DNA of 64,000 nt from the NCBI GenBank assembly GCA_037951105.1, contig JBAMJV010007701.1:1-64000 (forward strand), written 5' to 3'. This DNA is from Echinarachnius parma (Eukaryota > Echinodermata > Echinoidea > Clypeasteroida > Echinarachniidae). Of this stretch, positions 1 through 64,000 are shown piece by piece; position 1 is the stretch's first letter, and each line of letters begins with the position of its first letter. The notes beneath the pieces were generated by a model. The model saw nothing but the letters and a program-made list of their open reading frames with translations. It was not told the DNA's origin and made no database searches. Position numbers and translations under genes: made by a program.

Positions 1-203
1 CCCGGCCTTTTTAGGGTTTAATTGACCTTTACGGTAACGGACGTTTGTTAGTAAAGTATGTAAACTATTGCGCGATCGGTATCTAATCTAGATCATGATG
101 GCGCATCTTCAAATAAGAGATGTGTTCGAACGCTCTTGCTTTGTATTATACGTAATAACGGCATTGTTTATAAGTTTTGTATCAAGAGCCCTGAGTTTTC
201 AGT

Positions 204-290
204 AGGGGGGGGGGGGACATCTGGGGGGCACAGAATATTTGTGCGAGAGGGGGCACCCCCCCTCCCAGGCCGCCCCTAGCTACGCTCTGG
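204..290 (-). mobile_element. G-rich terminus of a hAT-like element
   Basis: Read on the minus strand, this stretch starts CAGAGCGTAGCTAGGGGC and runs into long G tracts, ending in a 13-base G run at 204-216. Ends of the form CAG(G)GGCGTAGC followed by poly-G are common in hAT-type non-autonomous elements of marine animals. Only one end is visible, so the boundaries and class are inferred. The opposite window edge (63936-64000) shows a similar terminus. Confidence 0.35.
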
Positions 291-311
291 TATAGATGTA
301 AAGAGTAACTA

Positions 312-667
312 TTAAATGTGATCCAAGTAAAGTGTCCTAACTCCACGAAACCTACTAGGAGGCTTCCTCGCAGTCTCTCTGCGACTGTTGAGCCCGAGCG
401 CGCGAAATTCTGTACCAGTCTGTATACCTGGGGTGCGGATATCGTCAAACCGGACGATTATTAATGCGACAAATCTACGGCAGGCCAGCAGTATACGGTG
501 ATAAATTATGAACTCAATATTCGTTTGTTTCCATAGGTAAACATGGTTTCGTTTTCTTTTAACTTTCACAAATCTTTCAATTGTATTTTACAATGATATT
601 GATATTGGGATTGAATGTCTCAAATGTCATTTTGTGCAATATCTGACACTTTACAGGATCACTTTAA
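312..667 (-). mobile_element. MITE family A, copy 1 (internally deleted)
   Basis: A short element bounded by inverted ends resembling TTAAAGTGATCCAGGTAAAG. The left end (312) has a few substitutions and the right end finishes ...GGATCACTTTAA. Its interior matches, in reverse orientation, the copies at 25536-26108 and 38375-44325, but it is about 215 bp shorter than the 25.5 kb copy, so it is an internal deletion derivative. TTAA at each edge suggests a TTAA target-site duplication (Kolobok- or piggyBac-like). No coding capacity. Confidence 0.75.
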
Positions 668-1818
668 GCTTGTATTCGAAAAATGTTCTGATTAGCAGTT
701 GTTACGCATTGCTGAATATATTTTTTGTTGAAAGATGCAAGGGCGAAACGTTTTTTTTGGGCAAAGTTATGACTGATGAATAATTTTTCCGAAATCAATG
801 GTGCCATACTTAAATATTGAACGATCGTGTCGATATGTGTTTTTGGTGTATTGATTTGGCCCACACAATCATCCAAGGTCATGAGGAGGGTGATGCAAGC
901 AGTTTGTTCTTACAATGTTACAACATAAAGAAGTCGCAAGTTTAAAAACAGGGGGGAGTCCCACCTAATACTTGGATCACTAAACCTCTCCCTAAAGAAT
1001 ATCCGTAGTCTATATCTTGATAGCGAAAAGGACGATTGGACTCACCAGATTTGCTCCTAATACTCCTCGCACCTGTGCTCAATTGTGTCCTCTAACTTGA
1101 GTACAACATCTTCATGTGTCCATCTGAGATTACATGCTTCCATTTGTTGTACAACATCTTCATGTGTCATCTGAAGATACATGCTTCCATTTGTTTCATT
1201 TCAAAGAAAAGTTGTCAGATCACTTGACCACTTCCACAAAGTCCAATCAAACTGTCAATGTCTGAAAATGTGTACAATACAAAATTGTGTACAACGTGTA
1301 CAATAAAACATGTTCAAATGGATGTACCCATTAAGTGTGGCACCATACATTTCACCGAATTATTCATTCGCTAAAACTTGTAAAAAGTGGGTTTCGCAAC
1401 GGTCATGTTCAACAACAAAGAACTCGGCAATGCCTGGCACTGCAGCTGCTTCAGAAAAGGTACCAAATCTAAGCTAAATAAGTACTCACTACATCTATAC
1501 CACATTTAAGATAGGAAATTAGATCATTTTGAAATCAATTACCTTTGAACTTCGATTACCTTTTTTGATACACTCTGTATTTATCCTTATTATTGTGATT
1601 ATTATAATAAACCATATCATATCTGCTTTGATGCATAAATGGTTGATGTCAAAATGTTAGTTTTGCTATAAAGACTTGTATATATATATCTTATATTATA
1701 TAAGTAAAGCATTTTGTTTGTATTACCAATTACAAGTACATGTACAAATCAGTTAATCTTTGGAATTAGTTTTAATCCGTTTCTTTTCTGTTTTGTGTTG
1801 TTCTTTCTTGGCTAACAG
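668..1818. other. AT-rich sequence without a recognisable gene
   Basis: No convincing exon, RNA gene or transposon end was found apart from the short direct duplication at 1101-1195. The last 60 bases form the pyrimidine-rich tract before the candidate exon at 1819. Confidence 0.5.
1101..1195. repeat. Two-copy direct repeat, ~48 bp unit
   Basis: The segment beginning GTACAACATCTTCATGTGTC at 1101 is repeated from 1149 with a few indels (both copies end near TACATGCTTCCATTTG). It is a local slippage-type duplication with no sign of function. Confidence 0.75.
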
Positions 1819-1900
1819 TCCTGCCATCTGTGGTAATTTCCTGGGTCTCTCTGATCGCCATGATTTTGTGGTGGAGATGTATCGTGTACACAAACTTACG
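1819..1900 (+). CDS. Candidate internal exon of an unrecognised gene
   Basis: An 82-nt segment with very good splice signals on both sides. A long T/C-rich tract ends in CTAACAG just before it, and it is followed directly by GTAAGT. In the open frame it encodes 27 residues (one leading base plus 27 codons), including LGLSDRHDFVVEMYRVHKLT, a mixed composition that looks like soluble protein rather than low complexity. The exon would start in phase 2 and end in phase 0. I recognise no family, and no partner exon was identified nearby, so the gene's extent is unknown. It is not part of any repeat copy visible in this window. A chance match of splice signals is the main alternative. Confidence 0.42.
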
Positions 1901-3313
1901 GTAAGTGAAACATTATGTTTTGACGAGCGTTTGACTTCTGATTATACGGGGATCCGAGGATGATATCGATATTGATTCCCCATCAGTTATGTCCGTTGTG
2001 AGCGTATAGACTGTCCGCCGGAAAGAGTGTCCGAGTTGCCATTCGGTATATGTACAGATACATTAGTTGGCATGCATTACGATACAGACATACGCATTAT
2101 CAATAGGCATGTTGTTTGCATGTGCACATGCACCAACACAACGTGGGTGATGGCATATCCTCTGTGTTGTGGGTCTGTGTGTGTTTGTGTGTATATAGGT
2201 GTGTGTGCACATGCATATTACAGGCCTTTATAAAGTGCGTATGTGTTTATCGTAATACATGACATCTAATGTATCTGTACATAAACCGAATGACAGCTCG
2301 GACAATCTATCTCTCGGACAGTCTGTACGCTCACACCGTATGTAAGACATATTATAAATATTCTTGCTCTCAGGCGAGAATATACATCGGTACATGGTCT
2401 GGTTTCACACAGATCCTAAGTCAAATTTAATACAAAGCCATTATGGAACACCATTAATTTCTTTGTCTGATTATTAAACTTGTTCTTTAAATAGGCCTAC
2501 AATTTTGATACAAATCATTTACATTTTATTTTATGAAAGAGACTTTAATGTATTCATGAATAAGTTTGTTGAATATTTCATATATTCGCAGTTTGGGCTC
2601 TTGACTTTGTTGAATTCCAAAGCTACAAATGAAGGTCCATCATTTTTAAGTCGAAGTTAGTGTTAAGTTTGGCTTGTGACTGTTTGAAACAACCCCAAGG
2701 AGGATAACGATATTCCGCAATGTAAAGGGATAGTTGAGTTTTCGTTTAGAGGGCGCTTCAATACATAATTAATGTGTTAGGTAATGACAAACTAAGTGTT
2801 GTATTTTGAAGAAGACATTTTTGGTAAGATACAAGATACTTTATTTCAGTTCAGTTCATTTCAGTTCAGTTTATTGCCTCATGCATTTCCCTGGTATTTG
2901 TTCTACCGGTACGCAAAATATCCAGTAAAAATATTAAGTGGAAAGATGAACATTAAGCAGAGTTTTGAAGCATGTTTTTCGCGGTTTTGAAAAGTTTGCT
3001 TTCCAAAATTATTTGCCACTAAAAGTGATCGATATTAAGCTCCCTTTGTGCTAAGTTGCAAATCTCGGTAGCTGTCAAGAGCGGCCCCGGCCGGCGCACA
3101 TAGAGATTTTTTAATTCCTATTGACTGCGCCACCGCTTGCACGGAGATTAGTAAATTAAAAGGCCTCCTTTGTATGGTGGCCCTAATCCCCTTGAGCAAG
3201 CCGCGCGTGCCGCCAAGCCCACAAACTACAGGGGACATGATAGGGGATGATTATGCAATGATTTCGGCTTACAATTTAGTGTCGGAAACTGTCTTTTTGT
3301 GATAGTATGTTTT
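1901..3313. other. Intergenic or intronic sequence with short repeats
   Basis: Contains a GT-rich run (about 2165-2210), a solo MITE end (2722-2815), a short TTTCAGTTCAG-type microsatellite (about 2843-2871) and a GC-richer patch at 3040-3240 that I could not match to any RNA gene. Nothing else is supported. Confidence 0.5.
2722..2815 (+). repeat. Solo terminus of MITE family G
   Basis: Starts TAAAGGGATAGTTGAGTTTT and continues GAGGGCGCTTCAATACATAA, closely matching the GCGCC-bearing end of family G (7130-7693 and 51698-52231). No partner end is found nearby, so it is a fragment or a deleted copy. Confidence 0.5.
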
Positions 3314-3440
3314 GTGCGTGCGTGTGTGTGTGTGTTTACTTGCTTTATTGTGTTATGTATAATAATGTTTATGTCCATGGTGCGTGTCATTTTGCTGTGA
3401 GTGGGTGTATATGTGTGTGTGTGTGTGTGTGTGTTTGTTT
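3314..3440. repeat. GT microsatellites
   Basis: Two interrupted GT runs (about 3317-3337 and 3411-3436). The tracts create spurious histidine/threonine or cysteine/valine reading frames on both strands. Confidence 0.9.
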
Positions 3441-3540
3441 TTATTACATAACGTATGGAGGCATTGATTGCTTGAGATTGCCAAAGTCTGTCCATGATAA
3501 TACGGCCCATATCCAATTAACGGTCATATCCAATTAACTG

Positions 3541-3582
3541 CATGCCCCCCCCCTCCCAAAACTCCCCCCCCCCCCCCCCCTG
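3541..3582. repeat. Poly-C tract
   Basis: Nearly pure C runs broken by TCCCAAAACT. Likely slippage-prone and poorly sequenced; lengths may be unreliable. Confidence 0.9.
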
Positions 3583-4599
3583 CCAACCTCATAAACTTAT
3601 ACATGTATGGAAAATTAGTTAAAACTTTTTTATGTATGTATGAAGGGTACTGAATGAAACAAATGCTGGGTTTTTACAAATCTGACTTTTCTAAGTACCT
3701 CTACAGCCTCAAACAAAAATGGTGTATTTACGCAAAAGTGAACAGTAACTGCAGATCTGCTACAAAACGCAATTTAGAGAAACCGCCACCCATGATTATT
3801 TTTGATCGCCAAATATTTGAGGCTGTTATGGGGTATGGTCAAAAATTACTTTTAACTGATCTCAAAACCACTCGAAAGCAATTAAAAAAAGTTACATTGG
3901 CAAGGTCAGGACATTATTTATTTCATGAACTCACCTCCACATAGTAGCGTTACATTGTGGGTTTTTTGGCTATTATTTCCTTTCTTTCTGAAGAAAAGTT
4001 GATATCATTTTAAAGGACTATCATATACCTATTTCCTAAGTGGATATATAACTATTTGAAGGTTGGAACCAGAGGGGGGCGCAAAAAGCGGAGCCCCTGT
4101 ACAAAGTCTATGGAGAAATGCGATTTTTTTCTTTTTTTTTCTTTCTAAAACGTTGATAACTTTGTCAAAACTTGATGTATAGCTACAATGTTGGTACCAA
4201 ATGAAAGCTTTAACATTGAATTGTATTGTAATTGATTGAACAGTGTTTTTGCCACTTTCAATTTTAACAAAATCAACACAAACACATACAGTTGGGGCTT
4301 GCTTGTACAAACTCTATATGGGGACACAATCTTGACGGATGCGTTTTGTGAACTCTTGGTAAAAACGTTAAAATCTTCAAAAGACGAGATGTATAAATAA
4401 TATAAATTCGGTATCAAATTAAAGCTTACTTATCAAACTGTATCATGTCCTAACACATTTAGGCTTAATTTTAGATTACACTCTTATAAATTGACACTTA
4501 CGTAGAGAAAATGATGGATTATTTTTTATATATTTTTTTTTAAATATTGTTATGAATGAAAATACCTCCCACACAATAATCATAAACCCCATATTGCTG
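3583..4599. other. AT-rich sequence, nothing identified
   Basis: Short open frames occur but show no protein-like composition, splice context or repeat ends that I can support. Confidence 0.5.
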
Positions 4600-5022
4600 T
4601 AAAGGTCTAAGTGTGCTCTGCATGAAAACATTATCATTGTTAGTAAATATATTACTCATTGCGGATATAGTATCGAAAATAATATCGCTAGTGATATTCG
4701 TTTCTCTCGCAATGTATAGTCAACAAGGAATCTAAAAGATCACGACGTTTCGTGTGCTGCTGCAACACTTTGTCAAGTGATATAATGTAATGTAAGCAAT
4801 CGTGTTTTATACTCCTCGGTCGGCTCCAAACGCACTATCTCGCATGAGCGAGTACGTTCCTAATTGGTCAATAACGGGTAATGTCTATTGGCCGGTGCAC
4901 ACGGGTGCTGAACCAATCAACGGGACTATATCACTAGCGATATTATTTTCGATATTATCATTGTTGTCTAGAGCTACCTCAGAAAAAGTTATCATGGACA
5001 ATATTGACCTCTACAATTTTTA
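4600..5022. mobile_element. Hairpin MITE with a 26 bp perfect inner inverted repeat
   Basis: The segment 4672-4697 (ATCGAAAATAATATCGCTAG...) recurs as its exact reverse complement at 4928-4953. Around it are weaker inverted ends, TGTAAAGGTC near 4600 and GACCTCTACA near 5012. The arrangement is that of a non-autonomous TIR element of about 420 bp. No second copy is seen in the window, so the exact ends are uncertain. Confidence 0.5.
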
Positions 5023-6188
5023 ACAAAATGAGGGTTAATATAAAAATAAAAAAATTAGTCTATAATTATATTTCAAGTGCTTTTCAAGATTCCTATATTG
5101 AAATTTCCTGTCAAAAAATGTATATTTTTGATACGTAACATTGTCCTGCAGAAGCCCAAAACGGCATGTAACGCAAAAGGAGTCAACCTCACGACGCATG
5201 ACCAGTACATTTTTAGGTTTTTTTTTTTATAATAAAGTTGTACACCATAAGCAGGACTTCATAGGTCATTATAATGAAACTGCTCACAAATTGTTGCACA
5301 AACACACACACAATTATTATGCTCTAGTCCAGTGGTATGATTATGTTTATGGCAATACAAGTAGCAGCCCATTTCATTTCCAGCACCCTCAGCTCATTGA
5401 AAGACGTCTGGCAGCTGATCCCCAATCCTCTAAATCGGCATCCACTCCTAACACGCAGCTACGAAATTGTTCAGACGTATCATGTAGCGATTAGGTTATG
5501 ATCAACAGGCTTTACACCATTGGGGCCTATTCAGACCTTCCAGAGCCTACATATTTGGCTCGATTATCCGAGCAAACTGCCAACCGCATCATCGCTTAGA
5601 TTATTTGCTACCTCAAACTTTAGAAGAAAATCACTTAGTATATAACGTCAAGCAATTTCATCTACACCTTAAGTTTTTTAATGTTGCCTGAATAACATGA
5701 CTGGAATCTGAAAAAGTATGGAATAAAATCAGCCAGGACTACTGTGACCATCCAGTCTATATTGAAGGAGTTTATACAAATCTTTGGCGGTTTACACAAA
5801 ATCTCTGACAACAAATGTCCATTTGACGAAGCTGGACAGAAACGGAACCTCCAGTAATGCCCTTATTGGTAAACCAATCACCTCTATATATGAGAACCCT
5901 GCAACAATCCAGGCTTCTGGCTACTGCCTAGTCTGCCTTAAATTGGTTCACTGGCATTCTGCCTTTCGGCAGAATACTACTGTCCATAATATGAACACTA
6001 AGCTAAGGTCAAGCAAAAACCGTGTGATGCACGCCAATTCGCCATGGATACGTTAAACTCCTCACTAAACACTTTTTTTTTTGTTGAGGTTGGTAAGGCA
6101 TAGACAAACAAACATCTATCTCAATATGGTTGGCAGGGTTATTTCTGGTCTTTTTTCGATAACTATGAAAACAATAAAGTCCATCGCA
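5023..6188. other. No supported gene; possibly very decayed coding relic
   Basis: The stretch 5390-6055 has somewhat higher GC and short protein-like frames on the plus strand with many breaks. A decayed retroelement integrase tail is possible but too weak to call. The rest shows nothing identifiable. Confidence 0.35.
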
Positions 6189-6537
6189 TTAAAGGGATCT
6201 AGTAACTTTGTTGACATGTGCAAAAAGTGATGAATGGTTGATGCTATGTATATTGTTGTTATCTAATATGTCCACATGGTATTGTGTGAACATTTCAAGT
6301 TAAATGGACGTTGCATTGCCGAGTAATGAGCAAAATGTAAAGTGATATTCACTAACTCACTGCACTCACTTTGTACACGGTTTCAAAACTCCAACGGATA
6401 TTTTATTATCTGAGCACTTCAATCGTAGATATCTTTGTAACGATGTCCCATGATTGTATTGTTAATACAAGTACAACAAGGTATGAGGGAACCAAATTTG
6501 ATTTTGAGGATTTGGACAATGTTACTAAGTCCCTTAA
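6189..6537 (+). mobile_element. MITE family E, copy 1
   Basis: Begins TTAAAGGGATCTAGTAACTT and ends ACAATGTTACTAAGTCCCTTAA, which is its imperfect reverse complement. The copy at 55782-56167 is the same family in the same orientation, with matching interior throughout. TTAA lies at both edges. Non-coding, about 350 bp. Confidence 0.85.
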
Positions 6538-6794
6538 CATGAAGAATCCAAATCGTTTATAGTTTTGAGAGAGAAAAAAAATCCCCGCAGAAAAATGACA
6601 ACATTTAAGCTTATACAGAAGTATGCAACGGCTGCTAGGGGAAATTTATGTTGCTAGGAAACGCTACTTGATTGATAATTACTTCAACTGACGGCGAGGC
6701 ACCATTTTGCCTTTCCATTTACAGTTGATTTCATCACAGGAAAACCCATATGTATGTATAATGATTGCATAATTTTAAAATAAGTCATATATGC

Positions 6795-6993
6795 AATAGA
6801 CCGCTTCTGTAATGTATGCAAATAATATGCGTATGACATAAGACTCTCCGTTGGCAAGCTTAACAATAGCAACTAGGTTCGGCAAGCTAAGTTTGCCGGA
6901 GCTTGCCGGACATAGTTACTATTGTTAAGCTTGCCAACGGGGAGTCTGACGTCATACGCATAATATTTGCATACATTACAGAAGCGGTCTATT
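6795..6993. mobile_element. Hairpin MITE family F, full copy
   Basis: An almost complete palindrome. AATAGACCGCTTCTGTAATG at 6795 mirrors the right end at 6993, and the arms continue inward through TGCAAATAATATGCGTATGAC and GTTGGCAAGCTTAACAATAG to a short GC-rich loop. Truncated copies with the same arms sit at 12181-12361 and 13606-13786. Non-coding; as RNA it could fold into a long hairpin. Confidence 0.85.
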
Positions 6994-7129
6994 CCAGTTG
7001 TATTTCTTGTAAAAAGGGGGCGTGGTCTACTTAGCCCTGGTTTGCATTGTGATTCTTCAAGCAGCGGCAATTTGAATGGTCTTTTCATAAACTACAGACA
7101 ATTCCTTTTCAAATGAGGTATTTATTGCT

Positions 7130-7693
7130 TTAAAGGGATAGTTGAGTTCTGGTAAGGAGAGTACAGTTTTAGTGAAACTGAATTTTAGTAACCAAAACCT
7201 GCATCATTACATTACAAACTAATAGTTATAACTAGAAAGGAACACAAAATTACAAATGACGTAGTAAAGATCATGTTTATCATTCAAAAAGAGCCGTTAA
7301 AACGTAAGAGGGCGCTCTCTAAACACTCATCGGTTTCAACCATTTTGAATAAAATATTGTGCATGTGATGCTTTGTTGAAATAGTGATTAGAAAGAGAAA
7401 TAACCAACAACTATTTAAATACCTATTTTGTAATTTTTTGAAAAGAGGAAGCATTTTTTTGAATTTTTAACGGCTGGTTCAAAATTCTCTAATAAACCCG
7501 GGGCCCCGGGTTTATTACAAATTGTTATATTTATGGATATTTCAGCCGTTTCTGAACCGATTTTGATCAAACAAAGATGATTTTATTGTTAAAATATTAT
7601 GCTCTTTCAAATTTTACACTCAGTTTTTCATTACCTCACAAACCAATTAAGTAGTCTAGCGCCCTCTCTACCAAAACTCAACTTTCCCTTTAA
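7130..7693 (-). mobile_element. MITE family G, copy 1
   Basis: Ends TTAAAGGGATAGTTGAGTTC and ...CAAAACTCAACTTTCCCTTTAA are inverted repeats flanked by (or including) TTAA. The interior matches 51698-52231 in opposite orientation. At 7491-7516 lies a perfect 26 bp palindrome centred on CCCGGGGCCCCGGG, preserved in both copies. No open frame. The second copy's empty site (see 51698) shows TTAA as the target, supporting a Kolobok- or piggyBac-type element. Confidence 0.9.
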
Positions 7694-8484
7694 TCCAGCC
7701 GGGTGCATTAAAATCGAAAATGTTGACTTTCGCAGCTTACTTTTTGAGCATTTGCGGCATTTTTGCAGCATTCATATCAGACTAGTTGCCACTGCAACGG
7801 TTTATCAATTTAGCCTTATATAGTGTTTATGGATCTCTATACCTTATGCCTTCCGAGAGAATCACATTTAGCCATATACACCGCAGGAGTAAGGAGTAAT
7901 GTGAGTTTGCATGAATTACATACAAAAAGTTAGTATTATGTCCTCTAATGACATGAGAAAACAAGTAACGTTTGCAACATTTTAGAAGCTGATAGCTGGT
8001 ATCACATTCTTTATTTCCTGAAACAAATAAAAACATATGATAAATAGATTTTGAGAAATTTTTGCTTTTTGTCAACCTGTCGTTCTACAATGGAACACAC
8101 TGTTTATGCATGATGCATTTTACCATGTTTCACGTAGGCGGCATTTTCATGGTAACGTGCAACTTTCTCTAAACTTCCAGTTTGAGATAGCTGAGATTTG
8201 TACCTTCAAAATGATACCAACAATTATTGGCCACCAGAGGGGTGCAACCAACTCCACAGTCTCCATTTTTAAACGACTTTTCAGATGTTGGCTCATGTAC
8301 TACATATTTTTCTGATGACGTTTGCGCCGTACTATGTGCCGTGCGCTAAGACCCCTTTTGTCGCGTTGAGGCCAAAATAGATTAAAGAACTTGGCCCTGT
8401 AACATAAAATTCATGATTAATCGTATGTAGAATTAATTTGTCGTACTAATTAAGTACTTAAATAAGTAGTTAACAATTATTTAA
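7694..8484. other. No gene; one dispersed-repeat fragment
   Basis: The part at about 7893-8015 (AGTAATGTGAGTTTGCATGA) resembles 27405-27560, so it belongs to a dispersed repeat. Nothing else identifiable. Confidence 0.5.
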
Positions 8485-8797
8485 TAATGAGGCATACCCC
8501 CCCCCCCCAAAAAAAAAAAAAACAACAACAACAACAGCAAAAAAGGAGTATTTGTATGAGCGCCGCTCATTTGAATCTCACTTTCAGCAAAACCAAAAAT
8601 GAAACGCTATTATATCTCGTTTTTAAGTTGGCTAAGACACAACTCCCCTCTTTTGACCACCATGTTGAAGTTGTGTGAGGCTCACCTCCGCTATTTAGTC
8701 CCCTGTTTTAAAGTTGGCTAAAGTACATCCCCGCCAAAATAAGAAAACAAAACCCGAATACCAACCGCCCCCACCACCCCCCCCCCCCCCCCCCCGC

Positions 8798-8834
<37 letters not shown>

Positions 8835-8840
8835 CACCGG
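8485..8840. repeat. Poly-C/poly-A and CA low-complexity tracts
   Basis: C10 followed by A and CAA runs at about 8497-8545, then a C-rich tract (8767-8795) followed by CA repeats (8797-8835). Unique AT-rich sequence separates them. Confidence 0.85.
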
Positions 8841-9619
8841 GATGCCTCCCCCTCCTCATTCAAGATGTCTCGCTTCAATGCCCCGTTTTACTTGAATTGA
8901 AGTTCATTATGTCCATAATCATTACATATAAAATTGTTTCCACTGGTTACATTTTACAATGTGTTGATATATCAAAATACAAATAAATCACATTCATAAA
9001 CAATATTATTGGACATCCATATCATTTCAATATAGTGTACATTAAATCAAACTAATGTACCATTTAACAGTTACATATTTTGTATAATTATTTTCATATA
9101 TATATAAACAAAGATCAATTTATTCATGTGCTCTCTTTTAAACAATATAATAACGTCATATCCCCTCGTTAATTGCATTCAAAATAGTTTCACTATAGAG
9201 TATTCAACAACATTAACATATTACGTATCATCATTTTCTATTTACCAACTAGACAGGTTTTATTATTAAGAGTCAAACTTTAACATTAGATCATTATATA
9301 TTAATTCTCAATATTTCAAACAAATATTTAATTACCAATAAATAATTACAAAACAAATCCTATCGTTGAATTCGCCAGCTTTATCCAATCAACAAAGTCG
9401 TGCATAAATACTTAATAATATTAATAACTATCAATACAAAATAATATAAAACAAGTCCTTATATTCATCATGTATTCAATTTAAATAATATCGTACAGTA
9501 TGTATATTGCATCAAGTGCGGGAACAAAAACAAAAACAACAACTTATATCCGCGAGTTCTACAAATTCTGAGAAATTAAAGACCAATGCTTAAAAAATGG
9601 AACACCCCAGTGTCTCGCA
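8841..9619. other. Very AT-rich sequence, nothing identified
   Basis: No open frames of note, no inverted ends and no splice-flanked segments. Possibly the 3' untranslated tail of the LINE that ends at about 9620 on the minus strand, but this cannot be shown here. Confidence 0.4.
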
Positions 9620-10520
9620 AAAGATGTTTACCTTCGAACTCTACCATTTTAAGTGTGTGTAGAATCGATAACGAATGAGTTTCTGAATCTTTGCCTGTTT
9701 GTTCGAGGTGCGCGGAGCCTGAATCCAGATCGATTGAATGTGTATTCTTCTCTCAATGTGTGGAACGGGTCTGTCAAGATTTGTTTGACTTTTGCAAGAA
9801 CCCTTTCTTCGTACAGTGATTGTATTTATGGCAATTGTCTACCCACGATGCGCTGTGACAGATTTCTAATGCATTCAAGTGTGTTTTCATTTCGTTGCGC
9901 TACATTACCAACATAGCAAATCAAATTGAAAGTAATGATACTTTGAATCAATGCCTCATATGACAATTCCCAAATTGTATTGTAAACATGTAATTTTCTT
10001 AATTGACGTTGAAAAGACAAGCGTTGGTTGCCTTTTTTTGTATAGCCTTTGTACATTGTCTGACCAATAAAGTGAGCTTGTGACCACTGTCCCCAAATAC
10101 TTATACTCATTGACCTGTTCTACACTTACCTCAAGTATCACTACTTGATCATGGTTAACACTATTTCTACGAAAATCGAACACAATTTCCTTTGTTTTTG
10201 ATACATTCAATTTCAAATGGTGTGCAACGCACCATACAACAAACCTTTCTGTGAACATCGTAAAGCTTGCTACATTATCATCTGTCATGAGACCAATAAC
10301 GACAGTGTCGCCTGCGTATTTAATTAGTTTGCATTCTTCATTTCCTTGAATCCCTTCACTTGTATAAATGGAAAAGGGAACGGGGATAGAACACATAATT
10401 GCGAAGTGCCTGTACTAATGGTTTTGACTGTGGATTGAAAGCTACTCATTCGAACAAACTGTATTCCAACAACAAGTTGTGAGCAAATTGTAAAATCTGG
10501 GGGTGGCAACGCATAGACAA
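9620..10520 (-). pseudogene. LINE reverse transcriptase, C-terminal fragment (dead)
   Basis: Minus-strand frames join into the second half of a non-LTR reverse transcriptase. In order they show TGTSQLCVLSPF (palm motif B region), a motif C reading KYAGDTVVIGL, then LKLNVSKTKEIVFDFRR, a YKYLGTVV thumb motif and a C-terminal tail ending in RIVGRQLP. Motif C in active enzymes reads YADD; here the first aspartate is replaced by glycine. At least two frameshifts (around 10350 and 10040) separate the pieces. The product would have primed reverse transcription of LINE RNA at a target nick. The style resembles CR1/L2/Rex-group elements; the exact clade is not determined. No endonuclease part is present, as expected of a 5'-truncated copy. 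Confidence 0.8.
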
Positions 10521-10641
10521 GAGTTTATTCGTTAGTAAGTCTGGCACTTATCAACATAATTTTCTGTTTAATATTTTGTACATAACTGCCTTGGGCCAGG
10601 CGCAAGTTTGTATTCCTAAAATTGAACGCAAAAGTGCGCAT

Positions 10642-11115
10642 TTAAGGTCGCACGGACCTAATTCAGCCGCCTCTTCTTTTTTGCAAAGTGGCGGAGGAAA
10701 GATGACATAATTTTCGTTTTGAAAACAAATCATAAACAATACTTTTGTTCTTATAATCTGTAGTTTTATGCTGAATTTGGCATAAAGGTAATGTCAACTT
10801 CCGTAATAAGCCCAAAGTCTGGACAAGTCGGGTTAATAATAACCTGTTTTGATTTATTAACTGCAGAGCATGCATATCTGCACTCCTTTAAACAAGGCAA
10901 TTGAAAAATATATATCCTTTGTCCAAGGCTCATTTTGTTAATGTAATGCTGCATCATTTTTTTCTTTTTTTCTGTTGATCATCTACCATGATATACAAAA
11001 TAATATCAAAAACCTAGAAAACTTCATGCGATCGTTTTAATTTTATGTTAGATTGAAATCATGGATTTGAGTGTGTTAGTCTATGGCGATAATATTTACT
11101 ACCGTGCGACCTTAA
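10642..11115. mobile_element. TTAA-flanked element with GGTCGCACGG ends
   Basis: TTAAGGTCGCACGG at 10642 is mirrored by CCGTGCGACCTTAA ending at 11115, a perfect 14-base inverted repeat including the putative TTAA duplication. The 474 bp interior is AT-rich and non-coding. It is consistent with a TTAA-targeting non-autonomous element. Confidence 0.6.
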
Positions 11116-11140
11116 CACGACATGCAAGAAGCTAGCAGCA

Positions 11141-11700
11141 TTAAAGGGGTATTCCGGGCCTGATAAAACCATTCGTTATTCGAATAAGCAGAATAAGAGG
11201 CATAATTGGTGAAAATTTGATCAAAATCAGACAAGAAACACGACTATTTGAACATCATGTAGTAATGAGCGATCGTTTCAAAATTGCCGCCATATGCCAC
11301 ATCATTGACGAGCAACTTGCCATGGCTTTAGTACATGAAAATACACTTATTTCTCATTTTCGTTGCTAAAAATTAATTTGTCTCTGCTTGTTTTCACGAA
11401 TTCATAGAAGAATATCGATGGGCCAACCTCTTTGGAATTTGTAAGCTCATAAATTTGCTTTGTTATTAAGAAAATTTAAATTTTGTAAGATGTCCATGTA
11501 GAAGTCAAAATGGCTGCAGCTCGCAAGTGACGTCACGATCGATAGCAATTGCGAACGATACTAAAAATCGGAGCAAAGTTCATCACGTCATAACTTTTTT
11601 ATTGATCTACCGTTTTGGCTCAGATTTTCGATCATGATTCTTCATATTCACTTCATTTTTATAGCAAACATCACATTTCTGGGGTGGAATTCCCCTTTAA
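11141..11700. mobile_element. MITE family I with TTAAAGGGG ends
   Basis: TTAAAGGGGTATTCCGGGCC on the left mirrors ...GGTGGAATTCCCCTTTAA on the right, 560 bp in all. The interior has no coding signal. No second copy lies in the window. The ends are the same TTAAAGGG type shared by several otherwise unrelated families here. Confidence 0.75.
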
Positions 11701-11953
11701 GTGTGGTTGAAGTTAGCACTCGTGTGTTGGTCGTTGCCAATATGCAAAGGAAATAGACTACAATTACCGTAGTGCGTGTAATATATACGTAATCCAAGCT
11801 GTCTGCAAATTGGCAAGATAAGCAAAAATAAACAAAAGCCCGATTTATACAGTCCCGGATACAGTCTACCTTACTGGATCGTAACAAAAAAGATATTAGG
11901 GAGTTTTCGCTAATGTGGACGAGAACGAGTTTCCCGTCCTAGAACGACCGTTT

Positions 11954-12180
11954 CAGGGTGGCCCAGAAATAACGGAACGGGGTATTTGCCATTGTGATAA
12001 TATGTTCACTGGATAGATAATCTTTTTAAAAGAAATTCGTTATTCCGAACACCCAAACAAAAACATTACTGTTGATGATATTAAAGTTCTTTTTAAAAGA
12101 TTATCTATCCAGTGAACCTAGTCTGTATGTTTCTTTATAATGGAAAGTACCCTGTTCCGTTATTTCTGGGCCACCCTGTA
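11954..12180. mobile_element. Mariner-type MITE J, copy 1
   Basis: CAGGGTGGCCCAGAAATAAC at the left mirrors ...GGGCCACCCTG at 12178. A second inner inverted pair (GTTCACTGGATAGATAATC) makes a double hairpin of about 225 bp. TA follows the right end, but no TA precedes the left end, so the duplication is not intact. The same end sequence occurs at 13379, 16812 and, diverged, at 35098 and 44703. Confidence 0.85.
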
Positions 12181-12361
12181 TAAGCAAATAATATGCGTAT
12201 GACGTAATACTCCACGTTGGCACTGTTTAACAATAGTAACTAGGTCCGGTAAGCTCCGGCATACTTATCTTGCCGAACCTAGTTACTATTGTTAATTTTG
12301 CCAACGGGGAGTCTATACGTCATACGAATATTATTTGCATACATCACAGAAGCGGTCTATT
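12181..12361. mobile_element. Family F hairpin, left end missing (copy 1)
   Basis: Matches the right three-quarters of the hairpin at 6795-6993, including GTTACTATTGTTAA and the terminal GAAGCGGTCTATT. The left TIR is replaced by the abutting mariner-type MITE, which implies that the MITE or a deletion removed it. Confidence 0.8.
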
Positions 12362-12460
12362 GGATGTAGTCAACCCGTGCTGTTCACTACTGTTCGCTGC
12401 CTTTGAACCATTTTCGTTTTTAGTTAACGCGCGTTCACAATGACGTCGTTCCCTTCTACA

Positions 12461-13181
12461 CACAATCATGACAAACACTCACACACACCTTACACTTTCA
12501 AACATACACATGCGCAAACACACGACCCGACTGAATTATTAAAACTCCAACACAGACACACACACACATACACGCATTCAATCACACAAAACACACACAC
12601 ACTTACACACACGTATATTCACACGCACAAACATCCACTCCCGCACGCACGCACGCACTTGCACTCAAACAAACAACAATGCACACAAACACCCCACACA
12701 TGCGCTCACACAAACACAAACCCTTACACACGCGTATACACACAAACACAACATTAATAAAACTCCCACACATACGCATACAGATACACAACACACACCC
12801 ACACAAACACAAACACATGAATGCACACTCACAAATGCACACAAACAACCACACACGCACATCCACAAACACACAAACACACGCACACACACTCATCCAC
12901 GCGAGCACTCAAACAAACACAAACACACGCACACACTCAAACAAAAACCCATACCCGTATACACATACGCATATACACACACGCACGCAGGCACTCGCAT
13001 TCCAACAAACAAACACATATACACTCACAAACACACACACACACACAAATGCGCACACACGTACACAAAGCCACAAACGCACACATTCAAACACACACGC
13101 ATACACCAGTTACATAATCCACCACACATACACATACACACGTATAAAACACACACACACACACACACACATATACATGTC
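12461..13181. repeat. CA-rich imperfect microsatellite block, copy 1
   Basis: About 720 bp composed almost only of CACA, CACG, CAAA and CATA words. It yields long spurious frames (Thr-His-rich on plus, Cys-Val-rich on minus) that should not be taken as genes. Confidence 0.95.
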
Positions 13182-13378
13182 GATACTTCTCTGATGACCT
13201 AATTCTGAAGACGGTGCACTGGATTTTCCGACGAACCTGAAATCGGGCAAAAATAAACAAAAGCCCGATTTATACAGTCCCGGATACAGTCTACCTTACT
13301 GGATCGTAACAAAAAAGATATTAGGGAGTTTTCGCTAATGTGGACGAGAACGAGTTTCCCGTCCTAGAACGACCGTTT

Positions 13379-13603
13379 CAGGGTGGCCCAGAAATAACGG
13401 AACGGGGTATTTGCCATTGTGATAATATGTTCACTGGATAGATAATCTTTTTAAAAGAAATTCGTTATTCCGAACACCCAAACAAAAACATTACTGTTGA
13501 TGATATCAAAGTTCTTTTTAAAAGATTATCTATCCAGTGAACCTAGTCTGTATGTTTCTTTATAATGGAAAGTACCCTGTTCCGTTATTTCTGGGCCACC
13601 CTG
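13379..13603. mobile_element. Mariner-type MITE J, copy 2
   Basis: Copy of 11954-12180 inside the tandem duplication, with one base change (GATATCAAAG). It arose by the duplication, not by a separate insertion. Confidence 0.85.
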
Positions 13604-13605
13604 TA

Positions 13606-13786
13606 TAAGCAAATAATATGCGTATGACGTAATACTCCACGTTGGCACTGTTTAACAATAGTAACTAGGTCCGGTAAGCTCCGGCATACTTATCTTGCCG
13701 AACCTAGTTACTATTGTTAATTTTGCCAACGGGGAGTCTATACGTCATACGAATATTATTTGCATACATCACAGAAGCGGTCTATT
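13606..13786. mobile_element. Family F hairpin, left end missing (copy 2)
   Basis: Duplicate of 12181-12361 with the same truncation. Confidence 0.8.
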
Positions 13787-13885
13787 GGATGTAGTCAACC
13801 CGTGCTGTTCACTACTGTTCGCTGCCTTTGAACCATTTTCGTTTTTAGTTAACGCGCGTTCACAATGACGTCGTTCCCTTCTACA

Positions 13886-14604
13886 CACAATCATGACAAA
13901 CACTCACACACACCTTACACTTTCAAACATACACATGCGCAAACACACGACCCGACTGAATTATTAAAACTCCAACACAGACACACACACACATACACGC
14001 ATTCAATCACACAAAACACACACACACTTACACACACGTATATTCACACGCACAAACATCCACTCCCGCACGCACGCACGCACTCGCACTCAAACAAACA
14101 ACAATGCACACAAACACCCCACACATGCGCTCACACAAACACAAACCCTTACACACGCGTATACACACAAACACAACATTAATAAAACTCCCACACATAC
14201 GCATACAGATACACAACACACACCCACACAAACACAAACACATGAATGCACACTCACAAATGCACACAAACAACCACACACGCACATCCACAAACACACA
14301 AACACACGCACACACACTCATCCACGCGAGCACTCAAACAAACACAAACACACGCACACACTCAAACAAAAACCCATACCCGTATACACATACGCATATA
14401 CACACACGCACGCAGGCACTCGCATTCCAACAAACAAACACATATACACTCACAAACACACACACACACACAAATGCGCACACACGTACACAAAGCCACA
14501 AACGCACACATTCAAACACACACGCATACACCAGTTACATAATCCACCACACATACACATACACACGTATAAAACACACACACACACACACACATATACA
14601 TGTC
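13886..14604. repeat. CA-rich imperfect microsatellite block, copy 2
   Basis: Duplicate of 12461-13181, two bases shorter in its final CA run. Confidence 0.95.
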
Positions 14605-14756
14605 GATACTTCTCTGATGACCTAATTCTGAAGACGGTGCACTGGATTTTCCGACGAACCTGAAATCGTGCATGAACTAGTGCTCAGAATGGCCAGACGA
14701 CGAGAGAGAACGTAAATGACGTAATTTATCGCCTAAATGACGTCATTTCTTCAAGT

Positions 14757-14996
14757 AGGGGCCACAAATATGGGTGTTCACTGCAGTTTGGGGTACAATT
14801 GTATTACTTGGCATACAAACTCCTTGGATCAAAAGAAGAAAATTTATCCAAAGAGACACTCTGTATCAATTATGGAAATTAGGCCTAATTTGCATAGATA
14901 CAGAGTGTCTCTTTTGACGAATTTTCTTCTTTTGATCCAAGGAGTATGTATGCCAAGTAAAACAATCGTACCCCAAAATGCAGTCATGGACCCCTT
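14757..14996. mobile_element. Hairpin MITE family K
   Basis: Long inverted arms. TTTGGGGTAC...TACTTGGCATAC on the left mirrors GTATGCCAAGTA...GTACCCCAAAA on the right, with CTCCTTGGATCAAAAGAAG also perfectly mirrored. The outer ends start with GGGG and finish with CCCC. About 240 bp, non-coding, single copy in the window. Confidence 0.75.
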
Positions 14997-15690
14997 AACC
15001 ACCCCACTACTCGTCGTCCTCAGGTTTGCGAAAACTCCGTATTACTACCGGACGATGACGTCGCTGGGTTTGAACACGTAATTCCTATTGTTCCATGTTG
15101 TTATCATGAACTCTTGTAAGCCCCGTCGCAACTTTATTTTTCAAAAGGGACCGCACGCGCGATCGCGGTATGGTTTAATCAAAGGTTCTCAGTGTGCAGG
15201 GCCTAGGCTAGGGATGGCTGAACTGCCTGTCAATATCGATTAGTCGAACAATAACGAGAGCATGTCCACGCCAGAGCGTAAAGTAAAAGTGCTCGCTATT
15301 GTGTCATGTGCGCGGTGTGTACTTGAATCCTAGTTTATTATTACAAACCCACTTAAATTTTAATTAAATCTGTACATATCTCTTCAAAGCATGGATTATA
15401 TTCAACAATTTTTGGAGGGAAGGACTGGTGCAAGTCATACATTTACTGATATCCAAGTTTTCAAGAAAATAGGATAATGGTTGCTACGACATTATATTCA
15501 TGCAATCGGTTTACGTATGGCCTGCTTATGACGCTAATTTCACTTTCGAAACGGATGTAAAACTTCTCGAGCGATTTTCTCTGCATTTTATTTCCAGACC
15601 GTTCAATATTGGCCTAATAAAAACGTCAATAACTCCGCGTTGCAGAATCATTATGAGACAAACATTATATCATATTATTTATCGTGCTTT
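14997..15690. other. No supported feature
   Basis: Unique sequence between two transposons; no exon signals or repeat ends recognised. Confidence 0.5.
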
Positions 15691-16502
15691 AAGGGCCGGT
15701 CATACTTACGGTAGGGGACGTAGTGATCCGTATGGTAATTTAATGTGGGTCAGACGTGGTGTAAGTACGTTAAACTAGATTAAACTAAGTTGAACAACGT
15801 GGAACTACGTTGAATTACGTTAAGGTACGGTGGTTGGCCACGGAAGGGTACGGATAAGTACGTTTAAGTACATTAAACTACGCTAGACTACGTTAATGTG
15901 GGTACAGCTTGCTCACGGACAGGTACGGAGTGGTACGTCTGACTACGCTTTAGTACAAGAGACTGTGGTAGCCACTACGATGGACTACGCTAAAGAACGT
16001 CAAACTACGGTAAATAGCAACCCCGCACGGAGTATAACAGCCAGCCGGTGGTGTGATACGGCCATTGTGCGCTTGTTTTTCAAACATAGCAGTTTTGTGA
16101 AATGTTTCTATATTTTTGCTCAAACATGTCTGGATCAAGACTGTCGATGCTGGTTTTGTACACGGTAAAGTACGTTAGAGTACACTAGAGTACATTTAAG
16201 TACGTAGCGAAGTACGTTAGACTACGCTAGACTTCGTTAGACTACGTTAGACTACGTTAAACTTCGGTTTAGTACGTTATTACTACGGATGCCTTTAACG
16301 TACCGCTCTTTTGAATATGTTCAAAAATTAAATCGAAGATCACGGCTCTCCCGAGTTAATACCAAGTTAGCATCACGGACAACTACGGTACGATACGGAT
16401 GCTAGTACGTTCAACTACCTTCAACTTCGTTCAACTACGACCAACAACGTTAGCCACCACTACGTTCAACTACGTCCACTACCGCAAGTATGACCGGCCC
16501 TT
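15691..16502. mobile_element. TIR element L filled with ACGTT-type short repeats
   Basis: AAGGGCCGGTCATACTTACGG at 15691 mirrors CCGCAAGTATGACCGGCCCTT ending at 16502. Flanks TTTAA and TTCAA may be a diverged target duplication. From about 15755 to 15905 and again from 16165 to 16490 the interior is a run of degenerate words such as GTACGTTAAACTACGT and GTTAGACTACG, spaced roughly every 10-12 bp. No coding region. The words may be transposase-binding sites or simply a minisatellite. Confidence 0.75.
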
Positions 16503-16689
16503 CAAGCATCATAAGCCCGGTTTTGGGTTGTTGATCAAACAATAGCACGACCGGTCACGTGGAACGCATGCGCCGTGTGTTCTCTTGCGACGGCAGGTTC
16601 CCATCGCAAGTCCCGTCGCAAGGTTTTGGACATCAACAAATCGGTTCAAAACAATATAAGAGAGAGAGAGCATGCGGTGATTGCGGTTA

Positions 16690-16800
16690 TTGCGGAGGCT
16701 GCAGCTCACCCTATTGTCCTATTGAAATTGTATCCATGGCAACCATTCATGGTTTGGTAGACAACACTTAATCCTGAATACTTCAGGCAAGTCTCATCGC
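16690..16800 (+). repeat. Dispersed repeat fragment containing TATCCATGGCAAC
   Basis: CTATTGAAATTGTATCCATGG and the following GTTTGGTAGACAA recur in the same orientation at about 28390-28460, linking this stretch to the family that forms the large inverted repeat. Confidence 0.7.
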
Positions 16801-16811
16801 ATGCTGTAATA

Positions 16812-17361
16812 CAGGGTGGCCCAGAAATAACGGAACGGGGCACTTCCCAAAATAAAGTAACAAAACGAACATGTCCATCGGATAGGGTGTCCTTTCCAAT
16901 GAACAACGATACCAAGAAAAGTAATTTTGGACGTGTAGTTTTTGTTTTAGGGCGCTTTGAGTGAGACCATGTCAGGCTCCTATTTTTGTCAATTTTTACC
17001 AAGTCAGTGTCTGATAAATGAGACTTACTGCCCGTCATACTAGTGACCAATTAAGCCCATTCTCTCGGCACCGCTCGGCACACAGCTGAATGCACACTAA
17101 CAATGGCGCGCGGAATATTCGCGTGTTCAATGGTATGTAGGGCAATAAGTCTCATTTATCGGGCACTGACTTGGTAAAAATTGACAAAAATAGGAACCTG
17201 ACATGGTCTCACTCAAAGCGCCCTAAAACAAAAACTACACGTCCAAAATTACTTTTCTTGGTATCGTTGTTCATTGGAAAGGACACCCTATCCGATGGAC
17301 ATGTTCATTTTGTTACTTTACTTTGGGAAGTGCCCCGTTCCGTTATTTCTGGGCCACCCTG
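16812..17361. mobile_element. Mariner-type fold-back element M
   Basis: Bounded by TA on both sides and by CAGGGTGGCCCAGAAATAAC inverted ends. Each arm extends more than 200 bp: CATGTCCATCGGATAGGGTG, ACCATGTCAGGCTCC and AAATTTTTACCAAGTCAGTG-type words all reappear inverted in the right half. Only a central piece near 17040-17140 is unpaired. The TA duplication and ends point to the Tc1/mariner (IS630) group. Non-coding. Confidence 0.9.
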
Positions 17362-17544
17362 TAGAGTACAGATGCCATGACGTCACAAAAACCTTTTTTT
17401 TTAGAATTTTCAAATTTGAACTTCATTTTAAGAAAGAGCATACAAAATAATGTCTAAATACCGAAAATCAACTGAATATGTTAAGTAATGGCTGAGATAT
17501 GCCCATCCGAATGAATTTTACTTCAATGGGCAATCAGTGTTATA

Positions 17545-18907
17545 GTGTGCTGTGTGTCAATTCCGTACTTAAGTACAAAATTTAAGCAATTTACTTAGTA
17601 TTTGGCTTAAGTAAATTACTTAGCCAAAATTGAGATTCAATTCATCGGCTAAGTATTTTACTAAGTAAAGTATGATTTTGTCTTAGTAAATTACCTAAGT
17701 ACTTTACTTAAGCAAGGTTGCTATTCAAATCCCTCATTGTGACTTAGTAATTTGCTTAAACTTAGGAAAATCATTAGGACACTTAAGCATAGCTTAACGC
17801 TGGAATTAGTGGGAAACGGGTATTTAATATGGTAGTGAAACGACATTAAATGCTCCGAAATAGAAATGCAACCACCTTCCCCTGAAAGTTATAATTTAAG
17901 ATGATATAAGCGCATTATCAAAGCAAACTGTGCGCAGTGCGCTTCAATTCAGGCGCATTAAGAGTCGTTGCGCTCATGAAATCACAGATTTATACGCGCC
18001 AAAAGGCTGTGTACAGTGCACTATTTAAGAACAAAAATAGTGAATGGCAATCATACAGGGAAAAGAAAAAAATCAAGCTGTTACCGAATATTATCTGCTT
18101 GATTTGTTCCTCTTTTGTTTACTTGTATGGATGTTGTGGATATAATGTGATCTACTATTGTAGTAATCCATGCCATTTTGGTGGACATATTCTTCAAACA
18201 TTGCAAGTGATATATTTATGGGACATTAAATAATGGTCACAGCCGGCGGGTAAGTTATTTGTAATACTTCTTTATCATACAAGTATATTCCATGTTTGAA
18301 CATAGTTTGCTGGTTCGTTATTGGACTGGAGGCATCATTATGGATCATATTATGTAAAAAATCAATAACTGTCTCCACTTTCGGAGCTTCAAACGATCAA
18401 ACTTTCACAAGAGCATAGCCTAGATCAATTAGGCCTGCAGATTATGGATCCGACAATCGACATGGCATACCTCATATAAACTCAAGAAAACCATAAGCAA
18501 GCAGTGATTTTATTCCTCGACTTTGATGTTTTTCTGCTCATGTTGAAGCTTTGACTGCTCCGCTCGTAATAACGTAACGTTTCAATCAAGATTGCTGTTA
18601 TGATCATGCAATTCTGTTTTAACACATGAATTCCCATTGACAAGCGTCGCACAAAATTGGTTTGCGATTTTGTTTTAACACGTGAATTCCCATAGACAAG
18701 CATTGCACAAAATCGTTCGCGGATACCATCAGCACTAATTTACAAACCATTGTGACGTCACAAGTATTTTACTTAGATGTTGTCTTATGTAAGTAAAAGT
18801 CTAAAATGCGATTTCAATACGAGATAAGTAAAGTTCTTAGCTTAGCAATTTACTTAGTAAATTTCTTACTTATTCTAAGTACGGAATTGAATACCGGCCC
18901 AGAGCAC
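17545..18907. mobile_element. TIR element N with ACTTAG/CTAAGT subterminal repeats
   Basis: Inserted in the left arm with TATA on both sides (17541-17544 and 18908-18911); the homologous right-arm site near 28190 is empty. Ends share GTGYKCTG and TCAATTCCGTACTTA in inverted form. Both ends carry dense copies of ACTTAGTAAATTACTTA-like words for about 150-250 bp, a layout typical of hAT- or P-like subterminal binding arrays. The middle (about 17770-18740) has short frames with no recognised transposase. Confidence 0.8.
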
Positions 18908-19256
18908 TATATAGTCCATGAGCCAAGTCCAAAAAGAGCCTTATTTTAGGATCTGGCTACACCCCCGGACGGGCACGGAAAATTTGGTATCAGAGGAAAG
19001 GTCATGAACCCAGCTTCCGAGAAATGCTAACCCCCCAACAAAATATTTGCTCGTAACCATGGCAACGCCCATTATGTGACACATGCCTTTTTTCACATGA
19101 AATACAACTGAAATTTAGAAAATTTAGTTACTTACCAATTAGTTAATCTTTAAAAATATAAATGTATGTTTCCAATGATTTAAACACTATTAATGAAATG
19201 ACAAAATCATTCCGGACAGTCTGACATAATTTGTAAGTAAATATTAATCAAATTGT

Positions 19257-20045
19257 GTTGCCTAGCAACATAATTTTCCCTAGCAACCAATTTTACCTTG
19301 CATATATGCTTGCCGTTTTCTTTATTCAAGGTGATTTTCTTTCCAGAATTGAATATAAAATTCTCTGAGCCATTAATTTCACTTTGATGGACTTCATTTT
19401 GATTCTAAAGTGATAATTTTCAAGAAAAATAAGCATTTCAACAATTTTCTCTGATACAGGTGTTTGTTAGTATATGCCAAACCAAACCACCATTTTCCTG
19501 AAAAATCTATTTTGCTGTACATTTGTGTACAATCGATTAAGACAATAATTATAACTTGTAAACTTAAGGTTTACCAATATATATGTTTACTTTTTGAAAA
19601 TATAAATAGACAAGACGTAACATTAGTAAGCTTGATTGTGCAAAGCTAATTGAATATATTTGATTATCCATGGAGGCAAATGTGTTGCCTAGCAACGACT
19701 CTTACATAGCAACCACATATATGACATATTTCGAGCATTGTTACCCTTCCTTAGAAATGTTCTGCTTTATAGGCCTGTATTACTTTGAGTACTCGGTTAA
19801 CATTGGTTAAACACATTTGCAATACTTAAGTTTATCCATGGATACCGGCACGTTGCCTAGCAACACTATTCTACCTAACAACCACACATCTAACATACAT
19901 TTCAAGGGTTATTTTACCATTCCTGGGCACATTTTTTGCTGTATAGGCCTATATATTAGTCAAAGTAGATTCTTGATTAAACTTGATGGTGCAATATATG
20001 AAGACTACTTAGTTATCCATGGAGATCAGTACGTTGCCTGGCAAC
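19257..20045. repeat. ~175 bp satellite with X-box-like palindromes, left arm
   Basis: GTTGCCTAGCAAC occurs at 19257, 19684 and 19852, and GTTGCCTGGCAAC at 20033. Each is followed about 10-20 bp later by a half-site such as TAGCAACCACACATCTGAC and preceded by ATCCATGGA. Unit spacing is 167-182 bp for the last three. The 13-mer fits the RFX X-box consensus GTNRCC-N-RGYAAC exactly. Whether any RFX protein binds is unknown. Confidence 0.8.
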
Positions 20046-20155
20046 CACATTTTATCTAGCAACCACACATCTGACTTATATTCCAGTTTATTTCATCGTC
20101 TTTCTTTGGATTTTTTGCGTTATATATCATGATTACTTTACATATAGCGTGTATA

Positions 20156-20211
20156 CATGTATGTGTGTGTGTGTGTGTATGTGTGTGTGTGTGTGTGTGC
20201 GTGTGTGTGTA

Positions 20212-20283
<72 letters not shown>

Positions 20284-20290
20284 AGTGTCT
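20156..20290. repeat. GT microsatellite
   Basis: About 135 bp of nearly pure GT on the plus strand with a few interruptions (TATG, GCGT). Confidence 0.98.
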
Positions 20291-20454
20291 GTGTGTATCG
20301 GTCTGTACAAAATTGACACTAAGCTTGGCAATGTATTGATTTGAATCCAATTATTTTGTTATTATTATAATAAATGATACCATAATCAGATTAGATACTG
20401 CTCACGAGGAGTTGATTAAATAGAGCCAAATCTACACCATGTTACACATACTAA

Positions 20455-20900
20455 TTGTCACTATCTTCGTCGGCTTCATCTGAATCTGCATCAGTATCTC
20501 ATACCGTATCTGGCAGTCACAACAACCGCATGCATCTGTGCAGCGGAGTCCATTGGCACGGCACTCACATCACCGTGTATGACAGTTTGTGCGACATTTG
20601 TAGGCAACCAATCCCAGAATGTCATTTGGAGCCGGAGCCTCTTTAGTCCAGTCAACCACTAGTCTGCCGTCAATGAGTTTCCATCCCTCTCCCTCAGGGC
20701 CAGTTATCTCTGGGGCTGCAGTCAGAGCTACCTTCCAGACAGCAGCCTGGTAATTCGCCCTCTCAATTGTTAGCGATATCCTGTTATTTTTTTTTAGAGG
20801 ACTGGTGTATAAAACGTGCATCCCCGAGTTCTTGCGGAACAAGCCATTGAAGCCCTTGGCGGATTGTAGCAGCAAAGTGTGTTTGTCAAGAAGCACAGGA
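20455..20900 (-). pseudogene. Fragment of a transposon-borne protein with CXC-type Cys-rich tail
   Basis: The minus strand encodes RANYQAAVWKVALTAAPEI, then PEGEGWKLIDGRLVVDW, then a cysteine-rich end with VAYKCRTNC, an in-frame TGA, and CECRANGLRCTDACGC. This combination (ANYQAA.W...PE..GW....G.L..DW, then C-rich CxC...NGL.CT..C) is familiar from uncharacterised multi-copy proteins of cnidarians, echinoderms and molluscs that resemble the CXC/tesmin motif at their C terminus. Function unknown. The stop codon and the abrupt fusion to RTE sequence at about 20900 mark it as a relic. Confidence 0.6.
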
Positions 20901-21890
20901 CGTCCATCTATGTAGATGTCAGCAGGAACGGCATCTGATCATGGAGATTTGTCGTTTTAGAGCTAATTAGTAGCCTTCTTGACCTCAACATTGTCGGGTG
21001 AAATATTCATGATCAGTGGGATTTAATCGGGGGCATCTGGTCGATTGAGGATGGCTTCAAAGTGTTTAGTCCATCTCTTCAGTATATCCGGCTTCTCAGA
21101 AAAGGGAGATAAGGGAGTTGACCGATCAGAACTTAGAAGGCGAGACCTCCCTGACGACTGAGGTCCATATAGGGTGTCGATATCCCCGTAGAACCGCTTT
21201 GAGTCAGTATAGCCCTGGATTTCATACTCGCTTTGAATGTAGCCACGAGTCCGGTTTGACCTGTATTTACGAGCACTGACTAGTGTAGGCCCCCTTTTTA
21301 GAAGCATATTACTGATGGATAATTTTGATGAGCACGATGTTTACGTCTATGATTTTCGGTGGATTTGTTCATCATGCCCATCTAACCAGTCATTGCATCT
21401 TGCGGGTAGACGTTGATAGACATTGCGGGTGAACAGTCATTCACAATTTGTTTCAGTGTTGTCAACAACGTGTAAAATGTCTGCCAGCCGATCACCTAGA
21501 TCTAAGATGAGTTTTCCAGCCACATCAGGATTCTTCAGTGTATACATTGTTATGCTCCTTTCCCAAAGAGGCTTTGGTCTAATTTGGAGCTTTATCTTAT
21601 ATATATGATGCGCCTGGGTGTCTGTCCAACAGTCTGCACCACACATATAATTGGTTACTCTGACATCCTGCACATCTCATTTTACTGACAATGCCGTCGA
21701 TGAGGTTTCAATGTGTAGGTGAGCGAGGATGCATATAATTGTTTTGTTGCGAGTGATGGGTGAAAGATGGCATTTGTTATCTCTAAGGCATGTGCTTCGC
21801 AGGTCTGTAAAAGAAGTAATCGATTGTTGTTGCGGGTGCCCACTCCATTCTTCCAGTGACACCTTCCCATAGGCATAGTGATGAATCATG
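20900..21890 (-). pseudogene. RTE-type LINE: endonuclease C-terminus to pre-RT (3' half of split element)
   Basis: Minus-strand pieces in several frames read, in order: endonuclease segments like GVGTRNNNRLLLLQTCEAH, CGADCWTD (the metal/DNA-binding end of the APE-like nuclease), a linker LKNPDVAGKLILDLGDRL, EIQGYTDSKRFYGDIDTLYG followed by LKRWTKHFEAILNRPDAPD, and a decayed start of the RT domain (DAVPADIY). These are hallmarks of the RTE-type elements often labelled 'craniofacial development protein 2-like'. The missing N-terminal half of the nuclease lies at 23690-24290, beyond the inserted LINE. RT motifs proper are absent because the copy breaks into other transposon sequence at about 20900. 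Confidence 0.75.
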
Positions 21891-21904
21891 ACTTCTTTAT
21901 CTTT

Positions 21905-23690
21905 TTTTCTTACTGCCCATTATGCCTCCTGGCACATAGGGCAGCAAGAAAAGTCTTCCGATCCTGGGCCAGTCTCTGGATGGTTCCCCATGTGTGGTTC
22001 AGGTCTTTAATCTCCCCTTCCACAGTTCTTCACCAAGTGTTTTAGGACGTCCCCTCTTTCTTTTGCCTTCTGGTGTCCAGTGGAGGGCTGTTCGTGTGAT
22101 GTCATCTATGTTCTTTCTCATCACATGTCCGATCCATCTCCACCTTCTTCTCATGACGATGTTCTCCATGCTGTCTTGTCAAACGAAGCACTGTATTTCA
22201 AACGAAGCACTGTACGCTCAATGCCATCAAGACTTGATGGCATTGGGCGTACAGTGCTTCGTTTGAAATGGTGTTTGGCCAGAAAATGCGACATATTCTT
22301 CCCAGACTCTTTGTGTGGAAGACCGACAGCTTATTGAGGTCGTTTTTCGTCATTCTCCAACATTCAGAGCCGTACAGAAGAGTGGATAAGGACACAGCTC
22401 TGGTACAATTTTAGCTTGGTCTTGGTGCTGTACTGCTGTGATCTCCATACATTATTGAGCATTCTGAATGCATTTCTGGCTTTGTTAAGACGGTTCTGAA
22501 TGTCTTTACCTGCGCCTCCATCGTGCCTGACAGTGCTTCCCAAGTAAGTAAACTCCTCAATTATAGGTAGATCTTCCCCGTTTGCTTGTATTGGTAAAGG
22601 GTCCGGGATGTTCAGGGTCATCATCTCTGTTTTCTTCTGGCTGATCTTAAATCCAATTTGCTGGGCAAAGTCACTGAGTCTGGATGTTTTTTCTTGCATA
22701 TGCTGGTGGGTGTGTGAAAAAAGAGCGAGATCATCTGCAAAGTCGAGGTCCTCAAGTGTAGAAAAGAGGGTCCATCTTATGCCTTTTTTTGGTCTTCAGT
22801 TGCCTGTCTCATCACCCAGTGTATGGCGATATTGAAGAGTAGTGCTGACATGACACATCCTTGCCTAACTCCAGTCTTCACTTGGAACTTATGATTACTG
22901 TTTCCGACTCTGCATGAGAAATTAGTGTAAAAGCTCTTAATTACAAGAACTAGCTGCTCTGGTATCCCATATTTGCGTAATATTCTTCAAAGGCTGTCTC
23001 GGTGGATGCTATCGAATGCTTTTTCAAAGTCAACAAAATTAATATAAAGTTTCCTCTGCCATTCTGTGCATTGCTCTATGATATTACGTAGTGCAAATAT
23101 CTGGTAAGTGCACGCTCTTCCCTTCCGAAACCTGCCTGTTCCCTTCTGAGACTTTGGTCAACAGAATCTGTGATACGGGTAATAATTATCTTTGCCAGTA
23201 TTTTACTTGGTATTGAGAGTAGAGTGATCCCACGCCAGTTACTGCAGTTCTTTAGGGATCCCTTCTTTGGTAATTTTACAATAACTCCCTCTGACCAATC
23301 ATCAGGAACTATCTTCCTTTCCCATATAGCTGTGAAGAGTGGCAGAAGGATTTTTGCTGCTAATTCTGGGTCTGCCTTAAAAAGTTCTGCGTTGAGATTG
23401 TCAGAGCCAGGGGCTTTACCATTTGTTAAGGATTTAATTGCAGCTATTACTTCTTCTTTAGTTGGTGGTATGCTGCTGACATCCAAGTCATCCTCTGCCT
23501 CTTGTATATCAGCCTCTACTGTCGGTGGTGGTCTATTCAGCACCTCGCTAAAGTGCTCGGCCCATCTAGCTTCCTGTTCTGCTTCTGTTGTAAGAAGCCT
23601 CCCCTGCTTGTCTTCAATAGGTGAATTTGTGGTTCCTCTATACTTGCCGCTAATTATTTTGGTAATCTAATTATTTTGGTAATCAGAGTA
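21905..23690 (-). pseudogene. LINE inserted into the RTE element; RT nearly complete but frameshifted
   Basis: On the minus strand from 23690 downward it reads: [74 protein letters not shown] (motif A), TGVRQGCVMSALLFN (motif B), LEDLDFADDLALF (motif C, FADD intact), EEFTYLGSTVRHDGGAG, LLYGSECWRMT, and a tail RRRWRWIGHVMR ... KRKRGRP ... TWGTIQRLAQDRKTFLAAL before a stop near 21910. That is the RT plus C-terminal domain of a common invertebrate non-LTR family. It lacks its own endonuclease, so it is 5' truncated. At least four frameshifts or stops and one inverted duplication (22198-22265) inactivate it. The 3' end is A-rich (AAAAAAAGATAAAGAAG). Confidence 0.85.
22198..22265. repeat. Local inverted duplication of LINE coding sequence
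   Basis: About 34 bp of the LINE (AACGAAGCACTGTACGC and the following bases to CATCAAG) is present as an adjoining reverse complement, making a tight hairpin. A further partial direct copy (AACGAAGCACTGTATTTC) sits just before it at 22180. This is the footprint expected of template switching during repair or reverse transcription. Confidence 0.85.
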
Positions 23691-24290
23691 AGTCATTAAA
23701 GCCACTGAACAGCATTTGCTTGTCATTTCTGACCACTGAAGTAAGGAATATATCCAGTTCTTCATAGGATGTCTTTCACATCATCAGGGTTGGTCATTGT
23801 TGGAGCATAAGCATTTATCAGGGAAGCCATTCTCTCATTCTGTATCGTCATCAGGATATTGTCGATACATGTTAGTAGATCAATTTGCTAACGAGATAGC
23901 TCTTAACTACAAAGTCAGCTCCAGCTTCAAGTTGCTCTTGATTGCTACCCCGGCCACACCAGAAGAAATTGTATCCACGTTCTGTAAGGTATCCCTTGTC
24001 AGCCGAACGAGTTCAGAGCGAGTTGCAATACCTTGCGAGCTCTTTAACAACCAGAGCTGTTCTCTCGTCCGGTCTATCGGCAGTAGGTTTGTCCACATTA
24101 TATATACCAGTGGTGAGAGGTATTACCGTTCTTTTCTTTCCTTGGGTCAGCCTAAACCAGCCTGCCAAGCATGTTGCCCAGTGGGTGGCCGCTATTCGCA
24201 TGTTAACACATACGAGGAGCCAAAGGTGAGGGATGGGTACTATATTGTATGCAATGTCAAGCGACCTATCACAAGCGACAAGCAATTAAA
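23690..24290 (-). pseudogene. RTE-type LINE endonuclease, N-terminal half (5' part of split element)
   Basis: Minus-strand frames give DRPDERTALVVKELARY, then LADKGYLTERGYNFFWCGR, then a YAPTM-like stretch with TNPDDVKDIL and RNDKQMLFSGFND. They correspond to the first half of an APE-like endonuclease of an RTE-type LINE, where the active protein has SETR and GDFN motifs. Here the catalytic context is eroded by stops and frame changes. The protein homology resumes at 21890, downstream of the inserted LINE, so these are two halves of one element. Confidence 0.7.
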
Positions 24291-24299
24291 ATATGTAAA

Positions 24300-25179
24300 G
24301 AACCTCTTTCCATAAGCACCCCTATGCCTAGTCAAGCAAAGTCAAGGGAAATGTGTTTTTGTTTGTGCATGCCGTTTGTGATCAATGAACAATCTAGCAG
24401 AGAGGCTATAGTAATGTAGACTAAGACCGGCAAGCTATTGGCAGATCGCTGTGTGATGATATCAAATGATGATTGTCTTCTCTTGTTCCACCTCTATATT
24501 AAGGACAATAGTTTTTTTTACCTTGACCTACTAATCTCATTCTTACATTTGCTAGGATACTGTGTTAGTTTCAGATCATCCAAGCCAATTAAACCAAAAC
24601 AATGCATACAAATGCTGTAGATTATATAATCCGTTGTCTTAAAAGAGACTTCTGAAAAATCATGCTAAAACATCATCAAATCAATTCTGAACCATTTCAT
24701 CTACCCTTTCATAAGTCATGTGTAAACATTCAATGGTAAATTAATGTCATGTAACCGAATGCTCTTCCATACTATTTGGTATATTCAAATATTTGAGAAC
24801 CACTTAGGTTCCAAGTAAGTTTTTAAGATTTTGACAAAGTTTCTAGATCGATCCCTTAAATGGAGCTGTTTGGTTAATGTTATTTGTCGCCTAAAATGTT
24901 TTATACGCAAACTTTCGACATGATATTTTTAGTATGGTGTACACACTCCGCTGATGTCCACCATCTCTATTCACCATCCTTTAACATGTTGTACCAAATA
25001 TAGACACAACATACATACTCAGGACAGTCCATTTTGAAAGGGAGGTCTTGATGCATGACCTGTTTTTAATAATTACATCTACGTTATGTTGCTATGTACA
25101 CTCCCTTTCAATTAAGTAAAGACAATGTAACGTTTATGACTTTAAAAGTAAGCTGAGTATGTACAGTAATGCACGATTA
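24300..25179. other. AT-rich sequence, nothing identified
   Basis: No transposon ends, exons or repeats recognised between the LINE nest and the right inverted-repeat arm. Confidence 0.5.
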
Positions 25180-25252
25180 AGGCAGAAAAGTCATGAGGAA
25201 GGGCAACACCCATTGGATATAGGCCAAATGAATTGGTGCTAGGCTAGATAAT

Positions 25253-27049
25253 GTTGCTAGGCAACCGTCATACAAATCTGTATTGATAATCCACAGTATT
25301 ACATGTGTGCTGCACAAAGAAATGTTAAACTTATAACCCGAATATACAGCAAAAAGGTGCTCAGAAAGGTCAAATGATCCCCCTAATATAATGTCGAATG
25401 TGTGGTTGTCATGCAAAATGCTGTTGCCAGGCAACATGTCAGTATCGATGGATATTTGTATTGTTTAAAATGTGTATTAATAGTTATTTGAGTACTCAGA
25501 GTTATACAAGTCTATAATAAGAGCCGAACATTGCATTAAAGTGATTCAGGTAAAGTGTCAGATATTGCACAAAATGAAATTTGAGACTTCAATCCTATAT
25601 CAATATCATTGTAAAATACAATTGAAAGATTTGTGAAAGTTTGAAAGAAAACGAACACTGTTAACCTAGTGAAAAAAACGAATATTGAGTTCATATTTTA
25701 TCACCGAATACTGATGGCCTGTCATGGATTTGTAGCAGTTATACTTGTTATCAACCGTTGACGATATCCGCATGTTTACAGACTGTACAGAATTCGTGGA
25801 ATTTGCGCACTTTGGATCAAAGTTCAGTAGCGTCTTGAATGTTTCCCACGCGTGCTAGCTGGCTCGGACCAAAGACTGTTCTGGGACGTGTTTAGCTACA
25901 ACAATTCTACTTTTTTTGAAAAGCGTTGATCAACGCTTTTGAAATAATGATTTTCAATGATAATTATCTTCATACTAAAGGGACATTTGACAAAATCTAA
26001 CCCTACTTTATTCTTCTCTTACAATAAGCTAAACAACAAGGCAGAAGAGAAACGAGGAAGCTCCAAGTATTTTTCGTGGAGTTAGACACTTTACCTGGAT
26101 CACTTTAAAGTACAAAACAAGCCATCTATATATTGATATACATCGAAAGGTTAATTATCGAAAACCCCTTTGACCTTGAAACATTACCGTCATCGTTAAA
26201 GCTGTTCTCAGACAAAGCCACACCTGTAGTGTTTATTTATATTAAAAATCGGGAATATTGCTCATGTTAATTCCGAGAAATTTGATTTAGGAGTGTTGAG
26301 TACTGGATATAGAACTGTGGAGCTTGTTAATGGGCCTTAATGTAGGACAATACAGCAATAAATGTGCCTAGGAAAGGCAAAATAACCCTCTGAATATATG
26401 TTAGATGTATAGTTGCTAGGGAAAATAGTGTTGCTAGGCAACATGACGGTATCCATGGAGAATCTGAAGTATTTCAAATGTTTGTGTAACCAATGTTAAC
26501 CGAGTTCTCAAAGTAATACAGGCCTTTATAACATTTCTAAGGCAAACAAAACTGCTAAATATAGGTCATATATGTGGTTGCTAGGTAAAAGTCGTTGCTA
26601 TGTAACATAATTGTCTCCATGGATAATCATATGTACTATTTGTTTTGCACTATCAAGGTTATTAATTGTATGTCTTGTATATTCATACTTTTAAAACTTA
26701 ACTTGCATATTTGTAAACGTCTACAAGTTATATTGTTTTAATTTGTTCTTCTTTTTTTTCTTTTTTTTCCTAATTGTGCAGGAATGTACAGCAAAATGGC
26801 ATTTTCATGAAAATGGTGGTTTGGTTTGGTATATCCTAACAAACACCTATATCATAAATTATTGTTGAAATGCTTTTTTTTCTTTTATTGTTTCACTTTA
26901 GAATCAATATGAAGTCTATCAAAGTGAAATTTATGGTTCTGATAATTTTTTATTCCGTTCTGAAAAGAAAATCACCTTGAAAAAAGAAAATGGCAAGCGT
27001 ATATGCAAGGTTAAACTGGTTGCTAGGAAAAATTATGTTGCTAGGCAAC
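25253..27049. repeat. ~170 bp satellite with X-box-like palindromes, right arm
   Basis: GTTGCTAGGCAAC at 25253, 26430 and 27037, GTTGCCAGGCAAC at 25423, and a decayed GTTGCTATGTAAC at 26594, each followed by ATGGATA-like sequence. Spacing is 170 bp (25253 to 25423) and 164 bp (26430 to 26594); larger gaps hold MITE A and unrelated sequence. Mirror image of the left-arm satellite. Confidence 0.8.
25536..26108 (+). mobile_element. MITE family A, copy 2 (full length)
   Basis: 573 bp from TTAAAGTGATTCAGGTAAAG to CTTTACCTGGATCACTTTAA, lying inside the right arm with TTAA at both edges. It provides the uninterrupted reference for copy 3, which is split by a 5.4 kb insertion. No coding capacity. 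Confidence 0.9.
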
Positions 27050-28469
27050 ACAATTTTATTAATATTTACTTACAACTTATATCAGACTGTATGGAATGAT
27101 TTTGTCATTTCATTATTAGTGTTTAAATCATTGGAAACATACATTTACTTTTTTAAAATATTAAATAATTGGTAAGTTACTATTTTTTTCTAAATATCAC
27201 TTGTGTTTCATGTGAAAAGGGGCATGTGTCATATAATTGGCGTTGCCATGGTTACGAGCAACTATTTTAATGGGGGTTTAGCATTTATCGGAAGCTGGGT
27301 TCATGACCTTTCCTCTGATACCAACTTTTCCATGCCCGTCCGGGGGTGCAGCCAAATCCTAAAATAAGGCTCTTTCTGGACTTGGCTCATGGACTATAAG
27401 GGGTAATGAGAGTTTGCATGAATTTCATACAAATATTTATGATGTATGCAGTAAGGATTTTGTTATTGACCTTGAGGTGAACCTTAAGTGACCTTAATAT
27501 GTATAGGTCACTCATGATCTTTAAGGAGTTTAAAACTGATATCATACGTATCGTCATTCCCTACAAAATAAAAGCCTTTCAAGACTGGATGACGAGAATA
27601 TAGTCCGGTTTCATTAAAAATACAGTTTTCTGTACATTGACATCGTTATCATATATCCGCGTTTCCATGGCAACGGGTAGACTGTCCGATGTCACGTGGT
27701 GGAATTGAACTCTGGAGGCCATGTGCGTTCCTCCATTACAAATGTGTAATAGTATAGCTCAGAAAACCGACTACAGAGAAATAACAAGCCAAAAATCCAC
27801 TAAAGTTCTAATTTGTGACAGTAGTATACAATTAGGGGTTAATTAGCGGTGATCCTTGGGACCTAAAAACGGTACCCTCACCTGAAAACATGTTCTAACA
27901 GAAATACAGTCCTTAAATGTCTGAGTATATGAAAAATCAGTAGTATTTCTCATGTAAGTTTCGAGAAATATGATTTAGGAGTATGGAGTATCAGAAATAG
28001 CTCGCTAGTGAGTCAGTTTAAACATGTATCACGTGATTGGCGTTGCCATGGTTACGAGCAAATATTTGTTTGGGGGGTCAGCATTTCTTGGTAGCTGGGT
28101 TCATAACCTATCCTCTGATACCACAATTCCCGTGCCCGTCGGGGGGTGCTACGGATTTCATTTTTTTCAGGCCTCGGCTCATGGACTAATAACACTGAGT
28201 GCCTATTGCCAAACAAATTCATTCGGATGGCCATATCTCAGCCGATACTTAACATATTCAATTGATTTTCGGTAATTGGACATTATTTTTGACGCTTTTT
28301 CGGAAAATGAAAATCAAATTTGAACATTCTAAAAAAAGATGTTTATGACGTCATTGATGACATCACACTTCACCACTCTATTGCGGTGACCTATTGAAAT
28401 TGTATCCATGGCAACGATGCATTGTTTGGTAGACAATGATTTCTCATGAATACTCCTGGTAAGCCTCTA

Positions 28470-30149
28470 GATATTTCTGCTTTTCATCAAAAGTTATGTA
28501 TTCTCATTACACACCCTCACCATTGAAAGGGAGGTATTCAACCGACATAGTTGTATTGTCATGATTGGGATCGGCATCCTCATGACAACGAAGGGTGGGG
28601 GGGGGGGGGGGGAGGGGTCTCGGCTCTTGCGCTCTTGGGCCCAAGATTCTCCTTCATGTCCCACAGTTATTTTTGTTGTTGTTTTTCTACCTTGTTTTCC
28701 GCGGTAATTTATATTTGGCCCCTTTGTGGTCTTTGTATGATCTAAAAGCCCAAAGCTTGCGCCACGTCCTATGTTTATATTTTGCAACATTTGTCTTTGA
28801 TATGGCTCCATACTCAGGCTAATTTCATATAAGCTTGGTGCACAAATATGGTAGCCCACAGCTAGCATGCTCATCGGGGAGTAGAGGATGTGTACAATGC
28901 GGGTCTGACGCTTAGAGGCTATTAGGCGCTATATAAATACGAACTACTATGATTATTTATTATTATTAAATAATATTGTTATAATTATCAATATTACTAT
29001 TATTATTAGGAGAAGTAGTAGTAATCCATAATTTGTGCATCAAGACCATATCAATATAAGAGCAGAGAGATATTAACGCTCATCCTTAAATTGCGGAACA
29101 TTTTGTGAGTGTTTATATTGTATATCCGCAGTGAGTCTGCGGTGATGTATTACATACTTTGGCAAAATCCGCCTTTCATATGTGCACGTGACCATATCGT
29201 AAGCTGTTGCAGGTCGTCGCAAGTCCGTGTGACCACTTCATTAACAACTGACTTGATAACTTAGCACACTGCATGCAACTCCCTATTTAACCTACTTTCA
29301 ATGTGCAATGTAGTGTCGCCTAAACCTAACATTATACCAGGCATATTATAAACGACATGGGAACATCTTTACAGTGTATTGTTACATGTATGTGTGTTAT
29401 TGTCGTCGATACCAATGGAACGTGTATTATAACGTGCGTTTCTGTGTGTGTCGCCGTGGAACCAGCGTATGTCGTACTTTAGTATCGACTAATCAAGAGC
29501 CGAATTATCCAGATACTGAGTAACCTCAAGCCATATTTTTTTCAGAAGTAAAACATACAAATATTTCATTAATTTATTGAAGAAGTAAGGGTTCAATTGA
29601 GTTGATATTTCTTACACATTTCACTAACATCATTCCCCAGCTACATGCACATTTAAAGAAAGATATGCGGTGTTTGCAAATGTGTTACACAACCTTTAAT
29701 ACAATAAACTAACCAAATAAACATAAATATCAACAAACTATAAAACAAAAATTTAGTCGAAGTTTTGTTATATTTGTTAAACTGTTTTGATGTTTTATCT
29801 TTGTCATTTTCATTTCTCGAACTCAAGTTCCGCCATCCACAGTTAAGCAGCTATGATTTTTGTTTAGACTTTCTATGTTGTATTATCAATTTTGTTTTAC
29901 CATTTATCTTTCTCTCTTCCTTTTTTCTCTAACTCCCATTTCGCCATCCGACGGTGTGCATCAATGCTTGATCCCGGCCAGTAGAGAGGCGAGACTCACC
30001 AGAAAAAGTCAACCAGAAGTACTTCCCGATCACGTTTCCTGTACGAAAAATGGAATAACTATCGGATAGCACACTTTTCATTCTGTGAGTGCCAAATTAA
30101 ATTGACGGAATCAAAGTACCCCCGTTCGTTAGACAAGTTTGCATTAAGG
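28470..30149. other. No supported gene; G tract and AT-rich sequence
   Basis: Contains a G-rich tract at 28595-28617 and TTA-type AT-rich runs near 28950-29010. No exon or transposon end recognised. Confidence 0.5.
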
Positions 30150-30328
30150 TCGAGGTTGTTGCAATAATGTATGGTGATACTACATACAACATGAGCCGTC
30201 TGCAGTCGAGGTTGTCGAGATACTGTCAATTATATGGTAATACTGCAGGCAATCTGAGCCGTCTGCAGTCGAGGTCGTCGCAATAATGTATGGTGATACT
30301 ACATGCAACATGAGCTGTCTGCAGTATT
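30150..30328. repeat. Three-copy ~60 bp tandem repeat
   Basis: Units begin CGAGGTTGTTGCAATAATG at 30151, CGAGGTTGTCGAGATAC at 30207 and CGAGGTCGTCGCAATAATG at 30270, each ending GAGC(C/T)GTCTGCAGT. Spacing is 56 and 63 bp. It directly precedes the LINE and might be a LINE 5' monomer array, though this is inference. Confidence 0.8.
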
Positions 30329-30329
30329 G

Positions 30330-33300
30330 TATTCGGTGGATGAAGTGTCTTATGATGAATTAGAATTAGACAAATGTAACTTTGAAAATTATATATGTTC
30401 TATAGATGATCAGTTATTTTTAATACATTATTAATGATGATAAGAGGTGAGACAATATCATATTCAAGTATGAAAAGAAAAAGGTTTATGAACAATGAAA
30501 CTAAATTAGAAAAGGAAATTAGTGATTTAGAAAATAAGATTATTTACGTTATAGATAATAAAGATATTATTGAAGAATTGGAAGAAAACAAAATAGCTTG
30601 GAAGATTTAAGAAAACAAAAAGTCGATGACGCAATTCTTCGTACAAAGTTAGAATGGATGGAATTTGGTGAAAAACCCTCAAACTTCTTTTTGAATTTAG
30701 AAAAACAAAATCGTATTAATAGACAAATTAAAACACTGAATGATGATCAAGGTAATACAATTCAAAATACAAATGTTTCACTTGGAGTACATCGGTTTTA
30801 CTCTAAATTATGTAAAAGTAAACCTGTATCCGATTTTGATTGGGACCTTTTTCAATCAAGAATCATCCCGAAATTGAATGCGCAGACGAAAGATTCTTTA
30901 GAAGGTCCTTTAACAATTGACGAGGTTTTCCAAGCTATTAAAAATATGAAAAATAATAAATCACCAGGAATGGATGGTTTTATGGTTGAATTTTTGATTT
31001 TTGGGGGGGACAGTATAAAGTATTTTTTACTGCGATCATTGAATTATGCATATTTTAATGGTCATATGACTGAAGCGCTTAACATGGGGGTGATTACATT
31101 AATACCAAAAGGAAATCAAGATAGAAAATTGTTATCAAACTGGAGACCTATTTCTTTGTTAAATGTTATATTCAAAATAGCTTCATCTTGTATTGCAAAC
31201 TTGATTAAACAAATATTACCTTTCGTGATTAATGAAAGTCAAAAGGGGTTTATGTCTGGACGATTTATTGGGGAAAATATACGTCTTTTGTATGATTTGT
31301 ATGATTTAAATGATATTCCTGGACTTTTGTTGATAATAGATTTTGAAAAAGCTTTCGACTCAATATCACACGACTTTATATTTCAGGCCCTGGCTTTTTT
31401 TTTATTTCGGTGATTCCATAAAATCATGGATCAAACTCTTTTATGAGAATGCCTCGTCATGCGCTTTAGTCAATGGTCATATGACAAAGAGATTTAATAT
31501 AGAAAGAGGATGTCGTCAAGGTGACCCTCTGTCTCCATACATTTGTATTTTATGTGCAGAAATACTAAGTTTAATGGTAAAAATATAATGGTATTAATGG
31601 GATAAAAATAGCTAATGTTCAGCACAAAATAATTCAGTATGCTGATGATACTTTAATAACGTTAAATGGTACAGAGGACGATTTGGAGAAAACGATAGAA
31701 GTTTTAAATACTTTTGAAGCTGCATCAGGGTTGAGTATAAATAAACACAAAACTAAAGTAATGTGTATAGGGAGATATAACGAAAGGAAAGATTCTTTGT
31801 GTACGGAAGAAAATTTTGATTGGGTTTTTGATGGTTATTTTAAATATTTAGGCATCGATTTCTCGGGTGACTTGCACGATATGGTTGATCATAATTTGTA
31901 TACACAAATTGTACATATTAACTCTCAAATGACTCTCTGGTTGAAAAGATCGTTAACAGTGTTTGGTAGAATAATAGTTGTAAAATCCTTATTAGTATCA
32001 AAGTTAAATAATTTATTTTTTATCATTACTGAACCCCTCTGATGAAATTATGAAAATATTACAAAAGTAATTTTTTGAATTTATTTGGAATCATAAACCT
32101 GACAAAATCAGTAGGAAACAAATGATACAACCCTATCATTTGGGAGGAGCCAAAATGATAGATATATATTTACATGTTCATTCATTGAAAATATCATGGA
32201 TGAGAAGATACTTTTTTGGTAATATAGATTCTTTTATTGATAATTTAATTAATACATTTATGCCCTAAAATTGTCAATTGAACCCTTCTTTTAGTGATGT
32301 TCACTTTTTAAGAATGTCAATAGGTGCAACTAACCCGTTTTGGAAAAATGTTTTTTTGGCTTATAGTATTTTACAGTCTAAAAGTTTTCGCGATATATCT
32401 TGTCAGCCTCTATGGTTTAATAGTCATATTCAGGTGAATAACGTGTGTGTATTTTATAGGTCTTGGTACGAAAATGGTATAATATGTATTAACGATTTGT
32501 TAGATGAAGATGGAACTTTTTTGTCACTCAATGAATTTAAATTGAAATATAAAATTACAGTTACTTTTCTGCAATACCTTGGCCTATGTGAAGCTATTAA
32601 ATGTGGTTTCAATAACCGTTGTGGTATTTTTGTGATAATGGAAAAGCCTTAGATTAGATTAGATTTAATTTCCCTTATTTGTCAATTTCGAAAAGGATGC
32701 TCGCCTATATATGCTTTATTATTACAACATAAAAGGAAAGAATGTAAAAGCTATAAAAAATGGAAAAGGTTTTTTAACATTGATGAATCCATATGGCAGA
32801 ATAATTGTGCTCTTGTATTTTATTGTTCTATTAATGTTAATTTACGTTGGTTTCAATTTACAATATTATAAATAATTTTGTTTACAAACGACATATTGTT
32901 TAAATTGAACATGGTTGAAACTGAATTATGTTCCTTTTGTAATGCTCATACTGAAACAATTACTCATTTATTTTGTGATTGTCAATTTGTTAAAATGATA
33001 TGGGCAAAATTAGAAAGATGGATTAACATAAGTGCTGGTTGTAACATACATTTTACAAATGAAAATATATTGTTTGGATTAAGAGGTTTAAATAATAGAG
33101 CAATAAACTATTTAGGGCAATTCCACGCCAAATGAGCCAAAAGTGAAAAAATCAAATGAGGATTATTTCTGATCTTGTTTATTTGTTCTGGATTATTTTT
33201 TCATAAATCATGATCACATAATGATCTCTTTCAGTTTACATGATTTAAAAATATATTTGGCGTCTCCTGATAGGAGAAACAGACACCATACATGAACCCA

Positions 33301-34086
33301 TACACATGGGACTACACAGTGCCTATTTCTAGATTGTCTTCATTTTTTGCATTCCTTTCTATTATTTTTCTGTTTTAAGGTACCAAATTGGATGATTGGA
33401 TATCACAATATGTGTTCACATTAAAATTTCAGTTTTTTGAGAGCCCTAAAGTATATTTTTAATGAATCAAAAACTCTGTCCTTCCGTTACTGTCCTTCCG
33501 TTACCGAACAGTGAAGCAAATAACTTCTTGTAATTAATATACCAATAGACATATTTTTTTCAAATAAATGTTGTAATACTCTTTGAACATTAGGGAATGG
33601 AATATGAGCCAATATAACATGATAGCATTTGAAACTTCACAGAGAATGGATCATAACTAAAGAACTTGAAAATCCATGTCCATTTTGCCGTCCTTCCGTT
33701 ACCGGCCTCATTAGTGTCCATATCTAATAAACGTAATGTAAAAAAAAAAAAAAAAAATAGGAAATCAAAGGTGTCCCACAAAGAGTCTCAGAAATGTTAT
33801 TTATAATGATGAATCATAAGCAGGATCCTGGAATTATTTGATTAAATTTCAAAAATTGCGTCTGAATGTCCTTCCGTTACCGTGGAATTGCCCTTTATTG
33901 TTCGTTAGTAAGCAAATAATATTTCGAAGTAAACTAGTGAATAAAATACCTGTATTTTCTCATTTTAAATCAGCTTCAATTTCATATTATAAAAATGAAA
34001 AATATATATTTAGTTTGAAAGGTCATGGTAAATACTTTGATAAAAAATGGTTCTCCTTGAGAAGTATGTTTTCTGATATTGTTTAA
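30330..34086 (+). pseudogene. Tx1/L1-like LINE, RT to zinc-finger end (split by a MITE)
   Basis: Plus-strand protein pieces cover most of ORF2 after the endonuclease: [82 protein letters not shown] (motif A), [14 protein letters not shown] (motif B), QYADDTLITL (motif C, catalytic YADD intact), FKYLGIDFSG, then a zf-RVT-like CSFCNAHTETITHLFCDC at about 32930-32985 and a tail KKWFSLRSMF. The order and wording are those of Tx1/L1-group elements. A frameshift in a T run near 31395, a stop at 31586 and several later stops kill it. The MITE at 33115-33893 interrupts the C-terminal part; removing it plus one TTTA restores the frame. The endonuclease is absent (5' truncation). Confidence 0.9.
33115..33893. 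mobile_element. MITE family O inside the Tx1-like LINE
   Basis: GGGCAATTCCACG at 33115 mirrors CGTGGAATTGCCC ending at 33893, flanked by TTTA on both sides. The LINE frame reads through ...NYL and resumes LFVSKQIIF once the element and one TTTA are removed, which proves the boundaries. The word GTCCTTCCGTTAC occurs four times inside (two near 33480, 33690, 33868), the last abutting the right end. An A tract lies at 33739-33757. No transposase. Confidence 0.93.
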
Positions 34087-34089
34087 TTA

Positions 34090-34696
34090 GTTACATTTAT
34101 ACAAAGAAACTATACGACGGTTCATTTATAGTTCATTTATTGTTATTGTTGTGTTGTTATTATCATATGCTTGTAAATGTCATGCTATGTTTAATTTTGT
34201 TTTACTTATACCAATAATACTTATACCAAATGTGGAGGGGGAAAAAAAGAAAAAAGTTTGCATTAATGTAACAATCCCCCGTTCATTTAAAGTGGGTAGA
34301 AAGAATACTAATGAATCTGGAACTTAATTATTCACACTAAGCAATATTTTCGCCAATAAATAACTATATTTTCCTATTAATTTGATGAATTTTTAGTCTA
34401 CTTTATTGGTATTTTTGTGCACAATTCACGCTTTCAGACCATTCTTAATAAAACCACACAATGACCATTAACAATAAAGAGGTGGTATAAGCCACGATCT
34501 CGAATTTTTACCCGTTATAAGGCCCTTTTAAATGTACATGTTAGCATGTTAGGTGAGAAAATTGTGTTTTTAATTGAATTAGGTGAACAAGAGGATTAAT
34601 AAGAGAGAGCGCGAGCATAATCCGTTAATATAGGTTGCCCCGTCCATTGTTACAGTTTTGTCATTCATTTTTGTTTTAACTTGTGCTTCAATTTCG
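34090..34696. other. LINE 3' flank, no gene
   Basis: AT-rich sequence after the LINE stop. The tail near 34210-34260 contains a repeated ACTTATACCAA-type word and a purine-rich tract that might be the LINE 3' end. Confidence 0.4.
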
Positions 34697-34991
34697 TCCC
34701 GAGAAGTCGAGAACGTGTCAATGCCAGCTTCAATTTCGTCTATTGTCGATCAATTTCACAAAAAGTCCATTTAATTAATTCCTCGTTCGTCACGCATTTT
34801 CGTAAATTACACTTCAAATTCGTCGGTCCACAGTTGATGAGCACATCTGTGACTGACGAATTCAAATTGCACTGGACGATAATGTGTGACAAATTACTAA
34901 ATTGAATGGACTTTTTTGTGAAATTGGTCGAAAATAGACAAAATTAAAGTTGGCATTGGCTGACATTGGCACATTCTCGGCTGCTCGGGAA
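34697..34991. mobile_element. Hairpin MITE with nested arms
   Basis: CCCGAGAAGTCGAGAACGTG at 34698 mirrors CACATTCTCGG...CTCGGG near 34990. The arms run through GTCAATGCCAGCTTC and CACAAAAAGTCCATTTAAT. A second inner pair around TTCAAATTCGTCGGTCCACAG completes an almost full palindrome of about 295 bp. Single copy in the window. Confidence 0.75.
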
Positions 34992-35097
34992 GAAAATAAG
35001 GTACACATTCATAAAGTTGAGTGACAACAGTGATAGACGGATATGAAAACCTATATAGAGCTTACTTATCGCAATTGCCGCCTATATTATTGTAATG

Positions 35098-35440
35098 CAG
35101 GGTGGCCCAAAAAATCGGAACGGGCACAAAATATAGTAAAACCTTTTTATGTCCATCGAATGGGGGTCTTTCGAATACAAAAACGATACCAAGAACAGTA
35201 TATTTGGTCGTGTTGTTTTGTTTTAGGACGCTATGAGTGACACCATGTCAGGTTCCCATTTTTTTCTTCAATTTTGTATCAATTCAGTGTCTCATAAATC
35301 GCTGCGCAGTTTATGCCCGTCATATCATCGATCAACGAGCAATACGCGTACCATTGATAGTGTGCATTTAGCTGTGTGCCAAAAGAATGGGCATTGGGAA
35401 GTGCAGCTGAGCTCTGTTACGGTTTGTTTGGGCCACCCTG
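35098..35440. mobile_element. Diverged mariner-type element related to M
   Basis: Starts CAGGGTGGCCCAAAAAATCGG and ends GGGCCACCCTG followed by TA. The left half matches the left arm of the 16812-17361 element (CCATCGAATGGGGGTCTTTC, ACACCATGTCAGGTTCC, TCAGTGTCTCATAAATCG), but the right arm is shortened, so it no longer folds fully. Confidence 0.8.
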
Positions 35441-36689
35441 TATAGCACTATGTTTGTAGCCTATATCTGTTTTCATCATTATAAATAATCGTGCTATGTT
35501 GTACCATACTGTAAGTGGTCTGCCACATTAAATCAAGTTCTTATTAATGTAAATCATGTCTTTACTAAAAAATAGCCGAGTTATATTCTTTTTAGTTTAG
35601 TTGTGTATTTGACTTTTGGGTATTTTATAGAATTGTGTAAGCCTATAAAAACACCATTATTATATATAAAATGATGCTTTTACATTTATATTCATCATGT
35701 ACATTGTATATAGTTAAGCTGTTATAATAAAGCGAATTTCTGGTGTTGTAAATACTACGTAACATTACGTATCACGTGTATTTAATACAATTATAGCCTT
35801 TTCTGTACTAAATATACGTATCATAATTTTCCATCAACAATAAGGTCCTACTCTGTACTAAGAGTATTTTATATTTTCTCATGGTCATTATACCAAATTG
35901 TTTGTTAAAGGAATTAAGTAACGATAGGAGACTTCTAAAAACTTATTTGGAACTTGTGGCAGCGGTCCTTACATACAGTCAAACCTGTATATAGCGACCA
36001 CTCAAGGGACCGGCGAAAAGTGGTCGCTATAGACAGGTGGTCGCATTAGACAAGTTGGCGGCCATTTTGAATGTCTGTGCCTGTATGCACATGGATAATG
36101 AATTTACATGTATACACGGACGTGTCCATAGTTTAATTTAGCATTGTTGCATGCAAAGTTGAAAGTTGAGTTGAAGTGATATATTGGCTTTAAATTTAAA
36201 TGATATTATTTATTTGTATTATCTTTTTAAGTTACATACGGAGATTGCTAGTGCAGCAGTGAACTGTAACATTGTTAGCTAACATTAACGTTAGACAACT
36301 AGAGACTCTGATCTTTGAGCAAACATAAGTATTGTTCTTGTTTGTTTGTCAAATAACTTGTATTAAATCGTATGACATTATTTATGTGTTACTTGCAACG
36401 CATCTTTCACTCTCTCGGAGAAAGACGTTTTTAATTCGCAATCATGTTTTTGAGACCGTTTATGTTTTTTTTTTCAAAGCTGGATTGTTTTATTTGTTGA
36501 TGGAAAAGACTCCACTGTTATGTATATAAGTACACTTACTATACAAACGCTTTGTTTTAATGTGATGTATTTTCATAATTTCTGTACATTTAATTTGATA
36601 CTCTCAAAATGGTATTTGAACGTTTTAATGTGTGTGATGTGCTTAAGGTCTAACATGGGTGAAATGACAAACTCAAATTAATTAATTTG
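35441..36689. other. AT-rich sequence with one short hairpin repeat
   Basis: At 35977-36055 there is a dispersed-repeat motif with CCTGTATATAGCGACCAC mirrored by GTGGTCGCTATAGACAGG. The rest shows nothing identifiable. Confidence 0.5.
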
Positions 36690-37229
36690 ACATTTATTGT
36701 ATGAATTTTCGAGGCCTGTGCGATCGAACTAAACGTATGAATGTTTTTGCTTCGCTGCGCGACAAAAATGCTAGTATTTTTTTGTCTACAACAAACTCAT
36801 TCATGTCCACAAGATGAAGCAAAATGAAAGGAAGACTGGGGAGATGGCGCGCTCTATTTTTCACACGGCTCTTCGAATAGTAGGGGAGTTGCTATACTAT
36901 TTAAAGATGTGCCACATATTACTATTAATAAATGATATCACGATGACGATGGGAGATTGCTCATTTTAGATGTGGTTATTGGAAATCAAAAATTCACTCG
37001 TACAAATGTGTATGGGCCAAATGTTGATGATCCGGTTCATTTCATTAATATTCTTCAACAATTTGCAAATTTTGATTGTGAATCTATAATTTGGTGTGGA
37101 GATTTTAATTGCGTGCTAGATATTAGATTAGACAAAAAGGGTGGTCGCTCCACAACCCATGGCCATTGTGTTAATTGTATTAAAGAAATAATAGATGAAT
37201 ATAACTTGATTGATATATGGAGATTTTAA
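36690..37229 (+). pseudogene. Tx1/L1-like LINE endonuclease fragment
   Basis: Plus-strand frames give MNFRGLCDRTKRMNVFASLR, KNASIFFLQQTHSCPQDE, RGVAILFKDVPHITIN and, continuously from 36957, LLILDVVIGNQKF ... TNVYGPNVDDPV ... IIWCGDFNCVLD ... YNLIDIWRF. This is the APE-type endonuclease of a Tx1/L1-group LINE. The GDFN motif is intact, whereas the QETH motif reads QQTH, so the catalytic glutamate is lost. A frameshift near 36870 and a stop near 36930 also break it. It is the part missing from the 30.3-34.1 kb copy, but lies downstream of it in the same orientation, so it is a separate copy or a rearranged piece. Confidence 0.8.
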
Positions 37230-37468
37230 AATGCGAATGTGTCTATGTTTATGAAACTAAGTATGTAAATTAATAAACAATAACAAAACATCACCAATAC
37301 AAACAAGGAAATACATAATAATATAATTTATTATTTGTTTAGATGTGTTAAAATCACTATATCATAATGATATTAAATATATCCACAAAATCACATATCA
37401 AGCTTATCCCTCATCATAAACAGAATTCAAATAGTCTCTCAATGATGGAAAAGTAGTTCTACACACTA
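37230..37468. other. AT-rich spacer, no feature
   Basis: Short unique stretch between the endonuclease fragment and the palindromic element. Confidence 0.5.
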
Positions 37469-38051
37469 AGAAAAAAAGGTACAACTTTGCACCTTTAAAG
37501 GTGCAAAGTGATGCAACACTGGCGGCTCTTTTAAAGGTACAACTTTGCACCCTCAACATAGGGTGCAATTTTGCACCCTTTCTTGAGGGTGCAATCTTGT
37601 ACCTTTGGGGTACAACTTTGCACCTTTAAAGGTGCAAAGTGATCACTGGCGGCTTCTTTTTAGGTACAACTTTGCACCTTTAAAGGTGCAAAGTCATGCA
37701 CTTGCGGCTCCTTGTTAGGTACAACTTTGCACTCTTAACGTAGGGTGCAAAGTTGCACCCTTTCCCGAGGGTGCAATCTTGTACCTTTGGGGTGCTTAAT
37801 TGCACCCTCGGGGAAGGGTGCTATTTTGCACCCTACGTTGAGGGTGCAAATTTGTACCTAAAAAGGAGCCGCCAGTGATCACTTTGCACCTTTAAAGGTG
37901 CAAAGTTGTACCCCAACGGTACAAGATTGCATCCTCAAGAAAGGGTGCAAAATTGCACCCTATGTTGAGGGTGCAAAGTTGTACCTTTAAAAGAGCCGCC
38001 AGTGTTGCATCACTTTGCACCTTTAAAGGTGCAAAGTTGTACCTTTTTTCT
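37469..38051. mobile_element. Hierarchical palindrome element (GGTGCAAAGTTG words)
   Basis: Ends AGAAAAAAGGTACAACTTTG and CAAAGTTGTACCTTTTTTCT are perfect inverted repeats with TA on each side, suggesting a Tc1/mariner-type target. Each arm is about 250-300 bp and is itself made of small palindromes: CTTTGCACCTTTAAAGGTGC, GGTGCAATTTTGCACC and others, alternating with a GATCACTGGCGGCT or AACACTGGCGGCTC spacer. The left arm holds one extra internal duplication of about 90 bp. A decayed extension of the same words continues to about 38170. No coding capacity. Confidence 0.9.
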
Positions 38052-39933
38052 TATAAAGGTGCAAAGCGGTGTCACACTGGCATCTCATTTTGCTCTTATG
38101 GGGTGCAATCTTGCCACTTGATAGGTACAAGTTTGCCCCTTTAAAGGTGCAAACTGCTGTTACACTGATGGTTCTGTAGTTTCTAAAATCTAAATCAAAC
38201 ATTGATCTAAAAAAAGAAAGAGGTAAGCTGATACTATTTACTTGTTTAAGTAGATTTTAATCAAGGCAAAACAAGATCGCGATGTACATTACAAGACACA
38301 CTTCTTTGTGCATACATGTATATACATACATCCACATAATTAACAAGAAATTTACTATGTTTGTGTGTCATCAATTAAAGTGATCCAGGTAAAGTGTCAG
38401 ACATTGCGGGAAAAATGACATTTGAGACTTCAATCCTATATCAATATCATTGTCAAATACAATTGAAAGATTTGTGAAAGTTTGAAAGAAAACGAACATT
38501 TGTTTACCTAGTGAAAAAACCGAATATTGAGTTAATATTTTATCATCGAATACTGATGGTCTGTTGTAGATTTGTTGCAGTAACAATCATCCGTTTGATT
38601 TTGACGATATCCGCAGCCGTGTATACATACAGACGGTACGGAATTCATGGAATTTGCGCACGCTCGGCCCAAAGTTCAGTGGGTCGGGAAAATTTCCCAC
38701 GCGTGCTGGCCCGGACGTGTTCAGCGACGACAATTGTACTTTTCTTATCAATACCGTAGCTAACGCTTTTGAAATAATAGATTTTCAATGATAATTATCT
38801 TCGTACTAAAGGGACATTTGAAAAATCTAACCCTATTTATTCTCTGGGGGTGTATTCTAAAAATGTAGCGGAGATAAAAAATTTATCTCCCTAAAATAAA
38901 ATCGCGCTAAAATGTTTAAAAATCGGTATTCTGAAAAAGATTTAAGGAGATTTTAACGCTTACGCCAGTGCGCGTTGAAAATTAAAGCCACGCCCCTTGC
39001 TGCTCCTTTGACCAATGAAAATATCGCTTACATCGATATTTTTAATCATTTGCATAATTATGATTTTAAGACCACGTGGGAATTACGCCGTGATTAAAAT
39101 GTATATTGCAAGTTTATGTATACTATTTGTTTGACGTAATCAAGATATAATAATCATAATGATAAAGTCGGAACATGTGAAAAAAAGATTCGTGTGGTCT
39201 CAAAGATTCATGTTGGAGTCGAGTTCGAGGCCGTTTTTGTCAAACTATTATTACATGTATTTAATGGAAGTGTTTTTTTTCTTCAAGTTGTCTTGTCATT
39301 GTTTTTGTGTGGTTGTGTTGTCAGATTCAATTCAATTCAATAATAAGGGTTTATTCAGATGACGTTCTTGCAGCCGAAGCTGAATTGCATGGTCATTTAC
39401 AAGGTAAAAAGCATCATTATGGTTAAAATACAGCAATGCACAGGTAAACATCAAATATAGATTACATATCAAAGAGTAAATAGAAATATACTAGATAAAT
39501 TCGTACGTATAATTAAAAAGCAACATAATTAAACATCAAAACAAATATACGACATGCATGCGAGTTACTGTTGTGAATAATAATCATTTAAAATGCGAAC
39601 AAAATAAGGAATAGAGCTATTCTTAAATCGGTTGGTTTTACAATTAAATTGAGTATATTTCTGAACATTTCGTAAATTAAAATTGACAATTCTTTGACTC
39701 GGCAGCCACGAGGAACAAAATTCATGTTTTTCTAAGTTAATGGCAAAATCAAAACAAAGTTTATTCCTACGTTCCTCCAATGTTAATAAATTGCACAATT
39801 CCAAAGCATGATTATATGATTCATAATAAAGTCCCAAAATAATTCTACATGCCCGTTTTTGTATTCGTTCAATATCATCTGTTTGTTTGATTGTTAAATT
39901 GGAATGAAAAAGTGGTGCACAATACTCTAATAA

Positions 39934-40473
39934 TAGCCGTATTCAGACGATGAAAGCCAAGTTCTTAAGAATTGCAATTCTTAAGAACTTCAAAATGTGT
40001 GTTCAAACGATGCCAATTCTCGAGAGTTGCAATTCTTAAGAATTAAAACCGGAAGTAGCATGCGCGCTTTCTCATTTGAGGTCACGCGCGCTCACTTGAC
40101 TTGTTTTCACACCGGAAGCATATCTCGGTCATGAGGTCAACCCAAACCACGAGTCTCGAATCTGATTGTGTTCAGACGGTAAAAAAAGTAGACTGCGCGC
40201 AGTCGCGCGCTTATCGCGCGCTCATTCTGCGCAAAATCTTACAAGTATCTTGTGGTTATCTTGTGGTTTGCAAACCACAAGATAACCACAAGATAACCAC
40301 GAGATTGCGCATTTTTTGCAGTGTGCGCAATCTCGTGGTTTGGAAACCACAAGATAACCACGAGTTTTGCGTGTTCAAACGAGCGCAAACCACAAGATAT
40401 TCTTAAGAATTGCAAACCACAAGATAACCACAAGATAACCACGAGATTTGCTTTTATCGTCTGAATGCGGCTA
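39934..40473. mobile_element. TIR element with TAGCCGYATTCAGACGAT ends
   Basis: TAGCCGTATTCAGACGAT at 39934 mirrors ATCGTCTGAATGCGGCTA ending at 40473. The interior is rich in short palindromic words: TTCTTAAGAATTGCAATTC near the left end and AACCACAAGATAACCACAAG many times on the right, including a perfect mirror around CTTGTGGTTTGCAAACCACAAG split over 40250-40300. Non-coding, inserted in the LINE. Confidence 0.85.
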
Positions 40474-40558
40474 TTGGTCTTATATATCCAATATAAACAA
40501 TAACGAGATCACTAATGGGTAAATTAAAACGTTTCATGGTTTGTAACATATATGGTCA

Positions 40559-40977
40559 GGGCATCTAACTTCGCGCGGCATACAACTTGGCGCAGTTAGT
40601 TTCGCGCAGCTAACTTGCCAGCTGCATACAGCTCCCCACCACACAAATGCGCGAAGTTTGATCCCTCTTTATTGTGCGCGTGCTTGAAAATGCCAAAAAA
40701 TGACAGTGCAAACAGCTACAATGGGCTTTTAAATGCGCGTACAAATGAATGGGAAAACTACTGCGCGAAGTTTGATGCCCCTTTTTTTGTCAATAAAAGT
40801 GCAAGGGTTTCAAAAACAGATCGAAATAAGTATTTAAAATTGAATGATCTTAAAACCAAAACATGTTTATTATATTACAGAATATTCTGAATAAACTGGT
40901 ATTAGAATCATTATACAAATCAGTATATTTCTTGTCGAAATGATGTGTTAAAAGTTAACTGCGCGAAGTTCGATGCC
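40559..40977. mobile_element. TIR element with GGGCATCKAACTTCGCGC ends
   Basis: GGGCATCTAACTTCGCGC at 40559 mirrors GCGCGAAGTTCGATGCCC ending at 40977. The word GCGCGAAGTTTGAT recurs internally near 40650 and 40762. About 420 bp, no transposase, inserted in the LINE's C-terminal coding region. Confidence 0.85.
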
Positions 40978-42156
40978 CCCATCATATAACTTTATATTGC
41001 ACTTCTTTATCATTTCCTTTACTTGAGTATCCCATTTTAAATCACATTGATTATAAATTCCAAGAACTTTAATTACATTTTCTTCATTTAAAAGTGTCCC
41101 ATTAATATACAACAATTGGCGAGTTTGAGTTTTCATAAAAGAGACCGTCATGACAATGCATTTAGTTGGGTTTAATTTCATGTTATTGAGTAAAGACCAA
41201 TTCTCTAATGACAATACTTCTGATTGCAATTTTGATATTCGTGTACAAGTCCGACTTTCTACAATAGTTAAATCATTAACCATTATTAAAAATAAAATAG
41301 GCCCCAACTTTGTACCTTGAGGAACTCCTACATTATTAATTTTTACATCAGAAATATGACCTTTATATCTTACTACTTGTTGGCGGCATTCTAAAAAATC
41401 AACTATTAATGAATTGACACATGGTCGTACACCCAATTTAACAAGTTTACAAATTAAAATATTATGATCGATCCGGTCAAACGCTTTAGAAAAATCAGTT
41501 AGAACTATAGTTGAAATTGTTTTTTGTTTATCTGCATTTTTATATAGATTATGTAACATCCCAATTAAATAATGGCAAGTTGAAAGGCCTCGACGATTCT
41601 CATACTGATTTTTATCAATCACATCACCAATATCCTCCCACAACCACTTAGCAATGAAAGTTTCTGCTATTTTAGCAAAATAAGAAGTTGGGCTATGGGT
41701 CGTAATTCAAGAAGAGTTGGTCGATATGATTTGGGTACTGGTATTATCTCGGCATACTTCCAAACTTGCGGAAAAACCCCTTGTTTAAATGCAAAATTAA
41801 GAATACAACATAATGGATAAGATAACTCATAAGCAAATTCACGTAAAATTCGAACAGGCAAGTCGCCTAAAATAGTTGATTTCTGCAAATTGAATTTACG
41901 TAACAAATCATACACGTCTTTCGGTTCTATTATTGGGCAATCAACAGGTGAAGGTAAATATGCTGATAACTTTGTTTTATCAAGTTTCGGGAGATCTGCT
42001 GCCACAGATAAAAACTTATTATTAATAAAATTAGCTGCTTCCTTAAATTGTTCAGGTTGATCAGCTGCAAGACCTGGTATGTCGATCGATCGATAATTTG
42101 TATTTTAACGAAAAATGATAACGAATTCATTTCCAATATGTTTATGGGGGGAACGG

Positions 42157-42196
42157 TAAGATTTGTAAGATTTGTAAGATTTGTAAGATTTGTATT
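42157..42196. repeat. 9 bp tandem repeat (GTAAGATTT)
   Basis: Four copies of GTAAGATTT in a row, then sequence unlike the LINE. It lies at or just beyond the LINE's 5' truncation point. Confidence 0.85.
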
Positions 42197-42678
42197 AACT
42201 CTATCGACCCCCTTCCGGGGTATGAGAGTTCAAACTTTTTTTTTGGTTTACAATATATGGTAGGTGTACTACACATCGGCACTGTTTTTAATATCGGCAC
42301 CCCGCGTAATATTTGTTTTTGCGCGTGTTGTAAAAAATCGCGCATGAGATGATGAGCGCTACCCTTAGAAACTGAACTGGGCGAAATTTTGAGGAGAAAT
42401 AATGCGTATACGTCCGCTACGAGTAATACAAGTAAATACGATAAATAATACCAACATCGCACAATAAATTTTGAGTTGCGTGCATTGTCAATGAGGGTTG
42501 AGGGGGTGACGGTATTAAAAACACTTCGAACTCGTGAAGCCAAAAAACAACGCGCGCGTTCGAAGGCGATATCTCGAAATATAATTAATATATCGCAAAT
42601 CTGATCATCGCATCGGAATCTGCACTATTTTTTCAATATGTGAGTACAATTTCAAGAAATTTGAATGATTTTTAAGTC

Positions 42679-43318
42679 TTAAAGGGACAGGTCCACTTTT
42701 ACAAAACGTCTGAACAGCTTTCAGTTGACGGATGGGGATCAATGTAACACGCAAAAAAAAAATCAGAGCGAACAGCCCTCTAATTTGGATTCTACGAATG
42801 AAAAACGAATGCGTCCCTCCATTTAAACTATATATCGGTCAATAAAGGAGTTCAACTGATTTAGCATAATATTACAACAATATAGTACTAATTCTCGTAA
42901 AGGTATTGTGAAGCCGACATTTGTTAACGTATGTCACGGAAAAAGATCTCAAAAAGAAAGAATATATAATTACATGTAGTCAGTTTAAGCGATGTTTGGG
43001 TATTTTGCTTGGTAAACGCTCACACATTAGTACTTATGCGCGAGTCACGTAGCTAGCGCGGGTCACGTAGGGGTCATGCAGACCGATCTGGCACTCCGTG
43101 AAATCTATGTACAAACTTACTCACCGGCCGAAAATACGTATGTACCTAATTAACCGACGTTCCTCAGTTTATTCAGTTTTAGGTCTATAACTCCACGAAA
43201 AAGAGATTTCAAGCCCTAATTTTTTCAGGCATGCTATTAAATGACATTTCCTTTCATATAAGACAATAACCTCGCAACTTTTGAATTTTGGCTTGCAAAA
43301 GTGGATCTCTCCCTTTAA
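42679..43318 (-). mobile_element. MITE family D, full copy inside element B
   Basis: TTAAAGGGACAGGTCCACTT at 42679 mirrors ...AAAGTGGATCTCTCCCTTTAA at 43318, 640 bp with TTAA at both edges. In reverse orientation its interior matches the segments near 49341-49935, 52376-52985 and 54470-55040 in the tandem array (for example TTCAAAAGTTGCGAGGTTAT and TTTACAAATGTCGGCTTCAC). Confidence 0.85.
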
Positions 43319-44230
43319 ACTGTCGGAAATGTTTTAGGGTGCCGATGCGGGGGTCACTTAATCATACAACAATTCAAAAACAAAACATGCAACAACAATG
43401 TAACATTAAACATATCTACAAATTCAGCCTTTCTGGGCAATTTACCCTTCTGCCACTGCGTGTTAATATTGGTGCTCTATTTCTCATATCATTAACAAGA
43501 CAATCCTCATCAGAATATGTTTTCAAGCTAAATATTAACATAATAACTCTAGCAAAAAATGCTATCTTCTTTAACTGGCAACGGTAATACTACTCATGAC
43601 CTTCGAATCTCTGACTTACTTGTGTCCAAAATAAGCGGGTTTAATCTCATGCGCGCGCAAAGTTTGCTAAAAGCGCGCGATATCTACACCCGTTATGTAA
43701 TCAATTAAACTAATTTGCTTTAATAATTATGTAATCAACTCAAATTATCACAATGGCGGCACATAGAGCGAACAACTTTACGGAGGATGAAACGCGCCGA
43801 TGATCATAGTGCAAGAAGCGACGAAGCGGAAACAAACGATAATCGGTAAGTTTAGCCCAACACTGACAAAGGCAACGAAAAGTACGGGCGGCCATGCACG
43901 TGTTGATGCTCGTGGAGGATACGTGCTCCAAGAAGCGCTGCCATAGCTTACTTTTCGATTCAAGTCAAGGAGATAAAACTGCTACTAAGTGATTTTAAAT
44001 TATGTTGTAAGTTTTATCTTAAAATTCTTTTCAGAATACCGATTTGCCTCATTTGCATAAAATATGCATATCTTCCATGGCAACTACAATAAATTTTAGC
44101 GCTGGCTACAAATTTGTAGTGGCGTAGATAAAAAAAAAATCGCACAGTTTCAGAATACCGATTTCCTAAACCAATTTTTAGTGACGTAGATACAATAAAT
44201 TTTAGCTTAAAATCGTTTTCAGAATACACC
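43319..44230. other. Remaining right part of element B, no gene
   Basis: No recognised protein. The last 230 bp carry subterminal copies of AGAATACCGATTT. A GTAAGT follows AACGATAATCG at 43845, but no open protein-like frame precedes it. Confidence 0.4.
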
Positions 44231-44702
44231 CTCTGTTACCATAAGCTAAACAACACGGCAGAAGAGAAACGAGGAAGCTCCAATTATTTTTCGTGGAGTT
44301 AAACACTTTACCTGGATCACTTTAATGGTAAATGGGCAGGGATAGCCTGCAACAATTGTTTTCTTCTACTTTAACATGAATTACTTTATGTCTTATGCAT
44401 GTTTGTGTGAAAATGAAAGTATTCCATAACTATTCATAATCAAGGAGGCAATCATTAAAGCACTTGTTAAAACAAGAATTGACAAATGTCTATTTATGTT
44501 AAAGAATTTATAATTTTGACTCGTTTTGACTTTTTAACGAAAATCTTGCATTCCAGAGTCATTTTTACTTGCTTGGAACGGTGTTTAACATTAAGTGGAC
44601 ATGTTTTATGGGGAAAATTCTCCTTTAATTCCATGGAAGAGTTAAATTCAAAAGGAATAGTGAAATCTCATAAGTATCACATTGGAAGTAATATTTATTT
44701 TA

Positions 44703-45274
44703 GGGTGGCCCATAAAACAGAAAATCAAAGACATTTTCGAATGATGAAAATGAACATGATTGATATCAATGAAAAGAACAACTTCTCCAGAGAAAATTAA
44801 ACTAAGATCATTAATTTTGGTTGAGTAGTTAGTCCTTGTTTTATGGGCCACTTTAGTGCATGATATTGAGATATTGAATCGTCCTTCCTGAGCTCCAAAA
44901 ACGAATGAACTGCACTCAGCTGACAAGCCCTAATTGCTGTTAAATGGTTTAATTGAAGCGTATACCTATTTATTTAGTATTAAACAGAAGAAACCTGGAA
45001 AGAAATTTTCTTTAGTTTCTTTTGTATACGCATCGATTCACCTGTTTTAAATTGTGCCAATAGCACTTATGGCTGGAGAACTGAATATGACTCGGTTTTG
45101 TAGCTTAAAATGGACAATTTTGCATCTTAATATTTTGCACTTTAAAGGGTAATACAATTTTTTTTAAAGGCTAAATCCCACTTCATTATTTTAGCATTGT
45201 TTTTGTGAAGCTCTTTATATCAATTATTTTTGTCATCATACAGAAAACACTTCCGTCATTTATGGGCCATCCTG
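44703..45274. mobile_element. Diverged mariner-type MITE with GGGTGGCCCATAAAA ends
   Basis: GGGTGGCCCATAAAACAG at 44703 is mirrored twice: by TTGTTTTATGGGCCACTTT at about 44836-44856 and by CATTTATGGGCCATCCTG at 45274. The inner pair makes a 150 bp hairpin; the outer pair may be the true end or a second related element. Non-coding. Confidence 0.55.
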
Positions 45275-45331
45275 TGTACATATGCAATCCCAAATTTCAC
45301 GATTTTCACAAAACATTTCTAGAGCAGTCAA

Positions 45332-46652
45332 TGGCCCGGATCGATACAAACAAGCAAATGCTTACAAGCAGAAGTAAGGCATGAAAGGAATTTAATTTCG
45401 CTTATGACAAGAAATGTGTGATAGACAAGCAATTGCTTGAAAGCGTATTTAAAAAAAACATACCTTTTACTCACAAATGCAAGCATTAGCACAAGCACCT
45501 CTGGAGCAACTTGAGCATTTGCTTAGAATTGGTTTTTCCTTACAGAAAATCAAGAAATGTATATGTATTGAGCTGTACTTCGCTCTCTAAAATTTGTGGC
45601 AACCGATTTTAGAATACCCCCCAAATTAATGTTCCCAATTTGATTTAGTTGTTGAAGGAGAGAAGGGAAAGTGAGGGGTCGCACTCCCCTTTGTGCTCTA
45701 TCAAATAGGATGCTGCTGCATATACACGCTAGCTCAAAAGAGGTAAGCCCATGAGATAAAAGAGCCAGATAAATATTCATACCATTGAATTTCACCGAAC
45801 TGGCTGGTATTTTTTGGTATTGTACCATACAAGTTCACCCCTGAAAAGTGACCTACTTCCTTACTGCGCGCAGTACGCGCGCTGTGCAAGCGTATGCGCG
45901 ATGTCTTCTATTTTCGAAATGCAACCCCAAAATATCAAGTCATTACGTTAAATTTAAAGGGGAAAAAGACAGTTCTTTGCACCAAGATGAATGTAGCTCG
46001 CGGATATCTTGTTTTTAGAAATTTGCGTCACTTTTTTAGACCATCTTCTGATTTGTGTCGGAAATATCACCTATTGATTTTAGAGGCGGAATGGAATCAC
46101 GGCGTGGTAGTTCGAGATCTTAGCACGACACTAGTAAGTATCGTTTATAACAAATAATCCCGGAAACGGGACAACTAATGATTTTAAGGGAGGCTTGCGT
46201 AGTTGCTATGTATCCTGGTATCCGCTCAGTATTGACTTTGCACGTAATCGACAGAAAACGCGAGAGAGGTCACACATGTACAAAGTCAATGGCGAGACTA
46301 ACCGAGCGGACACAGGCATAGAAAAGGCCAATTTTCGTGGCGCTTAGAATCGTATAATTTCATCCTAATGACCAGTGTCTTCAAAATATTATGTAAACAA
46401 GTATTGGGGCGTTCGATTATTGCATAAATCAGTCCATGAAAATGTCAACTTTTAGCTGTGTTGTCATTCAATCAAAGAAGTGAGCGAGTGGCAACACCTT
46501 TATGGTACTCTGCAGTATTTGCTAGGTCAAGCACGCAAAAGGTAATACCAAAAGCAAAGGATTATAAATACATGTTTACGCAATTGCTTTTGCTTCCGCT
46601 TTCAATGCAATCCCTATGGAAGAGGTTTTGCTAGTGTTATTGATACGGGCCA
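45332..46652. mobile_element. Possible TIR element with GCAATTGC-type subterminal repeats
   Basis: TGGCCCGGATCGATACAAAC at 45332 partly mirrors GTTATTGATACGGGCCA ending at 46652. Both ends carry AAGCAATTGCTT-like words (45385-45540 and 46540-46620). Length about 1.32 kb. No transposase seen. Imperfect ends make the call tentative. Confidence 0.4.
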
Positions 46653-47219
46653 ATACATGTACAGAGCGTATTAAAAAAAAGGAAATCCATATATAGAGGG
46701 TTAATATTCCAAAGTAATTCATTATAGAGATTCAAAAGCATATTATCCATAAAGAGCAATTTTTTCTCTTTCCAATGATACTTCTCTTGTATCACTGGTG
46801 CAATGCATGACCGAGTACATTGCTCCGGAAGAGAAGAATGTCAAACCGCAAATCGAATGTCATTCTTGAATTAGTTCAATCTTTTATCCATTTACCAAAA
46901 CTTGGAAAAAGTGCGATTGGACATTGATCTCTTCAACTACAATAATTTCTTTACATCTGTGCATGTTTTATCAAAGTGGAAGTATCAGAATACCCTAGAA
47001 TGTCTATCAAAGCAAACCTCACCATGCATAATAACAAATAAATGCAATTATAACTTTCACAAAATTATGTACCCACTGACATATGAAATTACATGGGAAC
47101 ACATGTCAAACTAGTTTCCTTGTAAGCATTGAAATAATATTACTTCACATCATTATGCATAAGAATAAATCACAAACTTCACCGTGCCGATCATGCTATT
47201 GACATCACAATAGTTTACA
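46653..47219. other. AT-rich sequence, nothing identified
   Basis: No repeat ends or exons supported. Confidence 0.5.
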
Positions 47220-48660
47220 TTATACATAGTAAACATAAAAACATAATGACTGATTATAAATATAAGCTAATGGTTTTGCAATTACATCAGCAGCATCCTT
47301 CAGCAATCGGGCTGGAATATTATCAAAACCACGAGCTTTCTTTACATTTAAATAGTCCTTCACCTCATATTGATTAACTGGTTCCCAAAACAAATAGTCA
47401 ACTATTCCATCACTAAGATACTCTTTGAATGTAATAACATCATCATCATTACCATTAATAGATTTAGCAAGGTTAGGCCCAACGTTAACAAAAAAATCAT
47501 TAAAGCCTTCTGATATTTCTTTCCCTGAGGTTACAACTCTCTTACCATCGTCATCAACACAGAGCTTATCTACAGGTGATGTTTTTATTTTACTATTTAT
47601 ACTCTTCAATAGTTTATTGATTGACTTCCATGTTTGCGCTGTATCGCATTTATACATTTCAAATAAATCACTATATTATTTCCTCTTTGCATTCCTCACA
47701 ACTGTAGTTAAGACATTTCTATACTTCCTATATTTTTATAATTTTTATAAATAAATATTTTTATAATCTTCATTATGATTTGATGTTAATACTTTACCAT
47801 ACAATTTATGTTTTTTTTTTTAATTGACTTCTTAATAGCTCTAGATAACCACGGTTTATCATTCGTCCTCCTGGAAGAGTGACGATGAACAATCGGAGCA
47901 TATTGATTACAAATACCTATGAATGATTGTACAAATATATTATATGCCTTATTAACATCAGTACATTCATATACATTTTCCCAGGATTCCGAGAGTAAAC
48001 TATAACAAAACCTTTCTTTCTCATAGTATTTATATCTTCTATATCGTACTTCTCCTTGTGGTTGCAATTTTACTGAGCTGTCTGCAAAAATAGCTAATGT
48101 ACGAAAGTGATCTGAAATGTCAGTTACAATTGTACCAGTATATATGCGATCTGTACCCATATTTGTGCAAATATGATCAATTAAAGAACCTGACATGGGT
48201 GTTGGTAAGGGGCTTAATCAATTGATGCATCCCCAAACACACTAAGGAAGTAGCAAACATTTACACTGGGATTATACAAATCAATATTGAAATCACCCAT
48301 TAAAATAAAAAAAAATTGTATCAACTTTAATTCTTTCTAACACAGACAATAAACTCCCCTGAAACTGGACAATATCGGTATTTGGTTTTCTATAAATGAT
48401 ACCTACAACAACGGAACAATCACCAATCCAAACCTCATACCATATCGATTCAGCAAAATTTCGAATTGATACATTCTTCATACAATAATTTTAAGGCATC
48501 AATATTTGTATGTAAAGACCTAATATTTATATGAGAAATCGTGAAAGCTTTCGGGAACTTCGAACAAAATCTATTATCAAATTCAAATGGGGTTAACTCA
48601 AAAAAGTCAATATCAAACAAATTAATGTCTTCGTGGATATCAGCCATTTTCACCAAAAAG
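47220..48660 (-). pseudogene. CR1-like LINE, endonuclease to pre-RT (3' part lost)
   Basis: From about 48646 downward on the minus strand: MADIHEDINLFDIDFFELTP, AFTISHINIRSLHTNIDALK, WIGDCSVVVGIIYRKPNT, SGSLIDHICTN ... TIVTDISDHFRTLAIF (endonuclease end with the SDH motif), NDKPWLSRAIKKSIKKKN, GFNDFFVNVGPNLAKSING and KKARGFDNIPARLLKDAADV. This is the 5' half of a CR1-group ORF2: APE-like nuclease plus the start of the RT domain. It stops just before the RT palm; normal LINE truncation removes 5' ends, so losing the 3' half implies a later deletion or rearrangement. A frameshift separates the pieces near 48290 and another break lies at about 47650-47790. It shows a different sequence style from the 39.6-42.1 kb LINE. 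Confidence 0.85.
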
Positions 48661-48801
48661 TGAACATAGTAATGTGTTATAATATGGTTAGCCTGCATGG
48701 TACTTGCGTATTAAATTCATGTCTGATAAGATTCAACGCAGTGCCTCTTGAACTACACCTCATAATGGTATCAATTGTAAATAAGAAGAAGGCGTTGTTG
48801 A

Positions 48802-49065
48802 TTTACCTATGTTGTTAAAGCATTGTACGAGCTTACTATCTGTGACGTGGTTAGAGTTGTTGTCAAGGTGAGTGGTAGGGACGTTGGCACGGTGAAGTTC
48901 GTCCACCTCCAGGGGCAAACCCGGTATTGCTCAGCCATTCATTCCTTCCCACGCTTATGTGAAGAGCTTCCGTTAGATCAGCTCTCTGGTGCGGACGTGG
49001 ACCACGTGTCCGCGAGGGTTACTAGATTACGACAACACATTCAACATGTGTATCACTTCAGTTAA
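48802..49065 (+). CDS. Candidate terminal exon of an unrecognised host gene
   Basis: An open plus-strand stretch ending in TAA encodes up to about 87 residues including ALYELTICDVVRVVVKVSG, GTVKFVHLQGQTRYCSAIHS, FPRLCEELPLDQLSGADVDH and ARVTRLRQHIQHVYHFS. Composition is that of a folded soluble protein and it matches no transposon family I know. The part from GTCCACCTCCAG (48901) to the stop is repeated in the array units at 51001 and 54029; the upstream part is unique. A splice acceptor could be TTGTTAAAG at about 48820 or CCACCTCCAG at 48912; an internal AAGGTGAGT at 48865 is a possible donor. Between this copy and the 54 kb copy, about half of the coding differences are synonymous. Upstream exons were not found. 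Function unknown. Confidence 0.45.
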   Translation, partial: FTYVVKALYELTICDVVRVVVKVSGRDVGTVKFVHLQGQTRYCSAIHSFPRLCEELPLDQLSGADVDHVSARVTRLRQHIQHVYHFS

Positions 49066-50999
49066 AGCCATATAACAGTATTGGGAAATTTGGAAATGCT
49101 CCACACACACAAACATTACAAATAAGCTGTTATCACCAACCAATTTATCTGTATTGTACTACTATTATTATTCATCAATCTAGTATGTTAACTTAACATG
49201 AATAAAAAAATTTCAAACTTGTTTTGATGTAATTATGCTCACAAAAGCTAAACAAACCATGCATTCTAAAGTTTTCCATTAAAACGAAAGATTATTTACC
49301 ACTTTCCCCAACTTTTATTTTGGGGGCTTTTATTATGGTGTTAAAGGGACAACAAGCTACATTTCAAAAGTTGCGAGGTTATTGTCTTATGTATGAAGAA
49401 AATGTCATTTAACAGCATGCCTGGAAAAATTAGGGCTTGAAATCTCTTTTTCGTGGGGTTATAGACCTCAAAATAATAAAACGACATAGCGCGTTTAATT
49501 GTGTATTATACGAGTATTCACCCGGTGTGAAATTTCGCTCACGGCGCATTCCACGGAGTAACACGTTGCTGTGCCTGACCCCTACGTGACTCGCGCACAG
49601 ACTGTGATCGAAAAACGGCGTAAGCGAATACTAAACAAAATAACCCAAACTCGCTAAAACTGACTACACGTAATTGTGTATTCTTATTTTCGAGACTTTT
49701 TCCGTGACATACCTTTACAAATGTCGGCTTCACAATACCTTTACAAGAATATGTACAATATTGTTGTAATATTATGCTAAATCAGTTAAACTTCTTTATT
49801 GACGGATAGTTTGCTGGAGGGGCGCATTCGTTTTTCATTCCTAGAATCTAAATTACATGGCTGTTCGGTCTGAATGTGTTTGTGTGTGTTACTTCATCCC
49901 TATCCGTCTACTGGAAACTGTTCAGACGATTTATAAAAGGCGGAAAAAATGAATTTCAAAGACAAATCCCGTGTTGCAATATTTTGAAGTCAGATGCCCC
50001 TTTGACTGGACTAAGAAACTCAATATACGAATGTTGTTCGTGTTTTAAAGGGATGTAGTTAGGTGTTGGTTTTGAGGGCGCTTCCATTAATAGTTAATTT
50101 GTGAGGAAATTAACTATTAAGTCGAATACTTGGAAGATCACGTGATTTAAAAGATAAAACAAAAAGTGATTTGATCAAAATCGGTTGAGAAACAGCTGAC
50201 ATATGTAATATAATCCGGTTGGAATACATGACTGTGGGACCCATATTTATTCGATGAGCTTACCAAAGAAGTATATAACACCAAAACTGTTTTCAAAAAT
50301 ATACTAAAGATGTTTTTTTATATATTATGTTGATGATCTCTTTTTTTAATCATGACTTTGTACTGAGTTTAAATTATCCGCTCGCTTTTTTAGGTTGGTT
50401 CTTGAATTATTGTATTTATTTACATTCTTTGTCGGAAATAACTCATCTAAACTAAGTTATACACCTACTTATAATAGCAAAGCGCCATGCCCGATAATAA
50501 TTAATGAGCACTTGCCGATAATAATAATACTTGGCAAACAAGAGGTGGAACCATTCAAATCGCTCTTGGCATTATTAATCATACCTAGCGCACTACCATT
50601 ATGTTTGGCTTATTACATGTCAACCGAAACGTAATGTAATCACTTGTATTCATTCAGAACACATTGTTATTTTTGTTTGTCGCATGATCTTTTGCTGTCA
50701 TGAACAATGGAGTAAGGTACCACCTGGTTCGATATAATTGAATCACTGAACTAGTACGGCTTCATTCGCCATACTGGCGCCTATCGTATAATACTCTTTT
50801 GACAATCGTTTCATTCTCGTATAGAAAGTCAACACCAGTTATACCCCCGTAATGTTTTGGATGGATAGGCACTGTATCAATACGTCGAGCCGTTGGCGGG
50901 AATCGTTCAGATGATGATACAAAGTTCAAATTGGCATGTATACTACTCGATCTTAGTTCATATCCAAAATTAAAGGGATAGTACAATTTTGGTCAAACT
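48899..50999 (+). repeat. 2.1 kb tandem array, unit 1 (no insertions)
   Basis: Unit 1 runs from the exon segment through AT-rich sequence, a decayed family D MITE (49341-49935) and a GAGGGCGCTTCCATTAATAG stretch to the start of unit 2. It is the reference for the empty insertion sites: CGCTTATGTGAAG at about 48954-48966 and GTTAACTTAACATGAA at about 49188-49203. Confidence 0.92.
49341..49935 (+). mobile_element. Family D MITE in array unit 1 (altered ends)
   Basis: Left end TTAAAGGGACAACAAGC; right part CTGTTCAGACGATTTATAAAAG runs into GCGGAAAAAATG instead of the family terminus seen at 42679. Counterparts at 52376-52985 (unit 2) and 54470-55040 (unit 3) share the right-end change. Unit 3 instead keeps TCCGCCTTTTGCAAGC at the left, so the copies have lost different pieces. 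Confidence 0.7.
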
Positions 51000-51060
51000 G
51001 GTCGTCCACCTCCAGGCGCAAACCCGGTATTGCTCAGCCATTCATACCTTCCCGCGCTTA

Positions 51061-51459
51061 AGGAGTGGTCACATTGGACACGAATCCCCACGACTAGACC
51101 CACGAATGCAGTACGCATTGGTAGTAAATCTATGGCAAGCCGTTTTAACATTTATTCCTATTTCTTGATATCAATAATTTAATTATTTATATCAGTTTAT
51201 TTCTTGATATCAAGTATTACCAATACAGAAAAGTATTTTTTGATATCAAGAATTAATTTCTTGATATCAAGAATGCATTTCTTGATATCAAGAATTCGAT
51301 TTCTTGATATCAAGAATTGAATTCTTGATATCAAGAATTGAATTCTTGATATCAAGAAATAGGAATACATGTTAAAAACGGCTTGCCCTAGATTTGAACC
51401 AATGCGTACTGCATTCGTGGGTCTAGTCGTGGGGAGTCGTGTCCAATGTGACCACTCCT
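51061..51459. mobile_element. Harbinger-like MITE H, TTA target, TTGATATCAA array
   Basis: Outer ends AGGAGTGGTCACATTGGACA and its reverse complement extend over more than 100 bp. TTA is present on both sides (51058-51060 and 51460-51462), while units 1 and 3 have a single TTA at the same site. A 3 bp TTA duplication is the mark of PIF/Harbinger elements. The centre (51160-51360) is about eight copies of a ~20 bp unit built on TTCTTGATATCAAGAA. Non-coding. Confidence 0.93.
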
Positions 51460-51697
51460 TTATGTGAAGAGCTTCCGTTAGCTCAGCTCTCTGGTGCGGA
51501 CGTGGACCACGTGTCCGCGATGGTTACTAGATTACGACAACACATTCAACATGTTTATCACTTCAGTTAAAGCCATATAACAGTATTGGGAAATTTGGAA
51601 ATGTTACACACACACAAACATTACAAATAAGCTGTTATCACCAACCAATTTATATGTATTTTACTACTATTATTATTCATGAATCTAGTCTGTTAAC

Positions 51698-52231
51698 TTA
51701 AAGGGAAAGTTGAGTTTTGGTAGAGAGGGCGCTAGACTACTTAATTGGTTTGTGAGGTAATGAAAAACTGAGTGTAAAATTTGAAAGAGCATAATATTTA
51801 AACAATAAAATCATCTTTGTTTAATCAAAATCGGTTCAGAAACGGCTGAAATATCCATAAATATAACAATTTGTAATAAACCCGGGGCCCCGGGTTTATT
51901 AGAGAATTTTGAACCAGCCGTTAAAATTTCAAAAAAATGCTTCCTCTTTTCAAAAAGTTACAAAATAGGTATTTAAATAGTTGTTGGTTATTTCTCTATC
52001 TAATCACTATTTCAACAAAGCATCACATGCACAATATTTTATTCAAAATGGTTGAAACCGATGAGTGTTTAGAGAGCGCCCTCTTACGTTTTAACGGCTC
52101 TTTTTGAATGATAACATGATCTTTACTACGTTTACTTATTAGTTTGTAATGTAATGATGCAGGTTTTGGTTACTAAAATTCAGTTTCACTAAAACTGTAC
52201 TCTCCTTACCAGAACTCAACTATCCCTTTAA
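51698..52231 (+). mobile_element. MITE family G, copy 2, with proven TTAA duplication
   Basis: TTAAAGGGAAAGTTGAGTTT to ...CTCAACTATCCCTTTAA, 534 bp, inverted relative to copy 1 at 7130-7693. Units 1 and 3 carry the unoccupied site AACTTAACRTGAA, so exactly TTAA was duplicated. The 26 bp CCCGGGGCCCCGGG-centred palindrome sits at 51875-51900. Confidence 0.95.
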
Positions 52232-54026
52232 CATGAATAAACAAATTTCGACCTTGTTTTGATGTAATTATGCTCACAAAAGCTAAACAAACCATGCATT
52301 CTAAAGTTTTCCATTAAAACGAAAGATTATTTACCACTTTCCCCAACTTTGATTTTGGGGGCTTTTATTATGTTGTTAAAGGGACAACAAGCTACATTTC
52401 AAAAGTTGCGAGGTTATTGTCTTATGTATGAAGAAAATGTCATTTACAGCATGCCTGGACAAATTAGGGCTTGAAATCTCTTTTTCGTGGGGTTATAGAC
52501 CTCAAAATAATAACACGACACCGCGTGTTTAATTGTGTATTATACGAGTATTCACCCGGTGCGAAATTTCGCTCACGGCGCATTCCACGGAGTAACACGT
52601 TGCTGTGCGTGACCCCTACGTGACCCGCGCACAGACTGTGATCGAACAACGGCGTAAGCGAATACTAAACAAAATAACCCAAACTCTCAACAACTGACTA
52701 CACATAATTGTGTATTCTTCATTTTCGAGACCTTTTCCGTGACATACCTTTACAAATGTCGGCTTCACAATACCTTTACAAGAATAAGTACAATATTGTT
52801 GTAATATTATACTAAATCAGTTTAAACTTCTTTATTGACGGATATATAGTTTGCTGGAGGGGCGCATTCGTTTTTCATTCCTATAATCCAAATTACATTG
52901 CTGTTCGGTCTGAATGTGTTTGTGTGTGTTACTTTATCCCTATCCGTCTACTGGAAACTGTTCAGACGATTTATAAAAGGCGGACAAAATGAATTTCAAA
53001 GACAAATCCTGTGTTGCAATATTTTGAAGTCAGATGCCTCTTTGACAGGACTAAGAAACTCAATTTACGAATGTTGTTTGTGTTTTAAAGGGATGTAGTT
53101 AGGTGTTGGTTTTGAGGGCGCTTCGATAAATAATTCATTTGTGAGGAAATTAACAATTAAGTCGAATTACTTGGAAGAGCACGTGATTTAAAAGATAAAA
53201 CAAAAAGTGATTTGATCAAAATCGGTTGAGAAACAGCTGACATATGTAATATAATCCGGTTGGAATACATGTGGGACCCATATTTATTCGATGAGTTTAC
53301 CAAAGAAGTATATAACGCCCAAACTGTTTTCAAAAATATACTAAAGATGTTTTTTTATATATATGTTGATGATCTCTTTTTTTAATCATGACTTTGTACT
53401 GAGTTTAAATTATCCGCTCGCTTTTTTAGGTTGGTTCTTGAATTATTGTATTTATTTACATTCTTTGTCGGAAATAACTCATCTAAACTAAGTTATACAC
53501 CTAATTATAATAGCAAAGTGCCATGCCCGATATTAATTAATGAGCACTTGCCGATAATAATAATACTTGGCAAACAAGAGGTGGAACCATTCAAATCGAT
53601 CTTGGCATTATTAATCATACCTAGCGCACTACAATTATGTTTGGCTTATTACATGTCAACCGAAACGTAATGTAATCACTTGTATTCATTCGGAACACAT
53701 TGTTATTTTTGTTTGTCTCATGATCTTTTGCTGTCATGAACAATGGAGTAAGGTACCACCTGGTTCGATATAATTGAATCACTGAACTAGTACGGCTTCA
53801 TTCGCCATACTGGCGCCTATCGTATAATGCTCTTTTGACAATCGTTTCATTCGCGTATAGAAAGTCAACACCAGTTATACCCCGTAATGTTTTGGATGGA
53901 TAGGCACTGTATCAATACGTCGAGCCGTTGGCGGGAATCGTTCAGATGATGATACAAAGTTCAAATTGGCATACTACTCGATCTTAGTTCATATCCAAAA
54001 TTAAAGTGTACAATTTTGGTCAAACT

Positions 54027-55150
54027 GGTCGTCCACCTCCAGGCGCAAACCCGGTATTGCTCAGCCATTCATACCTTCCCGCGCTTATGTGAAGAGCTTC
54101 CGTTGGATCAGCTCTCTGGTGCGGACGTGGACCACGTGTCCGCGAGGGTTACTAGATTACGACAACACATTCAACATGTTTATCACTTCAGTTAAAGCCA
54201 TATAACAGTATTGGGAAATTTGGAAATGTTCCACACACACAAACATTACAAATAAGCTGTTATCACCAACCAATTTATATGTATTTTACTACTAGTATTG
54301 TTCATAAATCTAGTCTGTTAACTTAACGTGAATTAACAAGTTTCGAACTTGTTTTTATTAAATTATGCTCACAAAAGCTAAACAAACCATGCATTCTAAA
54401 GTTTTCCATTACACCGAAAGATTATTTACCACTTTCCCCAACTTTGATTTGGGGAGCTTTTATTATGTTGTCCGCCTTTTGCAAGCTAAATTTCAAAAGT
54501 TGCGAGGTTATTGTCTTTTATGAAAGAAAATGTAATTTAATAGCATGCCTGAAAAAAAATAGGGCTTGAAATTTCTTTTTCGTGAGGTTATAGACCTCAA
54601 AATAATAAAACGACAAAGCGCGTTTATTTGTGTATTATACGAGTATTCACCCGATGCGAAATTTCGCTCACGGCGCATTCCACGGAGTACCACGTTGCTG
54701 TGCGTGACCCCTACGCGACCCGCGCACAGATTGTGATCGAACAACGGCGTAAGCGAATACTAAACAAAATAACCCAAACTCGCGATAACTGACTACAGGT
54801 ATTTGTGTATTCTTCATTTTCGAGAACTTTTCCGTGACATACCTTTACAAATGTCGGCTTCACAATACCTTTACACAAACAAGTACAATATTGTTGTAAT
54901 ATTATGCTAACTCAGTTAAACTCCTTTATTGACCGAAATATAGTTTGATTTAGGGGGGGGGGGCATTCGTTTTTCATTCGTAGAATCCAAATTACAGGGC
55001 TGTTTGATCAGTCTACTGGAAACTGTTCAGACGATTTATAAAAGGCGAACGAAATGATTTTCTAAGAAAAACCCGTGTTGCAATATTTTGAGGTCAAATG
55101 CCTCTTTGACTGGACTAATAAACTCAATATACGAATGTTGTTTGTGTTAC
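54027..55150 (+). repeat. 2.1 kb tandem array, unit 3 (truncated)
   Basis: Aligns with units 1 and 2 from the exon segment up to about CGAATGTTGTTTGTGTTA at 55133-55150, then changes to the minisatellite region. Its exon segment (54029-54195) is uninterrupted and open. Confidence 0.9.
54029..54195 (+). pseudogene. Duplicate of the 49 kb exon segment
   Basis: Encodes VVHLQAQTRYCSAIHTFPRL ... LRQHIQHVYHFS and the same stop as the first copy, with GQ to AQ and HSF to HTF replacements plus three silent changes. It lacks the unique upstream part, but an acceptor-like CCACCTCCAG is kept, so use as an alternative terminal exon cannot be excluded. Confidence 0.5.
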
Positions 55151-55228
55151 GGATAGTCGGATGAGGGATAGTCAACCTATTCGAAACGTCGAGCCCCTCC
55201 TACCATCCATTCTCTCCTCGCAATACCA

Positions 55229-55541
55229 ACGGTCCTTCCAGGACTATCGCAACAGTCCTTTCTAGGACTACCAACAGTCCTTTCTAGGACTACCAACACT
55301 CCTTTTTTAGGACTCTCCTAGAAAGAATACCTACAGTCCTTTTCAGGACTATCGCAACAGTCCTTTCTAGGACTACCAACAGTCCTTTCTAGGACTACCA
55401 ACAGTCCTTTCTAGGACTACCAACAGTTCCTTTTATGACTCTCCTAGAAGGAATACCAACAGTCCTTTCTAGGACTACCAACAGTCCTCTCTGGGACTAC
55501 CAACAGTCCTTTCTAGGACTACCATAGTCCTTTTCAGGACT
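55229..55541. repeat. 22 bp minisatellite of palindromic units
   Basis: About 14 units of AGTCCTTTCTAGGACT separated by ACCAAC, with a few inverted or variant units (CTCCTAGAAAGAATACC, CTCCTAGAAGGAATACC). Each unit is itself a near-perfect hairpin. Followed by non-repetitive sequence. Confidence 0.95.
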
Positions 55542-55781
55542 CACCATCCTCCTCTCTCACATGGTGCGACCGCAAACCACACGTATTATATATACCACCA
55601 TGGAAACCGATACTTACAAGCAACATTTAGTATCATATTGTTTAGCAACTTTTCTAGTTTATAACGAGATATGCAAAACTCTGAAATATTATCGGGAAAA
55701 TGGCTATATCTTAGGATAAAATCAAGACTGACATGTACTTTGAACTAAGTGTTGAACTTAAACCTCTATGATCTCCATTGT

Positions 55782-56167
55782 TTAAAGGGATCTAGTAACT
55801 TTGTTGACATGTGCAAAAAGTGACGCAATGGTTGATGCAATGTATATTACTGTTATCTCATATGTCCACAGGGTATTGTGTGAAAATTTCAAGTCAAATG
55901 GATAGTGCATGGCCAAGTAATGAGCGAAAATGCAAAGTGATATTCAATAACTCACTGCACTCCCTTTGTACACAGAAGAAAAACTCGCCCGGAGTTTTTC
56001 TTATCTGAATACTTCGATCGTACATATCTTTGTAACGAAAGGGAAATTTGAAAAACCGAAACCTGTCCCATGATTTTATTGTTAATACGAATACAACAAG
56101 GTATGAGGGAACCGCTAGAACGATTTTTTTTTTTTAGGATTTGGACAATGTTACTTAGTCCCTTTAA
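55782..56167 (+). mobile_element. MITE family E, copy 2
   Basis: Same family and orientation as 6189-6537: begins TTAAAGGGATCTAGTAACTT and ends AATGTTACTTAGTCCCTTTAA. Carries an extra T run near 56125. Its terminal TTAA is also the left TTAA of the next element. Confidence 0.9.
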
Positions 56168-58089
56168 CCCTATCAAGCCCAAGGGTGGCTGAATGAGCCC
56201 CCCCTCCCCCTGCCAAATTTTCCATCACCGCTTCTACAGTTCTTGTTCGATTTTCACAAAATGTTGTGACTTTTCCTAAAATCGAATTGCGAACATGTTG
56301 GTATACAATTTTGATGGATTGGCAATCCCTGTTGCCATGGTAACCGTAAACTGAAGAGCATGTTTTTCATTTTTTTACAATGTTTTGTTTTTCTCTTAGT
56401 AAACAACTGAAGTTTGTTTTGTATTCATTCAATTTTCATAACAATTATGATTAACAGGTTCTCATTAACTGAAGTTAATTTCCCTGAGTATTATTTTGTT
56501 TTTCTTTGTTTTTAAAGACAAAATGGCGGAAAACAATGAAAATAATAAGAATCATAACAAATCAGGTTTTGATGTATTTTTATGATATTTTTTAGATATA
56601 AATATGCCAATGGGGTTTCCCATGATGTCTACAAACAGTTAAAAATGCCAAACCTTACTTTAGATCAGGTTCACCGGGTAAAAATTTAAGAATTGCACGT
56701 ATACACATTATTGTACTAAAATGTGTTTGCTAACTCATCTGAAGGTCATCTCCACAATTACTTTGCAGACCTAATGAGCCCCTAAAACCCATAAAATACC
56801 ACAGAAATGTCATGATCTATGTTCTAGAATATGTAATCTTGCATAATAATGCTCCAAAATTCAATTTGCCTACATATATCAGTCCATCTGGCGAAAACAG
56901 CCCAGTAATGTTTGAATTCAGTTTTTCATCATATAATCAGCCCCCCCCCCCCCCCCCCCCCCCCAACTCAAAATGGAAGTTGGCCAAATATTCAATGAAG
57001 AGAATAATGCGCCGGCGCGAACTTCACAATGAAAAACAATATTTTGCTCCTAGTAGGGAAATCCCCTGTTTCTTGACTGTGCGCAATTAACTAAAATGAA
57101 ATCGCGTAACTGTTAGTACTGCGCGTAACTAAAATAATAGAGATGAATTAAAATCATAGAAGTATGAATAAACAAACCAACCCGTTTATAACTAGAAGGC
57201 TCACTTAACGCGCGCAAGTCACGTGTCCAATAGACTTTGTACATGGGCAACATGGCGGAGTGAACCGATTTTTGAAGCACAAAAGGAATACCACTAGACG
57301 TCATCGCGTCGTGACCTAGAAAAACTTGACCAATCATCATGCTATGAAGTGCGCGTAGACTATCGCGCCTATTTTCCTGCGCACTGTCCTAGATTGTATC
57401 ACGCTTGAGAACAATGGGATCTATGGTGACGTATGCATATGAACTTGTTTTATTGACCTCGATCTGGTGACGACGCGTATGAACTGCTCTGTGATTGGTT
57501 TATGTAATTCCCAAGTATCCCATAATGCAACCTGCAGTGGTATTCCTTTCGATGACCAGTCTGGCAGCAGTGACACCCCCCTGATTAAAATACGTCTTTG
57601 GTATCAAGAAGCGCAATTTTGCTGAGAAGTGCGTGTTTAAATGCCATGGCAACTGCAACACAAATGAGTGCGCAATGCGTAATTACTTTAGCTTTTTGCG
57701 TAATGTGTTATTTTATGCAATGAGTTCCCGTATGGTAATTTATTTAAATGAACAAACTCTGACGTACTACCCCATTTGCATGAAATTCCGAACGTATTTT
57801 CAAAAAACTCGCGGCTGAAGGCGTGGCCTATCTCTGTGGTTAAAACGCTATACGCTTATTCAGTTGGGCTTCTAGTATTTATATTGTATTTCTGTGCATA
57901 TAATCCTAAATAGCGCCCTCATATGGTGACCGGAATAAATGTTGATGATTGCAAATTGTAGAGCTTGACCTACTAGACATGTGTGCCAAATATGAAAATG
58001 GTCGATCAAATAATATAGGAATTAGAGAGGGGGTGAGCCCCCATTTCGCCTGGGAACGCCAACATAGCTTGGGCCTGATATAGGGTTAA
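56164..58089. mobile_element. piggyBac-like element (TTAA + CCCTAT ends), non-autonomous
   Basis: TTAACCCTATCAAGCCCAAG at 56164 mirrors CTTGGGCCTGATATAGGGTTAA ending at 58089, with GGTGGCTGAATGAGCCCCC and GGGGGTGAGCCCCC just inside. TTAA target plus CCCT ends are typical of piggyBac. Over 1.9 kb no transposase (DDE_Tnp_1_7-type) sequence can be read. It contains a C run (56941-56964) and a possible nested element at 57282-57549. Confidence 0.65.
57282..57549. mobile_element. Possible small nested TIR element
   Basis: AAAGGAATACCACT at 57282 is exactly mirrored by AGTGGTATTCCTTT ending at 57549. The 14 bp pair is 240 bp apart inside the piggyBac-like element. No duplication of flanking bases is obvious. 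Confidence 0.4.
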
Positions 58090-58555
58090 GCAGAATAAGA
58101 ACATTAATACAAAAATCATAACTTCGTCGATCATATCAAAAGCTCAATTGTACATTTTGTGTCAAAGTTGCTGGTTTTGCCAAAGCCAGTTACATATTTC
58201 TTGAAAAACCTTGTATACCAAAACTGAATTACCCATGTAATTACGAACAAATCTGTTTGGAAGAGGTACGGCTTGCACGCAAAGTACTATGGTATGTCAC
58301 CAAACTCAGAGGCCTACAAGTTGTATCATGCCGGCTGAAAAAGTATGCAACGTTAGGTCGGATTTAGTTTATGTTTGCATAGGTTTCATAATCAGTCAGG
58401 CGCAAGATCGCTTTTCCAATCTTAAACAAAAAAATGGAAAACGACTGTTCTTGGACCTCCACCGACCGAGGGCGTGAAATGTACCCCCGCGCACTAGATT
58501 AGCTTGACAGTCACTTACTGAAAATATTACAATGACACAAAATCAGTGGCCCATA
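58090..58555. other. No supported feature
   Basis: Unique sequence between the piggyBac-like element and a CA tract. Confidence 0.5.
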
Positions 58556-58657
58556 CACAAACACAAACATAAACGCACACAAAAAAGGCACACGTTTACA
58601 CACATAAATAAATAAACGCACACACAGACACACACACTCACACGCACACACACGTAT

Positions 58658-58690
<33 letters not shown>

Positions 58691-58713
58691 CACATACACA
58701 CACGCACACGCAC
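58556..58713. repeat. CA-rich microsatellite
   Basis: Imperfect CACA/CACG tract, generating spurious Cys/Val frames on the minus strand. Confidence 0.95.
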
Positions 58714-58927
58714 CAACGGTGAATTTCAGGGACCGGTCGCGGGCACAATTTAGACCGTACTTTCAGGGACCGGAAATGTTCTATACGTGCATTATGCGGA
58801 CCGGGCGCGACAGTTAGGAATGTGTGTATTATGCAATGCATGGACCTATAGTAGGCCCGGAAATGTTCCAGGTGCATTATGTGGACCATATTATGTGTAC
58901 GTAAGTGTACCATACATCGCATCCGGA

Positions 58928-59051
58928 GGGTGTTTCACAAAGAAATTATTTGTCATCATGACAAATTTGTCATCATGACAAATTTCAATTGTCATCATGA
59001 TAAGTTGTCATCGTCCATAAAAATGCGTTTCACGAAGCTCATGACAACTTG
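58928..59051. repeat. GGGTGTTTCACAAAG end with TTTGTCATCATGACAAA palindromes
   Basis: GGGTGTTTCACAAAGAAAT resembles a DNA-transposon terminus. It is followed by two TTTGTCATCATGACAAA palindromes and a related CTCATGACAACTTGTCATCG. GTTTCACGAAG near 59028 repeats the end motif. The opposite end was not found. It lies just upstream of the Myb/SANT-like exon, so it may be the left end of a Harbinger-type transposon. Confidence 0.5.
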
Positions 59052-60281
59052 TCATCGAAAATAATTGTTTTAATCTAATTATGGACGAGCCTGAAATCTG
59101 CCAATACAGCAAGAAGCCTGCAAGAACCAAATGATGGCCGTAAGTTTTTATCTTATTTTGTGTTTAATGTGTGATTGTGAGTTTGCATGCTATGTTATTC
59201 AGCTATTATATGTCATTGTTATCAACCTTACATATTATTTGTTGACAAACTATGTAGAAAATTGTTATATTTCAATGAAACCCTTCGATTTGTTTCACGA
59301 GAATTATTGCGTGAATTGCACTAGAGCGGTTATCGAGATCGCACCCCGCCGAAACTCTGCGGTGGCTACTATGTCCAAAACCCCGTCTCCCTGGCTATAA
59401 ACCCGAAATAACATTAAACCTCCTTCACTCCTTGACCTTGTCCTTGCCCTTGATCTTACTCGAGTAAGACTAAACTCTAAAATTTAACACCTTTCTTTGT
59501 CATAACTTGCAGCCATGATATGGTAGACTGTCTCTGGTCTACAATTACAAGCCTTGCCCTTGTCAAAGACTTTGACCTTTGTGTCGCTGTCGTGAGTTTG
59601 CAGAACGCCAGCCTAAATTATGCTAATAATTAATCATTTAAATATTATTATAAATTGATATGCCACGAGTATAGCCACTAAATAAGGGTTAGGTTTATAT
59701 GTTATAATGGTATAGCATGCAGTGGTGGGGCCTAATACACAATGTTAATTGTTATGTGATGTAAAGACTAAAGTGTAACTTGGCGCTAGATAAAAATGAC
59801 AATTTTTCGCTCCATTCCAAATCAAAATACGTGATTTCTGCACCACCTCGACTTCTCTCCAAGTCGTATCGCGACTTGTGACGTTGTGTTAATTAGCCTT
59901 TGCACTATCATATCAGTGGCAGCACGCGCACGGCTAGTATGCTCCCCAGGTAGTTGAGATTATATACCAGTGACAGTTTGTCACTTTAAAAAAACGGCGA
60001 GTGCATGTGCACTCCCATGCAGGATAGTCATACACAACTAGCTTGATGCGTTGACTGAAGTAAGCGAACAAAACTAATTCAATACACTAAATCCTAAAAT
60101 AACGTACAAGTTGAAGTAGTACTAGTAGTAGACGGAAGTACTAGTACACATTTAATTCCTATTTGAGAATTTTAACAGATATGATCATTAGACAACATAC
60201 AATGCTAGTTTTATTTCAGTCATAAATTATTGAAATTCTGATGTGTATTTTTATTGTTCTATTATCTCATTCAATTTACAG

Positions 60282-60386
60282 GAATCAAGCCGAAAATCAA
60301 ATCTTTCTACAGAAGATATCAAGATTCTTGCTAATTTTGTCAGCGAAAATTATGATGACATATTTGGGAGAGCAGATCGGCCACAG
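60282..60386 (+). CDS. Candidate exon with Myb/SANT-like N-terminus
   Basis: A 105-nt segment (35 codons, phase 0 at both ends) bounded by TTCAATTTACAG and GTAAGC. It reads SNLSTEDIKILANFVSENYD then DIFGRADRPQ. The pattern of 'E...L..FV..NYD.IFG' is that of the start of Myb/SANT-like DNA-binding domains found in Harbinger accessory proteins and their domesticated relatives. An ATG-ATG-GCC followed by GTAAGT at 59131-59140 would give a compatible short first exon (phase 0), with an intron of 1.14 kb. The following exon that should complete the domain was not found. Alternatives: a host regulatory gene, or part of a Harbinger transposon whose end may be at 58928. Confidence 0.45.
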
Positions 60387-60671
60387 GTAAGCAGGGAAAA
60401 CAATGATATGTATATCAGGGACTACTTTTTAAGCTTGCCTGCACAAAAATTGATTTAAGTTAAAGGAAGTTTATTGGGCATGGAATGTCTTCTACAACAT
60501 CTGTACATTGGACATTAGATATTTAACTTGTTTAACTTTTTCTTTGTAGATCTGTCCATCCATTCTTACAGAACTATGCTACTTGGAACTAAATCAAATT
60601 ATAACATTAATCATTGCACTTGACATGCAGAACATAACTTGTATTTTGTTTGATTCATCTGATTGTGTATA
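60387..60671. other. Presumed intron sequence
   Basis: Open but AT-rich; an acceptor-like TTTGTAG at about 60549 precedes a frame without stops, but the composition is not persuasive. Confidence 0.35.
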
Positions 60672-61012
60672 CAGGGCTCCACACTCACCTTTTTAGTCAG
60701 TGGCCCGGTCGGGCCAGTGAAATAGATTCTTCCCCTATTCTGGTGGCCCGAAAGAAAATTTACTGGCCCCAAAATAGTATTTCATGAGTAAGCTTTTTTA
60801 CTATTCAAAATATCACTCTTTCCTAATCAAACCTGTGATTACAGATGAAGCATGACATAAAAGAAAACAAGACTTTTTCATTTTGTCAATGTCGGGGTGA
60901 AAATCTGCTTGCCCGATTGGGCCACCAAAATATGACTTCAATACATTTTGCTGGCCCCTAGTGCAATTTTACTGGCCCCGGGCCAGCGGGCCAGTGCGAG
61001 TGTCGAGCCTTG
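60672..61012. mobile_element. hAT-like MITE (CAGGGCTC ends)
   Basis: CAGGGCTCCACACTCACC at 60672 mirrors GCGAGTGTCGAGCCTTG ending at 61012. The arms continue through repeated GTGGCCCGGTCGGGCCAGTG and CTGGCCCC words. GTGTATA flanks both sides (60665-60671 and 61013-61019). A 7-8 bp duplication and CAGGG ends indicate hAT. Confidence 0.85.
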
Positions 61013-61085
61013 GTGTATAGATTTATCTATTTATGTATTACAGATATTGATATTGACTGAAAATATACGTAACTGCCCATTTTTA

Positions 61086-61605
61086 GCTCATCCGGCCCGA
61101 AGGGCCCGATGAGCTTATGCCATGGCGTGGCGTCCGTCGTCCGTCCGTCCGTCCGTCCACAGTTTTCAAAATGCTTCTTCTTCGTTATTTTTCAACCGAT
61201 TTTGATTCTGATTGTTTCATAAGATAGGGCTAGGAGGGGGATTTAAAACTTCTACACAGAATCGTGAACTTCATTATATATGCTAATTTATGCAAATTTA
61301 TTCGAAATCACAAAAAATGCTTCTTCTCCTTCATTTCTTGACCGATTTTGATTTGGTTTGCTTTATCTGGTAGAGCTAACTTTGGTACACTAAACTTCTA
61401 CACAGAATTTTGAAATTTTTCTCCATTAATTAATTATGGTAATTTATGCAAATTTATTCCAAAAAATCACAAAAAATGCTTCTTCTCCTTCATTTCTCGA
61501 CCGATTTTGATTTGGTTTGCTTTATCTGGTAGAGCTAACTTTGGTACACTAAACTTCTACACAGAATTTTGAAATTTGTCTCCATTAATTAATTATGGTA
61601 ATTTT

Positions 61606-61670
<65 letters not shown>

Positions 61671-62130
61671 TTATTTATTTATTTTATTTTTTTTTTTAAT
61701 TTATTTTATTTTATTATTTTATTTTTTTATTTTTTTTATGTCCCTTCTGGGGCATCAAATTTATATTTTTTTCACTCTATTTTTTTTTAAATTAATTTTT
61801 ATGTCCCTTCCAGGGCATCACATTTTTATTTTTTGACCAGTTGAAAAGTGTACCACATGACATTTGCGATATTTGATGTTGCGAGATGCCGGATGAGCGC
61901 TACGTCATTGACGTTCTGGTTATTAATGTTAACATTGTAAGTGTAACATTTGTATTTTTTTCTTGACAGAAATACAAGCTTGATAGTGGCTGAATTGCTG
62001 GCCATTGGAAGTTCTGATCCAAGATCATACATCATGTACCTCTCTCTGTTCATCAGGCCCAACTTCCCAGCCCACTTTCTTGGCCCCAATCTTTGGTAAG
62101 AATTAAAAATTAAATGTTTTACATTTACAT
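61086..62130. repeat. CCGTC-rich repeat, copy 1, with TTTA microsatellite
   Basis: Starts with a hairpin, GCTCATCCGGCCCGAAGGGC and its mirror GATGAGC, then GTCCGTCCGTCC, then three to four paralogous ~170 bp blocks with ACCGATTTTGATT and ACACTAAACTTCTACACAG, a TTTA microsatellite (about 61605-61690) and T-rich sequence. GCCGGATGAGCG at 61889-61900 mirrors the start, so the transposable part may end there. The rest includes the candidate exon at 61970-62095. This GTCCGTCC repeat type is widespread in marine invertebrate genomes. Confidence 0.75.
61970..62095 (+). CDS. Candidate internal exon, unrecognised gene
   Basis: A 126-nt segment with a strong acceptor (TTTTTTTCTTGACAG) and donor (CTTTG then GTAAGA). 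The open frame gives 41 residues, including NTSLIVAELLA, SDPRSYIMYLSLF and RPNFPAHFLGPNL, and leaves two bases (TG) at the end. Joined to the segment at 63571, TG+G makes a tryptophan codon and the frame stays open. It needs a preceding exon ending in phase 2, which the 60282-60386 exon does not supply, so at least one exon is missing between them. No family recognised. The same segment is duplicated at 62954-63080 with a 1-nt insertion that breaks the frame. Confidence 0.4.
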
Positions 62131-62132
62131 GT

Positions 62133-62609
62133 TCGTCCGTCCGTCCGTCCGTCCGTCCGTCCGTCCACAGTTTTCAAAATGCTTCTACTTCGTTATTTTT
62201 CAACCGATTTTGATTCTGATTGTTTCATAAGATAGGGCTAGGAGGGGGATTTAAAACTTCTACACAGAATCGTGAACTTCATTATATATGCTAATTTATG
62301 CAAATTTATACGAAATCACAAAAAATGCTTCTCCTTCATTTCTTGACCGATTTTGATTTGGTTTGCTTTATCTGGTAGAGCTAACTTTGGTACACTAAAC
62401 TTCTACACAGAATTTTGAAATTTTTCTCCATCAATTAATTATGGTAATTTATGCAAATTTATTCCAAAAATCACAAAAAATGCTTCTTCTCCTTCATTTC
62501 TCGACCGATTTTGATTTGGTTTGCTTTATCTGGTAGAGCTAACTTTGGTACACTAAACTTCTACACAGAATTTTGAAATTTGTCTCCATTAATTAATTAT
62601 GGTAATTTT

Positions 62610-62654
<45 letters not shown>

Positions 62655-63115
62655 TTATTTATTTATTTATTTTATTTTATTTATTTATTTTTTTAATTTT
62701 TTTAAATTATTTTTATTTTTTATGTCCCTTCTGGGGCGTCAAATTTATATTTTTTTCACTCTATTTTTTTTTAAATTAATTTTTATGTCCCTTCCAGGGC
62801 ATCACATTTTTATTTTTTGACCAGTTGAAAAGAGTACCACATGAAATTTGCGATATTTGATGTTGCGAGATGCCGGATGAGCGCTACGTCATTGACGTTC
62901 TGGTTATTAATGTTAACATTGTAAGTGTAACATTTGTATTTTTTTCTTGACAGAAATACAAGCTTGATAGTGGCTGAATTGCTGGCCTATTGGAAGTTCT
63001 GATCCAAGATCATACATCATGTACCTCTCTCTGTTCATCAGGCCCAACTTCCCAGCCCACTTTCTTGGCCCCAATCTTTGGTAAGAATTAAAAATTAAAT
63101 GTTTTACATTTACAT
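62133..63115. repeat. CCGTC-rich repeat, copy 2 (tandem duplicate)
   Basis: Begins in an expanded GTCC run (62133-62168) and repeats 61161-62130 at an offset of about 1008 bp, with a shorter TTTA tract (62609-62650 plus variants) and a few substitutions. Ends at ACATTTACAT, as copy 1 does. The duplication start lies within the GTCC microsatellite, suggesting unequal exchange or slippage there. Confidence 0.9.
62954..63080 (+). pseudogene. Duplicated exon with +1 frameshift
   Basis: Copy of 61970-62095 with identical splice signals but GCTGGCCTATTGG instead of GCTGGCCATTGG. After AELLA it reads YWKF and stops. If used, it would truncate the product; otherwise it is skipped. Confidence 0.55.
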
Positions 63116-63570
63116 CACAGTCATACATTTAAATGATAACATACATGGATATTTCCATATATTAGATGATGGTACAAACAGCAGAGATTACCTGTGAACA
63201 GTCATTGTTGGATATTTCATAATTCATTTTTTGTGTTATGTATCTTAAGTCAGACCATTTACATTTATTTGCCAAGGGTTACTTTTCAAGCAAGCCTTCA
63301 TGAAGAGAGCATGCTAGAATTGTTTTCCAAAATTATGTAAATTTATAAAGGCTCTTTTTGGTATTTGGGGGAGCTAAAGAGCCCTTTGTTCCCCTCTCCT
63401 CTCCCATATTTCTTCCTGCATTATGCATATTGAATATAATTATGATACCGCATTGGCTTTTGATTTAAATATAATATCTCCTTTTTTAATTTCTTTTTAA
63501 AATTAGAAATGCTGAGATTCTGGGCACATCACGTTGATCTGTCATAAAGACCAGTCATCGCAACTTGCAG
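63116..63570. other. Presumed intron, nothing identified
   Basis: AT-rich sequence between the duplicated repeat and the last candidate exon. Confidence 0.4.
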
Positions 63571-63631
63571 GTCCATCCAGGCACGCATGTATGTTGAACT
63601 TCTGAAGGACAGTCTTCGAAAAGGTGTAGAG
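63571..63631 (+). CDS. Candidate internal exon, phase-matched to 61970-62095
   Basis: A 61-nt segment after CAACTTGCAG and before GTACAT. One leading base plus 20 codons: SIQARMYVELLKDSLRKGVE, a plausible amphipathic helix. The leading G completes TG from the 62095 exon into TGG (Trp). The acceptor's pyrimidine tract is weak, so confidence is modest. Frame ends in phase 0. Confidence 0.35.
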
Positions 63632-63935
63632 GTACATTATTAGAGAGACATTTGACACTTTTGTTATTCTAAACTTTTGTATTTTAGTTAATACAATACA
63701 CGATTTTATTCTATAAGCTCACAATTTGTGTCAGATAACAGGATTAAAATGCTATGCTGAACATGTACAAATACATGTTCTCTATTGCCTAGTCCCAGAC
63801 GTTCATTTAAATGTTTGTTATTAATTTGGCCGTTTATAACCAGGTAAATTTGAAAGTCCCGACTACCCGACTAACAGGGTTTCCCTGTACAGAGAAATGT
63901 GAATGCCTCAGCCCCCAAGTAATGTTGGTTAAATC

Positions 63936-64000
63936 CAGGGGCGTCGATCCTGGGGGGGCAGGGGGGGCGGTCGCCCCCCCAATGAAAATATTGGGGGGGG
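63936..64000 (+). mobile_element. hAT-like G-rich terminus cut by the window edge
   Basis: CAGGGGCGTCGATCCTGGGG followed by G tracts and the mirrored GGTCGCCCCCCC. Same style as the minus-strand terminus at 204-290. Extent beyond the window unknown. Confidence 0.5.

Follow-up and report, generated by a model that had tools for sequence, protein, structure and literature searches.

The plant elements Ac and En/Spm carry subterminal transposase-binding repeats, in which a short motif is present in many copies close to either end, and the transposase of Academ elements has an XPG-type nuclease. According to the sections of PMC10045372 on which we draw, target duplications of the AcademX lineage are 3 or 4 bp, and the helicase and nuclease distinguish the two Academ lineages. 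The foldback element Tetris of Drosophila virilis is described, in the excerpted text of PMC4079207, as having long inverted arms of ~220 bp tandem repeats and target duplications of 8-10 bp. For the X-box bound by RFX factors, the portion of PMC2375033 used here gives a restricted consensus, RTNRCC-N1-3-RGYAAC, under which 1-bp and 2-bp spacers are both tolerated by an RFX-type dimer, and states that finding the loosest consensus upstream of a gene does not predict that RFX controls it.

We compared with these systems an array of X-box-like sites in the window, the whole 64,000-nucleotide stretch of Echinarachnius parma DNA analysed here. The families that carry the array resemble Ac and En/Spm in having a much-repeated short motif close to either terminus but differ in the motif itself, a palindrome with an offset half-site that is a putative binding site. 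Family A, to which the window copy belongs, resembles Tetris in its long inverted arms of tandem repeats (~165-180 bp) and in being apparently non-autonomous, whereas its 3-bp duplications lie outside the published 8-10 bp. The 3-bp duplications are the likeness to AcademX, and the difference is that the gene pieces searched gave no convincing Pfam or PDB match. Although the window sites fit the restricted X-box consensus, the transposon sites differ from X-boxes by a fixed partner half-site, their orientation and a recurring distance from the terminus, and no promoter context is shown for them.

A family A transposon nested in a split MITE

The array of GTTGCCTAGCAAC that the sequence-only reading had described is real; it consists of six exact and three near copies in two facing arms (two with one mismatch, one with two). 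The spacing of ~165-180 bp given in that reading holds for 19684/19852/20033, 25253/25423 and 26430/26594 (Table 1). At up to two mismatches, the window holds 16 matches against 0.97 expected, and no shuffle reached this number; among the 16 are neighbouring half-sites, a match at 6650, and two places that were each counted twice, once per strand. The related GTTGCCATGG words listed in the sequence-only reading are also real, but their coordinates were 2-5 bp off; the pattern is fitted at 19053, 27242, 28042 and 56331 and, with one mismatch, at 16730, 27661 and 28402. The arms contain 13 matches (11 places) to RTNRCC-N1-3-RGYAAC against 0.07 expected, and the window outside them contains 2 matches (one place) against 1.0 expected. 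The X-box fit claimed for most copies is borne out by eight of the nine 13-mers, 26594 being the one that fails; three 14-mers in the arms match as well. The sites occur in two forms, with a 1-bp and a 2-bp spacer.

Table 1. Features of the locus, in window coordinates.
Feature	Coordinates	Strand	Remarks
DNA transposon of family A, bearing later insertions	18912..28188	+	TIRs at both ends; where similarity to copies stops
TSD ATA, left copy	18909..18911	.	flank GCACTATA precedes TIR
TSD ATA, right copy	28189..28191	.	flank ATAACACT follows TIR
Left subterminal arm, inner limit approximate	18912..20150	+	inverted match to right side
Right subterminal arm, inner limit approximate	25200..28188	-	inverted match; termini
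Palindromic MITE, left half, split by transposon	17377..17543	+	facing-arm copies elsewhere
Palindromic MITE, right half	28189..28354	-	inverted match; facing-arm copies elsewhere
14-bp X-box-like word GTAACCATGGCAAC	19053..19066	+	141 bp from left terminus
13-mer palindrome, exact	19257..19269	+	
13-mer palindrome, exact	19684..19696	+	
13-mer palindrome, exact	19852..19864	+	
13-mer, one mismatch (GTTGCCTGGCAAC)	20033..20045	+	
Broken end of transposon gene, cysteine-rich tail	20435..20935	-	
Stretch absent from five compared copies	21895..23693	-	holds reverse-transcriptase pieces
13-mer palindrome, exact	25253..25265	-	degenerate half-site
13-mer, one mismatch (GTTGCCTGGCAAC)	25423..25435	-	
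Stretch absent from five compared copies	25543..26104	.	resembles repeats at 38374-38843 and 406-667
13-mer palindrome, exact	26430..26442	-	
13-mer, two mismatches (GTTACATAGCAAC)	26594..26606	-	
13-mer palindrome, exact	27037..27049	-	
14-bp X-box-like word	27242..27255	-	141 bp from inner right terminus 27396
14-bp X-box-like word	28042..28055	-	133 bp from outer right terminus

The array forms the subterminal part of a DNA transposon of the cut-and-paste type. The transposon's terminal inverted repeat, TAGTCCATGAGCC[A/G]AG[T/G]CC, begins with TAG and is found at 18912+ and 28188-, and the similarity to the copies L034, L040 and L047 stops at these positions or within a few bases of them, as does that to L036 within 5 bases of the right end. 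The two sides match each other in inverted orientation (18910-19954 against 27398-26340, 83.6% identity), and the right end is compound: a second, inner terminus at 27396, older than the outer one, is present in all four of these copies too, and a direct repeat (27223-27349 / 28023-28149) lies within the arm. A single inverted repeat spanning 17375-28360, as originally outlined, is ruled out, since the outer arms are those of a palindromic MITE that elsewhere has its two facing arms 16-38 bp apart (11 of 40 scored places). In the window its halves are separated by 10.6 kb of inserted DNA; the family A transposon inserted into this unrelated MITE with a 3-bp duplication.

The description of the structure as old stands for the divergence between left and right arms (~84% alike), which predates the copies, the same arm being ~90-94% alike across other copies; it does not stand for the left arm's first 339 bp, for which 39 further places match at 93-99% among the 40 scored of 369 candidates, one of the 40 being the window itself. 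Judged by these identities, the divergence of the arms arose in the family's ancestor.

Within the interior, the reverse-transcriptase (RVT_1) piece at 22364-22795 is above Pfam's cut-off and that at 23076-23666 below it, in a Pfam search of the window that covered six frames, all within the transposon. The window gave no Rfam match at gathering thresholds. The cysteine-rich tail of the broken gene, as present in copy L045, weakly matches the gene tail of family B (34% over 41 aa, E 3e-4).

Three related families and their gene

The 13-mer occurs 1576 times in the 1.2-Gb genome, compared with 16 times for a palindrome of the same composition and an expectation of about 5-11 per strand by Markov models. 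A reversed-pattern control (19 matches) was set aside as the only yardstick, since two CpG occur in the reversed word. Three related families, A, A2 and B, carry the 13-mer, and in all 12 complete elements, those whose outer ends both fall within the fetched stretch, the terminal inverted repeats are flanked by matching 3-bp direct duplications, a feature of cut-and-paste DNA transposons. The suggestion that a transposon had spread the array is right. A fourth family was considered from L020, the arm of which is related to that of A, and was rejected as no terminus was found. Outside the families lie 13 of the first 30 13-mer places and 21 of the 86 assigned exact 13-mers, the latter exceeding what the ~16 expected genome-wide would explain. 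In viral contigs there was no match to the exact module pattern tried and no confirmed relative of the transposon gene.

The protein of a module-bearing B-type element (L051) is 98% like that of a place where a frame of 1517 aa runs without interruption. The large transposon gene holds a HEEAD...DTD...GCDT pattern and a cysteine-rich tail, which we take to be Academ-like. For a 422-aa relative of the 1517-aa frame, neither Pfam (E up to 1) nor PDB (E up to 10) gave a match, and a literature search on Academ with XPG found nothing relevant. The 3-bp target duplications agree with the 3 or 4 bp of AcademX, and the superfamily is probably Academ-like, with AcademX as the candidate lineage.

Conservation and placement of the two-part module

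Conservation extends beyond the 13-mer: the palindrome is followed, after 10-11 bp, by a half-site TAGCAAC, and this two-part module recurs in the inverted arms of all three families. In 84 units of families A, A2 and fragments, located by their flanks alone, the mean majority-base frequency is 0.94 for the 13-mer against 0.72 upstream and 0.68 downstream, a conservation that is partly selected for because the loci were picked for holding an exact 13-mer, in most cases within a cluster of several. The half-site was not used in selecting loci and is therefore the cleaner evidence; its frequency is 0.92, and that of the T-run between palindrome and half-site is 0.94. In this deep comparison the 13-mer is thus more conserved than most of the unit, and the equal rates in 13-mer and remaining unit that would have told against the sequence-only reading do not hold. 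The alternative view of the 13-mer as the conserved core of a satellite is right in that it is kept above its flanks and too narrow in that half-site and T-run are equally conserved; on these frequencies, the constraint is not on the X-box alone.

Searches allowing a spacing of 8-14 bp with two patterns found 686 exact modules in the genome, 570 A-type and 116 B-type. Counted by eye among 100 listed of each, the spacing of the A-type is 11 bp in 84, 10 in 14, 8 in one and 12 in one, and that of the B-type 10 bp in all. The module reads inward in the fetched elements; 13-mers that seemed to face outward were rejected as a separate arrangement, since the 13-mer is nearly palindromic and in B the two-part module, read on the opposite strand, points inward.

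The sites also recur at similar distances (in bp) from the termini, which are not independent observations because an arm is inherited with its sites in place: 141-142, 344-346, 772-783 and 940-951 in four left ends of family A (L034 being without the fourth in the scan); 132-142 at its right end; 335-348 in five of six A2 ends, one end missing this first site, and 744-773 in all six; 131, 283-284 and 445-446 at one end of B, and 127+141, 294-297 and 461-470 at the other. In the right arm of family A the later sites fit only if measured from the inner terminus, from which the window sites lie, by computation from the coordinates, at 141, 347, 790 and 954.

Candidate roles of the arrays

The module as a unit, its inward reading and its recurring distances from the termini best fit subterminal sites for transposition proteins, and we favour, with some reservation, the reading of the arrays as sites at which the element's own transposition machinery would dock. 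The module would be bound by a protein that the element encodes, either its transposase or a partner, and that brings the two ends together ahead of cutting, and repeated sites at ~150-180 bp steps could raise occupancy and help to pair the ends. Intact relatives would move non-autonomous copies, including that of the window, in trans, and the copies would retain the sites for that reason; the match to the X-box would reflect the likeness of two short inverted half-sites and be no evidence of host control. If so, the families would offer a clear subterminal code of sequence, spacing, direction and distance for a little-studied transposon group.

Alternatively, host RFX factors might bind the modules, the transposon recruiting them either to be expressed (in ciliated or sperm-forming cells, for instance) or as cofactors of transposition, and the copies would scatter RFX-site arrays through the genome; we regard this as possible, if unlikely. 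Beyond the number of consensus matches in the arms, both spacer forms occur within one element, RFX DNA-binding domains are encoded in the genome (PF02257; 11 matches, spread over 8 contigs), and the canonical 14-mer GTTGCCATGGCAAC is enriched, at 193 places against 0 for the control. RFX would not, however, be expected to need the orientation, the rigid 10-11 bp to the half-site or the placement at both ends, which a promoter would not need either; that the sites recur at set positions, and in a set orientation, with respect to the terminus points to element function rather than to a host RFX site. X-box matches also predict poorly, as PMC2375033 states for the loosest consensus. Isolated 13-mers were not accepted as proof of host RFX sites, since some sit in open frames of at least 100 aa (e.g. 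L015, L017, L023) and the one isolated context searched genome-wide is itself repetitive. Literature searches on the 13-mer, or on RFX with transposons, gave nothing relevant among the matches listed. Should RFX bind instead of, or as well as, the element's own protein, the families would naturally supply arrays of RFX sites with the potential to rewire genes of cilia or the germline. A bolder version, which we hold to be rather doubtful, is that an animal transposon group built its ends from X-boxes, each a full site with a fixed-distance half-site and recurring inward from either terminus, with host RFX dimers driving expression or serving as cofactors that pair the ends; the exact modules would then amount to hundreds of ready-made RFX arrays scattered in one genome.

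It is improbable that the core is that of a neutral satellite, kept only through recent copying of units and without a binding function. The units are tandem-like, and between the window and its copies the 13-mer rate of 2.2% (10/456) against a background of 5.7% is, by our estimate, roughly obtainable by choosing intact window sites alone. Palindrome and half-site nevertheless stand far above the flanks over the 84 units, and family B keeps the same module though its arms otherwise align weakly with those of A, the alignments of three B copies with the window being short or weak and nearly all across modules. A host regulatory array under selection at the window locus, the ciliary-gene idea, is hardly credible, as the consensus match that favours it is not specific to this locus and the element in the window, which has many other copies, carries insertions and a broken gene.

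Whichever protein binds, X-box scans of the Echinarachnius parma genome should mask these repeats, because 65 of the first 100 listed 13-mers fall in them.

The X-box-like array and the transposon that carries it

The regularly placed 13-mer array and its fit to the RFX X-box, both claimed from the sequence alone, were confirmed. Six exact copies of GTTGCCTAGCAAC and several mismatched ones are present in the window, where a search allowing two mismatches gave 16 matches against 0.97 expected, adjacent half-sites being counted in. By using the restricted X-box consensus, taken from PMC2375033, we measured 13 matches at 11 places in the subterminal arms, with 0.02 expected in the left arm and 0.045 in the right, whereas outside the arms the window gave two matches, both at 56331, with 1.0 expected. 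The contrast is smaller under the loosest consensus, which gave 10 matches against 1.3 expected in the left arm, 14 against 4.1 in the right arm (shuffle maximum 12) and 61 against 75 elsewhere. The related GTTGCCATGG words were also found, although their coordinates had been quoted a few bases off.

The sequence-only reading had taken 17375..28360 as a single large, old inverted repeat. The outermost inverted arms belong instead to a separate palindromic MITE, and its copies elsewhere rule them out as transposon parts: the left arm as query gave at least 51 matches (best 40 of 1580 candidates scored, with that of the window among them) and, among the matches listed, facing arm pairs 16-38 bp apart were seen on 11 contigs and a single arm at the other scored places. 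In the window, the MITE halves are 10.6 kb apart, and the ATA duplication of the transposon adjoins the right half. The description as old holds for the arm divergence but not for the copies. The left and right arms of the window element are ~84% alike, compared with ~90-94% for a given arm and its counterpart in other copies, which indicates that the divergence of the arms took place in the ancestor of the family and that the element travelled as a whole; the copies are younger, with at least 39 other places matching its first 339 bases at 93-99% (best 40 of 369 candidates, the window's own included). The inner right terminus is shared with copies L034, L036, L040 and L047, and thus the right end was already compound in the master copy.

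Positions of the transposon, its sites and other repeats in the window
Feature	Coordinates	Remarks
Transposon, family A	18912-28188	
Subterminal arms	18912-20150 / 25200-28188	inner limits approximate
Inner right terminus	27396	inside right arm
Exact GTTGCCTAGCAAC	19257, 19684, 19852, 25253, 26430, 27037	
GTTGCCTAGCAAC, one mismatch	20033, 25423, 6650	
GTTGCCTAGCAAC, two mismatches	26594	
Segment with reverse-transcriptase pieces	21895-23693	within transposon; missing in five copies compared
Internal segment	25543-26104	within transposon; missing in five copies compared
Halves of palindromic MITE	17377-17543 / 28189-28354	
Second insertion	~17557-18897	between left MITE half and transposon; limits by eye
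Direct repeat	16715-16795 / 28387-28467	81 bp, 83%; around whole nest; includes GTATCCATGGCAAC
Another palindromic MITE	16810-17363	CAGGGTGG ends, TA flanks; relatives at 35091-35380, 11954-12180 and in L014, L034, L040
Relic of two-part module	6630-6689	GTTTCCTAGCAAC plus CCTAGCAGCC; outside transposon
Tandem duplication	11822-13249 / 13247-14672	~1.4 kb, 99.65% identical; CA-rich repeats inside
Large direct repeats	48899-50044, 49193-51060, 52228-54087, 54029-55148	~86-96% identical
Tandem repeat	61131-62130 / 62138-63115	1 kb, 96% identical
TTGCACC hairpins and palindromes	37467-38053	dense nest

Three families and their site layout

Twenty stretches were fetched around listed 13-mer sites, mostly where several cluster, together with 30 short loci. 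Six of the 20 (L034, L036, L040, L041, L045, L047) are ~80-95% like the window element over long parts, three (L031, L033, L048; family A2) match it at ~70%, six (L032, L035, L037, L042, L043, L046) belong to family B, and five (L038, L039, L044, L049, L050) are unrelated contexts. Three B copies gave short or weak alignments to the window element, the best being 76% over 75 bp; nearly all run across modules, the one exception being reverse-transcriptase sequence. Each family has sharp termini (TAGTCCATGAGCC in A, TAGGTGAGCGGCGAGAGGCC in A2, TAGTCTAGGCGATYGGTGC in B), and identical 3-bp flanks were found in 12/12 elements for which both outer ends were visible: ATA (window), AAT (L034), TAA (L040) and TAT (L047) in family A; TAC (L031), AAA (L033) and TAT (L048) in A2; TTT (L032), TTC (L035), GTT (L042), CTA (L043) and AAA (L046) in B. 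This count leaves out L036, L037, L041 and L051, in which no complete outer-end pair was seen, and L045, in which no terminus was seen. In L048, direct repeats that are 99% identical (1-914 and 6087-7001) and ~6 kb apart flank the A2 element.

Sites in family A lie 141-142 (14-bp form), 344-346, 772-783, 940-951 and 1121-1146 bp from the left terminus, the fourth being absent from L034 in the scan, and at 132-142, ~933-952 and 1139-1159 from the outer right terminus. If the inner right terminus of the window is taken as origin, the positions become 141, 347, 790 and 954, much like those of the left arm. A2 has sites at 335-348 in 5/6 ends and 744-773 in 6/6. In family B, one end (5/5) has sites at 131, 283-284 and 445-446, and the other (6/6, L051 included) at 127+141, 294-297 and 461-470, with an extra site at 632-635 in three.

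Conservation and possible role of the two-part module

The window corresponds to contig C7690 in an assembly of 1.2 Gb and 14,790 contigs, which contains the 13-mer 1576 times, compared with 16 for a control palindrome of matching composition. A search for the exact palindrome with TAGCAAC 8-14 bp further on gave 570 occurrences (control 0), with a spacer, counted by eye in 100 listed, of 11 bp in 84, 10 bp in 14 and 8 and 12 bp in one each; the family B arrangement, which lies on the opposite strand, was found 116 times (control 0), with 10 bp in all 100 listed, again by eye. A profile was built from nine units of the window after masking the 13-mer; at E up to 1e-4, with weaker matches including family B modules left out, it retrieved 84 units from the window and 34 loci, 35 sequences in all. 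By the sequence-only reading, a 13-mer mutating at the rate of its unit would have counted against the idea; in these 84 units, the mean majority-base frequency is 0.94 for the 13-mer, 0.92 for the half-site CCTAGCAACCA and 0.94 for the intervening T-run, against 0.72 upstream (columns 3-29, including CCATGG, itself 0.80) and 0.68 downstream. In a rank test against the remaining columns, p was 1.4e-6 (13-mer) and 1.6e-5 (half-site), although neither columns nor units are independent. The 13-mer is exact in 45/84 units, and GTTACATAGCAAC and GTTGCCTGGCAAC occur in nine each. Comparison of the window with five copies showed differences at 10/456 positions of the 13-mer, 20/432 of the half-site, 321/5288 of the remaining unit sequence and 1042/18383 outside the units. 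However, a mutation in the window may be counted as many as five times, and the window sites had been picked as mostly intact; a deficit at this shallow depth therefore does not provide good evidence of constraint.

The array is an ordinary but well-defined transposon structure, whose two-part subterminal site is unusual and strongly conserved and also fits the X-box consensus. We infer that the module is most likely bound by the element's own proteins; a putative use by RFX is the bolder reading. RFX DNA-binding domains are present in this genome and the canonical 14-mer GTTGCCATGGCAAC is found at 193 places (control 0); therefore, real RFX sites may exist in the host.

The element gene and 13-mers in other contexts

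In family B copies the gene is broken; 422 aa remain open in L051, and an uninterrupted 1517-aa frame on contig C10150 is 98% identical to this part over 371 aa. At least 115 matches to this gene were found (best 99 of 738 candidates); among those listed, 20, on 18 contigs, are in frames of at least 500 aa, eight of them >1400 aa. The cysteine-rich tails of family A (copy L045) and B are weakly alike (34% over 41 aa, E 3e-4). Reverse-transcriptase pieces apart, the gene pieces gave no convincing relative in Pfam and PDB, with matches below Pfam cut-offs or at PDB E >1. The product has what we take to be the look of invertebrate Academ elements, a lead rather than a result. The 3-bp duplication fits AcademX as described in PMC10045372.

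Among the first 100 listed 13-mers, 65 lie in loci of the three families or in fragments related to them; contig C155 was placed there solely through the similarity of its arm, and C496 and C594 solely through a gene match nearby. A further 21 lie in other contexts and 14 are unassigned; one of the 14, on C352, carries the two-part module. C352, C799, C1438, C1720 and C1823 form a possible fourth family, with the module and canonical GTTGCCATGGCAAC ~0.75-0.8 kb apart. The flanks of the 13 isolated contexts have nothing in common apart from weak local matches, and the one context searched genome-wide (L016) is itself repetitive, with at least 116 matches (best 40 of 265 candidates), many of which fall on a single 52-bp end. 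In L044 (1189-2884 / 8206-9901) and L049 (1762-3750 / 6715-8642) there are long direct repeats (97-99.9%), and each repeat has one 13-mer without the half-site.
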